Assembly: GCA_022843175.1 (NCBI GenBank) | Contig: JALHOE010000080.1 | Coordinates: forward strand, 1 to 36,259 | Length of the DNA stretch: 36,259 nt | Direction: 5' to 3' | Source of the DNA: Deltaproteobacteria bacterium | GTDB taxonomy: Bacteria > Myxococcota_A > Polyangia > Polyangiales > JADJMO01 | Shown here: positions 1 to 36,259 of the stretch, piece by piece | Numbering within the stretch: the stretch's first letter is position 1 | Layout of the letters: each line of letters opens with the position of its first letter | The notes under the pieces: model-generated | The model's input: the letters and a program-made list of their open reading frames with translations, nothing else | Told to the model about the DNA's origin: nothing | Database searches by the model: none | Translations under genes and position numbers: made by a program

Positions 1-366
1 CCGCGCGCCCGCGCACGCGACGACGAGGAGCCACTCGACAGCGCGACCCGCGCGTCCGCAGTGCTCGCCCCACCGCCCCCGGCACTCCCGCCCGCTCCGC
101 CCGCCGCCCCCGCGCGCGCCGAGGTCCCCGCGCAGCTCGCGCAGGAGCTCCTCGAGAAGGCCGCGTTCTGGGGCGACGGCGAACGCGGCGTGGCCCGGCT
201 GCGCTTCAGCGCCCGCGCGCGCGGCCCCTTCGCGGGCGCGACCGTCACGCTCGAGCACGACGGCGAGCGCACGCACCTGCGCGTCGAGGACTGCGACGAT
301 CCGGCTCTGATCGAGCGCCTCCGCGAGCAGCTCGCGAGGAAGGGCGTGGTCCTAAGCGAGCCGTAG
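1..366 (+). CDS. C-terminal end of an unrecognised Pro/Ala-rich protein (5' end outside window)
   Basis: The frame is open from the first base to a TAG at 364-366, so this is the 3' end of a gene that starts upstream of the window. A GTG at 61 could be read as a start, but the frame upstream has no stop and reads as a low-complexity linker, so I treat it as partial. A Pro/Ala-rich segment is followed by about 75 residues with an alternating beta pattern (RLRFSARARG, then ATVTLEHDGERTHLRVE) and a final charged helix. This layout vaguely recalls the C-terminal domain of FliK/SctP-type needle- or hook-length proteins, but the resemblance is weak. The last 15 bases overlap the 3' end of the convergent gene at 352-801. 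Coding status is fairly likely; function is unknown. Confidence 0.55.
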   Translation, partial: PRARARDDEEPLDSATRASAVLAPPPPALPPAPPAAPARAEVPAQLAQELLEKAAFWGDGERGVARLRFSARARGPFAGATVTLEHDGERTHLRVEDCDDPALIERLREQLARKGVVLSEP

Positions 367-801
367 TGGGCGGAAGCTCTTGAGGAACTTGGCGAGGTCG
401 GAGCGCGCGTCGAACCGGAGCGTCGCGCTGCCGATCTTGCGCCCGGACTCGTCGAACAGCTCGGCGGGCAACGTGGTCATCGTCTCGAGGAGACGGAGGA
501 ACGCGACGTCCTTCTGCCCGACCAGCCGATGCGTGCGGCCGGCGTCGTCGACGAAGGTGAGGTCGTAGCCGACCTTCTTGCCGAGCACCGGGTCCATCAC
601 CATCGTGCCGCGACACGGCCGGTGCGCGGCGAACCCCTCCATGTCGATCGCGCCCTGGATCGCCGCCTTCTTGTCGCGCAGGAACCTGCCGAGCGCGCTC
701 ACCCTGGCGCCGACGGTGAACGAGATCGCGCGCTCGCGATCGGGGGACGCGTCGAGCCGGTACGAACCGGACATGGTCTCGCGGAATTCGAAGCCGCTCA
801 T
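352..801 (-). CDS. small beta-rich protein of unknown function
   Basis: A 149-residue protein starting MSGFEFRETMSG and ending FRPLRLA. There is no signal peptide and no membrane segment. It is rich in predicted beta strands and contains the segment AIDMEGFAAHRPCRG followed by FVDDAGRTHRLVGQKD. The pattern loosely resembles the small beta domain found at the N-terminus of some GMC oxidoreductases and related lipid enzymes, but I cannot assign it. The ATG at 801 lies 14 nt after the stop of the TPR ATPase gene, so the two are probably one leftward operon. The open frame runs far upstream, but that part is antisense-like, and the ATG at 801 gives the only sensible protein. A TATGCT sequence lies 6 nt before the start. 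The 3' end overlaps the convergent gene by 15 nt. Confidence 0.6.
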   Translation of the reverse strand: MSGFEFRETMSGSYRLDASPDRERAISFTVGARVSALGRFLRDKKAAIQGAIDMEGFAAHRPCRGTMVMDPVLGKKVGYDLTFVDDAGRTHRLVGQKDVAFLRLLETMTTLPAELFDESGRKIGSATLRFDARSDLAKFLKSFRPLRLA

Positions 802-815
802 GCCCGAAGCATAAC

Positions 816-3506
816 TCAGGAGAAGAACGCGCCCGGGTCGATGCCGATCGCCGAGATGCGGAGCTTCGCGAAGACGTCGTCCGCCCGCTTGTCGAACGTC
901 TCGGCCTCGTGTTGGAGGGCGACGTCGACCTGGTACTCCACGACCTTGCGGAGGAACTCGGCGTAGGCGCGGTAGGTGCGGGCCAGCTCGACCTCGTTGC
1001 CGCACTCCTCGAACAGCGCGATCGCGCGGAGGAAGTAGTGGCGGGCCTTGGAGACGTGGTCCTGTCCCCAGCCGCCGGCGGCCGTGACCTCGCCGAGGGT
1101 GCGGAGCGCGATGCCGATCTGCACCTTGGAGCGGACCTGCTCGAAGAGGGCGAGCGAGCGGGTGGTGTACTCGCGCGCCTTGGGCAGGTCGCTCGCGAGC
1201 AGGTAGGCCTTCCCGAGCCCGCGCGCCGCCTCGGCGAGGAGCATGCGATCGCCGATCTCCTCGGCGAGCGCCTCGCTCTCCTTCAGCGTCTCGATCGCGC
1301 GGGGGAGGTCGCCCATGCGGTAATGGGTCTCGCCGATGTTGGTGAGCACCAGCACGATCTTGTGCCGGTCGCCGACCTCGCGCGCGATGCCGAGCGCCTC
1401 CTGGAACAGGGTCATCGCGCGGAGGTCGTCGCGCTGGTCCTGCGCGACGGTGCCGAGGTTGTTGAGCGTGATCACGACGCCGAGCAAGTCGCCGATCTCG
1501 CGACGGATGCGCAGCGACTGCTCGAACGCCTCGAGCGCCTCTTTGAAGTGGCCGCTGTCCTGCAGCACCAGGCCGAGGTTGTTGAGCGAGAGGCCGATCG
1601 ACCGGCGATCGCCCAGCCGCTTGCGCGTGGTGAGCGCCTTGCGCATGTCCTCGAGGGCGGCGCTGTAGTCGCCGCGGATCCACGCGAGCTTGCCGATGTC
1701 GTCGAGCGACGACGCCACGCCGCGCTCGTCGCCCGCGAGGTGGAAGAGCGCGTGGCCGACCTGGAGGTGTCGCGTGGCCTCGTCGAGTCGCCCGGACTCG
1801 CGGTAGAGCCGGCCGATCCGGTTGTGCGCCGCGCCGGCCTTCGCCTTGAGGTCGAGGCTGTAGGCGAGCGCCTGCATCGCGTTGAACTGCGCGAGGCCGG
1901 CGTCGTATTGGCCGAGCAGGCAGAGCACGTCTCCGTAGTGGTGAAGGGCGCTGAGGCGCGAGCGGGCGTCGTCGTCGGCGAGGAGCTCGAGACCGCGCGC
2001 GTAGCACTCGGCGGCCTTGGCGTTGGCGTATCGCGCGCGCGCGATGTCGCCGGCTTCGATCCAGGTGAGCGCCGCGCGCGAGGTGGCGCCGGCCTTCTCG
2101 CGGTGCCACGCGAGCGTGGCGATGTGCTCCTCGTGCGCGCGAACGCCGGTGCGGAACTCGAGCCAGTCGGCGATCGCCTGGTGATAGCGGCGCGCGGATG
2201 AAGCGGGGATCAGCTTCTCGAGCGATTCGCGCTCGAGGTTGTGCTTGAAGACGTATTCCTGCTCGCCGGGGAAGGTGCTGTCCGGCATCTCGAGCACGTA
2301 GTCGCGCGCGACGAGGTCCTCGAGGACCGCCTTGATCGCGCCGCTCTCGTCGCCGAGGTCGGGGTCCCAGATCTCGGGCGCCCGGCCGCTCATGCGCCCG
2401 AGCACGACGAGGCCGCCGAGCCAGAACACCGAGCCCATCGCCGAGCCACGCTCGAGCAGGTCGCGCTCGGTCGGTGAGAGGGCCGCGAGCCGCGCGTTGA
2501 CCGCGTCCTGCACCGTCATCGGCAGCTGCACCGACGACAAACGGTCGAGGTTGACGTGCCACCGCTCCTCGGTCATGTCCGGGTCGTCGGTGGGCATCTG
2601 CTCGGCGACGAGGACGCCCGAGTCGTGGAGGATGCGGACCATCTTCTCGAGCATGGCGGGGTTGCCGCCGGCGAGGTCGACCGCCGACTCGATGAGGTCC
2701 TGCGGGATCTCGTCGCCGCCGGCGGCGACCGGCGCGAGGAGCTGCTCCATCATGCGCTGCGCGTCGAGATCGGGCAGCGGGCCGACCTCCAACGTGCTGT
2801 GTCGCCCGCCCGCGATCGCGCTCCAGCCCGGGCGACGCGCGAGCAACTCGGGCCGCGCGGTGACGATCATCAGCATCGGCGCCTGCACGTGGGCTGCGAG
2901 GTACTCGATGATCTCGAGCGAGTCGTCGTGGGCGCAGTGGAGGTCCTCGAGGACGATCGTGAGGACGCCGCGCGACGCGTGATTGGCGGCCTCGGCCTCG
3001 AGCAGCCGCTTGAGGACCGCGCGACGCAGCGCCTTGAGCTGCACCGAGTCGTCGGCGACGGCGGCGATGAGCGGCGAGCGGTCGAACTCGATGTCGAGGA
3101 GCGGCCCGAGGAAATAGAGGACGTCCCCCACCTTGCGGTCGTCGAGCAGCACGGCGACCTCTTCGCGGAGCCGCTCCTTGGCCACTTCGTCGTGGATACC
3201 GAAGGGGATGTCGAAGCGTGCGCGGAGCACCCGGGTGATGACGTCGTACGCGCTGCCGTGCGGGCGCGCGGTGGCCTTGAGCACGCGCGGCGACGAGCGG
3301 CCGGAGATCTCTCGTGCGCGCGCGAGGAACTCTTGGATGATGCGCGTCTTGCCGACGCCCTGGGCGCCGACCAGCGTGACCACGTGCGGCCCACCGCTGG
3401 CGATGACCGCGTCGAACGCCTGCTCGACGACCCGCAGCTCGGGCTGCCGGCCGAACAGGGGCCCGCGGAAAGCCTTGTTTTCTCCCGTGGTGGTCTCGGA
3501 CTTCAT
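816..3506 (-). CDS. AAA-type ATPase with C-terminal TPR repeats
   Basis: An 896-residue cytoplasmic protein from the ATG at 3506. A short lead ends in GPLFGRQPEL, typical of the start of MalT/cyclase-type AAA modules. The Walker A motif GAQGVGKT is at residues 47-54 and a Walker B-like strand ending LED is near residues 182-188. A helical ATPase lid region follows. From about residue 480 to 860 there are repeats of roughly 40 residues of TPR type, several carrying NNLG. Such proteins usually act as signalling or scaffold ATPases, often fused to kinases or DNA-binding domains in myxobacteria; here no such fused domain is present, so the output is unknown. An in-frame start 19 codons upstream (3563) exists. 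I prefer 3506 because TACGTT lies 9 nt before it, as seen at other starts in this window. It diverges from the sugar dehydrogenase gene. Confidence 0.85.
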   Translation of the reverse strand: MKSETTTGENKAFRGPLFGRQPELRVVEQAFDAVIASGGPHVVTLVGAQGVGKTRIIQEFLARAREISGRSSPRVLKATARPHGSAYDVITRVLRARFDIPFGIHDEVAKERLREEVAVLLDDRKVGDVLYFLGPLLDIEFDRSPLIAAVADDSVQLKALRRAVLKRLLEAEAANHASRGVLTIVLEDLHCAHDDSLEIIEYLAAHVQAPMLMIVTARPELLARRPGWSAIAGGRHSTLEVGPLPDLDAQRMMEQLLAPVAAGGDEIPQDLIESAVDLAGGNPAMLEKMVRILHDSGVLVAEQMPTDDPDMTEERWHVNLDRLSSVQLPMTVQDAVNARLAALSPTERDLLERGSAMGSVFWLGGLVVLGRMSGRAPEIWDPDLGDESGAIKAVLEDLVARDYVLEMPDSTFPGEQEYVFKHNLERESLEKLIPASSARRYHQAIADWLEFRTGVRAHEEHIATLAWHREKAGATSRAALTWIEAGDIARARYANAKAAECYARGLELLADDDARSRLSALHHYGDVLCLLGQYDAGLAQFNAMQALAYSLDLKAKAGAAHNRIGRLYRESGRLDEATRHLQVGHALFHLAGDERGVASSLDDIGKLAWIRGDYSAALEDMRKALTTRKRLGDRRSIGLSLNNLGLVLQDSGHFKEALEAFEQSLRIRREIGDLLGVVITLNNLGTVAQDQRDDLRAMTLFQEALGIAREVGDRHKIVLVLTNIGETHYRMGDLPRAIETLKESEALAEEIGDRMLLAEAARGLGKAYLLASDLPKAREYTTRSLALFEQVRSKVQIGIALRTLGEVTAAGGWGQDHVSKARHYFLRAIALFEECGNEVELARTYRAYAEFLRKVVEYQVDVALQHEAETFDKRADDVFAKLRISAIGIDPGAFFS

Positions 3507-3515
3507 CCCACGCGG

Positions 3516-3521
3516 AACGTA
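3516..3521 (-). promoter_or_regulatory. -10-like hexamer close to the TPR ATPase start
   Basis: TACGTT (TANNNT pattern) lies 9 nt upstream of the ATG at 3506 on the minus strand, and there is no purine-rich ribosome binding site. The spacing matches the better supported promoters before 3632 and 14030. No convincing -35 hexamer is seen, so this is tentative. It would give a nearly leaderless mRNA. Confidence 0.3.
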
Positions 3522-3591
3522 CCACGCAACGCCGGTCGCGCCGCCGCCGACCGTGCTGAGCAAGCGGCGACCGCGCGCCGCGGAATCGTGG

Positions 3592-3621
3592 TTGCGACGC
3601 CGGATTCGTCGTGCCTAGCGT
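3592..3621 (+). promoter_or_regulatory. predicted sigma70-like promoter of the UDP-HexNAc dehydrogenase gene
   Basis: TTGCGA at 3592-3597, an 18-nt spacer, and TAGCGT at 3616-3621. The ATG at 3632 follows after 10 nt with no Shine-Dalgarno sequence, so transcription would start at or next to the start codon (leaderless or near-leaderless mRNA). The same -35 hexamer and a near-identical -10 occur before the RsbW-like gene at 14030. Prediction from sequence pattern only. Confidence 0.5.
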
Positions 3622-3631
3622 CCACCCCCCG

Positions 3632-4920
<1,289 letters not shown>

Positions 4921-4924
<4 letters not shown>

Positions 4925-4952
4925 GCGCCGGTCGATGACCGCGTGCTAAGTT
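4921..4952 (+). promoter_or_regulatory. possible promoter upstream of the gene at 4963
   Basis: TTGAGC at 4921-4926 overlaps the stop of the dehydrogenase gene, and TAAGTT lies at 4947-4952, 10 nt before the ATG at 4963. The 20-nt spacer is long, so only the -10 part is convincing. Its distance to the start matches that at 3632. Confidence 0.3.
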
Positions 4953-4962
4953 CGCGGGGGCC

Positions 4963-5589
4963 ATGGCGCTCTTCGGTCGCGGCAAGAAGAAGAAGGACGC
5001 CGAAGCAGCGAAGCCGACCGCGCGGGCCGGACCAGACGTGTTCTCCCCGTTCTGGTCCAGCTGGCCCGCGCCCGAAGCGCCCGCGCCGCCCGCGCCCGCC
5101 CCACCCGTCCCGACCGCCGAGGTGCCCCTCGCGGCGCCGATCGCCGAGCCCGCGCCGCCGATCGTCGAGCCCGCACCGCCGATCGTCGAGCCCCCGCCGC
5201 CTCCTCCGGTCCAGCCCAACCCGACGCCGATCGAGGGCCCGCCGGTCGTCGTCACGCGCGTGCGCGTGCTCTCGGACCCGCCCCCCGCACGCGCGCCCGC
5301 GCCCACGCCCCCGCCTCGTCGCGCCGCCGACGAGCGGCAGCTCGAGCCCCTCGACCGGATCCTGGTCAAGTCGCTCCCCGACGAGTGGCTGTCCGACATG
5401 GCGCTCGATTCGAAGATCGCGTTCCTGCTCTCCCTCGTCGACGGCGTGAGCACGATCGACGACGTGCTCGATGGGTGCGGCATGGACCGCACCGAAGCCG
5501 TCTCGATCCTCGTCGAGCTGTTGGAGGAGAGCGTGCTCGAGGCTCGGCCACAGCCACCCCGACCCCGCACCTCTCGACCGCCGCGCTGA
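4963..5589 (+). CDS. proline-rich protein with small C-terminal helical domain
   Basis: A 208-residue protein in three parts. The lysine-rich start is MALFGRGKKKK. A Pro/Ala/Glu-rich linker of about 110 residues includes two exact copies of EPAPPIV. The C-terminal domain of about 65 residues (from about 130) contains LDSKIAFLLSLVDGV, then IDDVLDGCGMDRTEAV and a final helix. That C-terminal pattern is common in myxobacterial proteins as a small winged-helix-like unit at the end of regulators, but its partner is not known. There is no signal peptide, so it is probably cytoplasmic. It sits between the sugar dehydrogenase and the convergent FHA/PP2C phosphatase gene, and its stop codon abuts the stop of that gene with no spacing. 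A role in regulating the polysaccharide locus is inference. Confidence 0.7.
   Translation: MALFGRGKKKKDAEAAKPTARAGPDVFSPFWSSWPAPEAPAPPAPAPPVPTAEVPLAAPIAEPAPPIVEPAPPIVEPPPPPPVQPNPTPIEGPPVVVTRVRVLSDPPPARAPAPTPPPRRAADERQLEPLDRILVKSLPDEWLSDMALDSKIAFLLSLVDGVSTIDDVLDGCGMDRTEAVSILVELLEESVLEARPQPPRPRTSRPPR
5146..5187 (+). repeat. two tandem 21-bp units in the proline-rich linker
   Basis: Two consecutive 21-bp units (5146-5166 and 5167-5187) differ at one base and both encode EPAPPIV. A partial third unit follows (EPPPPPP). The repeat stays in frame, so copy-number change would only alter linker length. Confidence 0.75.
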
Positions 5590-7308
5590 TTACAAGCGCG
5601 TGGCGACGACGAGCGTCATGTCGTCGACCGGCGGTGCGTCGGCGACGAAGAGCGAGAGCGCCTCTTCGATGCGATCGCGAATGCGCGACGCGGGCCGGCC
5701 GCGGGCGTTGCGAGCGGCCTCGACGATGCGAGCCTCGCCGAGCCGTTCGCGGTCGCCGTTGACCGCCTCGCTCAGTCCGTCGCTGTAACAGACGAAGACG
5801 TCCCCCGGCTGGAGGATCGTCTCGCCCTCCTCGTAGCTCTCGTCCTCTTTGATGCCGACCGCGATCCCGCCCTCGCGCAGCCGCTCGACGGCGCCGTCCT
5901 TGCGGACGACGATGGGCGGCTCGTGCCCGGCGTTGCAGTAGCGCAGGCGACCGCTGAGCGGATCGAGCTCGCCGTAGAAGAGGGTGACGAACTTGTTGCT
6001 CGGCGCGTATTCGACGAGGTAGCGGTTGAGCGCGCTCATCACGTCGGACACGCTCTGTCCGACGCGCGCCTCGGCGCGCAGCCCCGCGTGCACGGCGGAG
6101 ATGAGGAGCGCCGCGCCGGTACCCTTGCCCGAGACGTCCCCGACGGCGATGCCGACGGCGCGTCGCGTGCGCCCGTTGGGCCGGGCGGGCAGGTTGATGA
6201 AGTCGAAGTAGTCGCCGCCGACCTCGAGGCACGGCAACGACACGCCCGTCAGATCCCAGCCCTCGATCTGCGGCGGCGTCATCGGGAGGAGGCGCGCCTG
6301 GATTTCGCCCGCGAGTCGCAGCTCCTCCTGGATGCGGCGCTTGACCTGGACCTCCGCGAGCAGGCGCTCGTGCTCGATCTTGATCGCGGCGACCGCCGCG
6401 ATCGTGGCGAGCACGGAGAGGTCGGTCTCGCCGAAGCGATTGCGAACGTCGTTGTCGACGTAGATCGCGCCGAGGATCTCGTTCTCGACCAGCAGCGGCA
6501 CGGCGAGCACGCTGCGGATCGCGTTCATCTCGACCGAGCCCGCGCCCGCGAACCGCGGATCGATCGACGCGTCGGCGGTGCTGACGATCGTGCCGTCGTA
6601 CACCGCGCGCGAGAGGATGGTGCGGCTGAGACGCGGCGGAGGGTCGTGGGGCAGGAGCGCGCTCGGCGTGGCCGCCACCTTGCACACGACCGAATTCCCC
6701 TGACGCAGGAAGATGAAACCGCGCTCGGCCGGGAGCGCCTCGAAGACCAGGTCGAGCGTCGTGCGCAGGACGTCGTTGACCGAGCTCTTCTGGATCAGCA
6801 CCAGGCCGACCCGCGAGAGGATCTGGAGGACGTCGGTGCGCGGCGGGTGCCACTCGCCCGTGACGTCGACCGAGGAGATCGGCGCGGAGATGGGCGGCGC
6901 CGCGCGGAGGTGCAGCGTCGCGAGCAGGTGATTCGCGTCGCTCATCGCCGCGCGGTCGCTGTCGCTGTGCCACACGTCGGAGCCGCCGGTGAGGACGACC
7001 GGCGGGGGCACCGACGTCATGTCGTTGACGAGCGTGAGCTCCGCCTCGCCGATGTAGATCACGTCGCCGGGGACGAGCCGCCTCGGGTCGGTGATCGTCT
7101 TGCCGTTGACGACCGTGCGGTTGGAGCTGCCGATGTCGGCGATCATCACGTACGCGCCGTCGTACTGGATCACCGCGTGGAGCCGCGAGGCGAACGGATC
7201 GTGGAGGTGGATGTCGCTCCGGGCCGACCGACCGATCGTCATGCGGGGCCGGTCGAGCGGCACGATCTCCGGTTCCCGATCCTTCTCGCGAACAACGATG
7301 TTGGGCAT
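5590..7308 (-). CDS. FHA-GAF-SpoIIE/PP2C protein phosphatase (RsbU-like)
   Basis: A 572-residue soluble protein with three domains. The N-terminal FHA domain (about 1-95, with GRS at 26-28, SRLH at 41-44 and NG at 68-69) is a phosphothreonine reader. A GAF sensor domain spans about 160-315. The C-terminal SpoIIE/RsbU PP2C phosphatase spans about 330-572, with metal-binding positions in GGDYFD (364-369), GDVSGKG (390-396), SDG (509-511) and DDM (562-564). The catalytic acidic residues are all present, so it should be active. The known role of the family is to dephosphorylate a STAS antagonist and so start partner switching; the matching kinase and STAS protein are encoded at 14030-14784. It starts 3 nt after the wzc-like stop, as last gene of the polymerisation operon, which implies co-translation with the co-polymerase. 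Confidence 0.92.
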   Translation of the reverse strand: MPNIVVREKDREPEIVPLDRPRMTIGRSARSDIHLHDPFASRLHAVIQYDGAYVMIADIGSSNRTVVNGKTITDPRRLVPGDVIYIGEAELTLVNDMTSVPPPVVLTGGSDVWHSDSDRAAMSDANHLLATLHLRAAPPISAPISSVDVTGEWHPPRTDVLQILSRVGLVLIQKSSVNDVLRTTLDLVFEALPAERGFIFLRQGNSVVCKVAATPSALLPHDPPPRLSRTILSRAVYDGTIVSTADASIDPRFAGAGSVEMNAIRSVLAVPLLVENEILGAIYVDNDVRNRFGETDLSVLATIAAVAAIKIEHERLLAEVQVKRRIQEELRLAGEIQARLLPMTPPQIEGWDLTGVSLPCLEVGGDYFDFINLPARPNGRTRRAVGIAVGDVSGKGTGAALLISAVHAGLRAEARVGQSVSDVMSALNRYLVEYAPSNKFVTLFYGELDPLSGRLRYCNAGHEPPIVVRKDGAVERLREGGIAVGIKEDESYEEGETILQPGDVFVCYSDGLSEAVNGDRERLGEARIVEAARNARGRPASRIRDRIEEALSLFVADAPPVDDMTLVVATRL

Positions 7309-7311
7309 GAC

Positions 7312-9570
7312 TCAGACGACCTCTCCGGCGCCACCGATCAGAACGACCCCCACCGTCTTCCGTGAACCGAGCTGACGCAGCGCGCGCCGCAGCTCGCTCT
7401 TTCTCGAGACGCCCGCGCGCGTCACGAGGAGCATGCCATCGACGATCGGCTCGAGCGCGTTGGCCTCGCCACCCTCGAGCACGCTCGGGGCGTCGATGAT
7501 GACGTAGTCGTAGACCTCGTTGAGCAACATGAGCAGCTCGCGGAACTGCGCGGAGTGCAGCGCGCGCGGGAACCGCGGCTGCTCCTCGGACTCGGCGAGG
7601 ACGTGCAGCGAGGGGCCGAGCGCGAGGAGCGTCCACGCCTCGTCGCTGCCGCGCATCGCGCGAACGGTCTGCGCCGAGAGCCCGAGGCCCTCGGGGATCG
7701 CGAAGCCGAGGAGCCTCGCCAGCGACGGCCGGTGGAGGCCGGCCTCGACGAGCACCACGCGCGCGCGCTGCGACTCGGACAACACCAGCGCGAGCTGCGC
7801 GGCGAGCGTGCTCTTGCCCTCGCCGTCGCGCGGGCTCGTGACCGCGAACATGCGCCGCCCCTCGTCGCGCAGCAGCTCGAGCCGATGGCGCACGAGGCGA
7901 AGCGCGGCGATGGGCCCGGCGTCGTCGCCGAGGACCGCGAGGATCGCCGGCGCCGTCGGCTCGGGCATCACCATCTCGGTCTTGATCGGTCGTCCCTCGA
8001 ACGGGAACTGCGCCGGCGGTCTCCGCGCGGCGAGGGCGGTCGCAGACTCCGAGCGCGCGAGGGCCGTCTCGGTGACCACGTCCGATGCCGTGACGTTGGC
8101 GAGCGTGCCGAGCGCCGGCGCGAGACCGAGCGCCTCGATGTCACCCGCGTCGGCGAGGTGGTCCTCGAGCAACACCCGCGCGAGGACGTAGAGGAGCGCG
8201 AACGCGCACGCGCTGAGACCCCCGAGCACCGCGGTGAGGCCGCGCCGGCCCTTGGACGGCTTGGTCGGCCGAAACGCGGGCTCGATGATCGCGATGAGCC
8301 CTGCTTTGCCGGCCTCCGCGGCCTTGAGCGCGAGCTGGGTCGCCTCGGACTTGCCGCGCACCTCGTCGTAGCGCTTCTTCGCCTCGCCGAGGTCGCGCAA
8401 CAGCTTTTGCCACTCGGTCTCGACGTCGAGCTGGGGGCTCGTGGCGACCGGCGGCGCCGCGCCTCCCTTGGCGAGCGCGGCCTGGCGCGCCGCGATCAGC
8501 GACTCGATCTGTTTGAGCTTGTCGGCCTGCGAGTCCCCCGAGGGCGCGACGCCGACGTCCGCGGCCGCAGCCGGCGGCTTGCTCGCGTCGATCGCCGCGA
8601 GGCGCGCGCGCGCGTCCTGCATCTGCTTGAGCGCGATCGCCAGCGTGGCCTGCGCCGACTTCATGTCCGGGTGCTCCGGCGTGAGCTTCGCGCTCTTGGC
8701 GACCACGTCGGCCTGGGCGACCGCGTAGGCCTTGGTCGCCGTGTCGAGCGCCGCGACGGCTCGGTCGCGCGCCTCGGTGTCGGTGGGCGCGGCGGGCGCG
8801 GGGACGACCGCCTTGGAGGTGGCGGCGAGGTCGGCCTCGAGGCGCGCCTTTTGGCGGTAGAGCGCGGCGAGCACGGGATCGCTCGTGTCGATCGGATCGG
8901 CGGCGGCCTTCTTCGGCGCGCCCGACAGCCCGAAGGTCGCGGGCACGGCGAACTCGGGGTGCCGCGAGAGGAACGTGCTCACCGCTTTGACCGCGGTGTC
9001 GATCTCCGTGCTCGCGCTGGCTACCTCCTTGCCGAGGAAGAGCGCGTCGTTCTTGAGCTCGCCGATGCTGCCGCCGACGAAGTCCTCGGCGATCGACTCC
9101 GCGAGATACTGGGTGACGTCGCGCACGACGTCGCGCGCGTCGACCCCCGGCGTCTCGGACATGTCGAAGGAGACGACGTATCGCCCGCTCTCCCGTGCGC
9201 GGATGCCGACGTGCGGCTTCATCGCCTCGACCGCGTCGAGGATTCCGGCGGACTCGACCAGCCCGGGGTAGAGGTTGAACTTGCGAATCGCGGTCTCGAG
9301 CCGCGCGCGCTCGTGGACCATGTCCTTGATGCGCGCCGCGCGCTTGGCCGTCGACTCGCCCTCGGCGCCGGGCTTGTCGGGCGCGCGCACGGCGAACGTG
9401 CACTCCGAGAGGTACGTCCGCCGTACGTTGAGCGTGAAGAGCGCGGCCATCGCCAGCCCGAGGGCGAGCACCACCACGCCGCCGAGCACGTAGCTCCGCC
9501 CACGTCGCAGAAGGACGAGCGCGCGCGCGAGCCTGTCGGCGAGGGCTTGTTCGGTCGGCTCGGGGGTCAT
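7312..9570 (-). CDS. Wzc-like polysaccharide co-polymerase with degenerate BY-kinase domain
   Basis: A 752-residue inner-membrane protein controlling chain length and export of the polymer. The first membrane segment is about 26-48, then a large periplasmic Wzz-type region with long coiled coils (about 235-425) and LTPEHPDM at 296-303. The second membrane segment is about 445-467, followed by a cytoplasmic CpsD/Wzc-type ATPase. Walker A is intact (SPRDGEGKST, 579-588) and Walker B is VIIDAP (690-695). Walker A', normally VDADLRRP, reads VEAGLHRP (608-615), and no tyrosine follows Tyr689, so the usual C-terminal tyrosine cluster is absent. Tyrosine autokinase activity is therefore doubtful. 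ATG 9570 is chosen because upstream in-frame codons give no plausible N-terminus. It lies 64 nt after the wzy-like gene and 3 nt before the phosphatase gene. Confidence 0.9.
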   Translation of the reverse strand: MTPEPTEQALADRLARALVLLRRGRSYVLGGVVVLALGLAMAALFTLNVRRTYLSECTFAVRAPDKPGAEGESTAKRAARIKDMVHERARLETAIRKFNLYPGLVESAGILDAVEAMKPHVGIRARESGRYVVSFDMSETPGVDARDVVRDVTQYLAESIAEDFVGGSIGELKNDALFLGKEVASASTEIDTAVKAVSTFLSRHPEFAVPATFGLSGAPKKAAADPIDTSDPVLAALYRQKARLEADLAATSKAVVPAPAAPTDTEARDRAVAALDTATKAYAVAQADVVAKSAKLTPEHPDMKSAQATLAIALKQMQDARARLAAIDASKPPAAAADVGVAPSGDSQADKLKQIESLIAARQAALAKGGAAPPVATSPQLDVETEWQKLLRDLGEAKKRYDEVRGKSEATQLALKAAEAGKAGLIAIIEPAFRPTKPSKGRRGLTAVLGGLSACAFALLYVLARVLLEDHLADAGDIEALGLAPALGTLANVTASDVVTETALARSESATALAARRPPAQFPFEGRPIKTEMVMPEPTAPAILAVLGDDAGPIAALRLVRHRLELLRDEGRRMFAVTSPRDGEGKSTLAAQLALVLSESQRARVVLVEAGLHRPSLARLLGFAIPEGLGLSAQTVRAMRGSDEAWTLLALGPSLHVLAESEEQPRFPRALHSAQFRELLMLLNEVYDYVIIDAPSVLEGGEANALEPIVDGMLLVTRAGVSRKSELRRALRQLGSRKTVGVVLIGGAGEVV

Positions 9571-9634
9571 GGGCGGGCCGGAAGGCGGGTGGCACCATAA
9601 GGCCCACGCGCCGAGGTTGAAAGCGCGGCGAGGG

Positions 9635-11008
9635 TCATCCAGCCGACGCCCGGCTGAACACATAGGTCACGGCCAACGCGCCGATCGCGCAGGCCACGAT
9701 GCCGAGGACGTCCCGCCCCGTGGTCCGCACGCGGAAGGCGGGCGCGCGCGCTCGGACCGCGCCGTAGAGGGCCACGCCGAGTCCGATCCACACGAACAGG
9801 AGCTGTTTGTAGCAGAACGAGAGGAAGAACACCCCGGCGAGGATGGCGGTGAAGGACACCGCGAACGCCTCGGCGAAACGGAGAAGCTCGGGGTCGAGGC
9901 CGGGGGGAGGATCGCGGACCACGACGATCGCGATCTTCAACGTCATCCACAACATCCCCATCCAGAGCACCAGCCCGAACAGCCCGAGCTCCGCGGCCAC
10001 GAGCAGATAGGAGTTGTGCGCGGTCATCGGGATCGAGATCTCCTGATTGAACTGCGCGAGCCCGACCCCGAGGAACGGATGCGCGCGGAAGAGCTCGAGG
10101 CCCTCCCGGAGGATCATCGCGCGTTCGATCTTCGACGCGTCGGACTCGGCTCCCTCGCGCCCCCCGAACAGGAGCAGGAGCGGCAGCACCCCGAGCGAGA
10201 AGAGACTGCCGAACAAGCCGAACCGCCGAACGAGCGCGATCAGCGTGATGGTGCCGAGCACGATCTGCCCGGTGCGCGACTGCGTGAGCACGACCGCCCA
10301 CAGCGAGGCGATGGCGACCGGCGCGAGGAACAGCAGCTTGGTCCCGCGCGAGCGACCGATGCCGAGCAGATACAAGAGCGGCAACCCCGCGCCGACGAAC
10401 ACCGAGAGCTCGTTGGGGTCGGCGAGCTGACCGCGGAAGCGCACCCGTCCGCCGGCGGAGTTCGTCGAGAGCGCCCCGACGCGCTCGCAGAGGTACTCGG
10501 CGCCCTCCTTTCCCCCTTGTTCGCAGGCGCGCGGTCGCTCGCACTCCCGTCCGTCGGGCGCGAGCTCTGGATCGTCCGGGTCGTGCGCGATGATCTCCAG
10601 GCACTGCCTCGGCTGCATCCCCTGGTGCACCGCGATGCCCGAGATCACCGCCAGCGACGCGACGAGGACCACGACCATCGCCGTGAGCCTCTGGACGGAG
10701 GTCGCCGCGTAGCCGATGAGGACCATGAAGATCGCGCCGAGCGCGATCGTCGCCCACGCGATCGACAACCCCTGGGAGCCGAGCTTCACGGTCGTGACCA
10801 GGAACGCCCAGCCGAGAAACCCCGCGAGCCACGGGAGCTGCGGCGCGAAGCCGGCCCGCCCGCGGCGCCGCGCGGCCTCGATCGCGAGGCCGATCGCGGT
10901 GATCACGGTGAGCACCTCGAGGAGGTGGAGCTTCGCGATCGACGGCACGATCTCCATCGGCCGGAACAGCAGCACGACAACGAGGAGCAGCGCGCCGACG
11001 ATCGCCAT
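9635..11008 (-). CDS. O-antigen polymerase/ligase family membrane protein (Wzy-type)
   Basis: A 457-residue multi-pass inner-membrane protein of the Wzy/WaaL family, expected to polymerise undecaprenyl-linked repeat units in the periplasm. About ten hydrophobic segments are visible. The family signature region is present: SRTGQIVLG near 244-252, then HPFLGVGLAQF (310-320) and AHNSYLLVAAELGLFG (330-345). A polar loop of about 65 residues (131-195) contains four cysteines (136, 156, 162, 174), which is unusual. The ATG at 11008 lies 2 nt after the stop of the beta-barrel gene, so translation is probably coupled. The open frame extends further upstream, but that part is antisense-like. With a Wzx, a Wzc and an initiating transferase in the same locus, polymerase is more likely than lipid-A ligase. 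Confidence 0.87.
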   Translation of the reverse strand: MAIVGALLLVVVLLFRPMEIVPSIAKLHLLEVLTVITAIGLAIEAARRRGRAGFAPQLPWLAGFLGWAFLVTTVKLGSQGLSIAWATIALGAIFMVLIGYAATSVQRLTAMVVVLVASLAVISGIAVHQGMQPRQCLEIIAHDPDDPELAPDGRECERPRACEQGGKEGAEYLCERVGALSTNSAGGRVRFRGQLADPNELSVFVGAGLPLLYLLGIGRSRGTKLLFLAPVAIASLWAVVLTQSRTGQIVLGTITLIALVRRFGLFGSLFSLGVLPLLLLFGGREGAESDASKIERAMILREGLELFRAHPFLGVGLAQFNQEISIPMTAHNSYLLVAAELGLFGLVLWMGMLWMTLKIAIVVVRDPPPGLDPELLRFAEAFAVSFTAILAGVFFLSFCYKQLLFVWIGLGVALYGAVRARAPAFRVRTTGRDVLGIVACAIGALAVTYVFSRASAG

Positions 11009-11010
11009 GG

Positions 11011-12291
11011 TCAGAGCGGCGAGAAGGGGCTCGGCATCGGCCGCACGAGCGTGGGCAGCGGCGAGAGGCCGGAGAGCCCGGACCACGCGTACGAGAGTCC
11101 GATGAAGCCGAGGTGTCGAACGTACGTCACCGACGCGGCGTCGCCGGCCGGGGAGAAGCGCGTCGCGCGCCCGTCGTAGCCGACGAGGAGCCCGACGCTT
11201 CTCCCGAGCGCGAGCCGCGCGGTGAGCGAGCCTCCGCCCGTCGTCACCGACGAGCCGTCGTTGGCGCCGACCCACGCGAGCGTCCGTTGGCCGCCCACCT
11301 CGGCGATCAGGTCGAGCAGGTTCCGCGACGGGCCCGAGAGCGGCTTCCCGAGGAACACCGCGGCGACCGTCGCCGTGGGTCCGGGGCCGACGCGGGGCTG
11401 GGACAACCCGTAGAAGATCGACGCGAGCGCGGAGAAGGTCCACGCGTCCTCGATGCGCACGAGCCCGAGCGAGGCGACCGGGAAGATCGCGCTGCGCTGG
11501 CGGAACTGGGGGATCGCGAACGTGAGGCCGAGCGTGCCGAGGGCCGTCGTGCTGCGGCTGACCAGCCGCGCCACCGACACGGTGGCGGTCGCCGCGGCGC
11601 CGTCGATCGATCCGAGGCTCGGGCTCGCCGGATCGCCGCGCGCGAGGGTGTAGCCGCTGTGCAGTCGCTCGGCGAGGAGCGCGCTCTCGACGAACGTGCG
11701 GGTGTCGACGCGGGTGAGCGCGGAGATGCGCCCCCGCAGGACCAACAGGTCGAGGCCCCTGCCGCGCGCGGCGCCCGCCGGCGCCGTCTCGAGGATCGTC
11801 CCCACGAGGTCGAGGCCGGAGAGGATCCGAACGGTGGTGCGGCGCGACGTCTCGATCGAGAAGGTCTCCGAGCCCGAGACGTTCCAGGTGCTGCGGCGGG
11901 TCGACACCGGATCGATCACGCTCGCGGCGGCGTCGGTTCCACGGGCGGCCTGCAGCGAGCCCACCGAGCCGAGCAAGGTGGTGATGAAGGTGGTCCGACG
12001 ATCGAGGCGGGTGGAGCCGCGATACGAGAGGCCGCCACGCGCCGCGCGGCTCTCGAAGTCCGGTCCGAGCGGCTCGTACTGCAGCGCGCGCGCGAAGAGA
12101 CGAACGTCGGAGGAGTCCTCGCGGCCGCGGATGGCGAACACGGCCGAGCTCTCGAGCGAGGTGAAGGCCGCGGGGTGCCGCAGCCGCGAGCCGTCCGCCC
12201 CGGTGGTCTGGAAGACGTTGGAGTCGACGCCCTGCGCGATCGCGACCTGGCCCGCGAGGTCGGTCGTCCCGGGATGGAGCGGGGTCACCAT
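11011..12291 (-). CDS. predicted outer-membrane beta-barrel, candidate export porin (Wzp-like)
   Basis: A 426-residue protein made of alternating-hydrophobicity strands with many Ser/Thr/Arg/Gly residues and few long helices. It has an early VAIAQGVDSNVFQTT segment of the kind that opens many barrel domains, and it ends in a short proline-rich tail. It is encoded directly before the polymerase gene. Class 3 OPX proteins, which lack their own membrane-spanning helix, are known to rely on a separate beta-barrel, and the OPX protein at 13404 is of that short type, so this is the natural partner. No Sec signal peptide is visible: the codons upstream of ATG 12291 contain no alternative start before the in-frame stop at 12376. 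The barrel assignment rests on composition and context. Confidence 0.65.
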   Translation of the reverse strand: MVTPLHPGTTDLAGQVAIAQGVDSNVFQTTGADGSRLRHPAAFTSLESSAVFAIRGREDSSDVRLFARALQYEPLGPDFESRAARGGLSYRGSTRLDRRTTFITTLLGSVGSLQAARGTDAAASVIDPVSTRRSTWNVSGSETFSIETSRRTTVRILSGLDLVGTILETAPAGAARGRGLDLLVLRGRISALTRVDTRTFVESALLAERLHSGYTLARGDPASPSLGSIDGAAATATVSVARLVSRSTTALGTLGLTFAIPQFRQRSAIFPVASLGLVRIEDAWTFSALASIFYGLSQPRVGPGPTATVAAVFLGKPLSGPSRNLLDLIAEVGGQRTLAWVGANDGSSVTTGGGSLTARLALGRSVGLLVGYDGRATRFSPAGDAASVTYVRHLGFIGLSYAWSGLSGLSPLPTLVRPMPSPFSPL

Positions 12292-12375
12292 GGCAGGGGG
12301 AAGCGCGAGCCTAATAGCACGCGGCCAGGGTTTCGCCTCACGCGGGCACTCCCGGGCGGAGCAGAGCCGTTCGAG

Positions 12376-13362
12376 TCACGGGGGAAGGATCTCGAAGTCC
12401 ACCACGACGGCGCGGTGATCGGACGCGCCGCGCGGGAGGACGCGGTGGCGGAGGAAGCGGACGCGCGGGCCAGCGAGCACGCGGTCGATGCGCATCCAGG
12501 GCGCCTTCGCGGGGAACGTGTACCCGAACCCCGAGCCGACCCGGTCGAACGCGTCGTCGAAGCCACCGAACGTGCGGCGCGAAATCGCGCTGAGCCCCGG
12601 CAGGTTGGTGTCGCCGGCGATCAGCACGGGCACCTTCGAGCGCGCCGCCGCGTCCGCGGCCGCCCGGGCCTGCCGCTCGCGCAGGCGGTTGGCGAGCTGC
12701 GGATCCTCGCGATCGAAGAGGCCCGCGCGCGCGGACACCGGGTGCACGTGGATGACCTGGAACGCGCCGCTCGGCCCGTCCAGCATGTACTGGACCCGCC
12801 CCGCTGCGACGTCGACCTCGAACCGCTCGGGGAGCTCAGCCGACGAGACCGGGAGCCTGGTGGCGAGGATGAACTCGTCGTCGATGCGCACCGTCCACCC
12901 CGGGAGCTTCGCTTGCAGCAGCGCGCTGAACGCGGTCTTCCCGGCCTGCAGAACCACGACGTCGGCGTCGGCGCCGACGATCTCGGTCGCGAGCGCGGCC
13001 TGGTCGAGCTTCGCGTAGAAGACGTTGTACGTGAGCAGCCGCAGCGGTTTCTGTTGCGGAGAGCGCGAGTAGCCGACGCGAAGCCCCATCAACGGGAAGA
13101 GCGCGATGAGCATCGCGAGAGCCTCCAGCGCGACGAGCACCCGCCGTCTCGAGATGAGCACGAGGGGGAGCAGGAGCAACCCGGGCGCCGCGAAGGGATG
13201 GCGCGGGAGGTAGACGAGGAAGAACGAGGGCCGCGTGCTCTCGCCCAGGACGAGGAGGGCCAGCAACGCGGCCAACGCCGCCGTGAAGTGGCCGACGACC
13301 CCGATCCAGAGGAGCCGTGCCGCAAGACTTCGCTCTCGGAACACGCGCCCTGGCGCTCTCAC
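12376..13362 (-). CDS. membrane-anchored EEP-fold protein with altered metal-binding motif
   Basis: A 328-residue protein from a GTG at 13362 (a second GTG at 13344 is possible). Three hydrophobic segments lie at about 15-40, 46-70 and 74-95. An endonuclease/exonuclease/phosphatase domain of YafD type follows. Recognisable motifs are TYNVF (111-115), VIHVHP (203-208), GDTN (250-253), RIDRV (291-295) and SDH (314-316). The position that normally reads LQE reads LQA (138-140), so the usual metal-binding glutamate is replaced by alanine. It may be inactive, use another ligand, or act on an unusual phosphoester. It is the first gene of the leftward operon leading to the barrel, polymerase and Wzc genes, 84 nt before the barrel gene. 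A nuclease role is unlikely given the context; a lipid- or sugar-phosphate substrate is inference. Confidence 0.8.
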   Translation of the reverse strand: MRAPGRVFRERSLAARLLWIGVVGHFTAALAALLALLVLGESTRPSFFLVYLPRHPFAAPGLLLLPLVLISRRRVLVALEALAMLIALFPLMGLRVGYSRSPQQKPLRLLTYNVFYAKLDQAALATEIVGADADVVVLQAGKTAFSALLQAKLPGWTVRIDDEFILATRLPVSSAELPERFEVDVAAGRVQYMLDGPSGAFQVIHVHPVSARAGLFDREDPQLANRLRERQARAAADAAARSKVPVLIAGDTNLPGLSAISRRTFGGFDDAFDRVGSGFGYTFPAKAPWMRIDRVLAGPRVRFLRHRVLPRGASDHRAVVVDFEILPP

Positions 13363-13387
13363 GAAAAAGCCGGGACGGCAAAGCCGT
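13349..13387 (+). promoter_or_regulatory. two adjacent potential hairpins in the leader of the OPX gene
   Basis: CCTGGC (13349-13354) can pair with GCCGGG (13369-13374, one G:U), leaving a 14-nt loop. ACGGC (13375-13379) then pairs with GCCGT (13383-13387) across an AAA loop. The second hairpin ends 5 nt before the GGAG ribosome binding site. The run GGGACGGCAAAGCC is similar to part of the c-di-GMP-I riboswitch core, but the 5' half of that aptamer and its 3' stem are not seen. The region also contains the start codon of the divergent gene. Confidence 0.25.
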
Positions 13388-13392
13388 GTTAT

Positions 13393-13396
13393 GGAG
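13393..13396 (+). promoter_or_regulatory. ribosome binding site that fixes the OPX start
   Basis: GGAG lies 7 nt before the GTG at 13404. It decides in favour of this start over longer in-frame readings, and the resulting protein begins with a clean lipoprotein signal. Confidence 0.6.
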
Positions 13397-13403
13397 TGGC
13401 CCC

Positions 13404-13982
13404 GTGGCTCGTTCGTCGCTCGCCCTCTTCCTCGCCCTCCTCACGCTCCAGGGCTGCAGCGGCTCGCCCCCGCGCCACGCGTGGAAGGACGAAAAGCCCG
13501 CCGAGTTCAAGATCGGGGTCGGCGACCGCCTGCGCATCAGCGCCTGGAAGCACGACGAGGTCAGCCAAGAGGTCACCGTTCGCCCGGACGGCAACGTTTC
13601 GCTCCCGCTCGTCGGCGAAATCCGCGCCTCGGGTCGCTCCGGTCCCGAGATCGCCCACGAGATCGAGGGACGCCTCACGAAGTTCTACACCGAGCCCGTA
13701 CCGGTGACCGTCGTCGTCACCGAGGTGAAGTCGTACAAGGTCTACGTGCTCGGCGAGGTGCAGAAGCCCGGCGAGCTCGCTCCGGGGCAGCCGATCACGG
13801 TGCTCATGGCCCTCGCCATGGCGGGCGGGCTCACGCCTTTCGCACAACGGGACTGGATCGTGATCGTGCGCCGTGACGAGCGCGGAGAGCGCCGCATCCC
13901 CTTCAGCTACTCCGCGGTCGTCGGCGGGGACCTCCAACAAAACCTGGTGCTGCAGTCGGGGGACACCATCGTCATCCCCTGA
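13404..13982 (+). CDS. short (class 3-like) OPX polysaccharide export lipoprotein
   Basis: A 192-residue precursor from GTG 13404. The signal MARSSLALFLALLTLQGC ends in a lipobox with Cys18. The polysaccharide export domain spans about 34-107 (FKIGVGDRLRISAW, then VRPDGNVSLPLVGEI) and one SLBB-type domain spans about 110-192. The chain stops at SGDTIVIP, with no further domain and no C-terminal amphipathic helix such as the one Wza uses to cross the outer membrane. This matches the short OPX class found in myxobacterial EPS pathways, which needs a partner beta-barrel. It heads the rightward operon that continues with the RsbW- and STAS-like genes 47 nt later, and it diverges from the EEP gene, whose start is 41 nt away. 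Confidence 0.9.
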   Translation: MARSSLALFLALLTLQGCSGSPPRHAWKDEKPAEFKIGVGDRLRISAWKHDEVSQEVTVRPDGNVSLPLVGEIRASGRSGPEIAHEIEGRLTKFYTEPVPVTVVVTEVKSYKVYVLGEVQKPGELAPGQPITVLMALAMAGGLTPFAQRDWIVIVRRDERGERRIPFSYSAVVGGDLQQNLVLQSGDTIVIP

Positions 13983-13991
13983 GCGCGTCTT

Positions 13992-14020
13992 TTGCGAAGG
14001 AGATCGCCGTGCGGTAGCCT
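13992..14020 (+). promoter_or_regulatory. predicted promoter of the RsbW/STAS operon
   Basis: TTGCGA at 13992-13997, a 17-nt spacer, and TAGCCT at 14015-14020, with GTG 14030 following after 9 nt and no Shine-Dalgarno sequence. The arrangement nearly copies the predicted promoter at 3592-3621, suggesting the two are read by the same sigma factor and give near-leaderless mRNAs. Confidence 0.5.
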
Positions 14021-14029
14021 TCTCCCTGC

Positions 14030-14485
14030 GTGATCGCGCTTCAGATCCCCGCGCTTCTTGCCTATCGCGACGTCGCGATGCGGGTGGTGTCCGCGAGCTG
14101 CAAGGTCTTCGCGACGGGCTCGGTGCGAATGGCGCCGCAGGCCTTTCAGGACGAGGTCGTGTCCGCGCTCGGCGAGGCGTTCAACAATACGGTGATACAT
14201 GCGTATCGCGGCCGTGACGATGGGCGGGTAACGATCGAGATCGAACCCCGGACAGACGTCCTGGAGATTCGCGTGATCGACGACGGGACGTCGTTCGATC
14301 CCGCCTCCATCCCCGACCCGGTGCTGGGAGACCTCCCGGAGTCCGGAATGGGGCTCTTCATCATTCGCTCCTTCATGGACGAGGTGCTGTACCGCTCTGG
14401 GCCGCCGAACGTCCTGCTTCTCCGAAAGAGTCTTTTGACGCCACCGCTGCTCGGCTCTACACCCGCGCCTCCCGCCGACCGATGA
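14030..14485 (+). CDS. RsbW/SpoIIAB-like serine kinase (anti-sigma-type HATPase)
   Basis: A 151-residue GHKL-type ATPase of the partner-switching family, expected to phosphorylate the STAS protein encoded next and to hold a target protein when the STAS protein is phosphorylated. The N box is GEAFNNTVIHAY (Glu49, Asn53), the G1 box is IDDGTSFD (83-90) and the G2 box is ESGMGLFII (104-112), followed by MDEV as in SpoIIAB. All ATP-binding motifs are intact. A proline-rich tail of about 15 residues follows. The GTG start at 14030 is supported by the predicted promoter and by an in-frame TAG just upstream at 14015. The stop overlaps the STAS start as ATGA. No sigma factor is encoded in the window, so its usual target is either elsewhere or not a sigma factor. 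Confidence 0.93.
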   Translation: MIALQIPALLAYRDVAMRVVSASCKVFATGSVRMAPQAFQDEVVSALGEAFNNTVIHAYRGRDDGRVTIEIEPRTDVLEIRVIDDGTSFDPASIPDPVLGDLPESGMGLFIIRSFMDEVLYRSGPPNVLLLRKSLLTPPLLGSTPAPPADR

Positions 14486-14784
14486 AGTCCACGATTCAGC
14501 GCGACACCGACGTGACGACCCTTCGCATCGAGGGTGAGCTCGACGCGCTCTCCGCGCCGATCCTCCGTCCGACCATCGACACCATCATCGGTGACAACCC
14601 GAAGCTCGTCGTGGTCGATGTCTCGGCGCTCCGCATGATCGACAGCTCCGGCGTCGGGGCGATCGTGTCGCTCTACAAGCGACTCCGCGCGTCGGGCGGC
14701 TCCGTGCGGCTCGACGGGCTCGGCGGCCAGCCGCTGGCGGTTTTCCGCGTGCTCAAGCTCGACCGCGTCTTCAACGTCGGCTGA
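14482..14784 (+). CDS. STAS-domain anti-anti-sigma factor-like protein (RsbV/SpoIIAA type)
   Basis: A 100-residue single STAS domain. The segment MIDSSGVGAIVSLYKRL carries the conserved phosphoacceptor serine (Ser56, the second serine of DSSG). The N-terminal strand pattern TTLRIEGELDALSAP is typical for the family. Unphosphorylated STAS proteins bind the kinase and release its target; the FHA-GAF-PP2C protein encoded at 5590-7308 is the obvious phosphatase to reactivate it. ATG 14482 overlaps the kinase stop, so the pair is translationally coupled. The next gene begins 3 nt after the stop, which ties this switch physically to the polymer-modification genes. Confidence 0.93.
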   Translation: MKSTIQRDTDVTTLRIEGELDALSAPILRPTIDTIIGDNPKLVVVDVSALRMIDSSGVGAIVSLYKRLRASGGSVRLDGLGGQPLAVFRVLKLDRVFNVG

Positions 14785-14787
14785 CCG

Positions 14788-15888
14788 GTGCTCGCGGGTC
14801 TGCGCCGAAAGAACCTCCACACCTGGCTCGGGGGATGGGCCCGATCCCTCGCCACGCGCCCGCGCCGCGCAACCGGACCGCGTCACCTCCTGTTCGCGTT
14901 CTGCGACCACTACGAGCCGCTGTGGGGCGACGCCACGCGCGAGGTCGGCCGAGCGCGCGTCGACTACTGGCGCGAGCATTACCCCGCGCTCGCCGATCGC
15001 TATCGCGACGCCGACGGGCGACCGCCCCGTCACTCGTTCTTCTTCCCCGGCGAGCAGTATCAGCCCGAGTATCTCGAGCGCCTCGCCGAGCTCTCCCGCG
15101 CCGGCTACGGCGAGGTCGAGGTGCACCTCCACCACGACGACGACACCGAGGCCGGCCTGCGCCACGATCTCGCGCGCTACCTCGAGCTCTTCACCTCGCA
15201 CGGTCACCTCTCGCGCGGGACGGACGGCAAGCCACGCTACGCGTTCATCCACGGCAATTGGTGCCTGGCCAACGCCCGCGCGGACGGCCGCTACTGCGGG
15301 GTCGACCGAGAGCTCCCCCTGCTCTTCGAGACCGGCTGCTACGCGGACTTCACGTTCCCCTCCGCCCCCGACGAGTGTCAGCCGAACGTGGTCAACGAGA
15401 TCTACTGGCCGACCGGCGATCTCTCGCGCCGTCGCGCCTACGAGCACGCGGAGCGCGCGCGGGTCGGCGTACGCCACGACGATCGGATGCTCTTCGTCAC
15501 CGGGCCGCTCGCCCTCACGCGTCGCCCCGGCGCGGCGCGCGTCCGCATCGAGTCGAGCGCGGTCACCGCGAACGATCCCGCGTCGCGCGCCCGCGTCGAG
15601 AGCTGGGCCGCGCAGCAGATACACGTCGCTGGGCGCCCCGACTGGGTCTTCGTGAAGGTCCACACCCACGGCGCACCGGAGGACCAGGCGCGCTCGCTGC
15701 TCGGCAGCGGAGGCAGCGCGCTGCACGACGCCCTGCGCGCGTTCGACGATCGCGAACAGTGGTTCCTCCACTACGTCACCGCGCGCGAGATGTTCAACAT
15801 CGCGCGGGCGGCGATCGACGGACGCAGTGGCAACCCCAACGCCTACCGCGATCACGTGCTCCCTCCTCCCCCGGTCGCGACGCCATGA
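14788..15888 (+). CDS. unknown protein, possible NodB-like carbohydrate-active enzyme
   Basis: A 366-residue soluble protein without a clear signal peptide, starting at GTG 14788, 3 nt after the STAS gene. An early strand reads LLFAFCDHYEPLW (34-46), then HSFFFPGEQYQPEY (82-95), a striking EVHLHHDDDTEAGL run (111-124), and FIHGNWCLANAR (153-164). The order of an acidic/His strand, a His-rich strand and a later His resembles a divergent polysaccharide-deacetylase barrel, and the next gene is a clear NodB deacetylase. I do not recognise the family with certainty, and the function is inference from context. The stop overlaps the next start (ATGA at 15885-15888). Confidence 0.75.
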   Translation: MLAGLRRKNLHTWLGGWARSLATRPRRATGPRHLLFAFCDHYEPLWGDATREVGRARVDYWREHYPALADRYRDADGRPPRHSFFFPGEQYQPEYLERLAELSRAGYGEVEVHLHHDDDTEAGLRHDLARYLELFTSHGHLSRGTDGKPRYAFIHGNWCLANARADGRYCGVDRELPLLFETGCYADFTFPSAPDECQPNVVNEIYWPTGDLSRRRAYEHAERARVGVRHDDRMLFVTGPLALTRRPGAARVRIESSAVTANDPASRARVESWAAQQIHVAGRPDWVFVKVHTHGAPEDQARSLLGSGGSALHDALRAFDDREQWFLHYVTAREMFNIARAAIDGRSGNPNAYRDHVLPPPPVATP

Positions 15889-16931
15889 GACTGCGAGTCC
15901 GCGCGCGCATCGCGTCACTGCTCGACGCGTCAGGCGCTGGCTCGTGGATCCTCGCCGCGCGCGCCCGCGCCGGGACACCGTGGCTCACCGCGCTGACCTA
16001 TCATCGCGTGCGCGAGACCCCCGGCTCCGGCGGGTTCGACGACGGCGTCGTCGACGCCACCGCGGCGGAGTTCGAGGAGCACATTCGGCTACTCTCGCGC
16101 GACTTCACGTTCGTCGGCGTCGACGACGTCCGCCGCTGGAACGACGGCGGCTCGCTGCCCCGAAACCCGATCCTCGTCTGCTTCGACGACGCGTACCGCG
16201 AGTGCCACTCGCTCGTACTGCCCATCCTGGTGCGGCACGGCGCGCGCGCCGCCTTCTTCGTGCCGACGGCGCCGGTCGAGGAGCGCCGGTTGTTCTGGTG
16301 GGACCGAGCCAGCTACATCCTCGGGCGGGCGCGCATCGCGCGCGCGACGTTGCCGCGCTTCGCCGAGAGCCAGGGCGGCTTCGTCATCGATCTCACGAGC
16401 GAAGCGGCGCGTGCGGCGACGGTGCGGCGCGCGCTCCGGCTCATCAAGGACGAGTTCGGGCTCGCGATCGACGGGTTCCTCGAGGCGCTCGCCGAGGCGT
16501 GCGAGGTGCACCTGCCGCTCGCCGCGGAACGAGCGCTCGCCGACGAGACGGTCTGCACGTGGGAGCAGCTCCGCGCGCTCCGCAGCGCGGGAATGGACGT
16601 GCAGTCGCACACGCGAACGCATCGAGTCCTGCAGACACTGACCCCCGAAGCGCTCGCCGACGAGCTCGCCGGCTCTCGCGAGGAGCTCGAAGCCCAACTG
16701 CGCGAGCCCGTGCGCACGCTCGCCTACCCCACCGGCAAACCGATCGGCCCGCGGCGAGACATCATCGACGCCGTGGTCCGCGCCGGATACCAGCTCGCGT
16801 TCGAGAACGTGGGCGGCGTCAACCCGCGCTTCCTCCGCAACGACGCCCTCCGCATGCGCCGGATCCCGATGCCCGCGGACACCTCGGGCACCCGCTTTCA
16901 GACCCTCTTGGCGATGCCGCAGCTGCTGTAA
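15885..16931 (+). CDS. NodB-type polysaccharide deacetylase
   Basis: A 348-residue protein starting at the ATG that overlaps the previous stop. LTYHRV (37-42) is followed by LVCFDDAYREC (97-107) with the metal/catalytic aspartates Asp101 and Asp102, and SHTRTH (241-246) supplies the histidine pair His242 and His246. YPTGKPIG (281-288) resembles motif 3 of the family. An insertion of about 100 residues separates motifs 1 and 2. There is no signal peptide, so it acts either in the cytoplasm on lipid-linked or nucleotide sugars or after unusual export. It probably removes N-acetyl groups from amino sugars of the exopolysaccharide. It lies between the unknown enzyme at 14788 and the CapK-like gene, 2 nt before the latter. 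Confidence 0.88.
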   Translation: MRLRVRARIASLLDASGAGSWILAARARAGTPWLTALTYHRVRETPGSGGFDDGVVDATAAEFEEHIRLLSRDFTFVGVDDVRRWNDGGSLPRNPILVCFDDAYRECHSLVLPILVRHGARAAFFVPTAPVEERRLFWWDRASYILGRARIARATLPRFAESQGGFVIDLTSEAARAATVRRALRLIKDEFGLAIDGFLEALAEACEVHLPLAAERALADETVCTWEQLRALRSAGMDVQSHTRTHRVLQTLTPEALADELAGSREELEAQLREPVRTLAYPTGKPIGPRRDIIDAVVRAGYQLAFENVGGVNPRFLRNDALRMRRIPMPADTSGTRFQTLLAMPQLL

Positions 16932-16933
16932 CC

Positions 16934-18295
16934 ATGGACGCCTACGGTGCGCTGATTTCGCGGGTGTTGCACCCGGCCTGGGAGCGGGCGCGCGGGCGTC
17001 CGACGATGCGCCTGCTGCGCTACCTCGAACAGACCGAGCGGCGCTCGCTCGACGAGCTTCGGGCGCTGCAGCTCGGCGCGCTCCGCCGGCTGCTCACGCA
17101 CGCCTACCATCACGTCCCTGCGCATCGGGCGGTGATGGTGTCGCTCGGCTTTCACCCCAACGACGTGAAGAGCCTCGAGGATCTGACCGCGGTGCCGATC
17201 ACCACCCGCGCCGAGCTTCGCGCGCAGGGTGAGGCGCACCTGTCCACCGCGCCCCCCTTCCCCACGATCCGCAAGTCGACGTCCGGCTCGACCGGCGAGC
17301 CGCTGCTGATCCGCTACGACCGCGGCTCGGAGGACTGGCGCCAGGCGACGAAGCTCCGCGGCTACGCGTGGGCCGGCGCGCGGATCGGCGCCTCTACGCT
17401 CCACTACTGGGGCGTCGGTCGCGCGAACCCGTCGCGCTTCGCACGCGCCAAGATCACCCTCGACCGCGCCCTGAAGCGCGAGCGCTACGTCGACTGCGGA
17501 CGCCGCGGCGAGGCCGATCTCGACGCGGTGATCGCGCTCCTGCGCCGGTCGCCCCCCGAGGTGATCGTCTCGTTCTCGCAAGCGGTCGCGGATCTCGCGC
17601 GCCACGTGGTCGCGCGCGGTGCCCGCGACTGGCCGGACATCCGGGTGCTGTGCGCCGCCGAGCGACTGTTCCCCGAGGACCGCGCGGCGATCGTGCGCGC
17701 GTTCGGGCCGCACGTGTTCGAGACCTACGGCTCACGCGAGGTGATGTTGATCGCCGCGGAGTGCGAGGCCCACGCCGGGATGCACCTCTCGATGGAGAAC
17801 CTCCTCGTCGAGATCATCGTTCGGGGGGAGCCCTCCGGCGATCGTCCTGCTCGCCCCGGCGAGACCGGCGACGTCATCGTCACCGATCTCCACAACTACG
17901 GGATGCCGTTCATCCGGTACGCGACCGGCGACATGGCCACGCTCGGCGAAGACACCCGCTGCGCGTGCGGCCGAACGCTCCCACGAATCGCGTCGGTCGA
18001 CGGGCGGTCCACCGAGACCTTCCGCGACGCGCGCGGCGGTCGGGTGAACGGGTTGCTCATGAGCTCGCTGGTCCTCGCGCTCGGCGATCGGGTGCGCGCC
18101 TTCCAGCTGGTGCAGCACCGCGACGCCGCGATCACCATCCGCCTGGTCATGCCGAGCCTTCCCCCGAACGACGAGGCGCTCCTCGTCCGCGACGTGCGTC
18201 GCTACGTCGGCGAGCTCCCGATCCGCGTCGAGTGCGTCGCCGAGATCCCGCTGTCCCCCTCGGGCAAGCGACCGCTGGTCGTCATCGAGCGGTAG
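16934..18295 (+). CDS. PaaK/CapK-type adenylate-forming enzyme
   Basis: A 453-residue member of the phenylacetate-CoA ligase-like family found in capsule and EPS loci. The ATP-binding loop STSGSTGEP is at 115-123. Later motifs include YGSREVMLIAAEC, then YATGDMA, a cysteine pair CACG and PSGKRPLV near the C-terminus. The enzyme should adenylate a carboxylic acid and pass it to CoA or another acceptor. In this operon the likely use is acyl or amino-acyl decoration of the polymer, possibly at amines freed by the deacetylase encoded just upstream; that link is inference. The start is 2 nt after the previous stop. The last 14 nt overlap the convergent membrane-protein gene. Confidence 0.85.
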   Translation: MDAYGALISRVLHPAWERARGRPTMRLLRYLEQTERRSLDELRALQLGALRRLLTHAYHHVPAHRAVMVSLGFHPNDVKSLEDLTAVPITTRAELRAQGEAHLSTAPPFPTIRKSTSGSTGEPLLIRYDRGSEDWRQATKLRGYAWAGARIGASTLHYWGVGRANPSRFARAKITLDRALKRERYVDCGRRGEADLDAVIALLRRSPPEVIVSFSQAVADLARHVVARGARDWPDIRVLCAAERLFPEDRAAIVRAFGPHVFETYGSREVMLIAAECEAHAGMHLSMENLLVEIIVRGEPSGDRPARPGETGDVIVTDLHNYGMPFIRYATGDMATLGEDTRCACGRTLPRIASVDGRSTETFRDARGGRVNGLLMSSLVLALGDRVRAFQLVQHRDAAITIRLVMPSLPPNDEALLVRDVRRYVGELPIRVECVAEIPLSPSGKRPLVVIER

Positions 18296-19277
18296 CGCCG
18301 CCGCCGTCGCGCTTCGCGAGGAGGGCCGCGGCGGTGACCGAGGTGAAGATCTGACCGCTCCAGAGGAAGCGCGCGTCCGCCCACGCGGTGGTCAGCGCGA
18401 ACGCGAACAGCGCGAGCGAGGTCGCGAACCCGACCGTCCAGGGATCGAACAGGCGCGCCCACGGAGAGCGGCCTCGCTCCCGCGCGGCGGCGACGACATG
18501 CGCCGCGCCCTGGATCCCGACCCCGAGGAGGAACGTCGCGTACATCCGTTTGCGCGCGAGGTTCTCGAGCAGCTCCGCGGTGTTCGGCGCCCACGAATAG
18601 GCGTTGGGAACGGCGGGCCCGACGCGGTGGACGATGGCGATCGACGCCACCGTCGCCGCCGCGACGACCCCCGCGACGACCGCGGCGCGCGCGCGCGAGC
18701 GGGGGAACGTGAAGAGGAAGAGGAACGGCGCGATCGCGATCGACGTCTCCTTGGCCAACATCGCGATGAAGAAGACGGCCAACGAGGCCGCCAGCTGCTC
18801 GTGCACCAGGAGCGCGACCGAGAGCGCGGAGAGCCCGATCGAGACCGCGTCGATCTGGCCCGTCGCGCCGTAGTAGAAGACCTGGAAGCTGAGGCCGAAG
18901 AGCAGCCCGGCGAGCGTCGCGACCCGCAGATCGCCGCCCCGGGTGCGGTGCGCGATCGCGAACACCGACGCGGTCCCGAGGAAGATGGAGAGCAGCGCGA
19001 CGAGGTTCAACGCTGTCATCGGCTCTGCGGGGAGCCGGCTCGCGAGCCACGGTGCGAGCGGCCGAAAGGCGAACGGTGCGTCGACCGCGCCCCCGAGACC
19101 GCGGAACCAACGCACCAGCGCGACGTATTGGTCCGAGTCCCCGCTCGACGACGAGGTGAAGCGGCGGATGCTGAAACCAAAGATCGAGTCGGCGCGGTTG
19201 AAGCGCGGGAGCGCCCACACCACCGCGGCGGCGGAGACGGCGAGCATGCGCAGCAGCGCTCCCCTCTTCTGCAGCAT
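18282..19277 (-). CDS. multi-pass membrane protein, probable GT-C-type glycosyltransferase
   Basis: A 331-residue integral membrane protein with roughly eight hydrophobic helices. A polar N-terminal loop containing SGDSDQYVALVRWFRG and FRPLAPWLASRL resembles the first loop of polyprenyl-linked sugar transferases (GT-C fold), where acidic residues bind the donor. It is the last gene of a leftward operon with a GT4 transferase (4 nt upstream) and the initiating sugar-phosphate transferase, so a sugar-transfer role in repeat-unit assembly is plausible. No family signature is strong enough to name a donor. Its 3' end overlaps the convergent CapK-like gene by 14 nt. Confidence 0.75.
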   Translation of the reverse strand: MLQKRGALLRMLAVSAAAVVWALPRFNRADSIFGFSIRRFTSSSSGDSDQYVALVRWFRGLGGAVDAPFAFRPLAPWLASRLPAEPMTALNLVALLSIFLGTASVFAIAHRTRGGDLRVATLAGLLFGLSFQVFYYGATGQIDAVSIGLSALSVALLVHEQLAASLAVFFIAMLAKETSIAIAPFLFLFTFPRSRARAAVVAGVVAAATVASIAIVHRVGPAVPNAYSWAPNTAELLENLARKRMYATFLLGVGIQGAAHVVAAARERGRSPWARLFDPWTVGFATSLALFAFALTTAWADARFLWSGQIFTSVTAAALLAKRDGGGATAR

Positions 19278-19281
19278 CTCG

Positions 19282-20367
19282 CTACGCCGCTCCGCGGAGG
19301 TGGGTATAGAGGGAGAGGTAGGCGTCGTTCATGCGGCGCGCGTCGAACTGGCTCGCCCGCACGCGCGCGCGCGCGCCGAGCTCGCCGGCGCCGTCCCGGA
19401 GCGATCGCATCGCGTCGGCGAGGGCCTGTTCGTCGCGCGCGGGGACGACCACGCCGGCGTCGTCGAGGACCTCGCGCACGCCCCCGACGTCGGTCGCGAC
19501 AATGGGGAGGCCCGTCGCCATCGCCTCGACCAGCGCGAGCGGCAGCCCCTCGGAGCGAGACGAGAGGACGAACGCATCGAAGCTCGCGAGCAGGCGCGCG
19601 ACGTCGCTGCGGCTGCCGGGGAGGTGGATGAAGGGCGAGCCGCGCGCCTCGTCGCGCACGCGGGACGCCTCGCTCCCGTCGCCCACGATCACCGCGTGGG
19701 TGCCCTCGGAGAGCAGCGGCCGCGCCGCTCGGATGAAGAGCGCGTGGTCCTTCTCCGGCGACATGCGGCCGACGGTGCCGAAGACGAACGCCGTCTCGGG
19801 GATCCCGAGCTCCGCGCGCACCTCGCGCCGCGCGTCCGCGTTCGCGCCGAAGCCCTCGAGCGCGACGCCGTTGGCGATCGTGTGCAGCCGGGCCGGCGGA
19901 CACTCCGCGTTGTCGGCCGCGACCCGCGCCGTGGCCCCGGAGACCGCGACGTACGCGTGCGCGAGCCGACCGCCGAGCCTCCGCAACCACAGCTGCCGGC
20001 CGCGCGCCGGGTTCACGCCGTGCTTGGTGTGCACCACGGTGGAGCCCGCGAGGCGCCCCGCCAGCGCGCCGTAGAAGAGCGGTTGCGGGTTGTGGGTGTG
20101 GACGATCTCGACGCGCTCGCGTCGAAAGAGGAGCGAGAGCCGCGCGACCAGCGTCGGATCGACCCCGCGGCCCTTCGGTACGGTGTGCACCGTCACGCCG
20201 CGTCGCGCGAACTCGTCGCGCAGCGGACCGTCGGGGGGCGGCGCTAGGGAGACCGCGTGCACCCGATGTCCCTCGACCACCTGCGTGGCGGCGAGATCGA
20301 GGGCGACGCGCTCCTGACCACCGAGCGAGAACGACGAGAGGACGTGCGCGATCGTGAGCGGTGTCAT
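19282..20367 (-). CDS. GT4-family glycosyltransferase
   Basis: A 361-residue cytosolic GT-B enzyme. The N-terminal acceptor domain opens with IAHVLSSFSLGGQERVALDL, whose Gly-Gly-X-Glu loop is typical for GT4. The donor domain has FGTVGRMSPEKDH, then VIVGDGSE, and the EX7E motif in SRSEGLPLALVEAMATG, followed by IVATDVGG. It is expected to add a hexose or HexNAc to the lipid-linked oligosaccharide. Its ATG overlaps the stop of the sugar-phosphate transferase gene by 4 nt (ATGA), so it probably acts in the first steps after initiation. Donor and linkage cannot be read from the sequence. Confidence 0.92.
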   Translation of the reverse strand: MTPLTIAHVLSSFSLGGQERVALDLAATQVVEGHRVHAVSLAPPPDGPLRDEFARRGVTVHTVPKGRGVDPTLVARLSLLFRRERVEIVHTHNPQPLFYGALAGRLAGSTVVHTKHGVNPARGRQLWLRRLGGRLAHAYVAVSGATARVAADNAECPPARLHTIANGVALEGFGANADARREVRAELGIPETAFVFGTVGRMSPEKDHALFIRAARPLLSEGTHAVIVGDGSEASRVRDEARGSPFIHLPGSRSDVARLLASFDAFVLSSRSEGLPLALVEAMATGLPIVATDVGGVREVLDDAGVVVPARDEQALADAMRSLRDGAGELGARARVRASQFDARRMNDAYLSLYTHLRGAA

Positions 20368-21059
20368 TGCCCCTTGCGCGCCAGCATCATCAGCGGCGTG
20401 CGGAGGATGATCGAGAGCTCGGTGACGATGAACGTCCCGAAGTCCTCGAGCGCCGCGCTGTAGGCGAGGTCATAGAGGAGCTTGACGCGCATGTCGTCGG
20501 CGATCGCGCCCTCGGCGGCGTCGAGGTCGAACGGATTGGTGAGGTCCGCGTCGAACGCGGAGATCGCGCTCCCCGGCATCGACCGCCCCGTGTACCCGAG
20601 GGAGACCTGCGCCATGCCGGTGAGGCCGGGGCGCACCGCGCGCATGCGCTCCTCGAAGAACGGGATCGCGGCGGCGAGCGTCTCGAGGAGCTCTGGGCGC
20701 TCTGGTCTCGGTCCGACGAGCGACATGTCGCCGCGGAGGACGTTCCAGAGCTGGGGCAGCTCGTCGAGCCGCGTCGCGCGAAGGAAGCGACCGACGCGGG
20801 TGACGCGCGGATCGTTCTCGGACGCCAGCACCGCGCCGGTCTTCGCCTCGGCGTCGACCTGCATCGTGCGGAACTTGTAGACGTCGAAGACGTCGAACTG
20901 CAGGCGGGCGCCGTCGTGCAGCTGCCCGGCGCGCCGCTGCGTGAAGAAGATCGGTCCGGGACCGTCCGAGCGAATCGCGAGCGCGATGAGAGGGAAGATC
21001 GGCAGCGTCAGCCCGAGGCCGACCGAGGCGCCGACCACGTCGATGAGACGCTTCGTCAT
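20364..21059 (-). CDS. initiating polyprenyl-phosphate sugar-1-phosphate transferase (small PglC-like type)
   Basis: A 231-residue monotopic phosphoglycosyl transferase, expected to place the first sugar-1-phosphate on undecaprenyl phosphate at the inner membrane. The N-terminal reentrant helix has prolines at 20 and 23. KFRTM is at 62-66, the catalytic Asp-Glu pair is in [20 protein letters not shown] (Asp99, Glu100), and GPRPERPE follows. The extra four-helix N-terminal region of WbaP/EpsL-type enzymes is absent, so this is the minimal form. The ATG at 21059 gives the canonical [11 protein letters not shown] start; the frame is open further upstream but does not look coding there. First gene of the leftward GT operon, divergent from the GT4 gene at 21165. 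Confidence 0.93.
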
Positions 21060-21081
21060 GAGAACTGCGCGACTCGGCACG

Positions 21082-21116
21082 CCTCCCCTTACTACTAATT
21101 CCCCTGCTCGGGGAGG
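21082..21116. promoter_or_regulatory. inverted repeat around an AT-rich core between divergent glycan genes
   Basis: CCTCCCC (21082-21088) and GGGGAGG (21110-21116) form a perfect 7-bp inverted repeat. It flanks TTACTACTAATT (21089-21100), the most AT-rich stretch in the 105-bp region between the sugar-phosphate transferase and the GT4 gene. It could be an operator or a hairpin around a -10 region. No -35 partner is convincing on either strand. Confidence 0.35.
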
Positions 21117-21164
21117 GGCGCTCTCGTTGAGAACGCTGCGTCGACAGACTCGCGGCGCTCGGAT

Positions 21165-22361
21165 ATGAGACGCGCCCTCTTGCGCGTGCTCGTCGTCACG
21201 AAGATCTTCCCGAACTCCCTCGAGCCGCATTCGTCGCCCTTCAACCGGCAACAGTTCGCGGCGCTCGGTCGTCTCTGCGACGTAGAGGTGCTGGCGACGA
21301 TCCCATGGTTTCCGTTCGCGTCGCTGGCCGGCGCGCGAACCCGAGCGAGCACGCTGAGCCGCGTCCCCACGGCCGAGCAGATCGACGGTCTCGACGTCGC
21401 CCACCCTCGTTTTCTGTATGTGCCGAGGATTGGCGACGCGGTGGCGAGCCCGCTCTACGCCGCGTCGCTGCTGGCCGAGGTGCGGCGACGTCGCAAGGTC
21501 GACCTCATCCTTGCCTCGTGGGCGTATCCCGACGGAGCGGCGGCGGTGATGCTCGGCGCGCTCTTCGGCATCCCCGTCGCGATCAAGCTCCATGGATCGG
21601 ACATCAACGTGATGGGCGAGCGGCCGGTGGTACGCGCCCACCTCCGCCGTACGCTCCCGCACGCCGCCGCGGTGGTGGCCGTGAGCAAGCCGCTCGGCGA
21701 GCGGGCCGTCGCGCTCGGCGCCGCCCCCGCGCGCACGTTCACCGTCGCCAACGGCACCGATCTCGAGCGGTTCGCGGTGCGCGATAGGGACGCAGCCCGA
21801 CGCCGCCTCGGCGTCCCGGACGAGGGCCGCTTGATCACCTTCGTCGGCCGACTCGAGCGCGAGAAGGGCGTCCTCGATCTGCTCGAGGCGTTCGCCCTCG
21901 TCGCGCGCACGCATCCCGATGCGAGACTGGTGCTCGTCGGCGACGGCAGCGCACGCGAGCAGGTCGTCCGGCTCGCCGCACCGCTCGGAGATCGCGTGCT
22001 CCTCGTCGGCGCACGCCCGCACGAGGACATCCCCGACTTCCTCGCCGCCGCCGACGTCTTCACCCTCCCGAGCTGGAACGAGGGAACGCCCAACGTCGTG
22101 CTCGAAGCGCTCGCCTCCGGGCGCCGGGTGGTCGCGACGCGGGTCGGAGGCATCCCCGACGTGCTGCAGACGGATGAGCTCGGAACGCTGGTGCCGCCGC
22201 GCGCGCCCGACGCGCTCGCGCGGGCCCTCGGCGAGGCGCTCGATCGCCCCTACGATCCCGCCGTGATCGCCCGGAACGCTCCGATCCGCAGCTGGGACGA
22301 TAGCGCACGCGATCTGTTCGACGTCCTCACGCGCGCGCTGCGAGGGGCCGCGCGGACATGA
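21165..22361 (+). CDS. GT4-family glycosyltransferase
   Basis: A 398-residue GT-B enzyme. The N-terminus LRVLVVTKIFPN is typical, followed by KLHGSDINVM in the acceptor domain and VANGTDLERF in the hinge. The donor domain has FVGRLEREKG, LVGDGSA, and the EX7E region in WNEGTPNVVLEALASGRR, ending VVATRVGG. It adds one sugar to the growing repeat unit on the cytoplasmic face. The stop overlaps the start of the deacetylase gene (ATGA at 22358-22361), so product assembly and deacetylation genes are co-expressed. Donor and linkage are unknown. Confidence 0.92.
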   Translation: MRRALLRVLVVTKIFPNSLEPHSSPFNRQQFAALGRLCDVEVLATIPWFPFASLAGARTRASTLSRVPTAEQIDGLDVAHPRFLYVPRIGDAVASPLYAASLLAEVRRRRKVDLILASWAYPDGAAAVMLGALFGIPVAIKLHGSDINVMGERPVVRAHLRRTLPHAAAVVAVSKPLGERAVALGAAPARTFTVANGTDLERFAVRDRDAARRRLGVPDEGRLITFVGRLEREKGVLDLLEAFALVARTHPDARLVLVGDGSAREQVVRLAAPLGDRVLLVGARPHEDIPDFLAAADVFTLPSWNEGTPNVVLEALASGRRVVATRVGGIPDVLQTDELGTLVPPRAPDALARALGEALDRPYDPAVIARNAPIRSWDDSARDLFDVLTRALRGAART

Positions 22362-22987
22362 GCCTGCGCGGCCGCATCGGGAGGGCCGGCGCCGATCTGC
22401 TGCCGGCGAGCGTCGTCGTCCGTCGCGGGCGCCGGAGCGCGCCGCGCGTGGCGCTCACGTTCGACGACGGTCCCGACCACCTCACCCATCAGTACCTCGA
22501 TCTCCTCGACCGCCTCGAGGTTCGCGCCACGTTCTTCCTGCTCGGCGCGGCCTGCGCAGCGCGGCCGGCCGACGTACGCGCGATCGTCTCCCGCGGTCAC
22601 GAGGTCGCGGCGCACGGCTTCACCCACCGCCCGTTCCCCTCGCTGAGCAACGATGCGCTCGTCGACGAGCTCCGTCGCTGCGAGCAGCTGCTGCCACCGA
22701 GCGAGCATTCGCGACCGCTCGTGCGCCCGCCGCGCGGCGCGACGACCACCGGCTCGCTGCTCCGCTGCGCTGCGGCCGGCTACCGCACCGTCCTCTGGAG
22801 CCTGGACTCCGACGACTGTCGCACCGACTCGGTCGACGCGATCGTCGCGCGGGTCGTCGCCTCCGAGCCGGGGGAGATCGTGCTCTTCCACGAGGGACAG
22901 GCCTGGACCCTCGCCGCGTTGCCGCGCATCGTCGAGGGCCTGCGCGCGCGCGGTCTCGCGCCGACGACCGTCGGCGAGCTCATCTGA
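22358..22987 (+). CDS. compact NodB-type polysaccharide deacetylase
   Basis: A 209-residue deacetylase with the full set of NodB motifs. Motif 1 is TFDDGPD (34-40). Motif 2 is HGFTH (86-90), giving the His/His metal site with Asp37. Motif 3 is RPPRGATT, motif 4 is LWSLDSDDC and motif 5 is LFHEG. The size is that of the bare catalytic barrel, with no signal peptide and no anchor, so a cytoplasmic substrate such as a lipid-linked intermediate is possible. It is translationally coupled to the preceding GT4 gene. It is the second clear deacetylase of the locus and is much closer to the family consensus than the one at 15885. The 3' end overlaps the convergent PPTase gene by 8 nt. Confidence 0.92.
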   Translation: MSLRGRIGRAGADLLPASVVVRRGRRSAPRVALTFDDGPDHLTHQYLDLLDRLEVRATFFLLGAACAARPADVRAIVSRGHEVAAHGFTHRPFPSLSNDALVDELRRCEQLLPPSEHSRPLVRPPRGATTTGSLLRCAAAGYRTVLWSLDSDDCRTDSVDAIVARVVASEPGEIVLFHEGQAWTLAALPRIVEGLRARGLAPTTVGELI

Positions 22988-23597
22988 CGAGCACGGCGGT
23001 CGCGACGAAGTCCTCGGTCACCAGGTAACGGCCGCGCACGCGCCGTTGCTCGCCGCCGAACGTCGCGAGCGCGTCGAACTCGCCGTCGTCGAGGAGCTCG
23101 AGCGCGACGTCTGCGAACTCGAGGAGCCAGCCGGCGGCGGGGAACAGCGCCTTGTAGACGCTCTCCTTGGCGGAGAACGCCACGGTCGACGCGAGGGGTC
23201 GCGCGCCGAGTCGGTCCTCGCGGTGGACGACGAGGCGCTCCACCTCGGGGGCGAGCGGACGGGCCAGCTCGAGATCGATCCCGAGCGCTACGGCGTCCGA
23301 AGCGCGCGCGACCGCGGCGACGGCACGCTCGCCCGCGTGGGAGATGCTGCCCACCGCGCCGGCCGGCCACACCGGCGCGCGACGCGCTCCACTCGGGATG
23401 GGCGCCGCGGCGATCCCGAGGCCGAGGAGCGCGCGCCTCGCAGCCGCGCGACCGGCCGCGAACTCGGCGCGTCGCGAGGAGACGGCGCCGGCGACGGTCC
23501 GCTCCTCCTCCGGGAACAGCGGCTGCGTACCGTAGCGCTCGACGGCGACCACGACGCCGCGATCCGGGAACAACGTCCGCAGCGCGTCCTCGATCAT
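22980..23597 (-). CDS. 4'-phosphopantetheinyl transferase (EntD/Sfp family)
   Basis: A 205-residue enzyme that transfers phosphopantetheine from CoA to the serine of carrier domains. SRRAEFAAGR (41-50), WPAGAVGSISH (77-87), the metal motif GIDLE (106-110) and FSAKESVYK (141-149) are the expected PPTase signatures of the EntD-like subgroup. The ATG at 23597 gives the usual MIEDALRTLFP start; a TTG 14 codons upstream (23639) is possible but less typical. It stands alone on the minus strand among sugar genes. Nothing in the polysaccharide pathway seen here needs it, while the NRPS at 28304-36259 has at least two carrier domains that do. It could also serve housekeeping carrier proteins. Confidence 0.92.
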   Translation of the reverse strand: MIEDALRTLFPDRGVVVAVERYGTQPLFPEEERTVAGAVSSRRAEFAAGRAAARRALLGLGIAAAPIPSGARRAPVWPAGAVGSISHAGERAVAAVARASDAVALGIDLELARPLAPEVERLVVHREDRLGARPLASTVAFSAKESVYKALFPAAGWLLEFADVALELLDDGEFDALATFGGEQRRVRGRYLVTEDFVATAVLVR

Positions 23598-23665
23598 CCT
23601 CCGCGATCCAGCGAAACGGGCAATCGACGTGCGCGTCAAGGGAGGCTAGAAGGCGACGCCCCGCG

Positions 23666-25135
23666 ATGGCCGCGACCTCGATCGGAAACCGCGCCGCACG
23701 CGGAGCGATGTGGAACGTGGGCGCCAGCGTTGCCTCGCGCGTCGTGGGCCTCGTCGGCACGCTGTACATGACGCGGCTCCTCCTCCCCGACGTCATCGGC
23801 GAGGTCTCGGCTGCGGCGGTCCTCGCTCAGAGCGCGAGCTGGCTCTCGCACTGGGGCTTCAACCAGTACATGGTGACCAAGGCCGCGGAGGACGACGACC
23901 GCACCTATCACGTCACGGTGATGAACGTCGTGTTCGGGTTCGTCGGCATCACGCTCATCGCGTTCACCGGCTCGCTCTTCGGTCCGGTGTTCAGCACGCC
24001 GAACCTCGCGCTCTATCTTCCGGGGCTCGCGCTCTCGGTGTTGATCCGGCGCCTGACGGGCGTCGTCGACAAGGTCCTCGTCCGGGAGCTGCGCTTTCGC
24101 GAGGTCGCGATCGCCAACGCGGTCGGGGAGATCCTCTTCACCGTGACCGCGATCTCGCTCGCGGCGACGACGAAGCTCGGCGGCCAGGCGATCGTGATCG
24201 CCAACATCGTGCAGTCCCTCGTGGCGGCGCTCCTCGTCGTGCGCGCTGCCGGGTTCGGGTGGCTGCACCGCGTGCCGTGGAAGTGGGAACGGGCGCGCGA
24301 GATCGTGCGCTACGGCTTTCCGCTCGGGGTCGCCCAGGTGTTGGGCAGCGCCTCGCGCTACTGGGACAACCTCGCGTTCTCGGCGTTCTTCGGCCGGCGC
24401 GTCCTCGGCCTCTACAACATGGCCTACAACCTCGCCGACGTCCCGGCCGTGCAGTTCGGCGAGCAGATCGCCGGGGTGCTCCTGCCGGCGATGGAGAAGG
24501 TGAGCCCGGCGGATCGCAAACGCGCGGTGGTCAACGCGTCGGCGCTGCTCGCGCTCGTCGTCTTCCCGATGGCGATCGGCCTCGGCGCGGTCTCGCGCTC
24601 GTTGATCGCGCTGCTCCTCAAGCCCGACTGGCAGGGCGTGGCGCCGCTGCTCACGGTCCTCGCGGCGCTCTCGGTGTTCCGTCCGTTGACGTGGGTGTTC
24701 TCGTCGTACCTCGCGACGTTCGGGCGAAACCGCATGCTCATGGCCCTCGAGGCGATGAAGCTCGTGCTGCTCATCGGCTGCATCGCGGCGTTCGCCAAAT
24801 GGGGTCCGCTGTGGTCGGCCGGCGCCGTCGGGCTCGCGTTCGCGCTCCACGCGCTCGCGATGGTGACGTTCGTCGTGCGCGCCGACGGCATCTCGGTGAG
24901 AGCGCTCGCCAGCGGCTTCTTCCGCCCGCTGCTCGCGTGCGCGGTCATGACCGCCGCGGTTCTCGGGGTTCGCCACGGCCTCCACCTCCGTGGCATCCGC
25001 GCGCCGCTCATCGTGCTGCTCGCCGAGCTGCTCACCGGCGGAGTGGTGTACGTGGCGGCCGCGCTGGTCGTCGCGCGCGACACGAGCCACGAGTTCATCG
25101 GTCGGGTGCGCAAGGCGCTCCGCCGCGGCGCGTGA
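23666..25135 (+). CDS. Wzx-type oligosaccharide flippase
   Basis: A 489-residue integral membrane protein of the MATE/MOP superfamily with about 14 hydrophobic segments. The start GAMWNVGASVASRVVGLVGTLYMTRLL is shortened here to its key features: a tryptophan-containing amphipathic entry followed by a long helix ending in LYMTRLLLP, typical for Wzx. The later segment FSAFFGRRVLGLYNMAYNLA is also characteristic of the family. It moves undecaprenyl-linked repeat units across the inner membrane for Wzy. It is transcribed alone, diverging from the PPTase gene; its stop and that of the convergent GT gene are separated by one base. Confidence 0.92.
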   Translation: MAATSIGNRAARGAMWNVGASVASRVVGLVGTLYMTRLLLPDVIGEVSAAAVLAQSASWLSHWGFNQYMVTKAAEDDDRTYHVTVMNVVFGFVGITLIAFTGSLFGPVFSTPNLALYLPGLALSVLIRRLTGVVDKVLVRELRFREVAIANAVGEILFTVTAISLAATTKLGGQAIVIANIVQSLVAALLVVRAAGFGWLHRVPWKWERAREIVRYGFPLGVAQVLGSASRYWDNLAFSAFFGRRVLGLYNMAYNLADVPAVQFGEQIAGVLLPAMEKVSPADRKRAVVNASALLALVVFPMAIGLGAVSRSLIALLLKPDWQGVAPLLTVLAALSVFRPLTWVFSSYLATFGRNRMLMALEAMKLVLLIGCIAAFAKWGPLWSAGAVGLAFALHALAMVTFVVRADGISVRALASGFFRPLLACAVMTAAVLGVRHGLHLRGIRAPLIVLLAELLTGGVVYVAAALVVARDTSHEFIGRVRKALRRGA

Positions 25136-25136
25136 A

Positions 25137-26435
25137 TCAGCGCTGCGCAGCCGCAGCGGCGGCGCGGAGCACCTCGGCGAAGCGGCCGGCCAGCGCGCGA
25201 CGATCGTACTGATCGATGTCGACCGGCGAGGAGCGAAGCTGCTTCGGCGCCCGGAGTCGCGCCTCGAGCGCCGCGGCGATGCCCTCTTCGTCGCGCGGCA
25301 TGAGCACGTCGCCGAGGGCGTGCCGTCGCGCGAGCCGGGTGAGCGCGCCCTCGGGCGCGAGCGTCAACACCGGGCGACGGAGGTGCATCAGCTCGAAGAT
25401 CTTGGCCGGGTAGACGCGCTCCGCGCCGGGGACCTCATCGAGCAGGCAGAGGGTCATGTGGCTCGCCGAGAGCGAGGTGAGCACCTCGTCGTGGGGGACG
25501 TAGCCGAGGAGCTCCACCCCGAGCGCCTCGGTGCCCTCGAACAGATGGCGCTCGGTGTCGACCACCCGACCGAGGAACCGCACCGAGAGCCTGCGCGCGA
25601 GCTCGGGCTCGGCGCGGTGCAGGCGCCGGATCGCGCCGAGGAGGCCGCGCGGGCTCGTGAGGCGGAAGATCGTGCCGGCGTAGGTGAGCACGAACCGGTC
25701 GTCCGGGGGGTCGGGCAGATCGCTCGGATAGTCGGCCGGATCGTAGCCGTTCGGGATCGTGACGACGCGCTCGCGGGAGAGAAAGCGATGGGTCCGCAGG
25801 AGCTCCTCGCGAAACTCCTCTGTGGCGGTGGTCACGTAGTGCGCGCAGCGGAGCAGCGCCGGCTCGAGCGCGTCGCCGGCGAGACGCGCCGCGGGGCTCG
25901 CGGTCATCTCGTAGCTCGTGCGGTAGGTGCTCCACTCGTCGCGATAGTCGAGCACGAGGCCGACGCCGCGGCGGGCGCGCACCAGCGGCGCCACGAGGAA
26001 CTGCGAGAACGGCGGTCCGCTCGCGAGCACCACGTCGTCGCGGCGCGCGCGGAGCCGACGCGCGAGCGCGAGCTGCGCCGCCGGCTGCCACAACACCTGC
26101 GCGTCGGGGAGGAGGATCGCCCGCGCCGCCGTCGAGAGGGCGCTGATCGCGCGCCGCCCGGGGGTGGGCTTCGCGGCGCTCGCGTTCCACGCCGCCGCCT
26201 TCGCCGCATAGCTGGGCTCCAGAGTGCGCGCGCGCACGACCTCGAGACCCTCGGGCAGCTCGGAGACCAGCGAGTCGTCGCGCAGCGGCACCGAGGGGTT
26301 CGCCACGGTGAGCACCGACGGCGTCACGCCGCGCGCGCCGAGGTACTTCACGAGCTTGGACATGCGCTGCACGCCCGCGCCGCCGACCGGCGGGAAGGCG
26401 TACGCGACGATCAGCGCGCGGAGGCTTGCATCCAC
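25137..26435 (-). CDS. GT4-like glycosyltransferase
   Basis: A 432-residue GT-B enzyme starting at GTG 26435 (MDASLRALIVAYAFPP). PVGGAGVQRMSKLVKYL gives the N-terminal nucleotide-domain loop. LDYRDEW, VTTATEEFREEL and IPNGYDPADYP mark the acceptor domain and hinge, and LTYAGTIF opens the donor domain. The C-terminal EX7E motif is weak: KIFELMHLRRPVL replaces the usual EG-rich loop. This is the pattern of the WsaF-/ExoL-like branch of GT4. The start lies inside the 3' end of the upstream GT2 gene (25-nt overlap), so the two are coupled. The donor is not predictable. Confidence 0.88.
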   Translation of the reverse strand: MDASLRALIVAYAFPPVGGAGVQRMSKLVKYLGARGVTPSVLTVANPSVPLRDDSLVSELPEGLEVVRARTLEPSYAAKAAAWNASAAKPTPGRRAISALSTAARAILLPDAQVLWQPAAQLALARRLRARRDDVVLASGPPFSQFLVAPLVRARRGVGLVLDYRDEWSTYRTSYEMTASPAARLAGDALEPALLRCAHYVTTATEEFREELLRTHRFLSRERVVTIPNGYDPADYPSDLPDPPDDRFVLTYAGTIFRLTSPRGLLGAIRRLHRAEPELARRLSVRFLGRVVDTERHLFEGTEALGVELLGYVPHDEVLTSLSASHMTLCLLDEVPGAERVYPAKIFELMHLRRPVLTLAPEGALTRLARRHALGDVLMPRDEEGIAAALEARLRAPKQLRSSPVDIDQYDRRALAGRFAEVLRAAAAAAQR

Positions 26436-27448
26436 GGCTGCGTGCTAACACGGGAGCGATCGCGGTCGAACAGCCCGTATCGCACGAGGCCGACGGCGAA
26501 CCCCACGCCGTGCGACACGTGCAGGGTCGGGAAGATCGCCCACACGATCGGGACGGCGGAGAAGCCCGCGCGGCGTCCCACGCGGAGCGCCTCGATGCCC
26601 GTAGCGAGCGCGTACCCGGCGAACGCGAACGGCGTCACCGGCTGCACCGCGCTCGTGGAGACCAGCGCCGCGGCCGAGACCACCATCAAGAAGGGGATCG
26701 CCGGCCTCAGCGAGAGGAGCTTGCCGTGCTTGAGGAGCGTGCGCGCCCTGCCCTGCCCGTACTTGAAATACTGCTTCGCGAGCGAGCGGAACGAGTCCCG
26801 AGGGAAGTAGTGAAAGACGATCTCCCGCGAGAGGTACACCTTGCCGCCCGCGTCGACGATGCGCTGATTGAGCTCGGCGTCCTCGTTGGTGATCGCCCGG
26901 GGGTCGTACAACCCGACCTTCTCGAACACCGCTCGCCGGAAGGCTCCGAAGGACACCGTGTCGACGAAGCCCTCGTTCTCCTCGGAGCGATACTTGGCGC
27001 CGCCGACGCCGAGCGGGCTCGCGAGCGCTGCGCAGAGCGCGCGCTGAAACGCCGTCTTGGCGCGGGCGCGGGCGGCGCCGCCGACGTTGTCGGCTCCGGT
27101 GCGCTCGAGCACCTCGATGCATTTGCGAACGTAGTCCGGTGCGTACTCGGAGTGGACGTCCATCCGCACGATGACGTCGCCGCGCGCCACGCGGATCGCC
27201 TCGTTCATGCCCGCGGCCTGGATGCGGCCGGGGTTATCGATGAGCTTGATCCGAGGGTCCTCGACCATCAGGCCGGCGAGGATCTCCCGGGTGCGGTCGC
27301 TGCTCCCGCCGTCGGCGACGAGCACCTCGATGCGGTCGCGCGGGTAGTCCTGCGCGAGGACGCTCCGCAGGCAGGCCTCGATGAAGCGTTCCTCGTTGAG
27401 ACACGGCATCGCGATGGTGACCATCGGCGGCTGCGGGTTGCCGTTCAT
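26411..27448 (-). CDS. GT2-family glycosyltransferase (ExoA-like)
   Basis: A 345-residue membrane-associated GT-A enzyme. The N-terminal catalytic domain has VTIAMPCLNEERFI (10-23), VADGGSSDRT (44-53), a DXD-like RMDVHSEY and the acceptor motif NEDAELNQRI. An amphipathic region with FPRDSFRSLAKQYFKYG and three hydrophobic C-terminal segments follows, as in succinoglycan ExoA. It should add a sugar to the lipid-linked acceptor at the inner membrane. It precedes the overlapping GT4 gene in a two-gene leftward operon and diverges, with a 38-nt gap, from the methyltransferase gene. Confidence 0.9.
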   Translation of the reverse strand: MNGNPQPPMVTIAMPCLNEERFIEACLRSVLAQDYPRDRIEVLVADGGSSDRTREILAGLMVEDPRIKLIDNPGRIQAAGMNEAIRVARGDVIVRMDVHSEYAPDYVRKCIEVLERTGADNVGGAARARAKTAFQRALCAALASPLGVGGAKYRSEENEGFVDTVSFGAFRRAVFEKVGLYDPRAITNEDAELNQRIVDAGGKVYLSREIVFHYFPRDSFRSLAKQYFKYGQGRARTLLKHGKLLSLRPAIPFLMVVSAAALVSTSAVQPVTPFAFAGYALATGIEALRVGRRAGFSAVPIVWAIFPTLHVSHGVGFAVGLVRYGLFDRDRSRVSTQPWMQASAR

Positions 27449-27475
27449 CGGCCGGCGTCTAGCACGTTCGACGCA

Positions 27476-27480
27476 GGGGA
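27476..27480 (+). promoter_or_regulatory. ribosome binding site of the methyltransferase gene
   Basis: GGGGA within AGGGGA ends 6 nt before the ATG at 27487 and supports that start. The 38-nt divergent gap leaves little room for separate promoters of both genes. Confidence 0.5.
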
Positions 27481-27486
27481 TCTGGT

Positions 27487-28317
27487 ATGGTCCGCGCCGT
27501 GTCCATCCTCGATCTGAGCCGGCGCGTGCTCCGCCGCGCGCAATACCTCCCCGTCGTGAACGACATGCTGGCCGCCGACTACGAGCGCACGTTCGCGCGC
27601 GGCCCGAAGGGGCGTTTCCGCGGCGTCTTCCGCGACTTCGCGGCCGCCGAGGCGTCGATCCCGAAGGGCAAGCGCGTCGGCTACGACCACGTGGAGCTCG
27701 CGGGCATGTACCGCGACCGCATGAAGAAGGCGTGCGAGAGCGACTACGCGGTCCTGTACTGGATGCGTCGGATCCTCGATGCCGAGCCCGCGTCGATCGT
27801 CTACGACTTCGGTGGGCACGTCGGCGTCTCGTATCACGGCTGGCGCAACTACCTCCCCTACGGCGACGGCCTCCGCTGGATCGTCTACGACATGCCGGCG
27901 ATCACGCGGGTGGGCGAGGAGCTCGCGCGCGAGACCGGCAGTCGCCACCTCTCCTTCACCAACGCCGTCGAGGACGCGCGCGACTGCACGGTCTTCTTCT
28001 CCGCGGGTGCGCTCCAGTACTGCGAGGAGTCCGTGGCGTCGCTGCTCGAGCGCGCGCACGCGCGCCCGCGGCACATCCTCCTCAACAAGATGCCGGTCTA
28101 CGAGGGAGAGAGCTTCGTGACGGTGCAGTCGACGGGCCGCGCGTTCCACGCGTACCGCGTCTTCAATCGCGCCGAGCTGCTCCAAAGCATCGAGTCGCGC
28201 GGCTACCGCCTCGTCGACGACTGGCAGAACAGCGAGGTCTCGTGCGTGGTCCCCTTCGCCAGGGGCAAGGAGATCCCCTCGTACAGCGGCTACTACTTCG
28301 AGCTCATTTCCCGCTGA
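27487..28317 (+). CDS. putative SAM-dependent methyltransferase (TIGR04325-like)
   Basis: A 276-residue soluble protein. The SAM-binding motif I is IVYDFGGHVGVSYHG (104-118), followed by WIVYDMPAI as motif II and FFSAGALQYCEE in the place of the motif IV/post-I strand. This set resembles the TIGR04325 methyltransferase family, which often occurs in O-antigen and EPS loci and is thought to methylate sugars. It is encoded between the glycosyltransferases and the assembly-line gene, so methylation of the peptide product is an alternative. Its 3' end overlaps the convergent NRPS gene by 14 nt. Confidence 0.78.
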   Translation: MVRAVSILDLSRRVLRRAQYLPVVNDMLAADYERTFARGPKGRFRGVFRDFAAAEASIPKGKRVGYDHVELAGMYRDRMKKACESDYAVLYWMRRILDAEPASIVYDFGGHVGVSYHGWRNYLPYGDGLRWIVYDMPAITRVGEELARETGSRHLSFTNAVEDARDCTVFFSAGALQYCEESVASLLERAHARPRHILLNKMPVYEGESFVTVQSTGRAFHAYRVFNRAELLQSIESRGYRLVDDWQNSEVSCVVPFARGKEIPSYSGYYFELISR

Positions 28318-31300
28318 GCGCGGCGAACAGCCGCGACAGCACCCCGGACGGGCGCTTCTCGGGCTCGGCGCGCGGTGGCGCCTCGGCCGGGCGATCGTAC
28401 TCGAGCGCGATCTGCGCGAGGGAGTTGAAGACGAAGGTGCGCGGGCTGAGCCGCTTGTGGGTCGTCGCCTCGAGCATGCCGATCGCGCGCATGATGAGGA
28501 GCGAGTGCCCGCCGAGATCGAGGAAGTTGTCGTCGACCGAGATCTGCTCCACACCGAGGAGCTCGCGCCACACCGCGGCGATCGCCTTTTCGGTTGGGGT
28601 GCGGGGGGCGACGATGGCGCCGTTGGCCTGACCGTCCTCGCCCGCCGGGGTGGGTAGCGCGCGCCGATCGACCTTGCCGTTCGGCGTGGTCGGGACTCGG
28701 TCGATCACGGTGAACGAGGCGGGCACCATGTATTCGGGGAGGCTCGCGCGGAGGTGCTCGCGGAGCTCCGCGGTCACCGGCCGCGCGCCACGCGCGACGA
28801 CATACGCGACCAGGCGGTTCTCGCCGCCGGGACCGGGTCGCGTATCGACGACCGCCTGGGCGACCGAGGGGTGCGAGGCGAGCGCGGTCTCGATCTCGCC
28901 GAGCTCGATGCGATACCCCCGCACCTTGACCTGGAGATCCTCGCGCCCGAGGTGGACGAGGCGCCCATCGGCTCGGTAGCGGCCACGGTCGCCGGTTCGA
29001 TACATCCGCGCGCCGGGACGCTTGGAGAACGGATCGGGGACGAAGCGCTCGGCGGTGAGCTCGGGGCGCGCGTGGTAGCCGAGCGCGACCCCCTCGCCCC
29101 CGATGTAGATCTCGCCCGGCACGCCGATCGGCACGAGCGCGCGCTGCTCATCGAGGATCCACACCTGCGTGTTGCCGATCGGGCGACCGATCGACACCCC
29201 GCGCTCCTCGGGCGTCACCCGACCGCAGGTCGACCACACCGTGGTCTCCGTCGGTCCGTACATGTTCCACAGCGCGCCGCAGCGCTGGAGCAGCGCGTCG
29301 GCGAGCTCGCGGGTGAGCGGCTCGCCGCCGCAGAGCGCGGTGAACGCGGCGCCGCCGCGGAACCCCGCTTCGATCAGCATTCGATAGGTCGCGGGCGTCG
29401 CCTGCATCACCGTCGCCGACGTCTCCGCGATGAGCGTGGACAGCGCGCGGCCGTCGGTCGCCTGCTGCCGCGTCGCGAGGACGATCTCCGCGCCGACCGT
29501 GAGCGGGAGGAAGAGCTCGAGGACGGCGATGTCGAACGAGAGCGTGGTCACCGCGACGAGTCGATCGCTCTCGCGGAGCCCGGGCTCGCGCTGCATGCTG
29601 ACGAGGAAGTTGATCACCGCGCGATGCGGGACCTTCACGCCCTTCGGCTTGCCGGTGGAGCCGGAGGTGTAGATCAGGTACGCGGCGTCGTCGCCCTCGA
29701 CCCGCCGCGGCTCGCACGCGGCGCGCTCGGGGAGCGCGGTCATCGAGAGCAACCGCCCCTGGTCGACCCCGAGCGCGGAGACGTCGCCATCGGCGATGAC
29801 CACGCGCGCGGAGGCGTCCTCGAGCATGAAGCGCAGCCGATCGCGGGGGAACTCGGGATCGAGCGGGAGGTAGGTCGCCCCGGCGCGCAACACGCCGAGC
29901 ACCGCGGCGAGCATGTCGAGCGAGCGCTCGAGGTGAATCGCGACGACGTCGCCGCGCTCGACCCCGCGCTCTTGGAGCGCCGCGGCCACCTGCCCGGCCC
30001 GCCGCCAGAGCGCCTCGTAGCTGAGGGAACGCGAGCCGCAGCGCACCGCCGAGCGCTTGGCGTAGCGCTCCATCAGCGGCGCGAGCCAGGTCGCGAGATC
30101 GGGCTCGGCCGGGAGCTCGCGGCCGGTGTCGTTCCAGTGTTCGAGCTGCGCGCGCTCGCCCTCGGGGATGGCGAGCACCTCGCCGCACGTGCGCGCGGGA
30201 TCGCGCGCGATCTCCTGCAGCAGCGAGAGGTAGCGCGCACGCAGGCGCGCGATCGTCTCTGCGTCGAGGATGTCGGTGTTGTAGTTGAGGCCGCCGACGA
30301 GCGAGGTCTTCCCCTCGAGCAGCCACAGCGACAGATCCTGCGCCGACGCCGGCTGCAGCACGAGCATGTGCTCGTGCTCGAGGTTGCCCCAACGGAGCGG
30401 GCGATTGCGCGCGTCCTGGAACGAGAAGAACGACTGATAGACGGGGAAGCGACTCTCGTCGCGCTGCACGTCGAGCGCGCGGACCAGCTGCTCGAACGGG
30501 AGCTCCTGGTGATCGAACGCGCGCATCGTGTCGCCGCGGATCGAACGCACCAGCGACAGGAAGCTCTCGCTCGGGTCGACGCGCAGGCGGAGCGGCAGCG
30601 CGTTCACGAAGTAGCCCATCACGTCCTCGAGCTCGGGCAGATTGCGCCCGCGCACCGGCGTCCCGACGACGACCTCGCGTTGTCCGGTGAGGCGGTGCAG
30701 GAGCAGCGCCCAGGCCGCGAGGAGCGTCATGAACAACGTCGCGCCCTCGCGGCGACCGACCTCGCGCATCGCGGCGGCGAGCGGAGCGGGGACCTCGAGC
30801 CACTCGGTCGAGCCCTTGCCGCTCTGCACCGCCGGCCTCGGACGGTCGAGCGGGAGATCGAGCACATCGGGCGCCCCCTCGAGCTCGCGCCGCCAGAACT
30901 CCACCGGCTCGGCGATGCGCTCGCCGGTGAGCCAGGTGCGGTGCCACTCGCTGAAGTCCTGATACGAAACGCGGGGCGCGGGGCGCGTGGGCTGTCGCCC
31001 CGCCGAATACGCCCCGTAGAGCTCGGCCATCTCCTCGTAGAAGAGGTCGAACGACCACCCGTCCCAGATCAGGTGGTGCGGCATGAAGAAGAACAGGTGC
31101 TCCTCGGGCCCGAGCTTGAACACCCGCGCCTGGAACAAGGGACCGCGAGTGAGGTCGAACGGCTCGGCGACGTGCGCCTCGATCCGTGCCGCGAGCACCC
31201 GCTCGCGGTCCTCGCGCGACAGCGACGAGAGATCGGTCGCGGGGAACAGCGGCACCGAGAGCGACTCGAGCACGACCTGACAGGGCGCGCCGCGGTCGCT

Positions 31301-34300
31301 GCCCACGATCGTACGCAGCGCGCTCTGGCGGCGGACCATCTCGTCGAACGCGCGCTGGAACGCCTTCTCGTCGAGCGCGCCATGGAGGCGGTGCGCGGAG
31401 GGGACGTTGTAGACGACCCGACCGAGGTCGAGCTGCTCCAGGTACCACAGCCGCTCCTGCATCGAGGACAGCGGCGCGGGCGCGGCGCCCGTGCGGGTGG
31501 GGATGCTCGGCAGCGCCGCGCGGACCCCGCTCGCTTCGTCGAGGTACGCGGCGAAGGCGCGCGCGGTCGGATGCTCGAACACCGCGCGCATCGGGATCGT
31601 CCGCGAGAGGTCGCGTCCGAGCCGCGCGGCGAGCTGCGCCGCCAGGAGCGAGTGACCTCCGAGCAGGAAGAAGTCGTCGTCGATCCCGACCCGCGGCAGC
31701 GCGAGCAGATCGCAGAACGCCGCGGCGACGAGGCTCTCGGTCGCGGTGCGCGGCGCCTCGGCGGAAGGAGCCCCGCTCGCGACCGTGGGCGCGGGCAACG
31801 ACTTGCGATCGACCTTGCCGTTGGGGAGCAGCGGCAGCGCGTCGAGCCGCACGAACCGCGCCGGGATCATGTAGTCCGGCAGCAGCCGGCCGAGGTGCGC
31901 GCGCAGCGCCGACTCGTCGAGGTCCTTGGTGACCACGTATCCCACGAGCCGGTCCTCGCGCGCGACGACCACCGCGCGCTCGACCGCCGGATGGCGCGCG
32001 AGCGCGACCTCGATCTCGCCGAGCTCGATCCGATAGCCACGGAGCTTCACCTGGAAGTCCGTGCGCCCGAGGCACTCGAGGACGCCGCTGTTGCGCCAAC
32101 GACCGAGATCGCCGGTGCGATACAGCTTGCCGCCGGGGCGAGACGGGTCGGGGACGAAGCGCTCGGCGTTGAGCTCCGGTCGCTCGAGGTAGCCGTGGGT
32201 CACGCCGTCGCCGCCGATGAACAGCTCGCCGACGACGCCGATCGGCACCGGGGCGAGGTCTCCGTCGAGCACGTGGATCTGCGTGTTGGCGATCGGCTTG
32301 CCGATCGGGATCGACGCGTCGGGGCTCGTCGCGACGCGATGGAAGCTCGACCACACGGTGGTCTCGGTCGGTCCGTACCCGTTCCACAACGCGCCGACGC
32401 GCGGAAACAGCTCGGTCGCGAGATCGCGGGGCATCGCCTCGCCGGTGCAGATCGCGGTGATCCGCGGGTCGCCCTGGTAGCCCGCGGCGAGCAGCATGCG
32501 CCACGTCGAAGGCGTCGCGTCGATGAAGGTCACCCCCGAGCGCTCAACCAGCGCGCGCAGGCGATCGCCGTCGGTGACGTCGGCGCGGCTCGCGAGCACG
32601 ATGCTGGCGCCGACGGTCAGCGGGAGGATCAGCTCGGACACCGCGATGTCGAAGGACAGGGTGGTGACCGCGAGGACCACGTCGGTCTCGCGCATGCCGG
32701 GCTCGCGCGCGACGCTCGTGAGCAGGTTCGTCACCGCGCGATGCGGGACCATGACCGCCTTCGGCGTGCCGGTCGAGCCGGACGTGTAGATCAGGTACGC
32801 GACGTCCTCGACGGTGGGCGCGCGACCCGAGCTCGCCGTGCCGCCCGGCCCCGGGCGATCGAGGAGGAAGGTGCGCGCCTCGTCCAACGCGAGGGTCGAT
32901 CGCAGCGACGACGTGGTCGCCACCAGCTTGACCTTCGAGTCCTCGACCATGAACGCGAGTCGCTCGGCCGGAAACGACGGGTCGAGCGGCAGATACCCGG
33001 CGCCGGCCCCGAGCACGCCGAGGAGGCCGACGAGCAGATGCTCGTCGCGCTCGACGAGGAGCCCCACGAGATCACCGGCGCGAACGCCGCGGGCGCGGAG
33101 GCCAGCGGAGATCTCGCCCGCGCGTCGACCGAGCTCGCGATAGGTCATCGAGCCGCCGGCGTGGTGCACCGCGACCTTGTCGGGGAAGCGTTGGATCGTG
33201 GACTCGATGAGGTGCTCGATGCGCGCGTCGCGCGGGTACGCGGCCTCGGTGTGGTTCCACTGACGGAGCTGCTGGCGATCTTCTTCGCAGACAATCGGCA
33301 GCGCGCCGACGGTGATGGCGGTGTCCTTCGCCGCCGCCTCGAGCAGCGTCTCGAACGACGCGAGCCAGCGGCGGATCGTCTGCTCGTCGAACAGGTCGCG
33401 GTTGTATTGGCACTCGACCCGCATGCCCGCCGGGCCGTTGTCGACCGCGTTCACGAACAGCTCGAAGGTCTCGAACCGGCGCGGGTTGCTCTCGAACTCG
33501 AGCTCGAGGCCCGGGAATGCGTGCGCCTCGCCGGAGAGCGCCTGGTCGATGTTGAAGACGACGTTGATCAGCGGCAGGCGCGACGGATCGCGGGCCAGCG
33601 GCAGCTGCTGCAGCACGCGCCCGAACGTCACGTCCTGGTGCTCGAACGCGTCGAGGACCGTCTGCCGCGCCTGCCCGAGCAGCTCGGCGAAGCTCTGCTC
33701 GCGCGCGAGTCGGGCGCGGAGCGGCAACATGCCGACGCAGTGACCGACGAGTCCCTGCAGGCCCTCGGCGTTCTGTCCCGCGGCGGGGACGCCGACCACG
33801 AGCTCGTTCTGCCCCGAGAGCCGATGGAGCAGCACGGAGAAGCCGGCGAGCAACGTGGCGAACAGGCTCGTGCCGTGCCGCGCGCCCGCCTTCCGCACCA
33901 GAGCGAGCAGCGACGCCGACAGCACGTGATCGACGCGGCCGGACGCCTGCGTGCGCATCGGCGGACGCGGTCGGTCGGCCGGAAGATCGAGGCCCGGTAC
34001 GCCGCTCGCAAACTGGTCGACCCACCAATGCTCGTTGGCCACCAGGCCCGGCGAGCCCTTGCGCGCCTCGCTGGCGAGCGCGTGCTCCGCGAAGGACGGC
34101 GCCGCCGGCAGGTTCGCCGCGCGCGTGCCGATGTGCTGCGCGTAGAGCGCGGCGAGCTCCTTCACCAACACCCAGTACGACCACCCGTCGAGCACGATGT
34201 GATGACCGGTGAAGACCAGCACGTGGTGATCGGACGCGAGGCGGAGGATCTCCGCGCGGACCAGCGGGCCCGTCTCGAGATCGAACGGCTCGGTGACGTG

Positions 34301-36259
34301 GCGGTCGATCGTCGCGGCGAGCTCCGCGTCGTTGGCCTCGCGCAGCGGCACCTCGAGCGTCGGCGGTTCGCTCGGGACGATGAGCTCGAGGCCATCGCTG
34401 GAGAACACCGAGCGCAGCGCGTCGTGGCGGGCGGGGAGCGCGCGGACCGCGGCGCGCAACGCGGCGACGTCGAGCTCGCCGCGCAGGTGCAGCGACACCG
34501 ACTCGTTGAACGCGAGCGACGCCTCGCTGCCGAGGCGGGTCGCGAGCCAGATCTCGCGCTGGGCCTCGGTGGACGGCACCCGCTTCGCCGCGCGCTCGTC
34601 GACCGGGGCGCGTTCGTCCGCGGCGAGCGTCGGCGTGCGGCGCGGCGGGAAGAACCCGCTCGCCTGCATCTCGGCGACCGCTTCCTTGTAGGCCCGGACG
34701 ATGAACGCGACGTCCTCGTCGGTGTGCGCCGTGGTCAGGAAGCAGGGGAAGTTGTCGAGGATGTGAACGCCGCGATCGCGAATCATCGCGTACACCAGAT
34801 CGGCGTAGGGCAGATCCTCGGTGAAGACGTTGCGCCACAGCGAGGCGAACGTGTTGAGCTTCATCGGCGCGCCGACCTCGGCGAAGTGCGCGTTCAGCTC
34901 GGCGACCATGGCGGCCGTCTTCGCGGTGAGTCGCTCCTGCAGCGCGGGCCCCTGCTCCTTGAGGTAGAGCAGCGAGGCGCGGGCGGTCGCGAGCGCGAGC
35001 GGGTGGCGCACGAACGTGCCGGCGAAGTAGGTGACGCCGACGGTCGGGATCGAGTCGTCGCCGTAGCGCCAATCGCCGCCATCGAGCGCATCCATGAACT
35101 CGCGCTTGCCGGCGATGACGCCGATCGAGTTCCCGCCGCCGACCACCTTGCCGTAGGACGCGAGGTCGGCGCGGATGCCGAACAGCGCCTGGGCGCCGCC
35201 TTGGTGCGAGCGGAAGCCGGTCACGACCTCGTCGAAGATCAGCAGGGTGCCCGACTTCTCGGTCAACGCGCGCAGCTCGTGGAGGAACTCGCGCGGCTGG
35301 AAGTCCGGCCGCCGGCTCTGCACCGGCTCGACCAGGATCGCGGCGAGCTCGTGGGCGCGCGCGCGGAGGATCTCGAGCGACTCCGGCGTGCCGTAGTCGA
35401 GGACCAGAATGTTCTCGGACGTCGACGGCATGATCCCCGGCGCGGCCGGGATCGACCTCAGCTTCTTGGTGCCGCGGACGATGACCTCGTCGAAGATGCC
35501 GTGGTACGCGCCGGTGAAGATCGCGATCTTGTTGCGCCCGGTGACCGTGCGGGCGATTCGCATCGTCCCCATCACGGCCTCGGAGCCGGTGTTGCAGAAC
35601 GCGGCGCGCTCGGCGCCGGTGAGCTCGCAGAACAGCTCGGCGACCTCGCCCGCGAGCACGTGCTGCGGGCCGATCTCGTAGCCGCGCTCGATCTGATCGT
35701 GCATGGCCTGGCGGAGGAAGTCCGGCTGCCAGCCGAACATGTTCATGCCGAAGCCGTTGAGCACGTCGACGTACTCGTTGCCGTCGATGTCGAAGAGCCG
35801 GCTCCCCCGCGACCGCTCAATGACCACCTGGTAGGTGATCTCCTTGGTGAGCGGACGGAAGCCGTTCACCACGCGCGGATCGGCCATGTGGCCGCGGTGC
35901 CGTTGGGTGTACTCCTTCGACTTGCGGGTGCGCTCGCTGTAGCGCTTCATGAACGCGTCGAGGCGCCCGCGCTGCTGCGGCGTGAGCTCGTCCACCCGGG
36001 TGTGGATCCGCGCGATCGCGCCGAAGGCCTTCTTCACGTCGTAGGTGACCGGCCCGGCAGCGGGCTCGTCCTCGTTCCTCGACGGCGCCATGGGCACGGC
36101 GGCCGGGGGCGGCGGCGGCGGCGGCGAGCTACCGAGCAGCGCGAGCTGCTGCCGCATCACCTCCAGCTGCTGCTCGATCACGTGGTTGACCGACGCGGAG
36201 GCTCCCGCGATCGGTGCCGTGGGGAGCGCGGGCGCGGCGGCGACGGGCGCGGGCGCGGC
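28304..36259 (-). CDS. NRPS (probably hybrid PKS-NRPS): aminotransferase-C-A-PCP-C-A-PCP, 5' end outside window
   Basis: The frame is open to the right edge, so the gene is partial; residue numbers below count from the codon at 36181-36179. A VIEQQLEVMRQQLALLG linker of the kind found after PKS carrier domains leads into a class III aminotransferase (about 95-510; FDEVVTGFR, PLP lysine 345 in SYGKVVGGG). C1 is about 534-975 with HHIVLDG at 660-666. A1 is about 986-1465; reading the ten GrsA-aligned pocket positions gives D-I-S-D-I-T-G-V-W-K. PCP1 has Ser1511. C2 is about 1565-2005 with HHLIWDG at 1702-1708. A2 is about 2030-2510 with pocket D-I-L-Q-L-G-M-V-W-K, close to the glycine code. PCP2 has Ser2560. 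A 28-residue tail ending LSRLFAALSGK follows, with no thioesterase, reductase or terminal condensation domain. All core residues look intact. The layout recalls the aminotransferase module of mycosubtilin-type synthetases, which makes a beta-amino acid from a beta-ketoacyl thioester. Confidence 0.95.
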   Translation of the reverse strand, partial: AAPAPVAAAPALPTAPIAGASASVNHVIEQQLEVMRQQLALLGSSPPPPPPPAAVPMAPSRNEDEPAAGPVTYDVKKAFGAIARIHTRVDELTPQQRGRLDAFMKRYSERTRKSKEYTQRHRGHMADPRVVNGFRPLTKEITYQVVIERSRGSRLFDIDGNEYVDVLNGFGMNMFGWQPDFLRQAMHDQIERGYEIGPQHVLAGEVAELFCELTGAERAAFCNTGSEAVMGTMRIARTVTGRNKIAIFTGAYHGIFDEVIVRGTKKLRSIPAAPGIMPSTSENILVLDYGTPESLEILRARAHELAAILVEPVQSRRPDFQPREFLHELRALTEKSGTLLIFDEVVTGFRSHQGGAQALFGIRADLASYGKVVGGGNSIGVIAGKREFMDALDGGDWRYGDDSIPTVGVTYFAGTFVRHPLALATARASLLYLKEQGPALQERLTAKTAAMVAELNAHFAEVGAPMKLNTFASLWRNVFTEDLPYADLVYAMIRDRGVHILDNFPCFLTTAHTDEDVAFIVRAYKEAVAEMQASGFFPPRRTPTLAADERAPVDERAAKRVPSTEAQREIWLATRLGSEASLAFNESVSLHLRGELDVAALRAAVRALPARHDALRSVFSSDGLELIVPSEPPTLEVPLREANDAELAATIDRHVTEPFDLETGPLVRAEILRLASDHHVLVFTGHHIVLDGWSYWVLVKELAALYAQHIGTRAANLPAAPSFAEHALASEARKGSPGLVANEHWWVDQFASGVPGLDLPADRPRPPMRTQASGRVDHVLSASLLALVRKAGARHGTSLFATLLAGFSVLLHRLSGQNELVVGVPAAGQNAEGLQGLVGHCVGMLPLRARLAREQSFAELLGQARQTVLDAFEHQDVTFGRVLQQLPLARDPSRLPLINVVFNIDQALSGEAHAFPGLELEFESNPRRFETFELFVNAVDNGPAGMRVECQYNRDLFDEQTIRRWLASFETLLEAAAKDTAITVGALPIVCEEDRQQLRQWNHTEAAYPRDARIEHLIESTIQRFPDKVAVHHAGGSMTYRELGRRAGEISAGLRARGVRAGDLVGLLVERDEHLLVGLLGVLGAGAGYLPLDPSFPAERLAFMVEDSKVKLVATTSSLRSTLALDEARTFLLDRPGPGGTASSGRAPTVEDVAYLIYTSGSTGTPKAVMVPHRAVTNLLTSVAREPGMRETDVVLAVTTLSFDIAVSELILPLTVGASIVLASRADVTDGDRLRALVERSGVTFIDATPSTWRMLLAAGYQGDPRITAICTGEAMPRDLATELFPRVGALWNGYGPTETTVWSSFHRVATSPDASIPIGKPIANTQIHVLDGDLAPVPIGVVGELFIGGDGVTHGYLERPELNAERFVPDPSRPGGKLYRTGDLGRWRNSGVLECLGRTDFQVKLRGYRIELGEIEVALARHPAVERAVVVAREDRLVGYVVTKDLDESALRAHLGRLLPDYMIPARFVRLDALPLLPNGKVDRKSLPAPTVASGAPSAEAPRTATESLVAAAFCDLLALPRVGIDDDFFLLGGHSLLAAQLAARLGRDLSRTIPMRAVFEHPTARAFAAYLDEASGVRAALPSIPTRTGAAPAPLSSMQERLWYLEQLDLGRVVYNVPSAHRLHGALDEKAFQRAFDEMVRRQSALRTIVGSDRGAPCQVVLESLSVPLFPATDLSSLSREDRERVLAARIEAHVAEPFDLTRGPLFQARVFKLGPEEHLFFFMPHHLIWDGWSFDLFYEEMAELYGAYSAGRQPTRPAPRVSYQDFSEWHRTWLTGERIAEPVEFWRRELEGAPDVLDLPLDRPRPAVQSGKGSTEWLEVPAPLAAAMREVGRREGATLFMTLLAAWALLLHRLTGQREVVVGTPVRGRNLPELEDVMGYFVNALPLRLRVDPSESFLSLVRSIRGDTMRAFDHQELPFEQLVRALDVQRDESRFPVYQSFFSFQDARNRPLRWGNLEHEHMLVLQPASAQDLSLWLLEGKTSLVGGLNYNTDILDAETIARLRARYLSLLQEIARDPARTCGEVLAIPEGERAQLEHWNDTGRELPAEPDLATWLAPLMERYAKRSAVRCGSRSLSYEALWRRAGQVAAALQERGVERGDVVAIHLERSLDMLAAVLGVLRAGATYLPLDPEFPRDRLRFMLEDASARVVIADGDVSALGVDQGRLLSMTALPERAACEPRRVEGDDAAYLIYTSGSTGKPKGVKVPHRAVINFLVSMQREPGLRESDRLVAVTTLSFDIAVLELFLPLTVGAEIVLATRQQATDGRALSTLIAETSATVMQATPATYRMLIEAGFRGGAAFTALCGGEPLTRELADALLQRCGALWNMYGPTETTVWSTCGRVTPEERGVSIGRPIGNTQVWILDEQRALVPIGVPGEIYIGGEGVALGYHARPELTAERFVPDPFSKRPGARMYRTGDRGRYRADGRLVHLGREDLQVKVRGYRIELGEIETALASHPSVAQAVVDTRPGPGGENRLVAYVVARGARPVTAELREHLRASLPEYMVPASFTVIDRVPTTPNGKVDRRALPTPAGEDGQANGAIVAPRTPTEKAIAAVWRELLGVEQISVDDNFLDLGGHSLLIMRAIGMLEATTHKRLSPRTFVFNSLAQIALEYDRPAEAPPRAEPEKRPSGVLSRLFAALSGK

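Follow-up and report, generated by a model that had tools for sequence, protein, structure and literature searches.

In assembly lines of the microcystin/mycosubtilin type (McyE, MycA), a PKS module is followed by a class III aminotransferase and then by a C domain. Type I thioesterases (TEs; PF00975) share the alpha/beta-hydrolase fold and, when fused, lie behind the last carrier domain. Trans-acting release is represented by the fungal offloading hydrolases DcsB and GrgF, which are stand-alone alpha/beta-hydrolases that act on polyketide chains by means of a Cys nucleophile. Adjacent pairs of alpha/beta-hydrolases are also present in polysaccharide loci, where they have been curated as 'hydrolase 1' and 'hydrolase 2, exosortase A system-associated' (TIGR03100 and TIGR03101). 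GrgF fuses two chains (PMC8902786). A full-text search of open-licence papers yielded none that describes a pair of the latter type together with an NRPS.

The window analysed here corresponds to one entire contig, C80, with 36259 bp; the draft genome to which it belongs comprises 9.75 Mb in 470 contigs and is 95.33% complete. One frame at 28304-36259 (-) remains open for 2651 residues and then runs off the contig end. Pfam matches and the translation identify it as the 3′ half of a hybrid NRPS-PKS gene with the order linker-AMT-C-A-PCP-C-A-PCP-tail (one AMT, two C, two A, two AMP-binding_C and two PP-binding matches). All domains are on the minus strand: the class III aminotransferase domain AMT (34889..35830; PF00202, residues 144-457), C1 (33266..34585), A1 (31760..33238, ends approximate), PCP1 (31541..31729), C2 (30143..31477), A2 with its AMP-binding_C part (28673..30070) and the terminal PCP2 (28406..28585). 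By eye, the HHIVLDG motif of C1, the HHLIWDG motif of C2 and the LGGHSL motif of PCP2 are intact. An initial annotation made from the window had correctly read a carrier-terminated NRPS, but it overlooked the AMT domain at the N-terminal end.

That annotation also called for sequence past position 36259, and the gene does continue elsewhere in the assembly. A genome search for KS and carrier domains recovered the 5′ half on contig C92, where the first gene encodes A-PCP-KS-AT-ACP and is cut off by the start of the contig. The last 21 bp of the window (36239..36259) match the first 21 bases of C92 exactly and in frame, and this overlap sits in a short GC-rich tandem repeat encoding an Ala-Pro linker. 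In two related loci, L049 and L052, the ACP, an Ala/Pro-rich linker, a QVIDxQLxxMxQQLAxLGG-like segment and AMT follow one another in one unbroken gene. Because the overlap is in frame and the same order is unbroken in these relatives, the two halves are very likely a single gene, leaving aside the repeat copy number at the junction. The joined line would read A-PCP-KS-AT-ACP-AMT-C-A-PCP-C-A-PCP over about 4,260 residues. Thus, A, PCP, KS, AT, ACP and C domains all occur in one line, with a class III aminotransferase between ACP and C as in McyE and MycA. Unlike in those systems, the starter appears to be an amino-acid-type A domain rather than a fatty-acyl ligase, a TE is lacking and the product would be short.

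The specificity codes of the three A domains, read at positions assigned by motif mapping, are DALWLGGTFK (A0), DISDITGVWK (A1) and DILQLGMVWK (A2). The A0 code looks amino-acid specific and that of A2 is glycine-like. In the literature, DALWIGGTFK is among the common Leu/Ile/Val-type codes and DILQLGMIWK is given for glycine (PMC12283262). The line would load a branched aliphatic amino acid and extend it with malonate, after which AMT would convert the beta-ketone to an amine to give a 3,4-diamino acid; a residue X would then be added and glycine would come last. From these codes and the KS-AT-ACP-AMT order without a KR domain, we infer that the product is a 3,4-diamino acid-X-Gly.

The bare carrier end reported in the initial annotation, without a TE, a reductase or a terminal C domain, is borne out by Pfam and by the translation. 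Behind the last PCP of the window gene, Pfam detects neither a thioesterase nor a NAD_binding_4-type reductase, which led us to reject reductase release. A PF00975 profile run over the genome gives four weak matches, none of which is on C80 or C92. The tail left after PCP2, put at about 28 residues by the annotation, amounts to 25 residues behind the last PCP match. There is also no downstream module, as had been claimed: the next gene encodes a convergent TIGR04325-family methyltransferase (27487..28317, +) whose end overlaps the NRPS stop by 14 bp. A gene on C10 of the same genome was considered as a member of the system and rejected, since it encodes a different enzyme (NAD_binding_4-AMP-binding-ACP-acyltransferase).

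An AMT-domain scan of genome contigs returned 80 related loci with identities of 65-80%; they belong to Myxococcota, Lysobacterales, Burkholderiales, Rhodocyclaceae and Thiomonas. The line of the window is kept in nearly all of them, although it is frequently split after AMT. Terminal genes could be counted in 69 of the 80 loci, with 11 omitted because the end of the terminal gene was not covered or not found. A bare PCP ends 64 of the 69, with tails of 9-52 residues, whereas three end in a fused alpha/beta-hydrolase (HYD2, described below) and two, L071 and L120, in a true Pfam thioesterase (E values of 2.8e-33 and 1.6e-22). The frequency of the bare end among relatives indicates that it is the rule rather than a matter of chance. 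The last module consists of C and PCP alone, with no A domain, in 27 of the 69 loci, among them L058, L059, L062, L075, L081 and L114. L120 is CAMDRT010000001.1, a MAG whose Bordetella parapertussis label looks unlikely.

Directly upstream of the line on C92, a gene that overlaps the start codon of the line by 4 bp encodes HYD2 (C92:4851 to about 5657, -), and a divergent gene adjoining it encodes HYD1 (ending at C92:6592, +); both starts are uncertain. Like the exosortase A hydrolases, the two form an adjacent alpha/beta-hydrolase pair. HYD2 matches TIGR03101 with 87.5 bits and HYD1 matches TIGR03100 with 83.6 bits. Unlike that system, these scores lie under the curated cut-offs (202.75 and 168.45, respectively) and the pair accompanies a large assembly line. 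Among 42 HYD1 domains of more than 150 residues, shorter or broken ones having been dropped, the elbow Cys and the His are present in all 42 and the acid is Asp in 37 (Asn in three, Glu in two). In 41 of 42 HYD2 domains aligned in the same manner, the nucleophile elbow carries Arg. The only canonical exosortase A pair compared, that of genome G198, likewise has a Cys elbow in HYD1 and an Arg elbow in HYD2; it scores above both cut-offs and has Asn at the acid position.

A predicted model of HYD1 (pLDDT 84.5) places Cys130 after strand 124-129, Asp153 after the next strand and His267 after the last strand, which is the order of NRPS thioesterases such as SrfTE. A structural search with this model (VIA-align) returned lipases and esterases first, with Z up to 23.1, and further down the offloading thioesterase DcsB (Z 21.5), GrgF (20.9) and the curacin TE (19.0). 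The structural neighbours of both HYD1 and HYD2 are mostly lipases and esterases of a very common fold. By sequence comparison with solved chains, the Cys of HYD1 aligns with the Ser of MHETase. Residue conservation and the model make HYD1 a candidate Cys-type offloading hydrolase. It resembles a type I TE in fold and in the position of its acid, which comes after the next strand beyond the nucleophile, and HYD2, when fused, holds the position of a TE. The pair differs from type I TEs in being two proteins, one of them apparently dead, with a Cys nucleophile and no PF00975 match, and it differs from DcsB and GrgF, each a single protein with a fungal PKS partner and no dead companion.

In L063, L064 and L090, HYD2 is fused behind the last PCP, with HYD1 adjacent each time, and Pfam finds no TE in the L063 and L090 terminal genes. 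The same fusion occurs in L133 and L134 of the window's own taxonomic family, again with HYD1 adjoining. On the HYD2 tree the fused state needs three changes, two of them forced by well supported branches. HYD2 and HYD1 are themselves fused to each other at L134:9773-11545 (+) and L138:8985-12218 (+). An acyl-CoA dehydrogenase-like gene lies near the former fusion, which suggests further uses of the pair.

All 25 distinct TE-less genomes tested contain a TIGR03101 match at E <= 1e-10, whereas the TE-bearing L071 and L120 genomes give TIGR03101/TIGR03100 matches at background level only (best E 8.2e-6 and 2.7e-5). This exclusion between TE and HYD2 has a Fisher p of 0.0028 and rests on two TE genomes, both MAGs. 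Entries G129 and G196 are, judging by hit position, the same genome, such that 21 entries were counted as 20 genomes. Among 193 relatives, a TIGR03101-like match is present in 8/8 genomes with the AMT line (defined by >= 54% identity and including the window genome) versus 50/185 others (p 4.7e-5). Given its presence in those 50, HYD-like genes must serve other systems too. No HYD pair was found within the analysed flank of 37 of the 69 loci with a complete terminal gene, these ending at PCP; in the genomes tested among such loci the pair is present, in Dyella about 27 kb away. XrtA (TIGR03109) is absent from the window genome and from 20 of the 21 genomes searched. Because only one of the 21 has it, we rejected the idea that the hydrolases depend on an exosortase; they go with the assembly line instead. 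In G198, the line, XrtA and the canonical pair each lie on a contig of 1,600,299 bp, which by this shared length is apparently one and the same.

We conclude that the product is probably released in trans by the HYD1/HYD2 pair, which would explain why the line has no TE. Three observations point to such a role: HYD2 is fused where a TE would be, HYD matches are strong in TE-less genomes and at background in TE-bearing ones, and HYD2-like matches accompany every line-bearing genome in the set of relatives. Release in trans was among the three options offered in the initial annotation and is the one favoured by these data. With a Cys-His-Asp centre of thioesterase type, HYD1 would accept the peptide carried by the last PCP and bind it as a Cys thioester, and HYD2, an apparently catalytically dead relative with its elbow Arg, may serve as an adaptor on the last carrier domain. 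Trans-acting release is of a known kind; what seems to be new is the variant, a two-part Cys/Arg unit tied to these lines. A missing domain thereby becomes a testable release mechanism common to Myxococcota and several proteobacterial orders, in which a thioesterase and a protein pair have been naturally swapped. It also provides a candidate function for two curated families whose names give none.

Where the peptide would go can be considered in light of the neighbouring polysaccharide locus (3680..27448). In addition to glycosyltransferases, this locus encodes a TviB-like dehydrogenase (3680-4924), a Wzc-like kinase (7312-9570), an O-ligase-like protein (9635-11008), two deacetylases (16008-16931 and 22358-22987), a CapK/PaaK-like AMP ligase (16934..18295, +), a sugar transferase (20364-21059), a 4′-phosphopantetheinyl transferase (22980..23597, -) and a Wzx-like flippase (23708-25135). 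Among the 63 related loci that span 17 kb or more, 53 encode one or more homologues of these genes and 36 encode two or more, in a count without a matched random-locus control. No such homologue lies in the flank of the other 10 loci, half of which are from Variovorax. A neighbour scan covering 121 of 123 proteins from 26 of the 80 loci (one protein of L053 and one of L117 being omitted) identified nine TIGR04325 methyltransferases, eight phosphopantetheinyl transferases, six sugar transferases, four deacetylases and four flippase-type proteins. These counts, together with the G198 contig, speak for a shared pathway. A link of the line to exopolysaccharide is likely, and transfer of the peptide onto a glycan, raised as a speculation in the initial annotation, is possible.

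Specifically, HYD1 and HYD2 might hand the peptide carried by the last PCP to an exopolysaccharide-pathway acceptor, such as an amino sugar produced by a deacetylase or a flippase intermediate, to give a peptide-decorated glycan. We regard this as a real possibility rather than the expected outcome. It differs from the trans-release proposal in the acceptor only. The idea draws on the position of the window line within a polysaccharide locus that has two deacetylases, on the frequency of polysaccharide homologues and sugar genes around related lines, and on the Cys/Arg elbow, which HYD1 and HYD2 share with the canonical pair of exosortase-A hydrolases from polysaccharide loci. Against this stand the failure to identify a glycan acyltransferase, the 10 loci whose flanks hold no polysaccharide homologue, and the ordinary TE used by two relatives; the homologue count, moreover, has no random-locus baseline. 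If the product does end on a glycan, the system would be a nonribosomal route to a modified exopolysaccharide. A broader generalization, that a widespread two-component enzyme made of a Cys hydrolase and an Arg pseudo-hydrolase takes amino acids or nonribosomal peptides from their carriers and attaches them to nascent surface polysaccharide, with exosortase-A hydrolases 1 and 2 as the minimal form and the window line as an elaborate form adding a diamino-acid peptide that ends in glycine, is one that we consider rather unlikely.

The window gene ends in a basic-hydrophobic tail, PSGVLSRLFAALSGK (28307..28351, -), that is kept in kind among relatives as a Pro/Ala-rich linker followed by a short basic-hydrophobic end; Thiomonas tails read GGLVKRLFGGLSRGG. 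The initial annotation had singled out this LSRLFAALSGK-like segment, and it is indeed a conserved feature. A net charge of at least +3 in the last 20 residues is found in 63 of 70 terminal tails versus 6 of 77 AMT-gene tails (p 3e-26, from related sequences that are not independent), and the window's own tail carries +2. Terminal genes with a fused HYD2 or TE have no such tail. Nor do L054 and L140, in which HYD2 is separate, and this counts against the trans-release proposal as given above. Its hydrophobic moment does not generally exceed that of shuffled sequences (mean shuffled fraction 0.32).

Both docking to HYD2 and membrane anchoring fit these data: the tail may bring in HYD2 or attach the line to the membrane. 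If it were a membrane-targeting helix, like the MinD tail that it resembles, rather than a docking peptide, the line would sit at the inner membrane, the site of glycan synthesis, and HYD1 would release the product. This arrangement is conceivable if somewhat doubtful. The strongly basic tails with hydrophobic residues in between speak for it, as do the Thiomonas tails. The lack of a general excess in hydrophobic moment does not, and the loss of the tail from genes with a fused HYD2 or TE suits docking better than anchoring.

Release by HYD1 and HYD2 must also be weighed against an editing function. Hydrolases encoded on their own next to NRPS genes are in many cases type II TEs, and the pair might likewise edit or proofread by clearing stalled chains while the finished chain leaves spontaneously, for example as a lactam or a diketopiperazine, given that the predicted chain would have two free amines able to cyclise. 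We consider this improbable, since the fusion of HYD2 behind the last PCP and the lack of the pair in TE-bearing genomes fit release instead; in addition, neither L052 protein attains a Pfam gathering score.

A PF00668 profile run over the genome gives three matches, two in the window gene and one sub-cut-off on C74. With no other convincing C domain in the genome, no downstream NRPS subunit was found, and we rejected a second subunit as the acceptor; the transfer to another NRPS subunit envisaged in the initial annotation is thus not supported. A search for an additional NRPS gene bearing a normal TE turned up only the upstream half on C92 and the two alpha/beta-hydrolases next to it, and a lost subunit is unlikely. 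Hand-over of the chain to another TE-bearing NRPS/PKS subunit in the missing 5% of the genome is very improbable: absence is not absolute in a draft of 470 contigs that is 95.33% complete, and the conserved tail could be a docking helix, but the one further C-domain match is sub-cut-off, the next gene in the window is a convergent methyltransferase, and the 64 of 69 related loci that also end at PCP include many on large contigs.

Beside the polysaccharide genes, the window also encodes a 915-residue TPR-type regulator-like protein (816-3563, -) and an FHA-containing phosphatase/response-regulator-like protein (5590-7308, -). In L054, SGNH-type, MBOAT, 90-residue carrier protein and AMP-ligase genes lie directly upstream of the line (L054:20-4805, +) in an arrangement like that of a dlt operon. 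A similar trio consisting of a ligase, a carrier and a 489-residue protein is present at L139:791-4538 (-). Cupin_8 domains occur in 11 of the 121 neighbour proteins from the 26 related loci scanned, and these proteins are candidate tailoring oxygenases.
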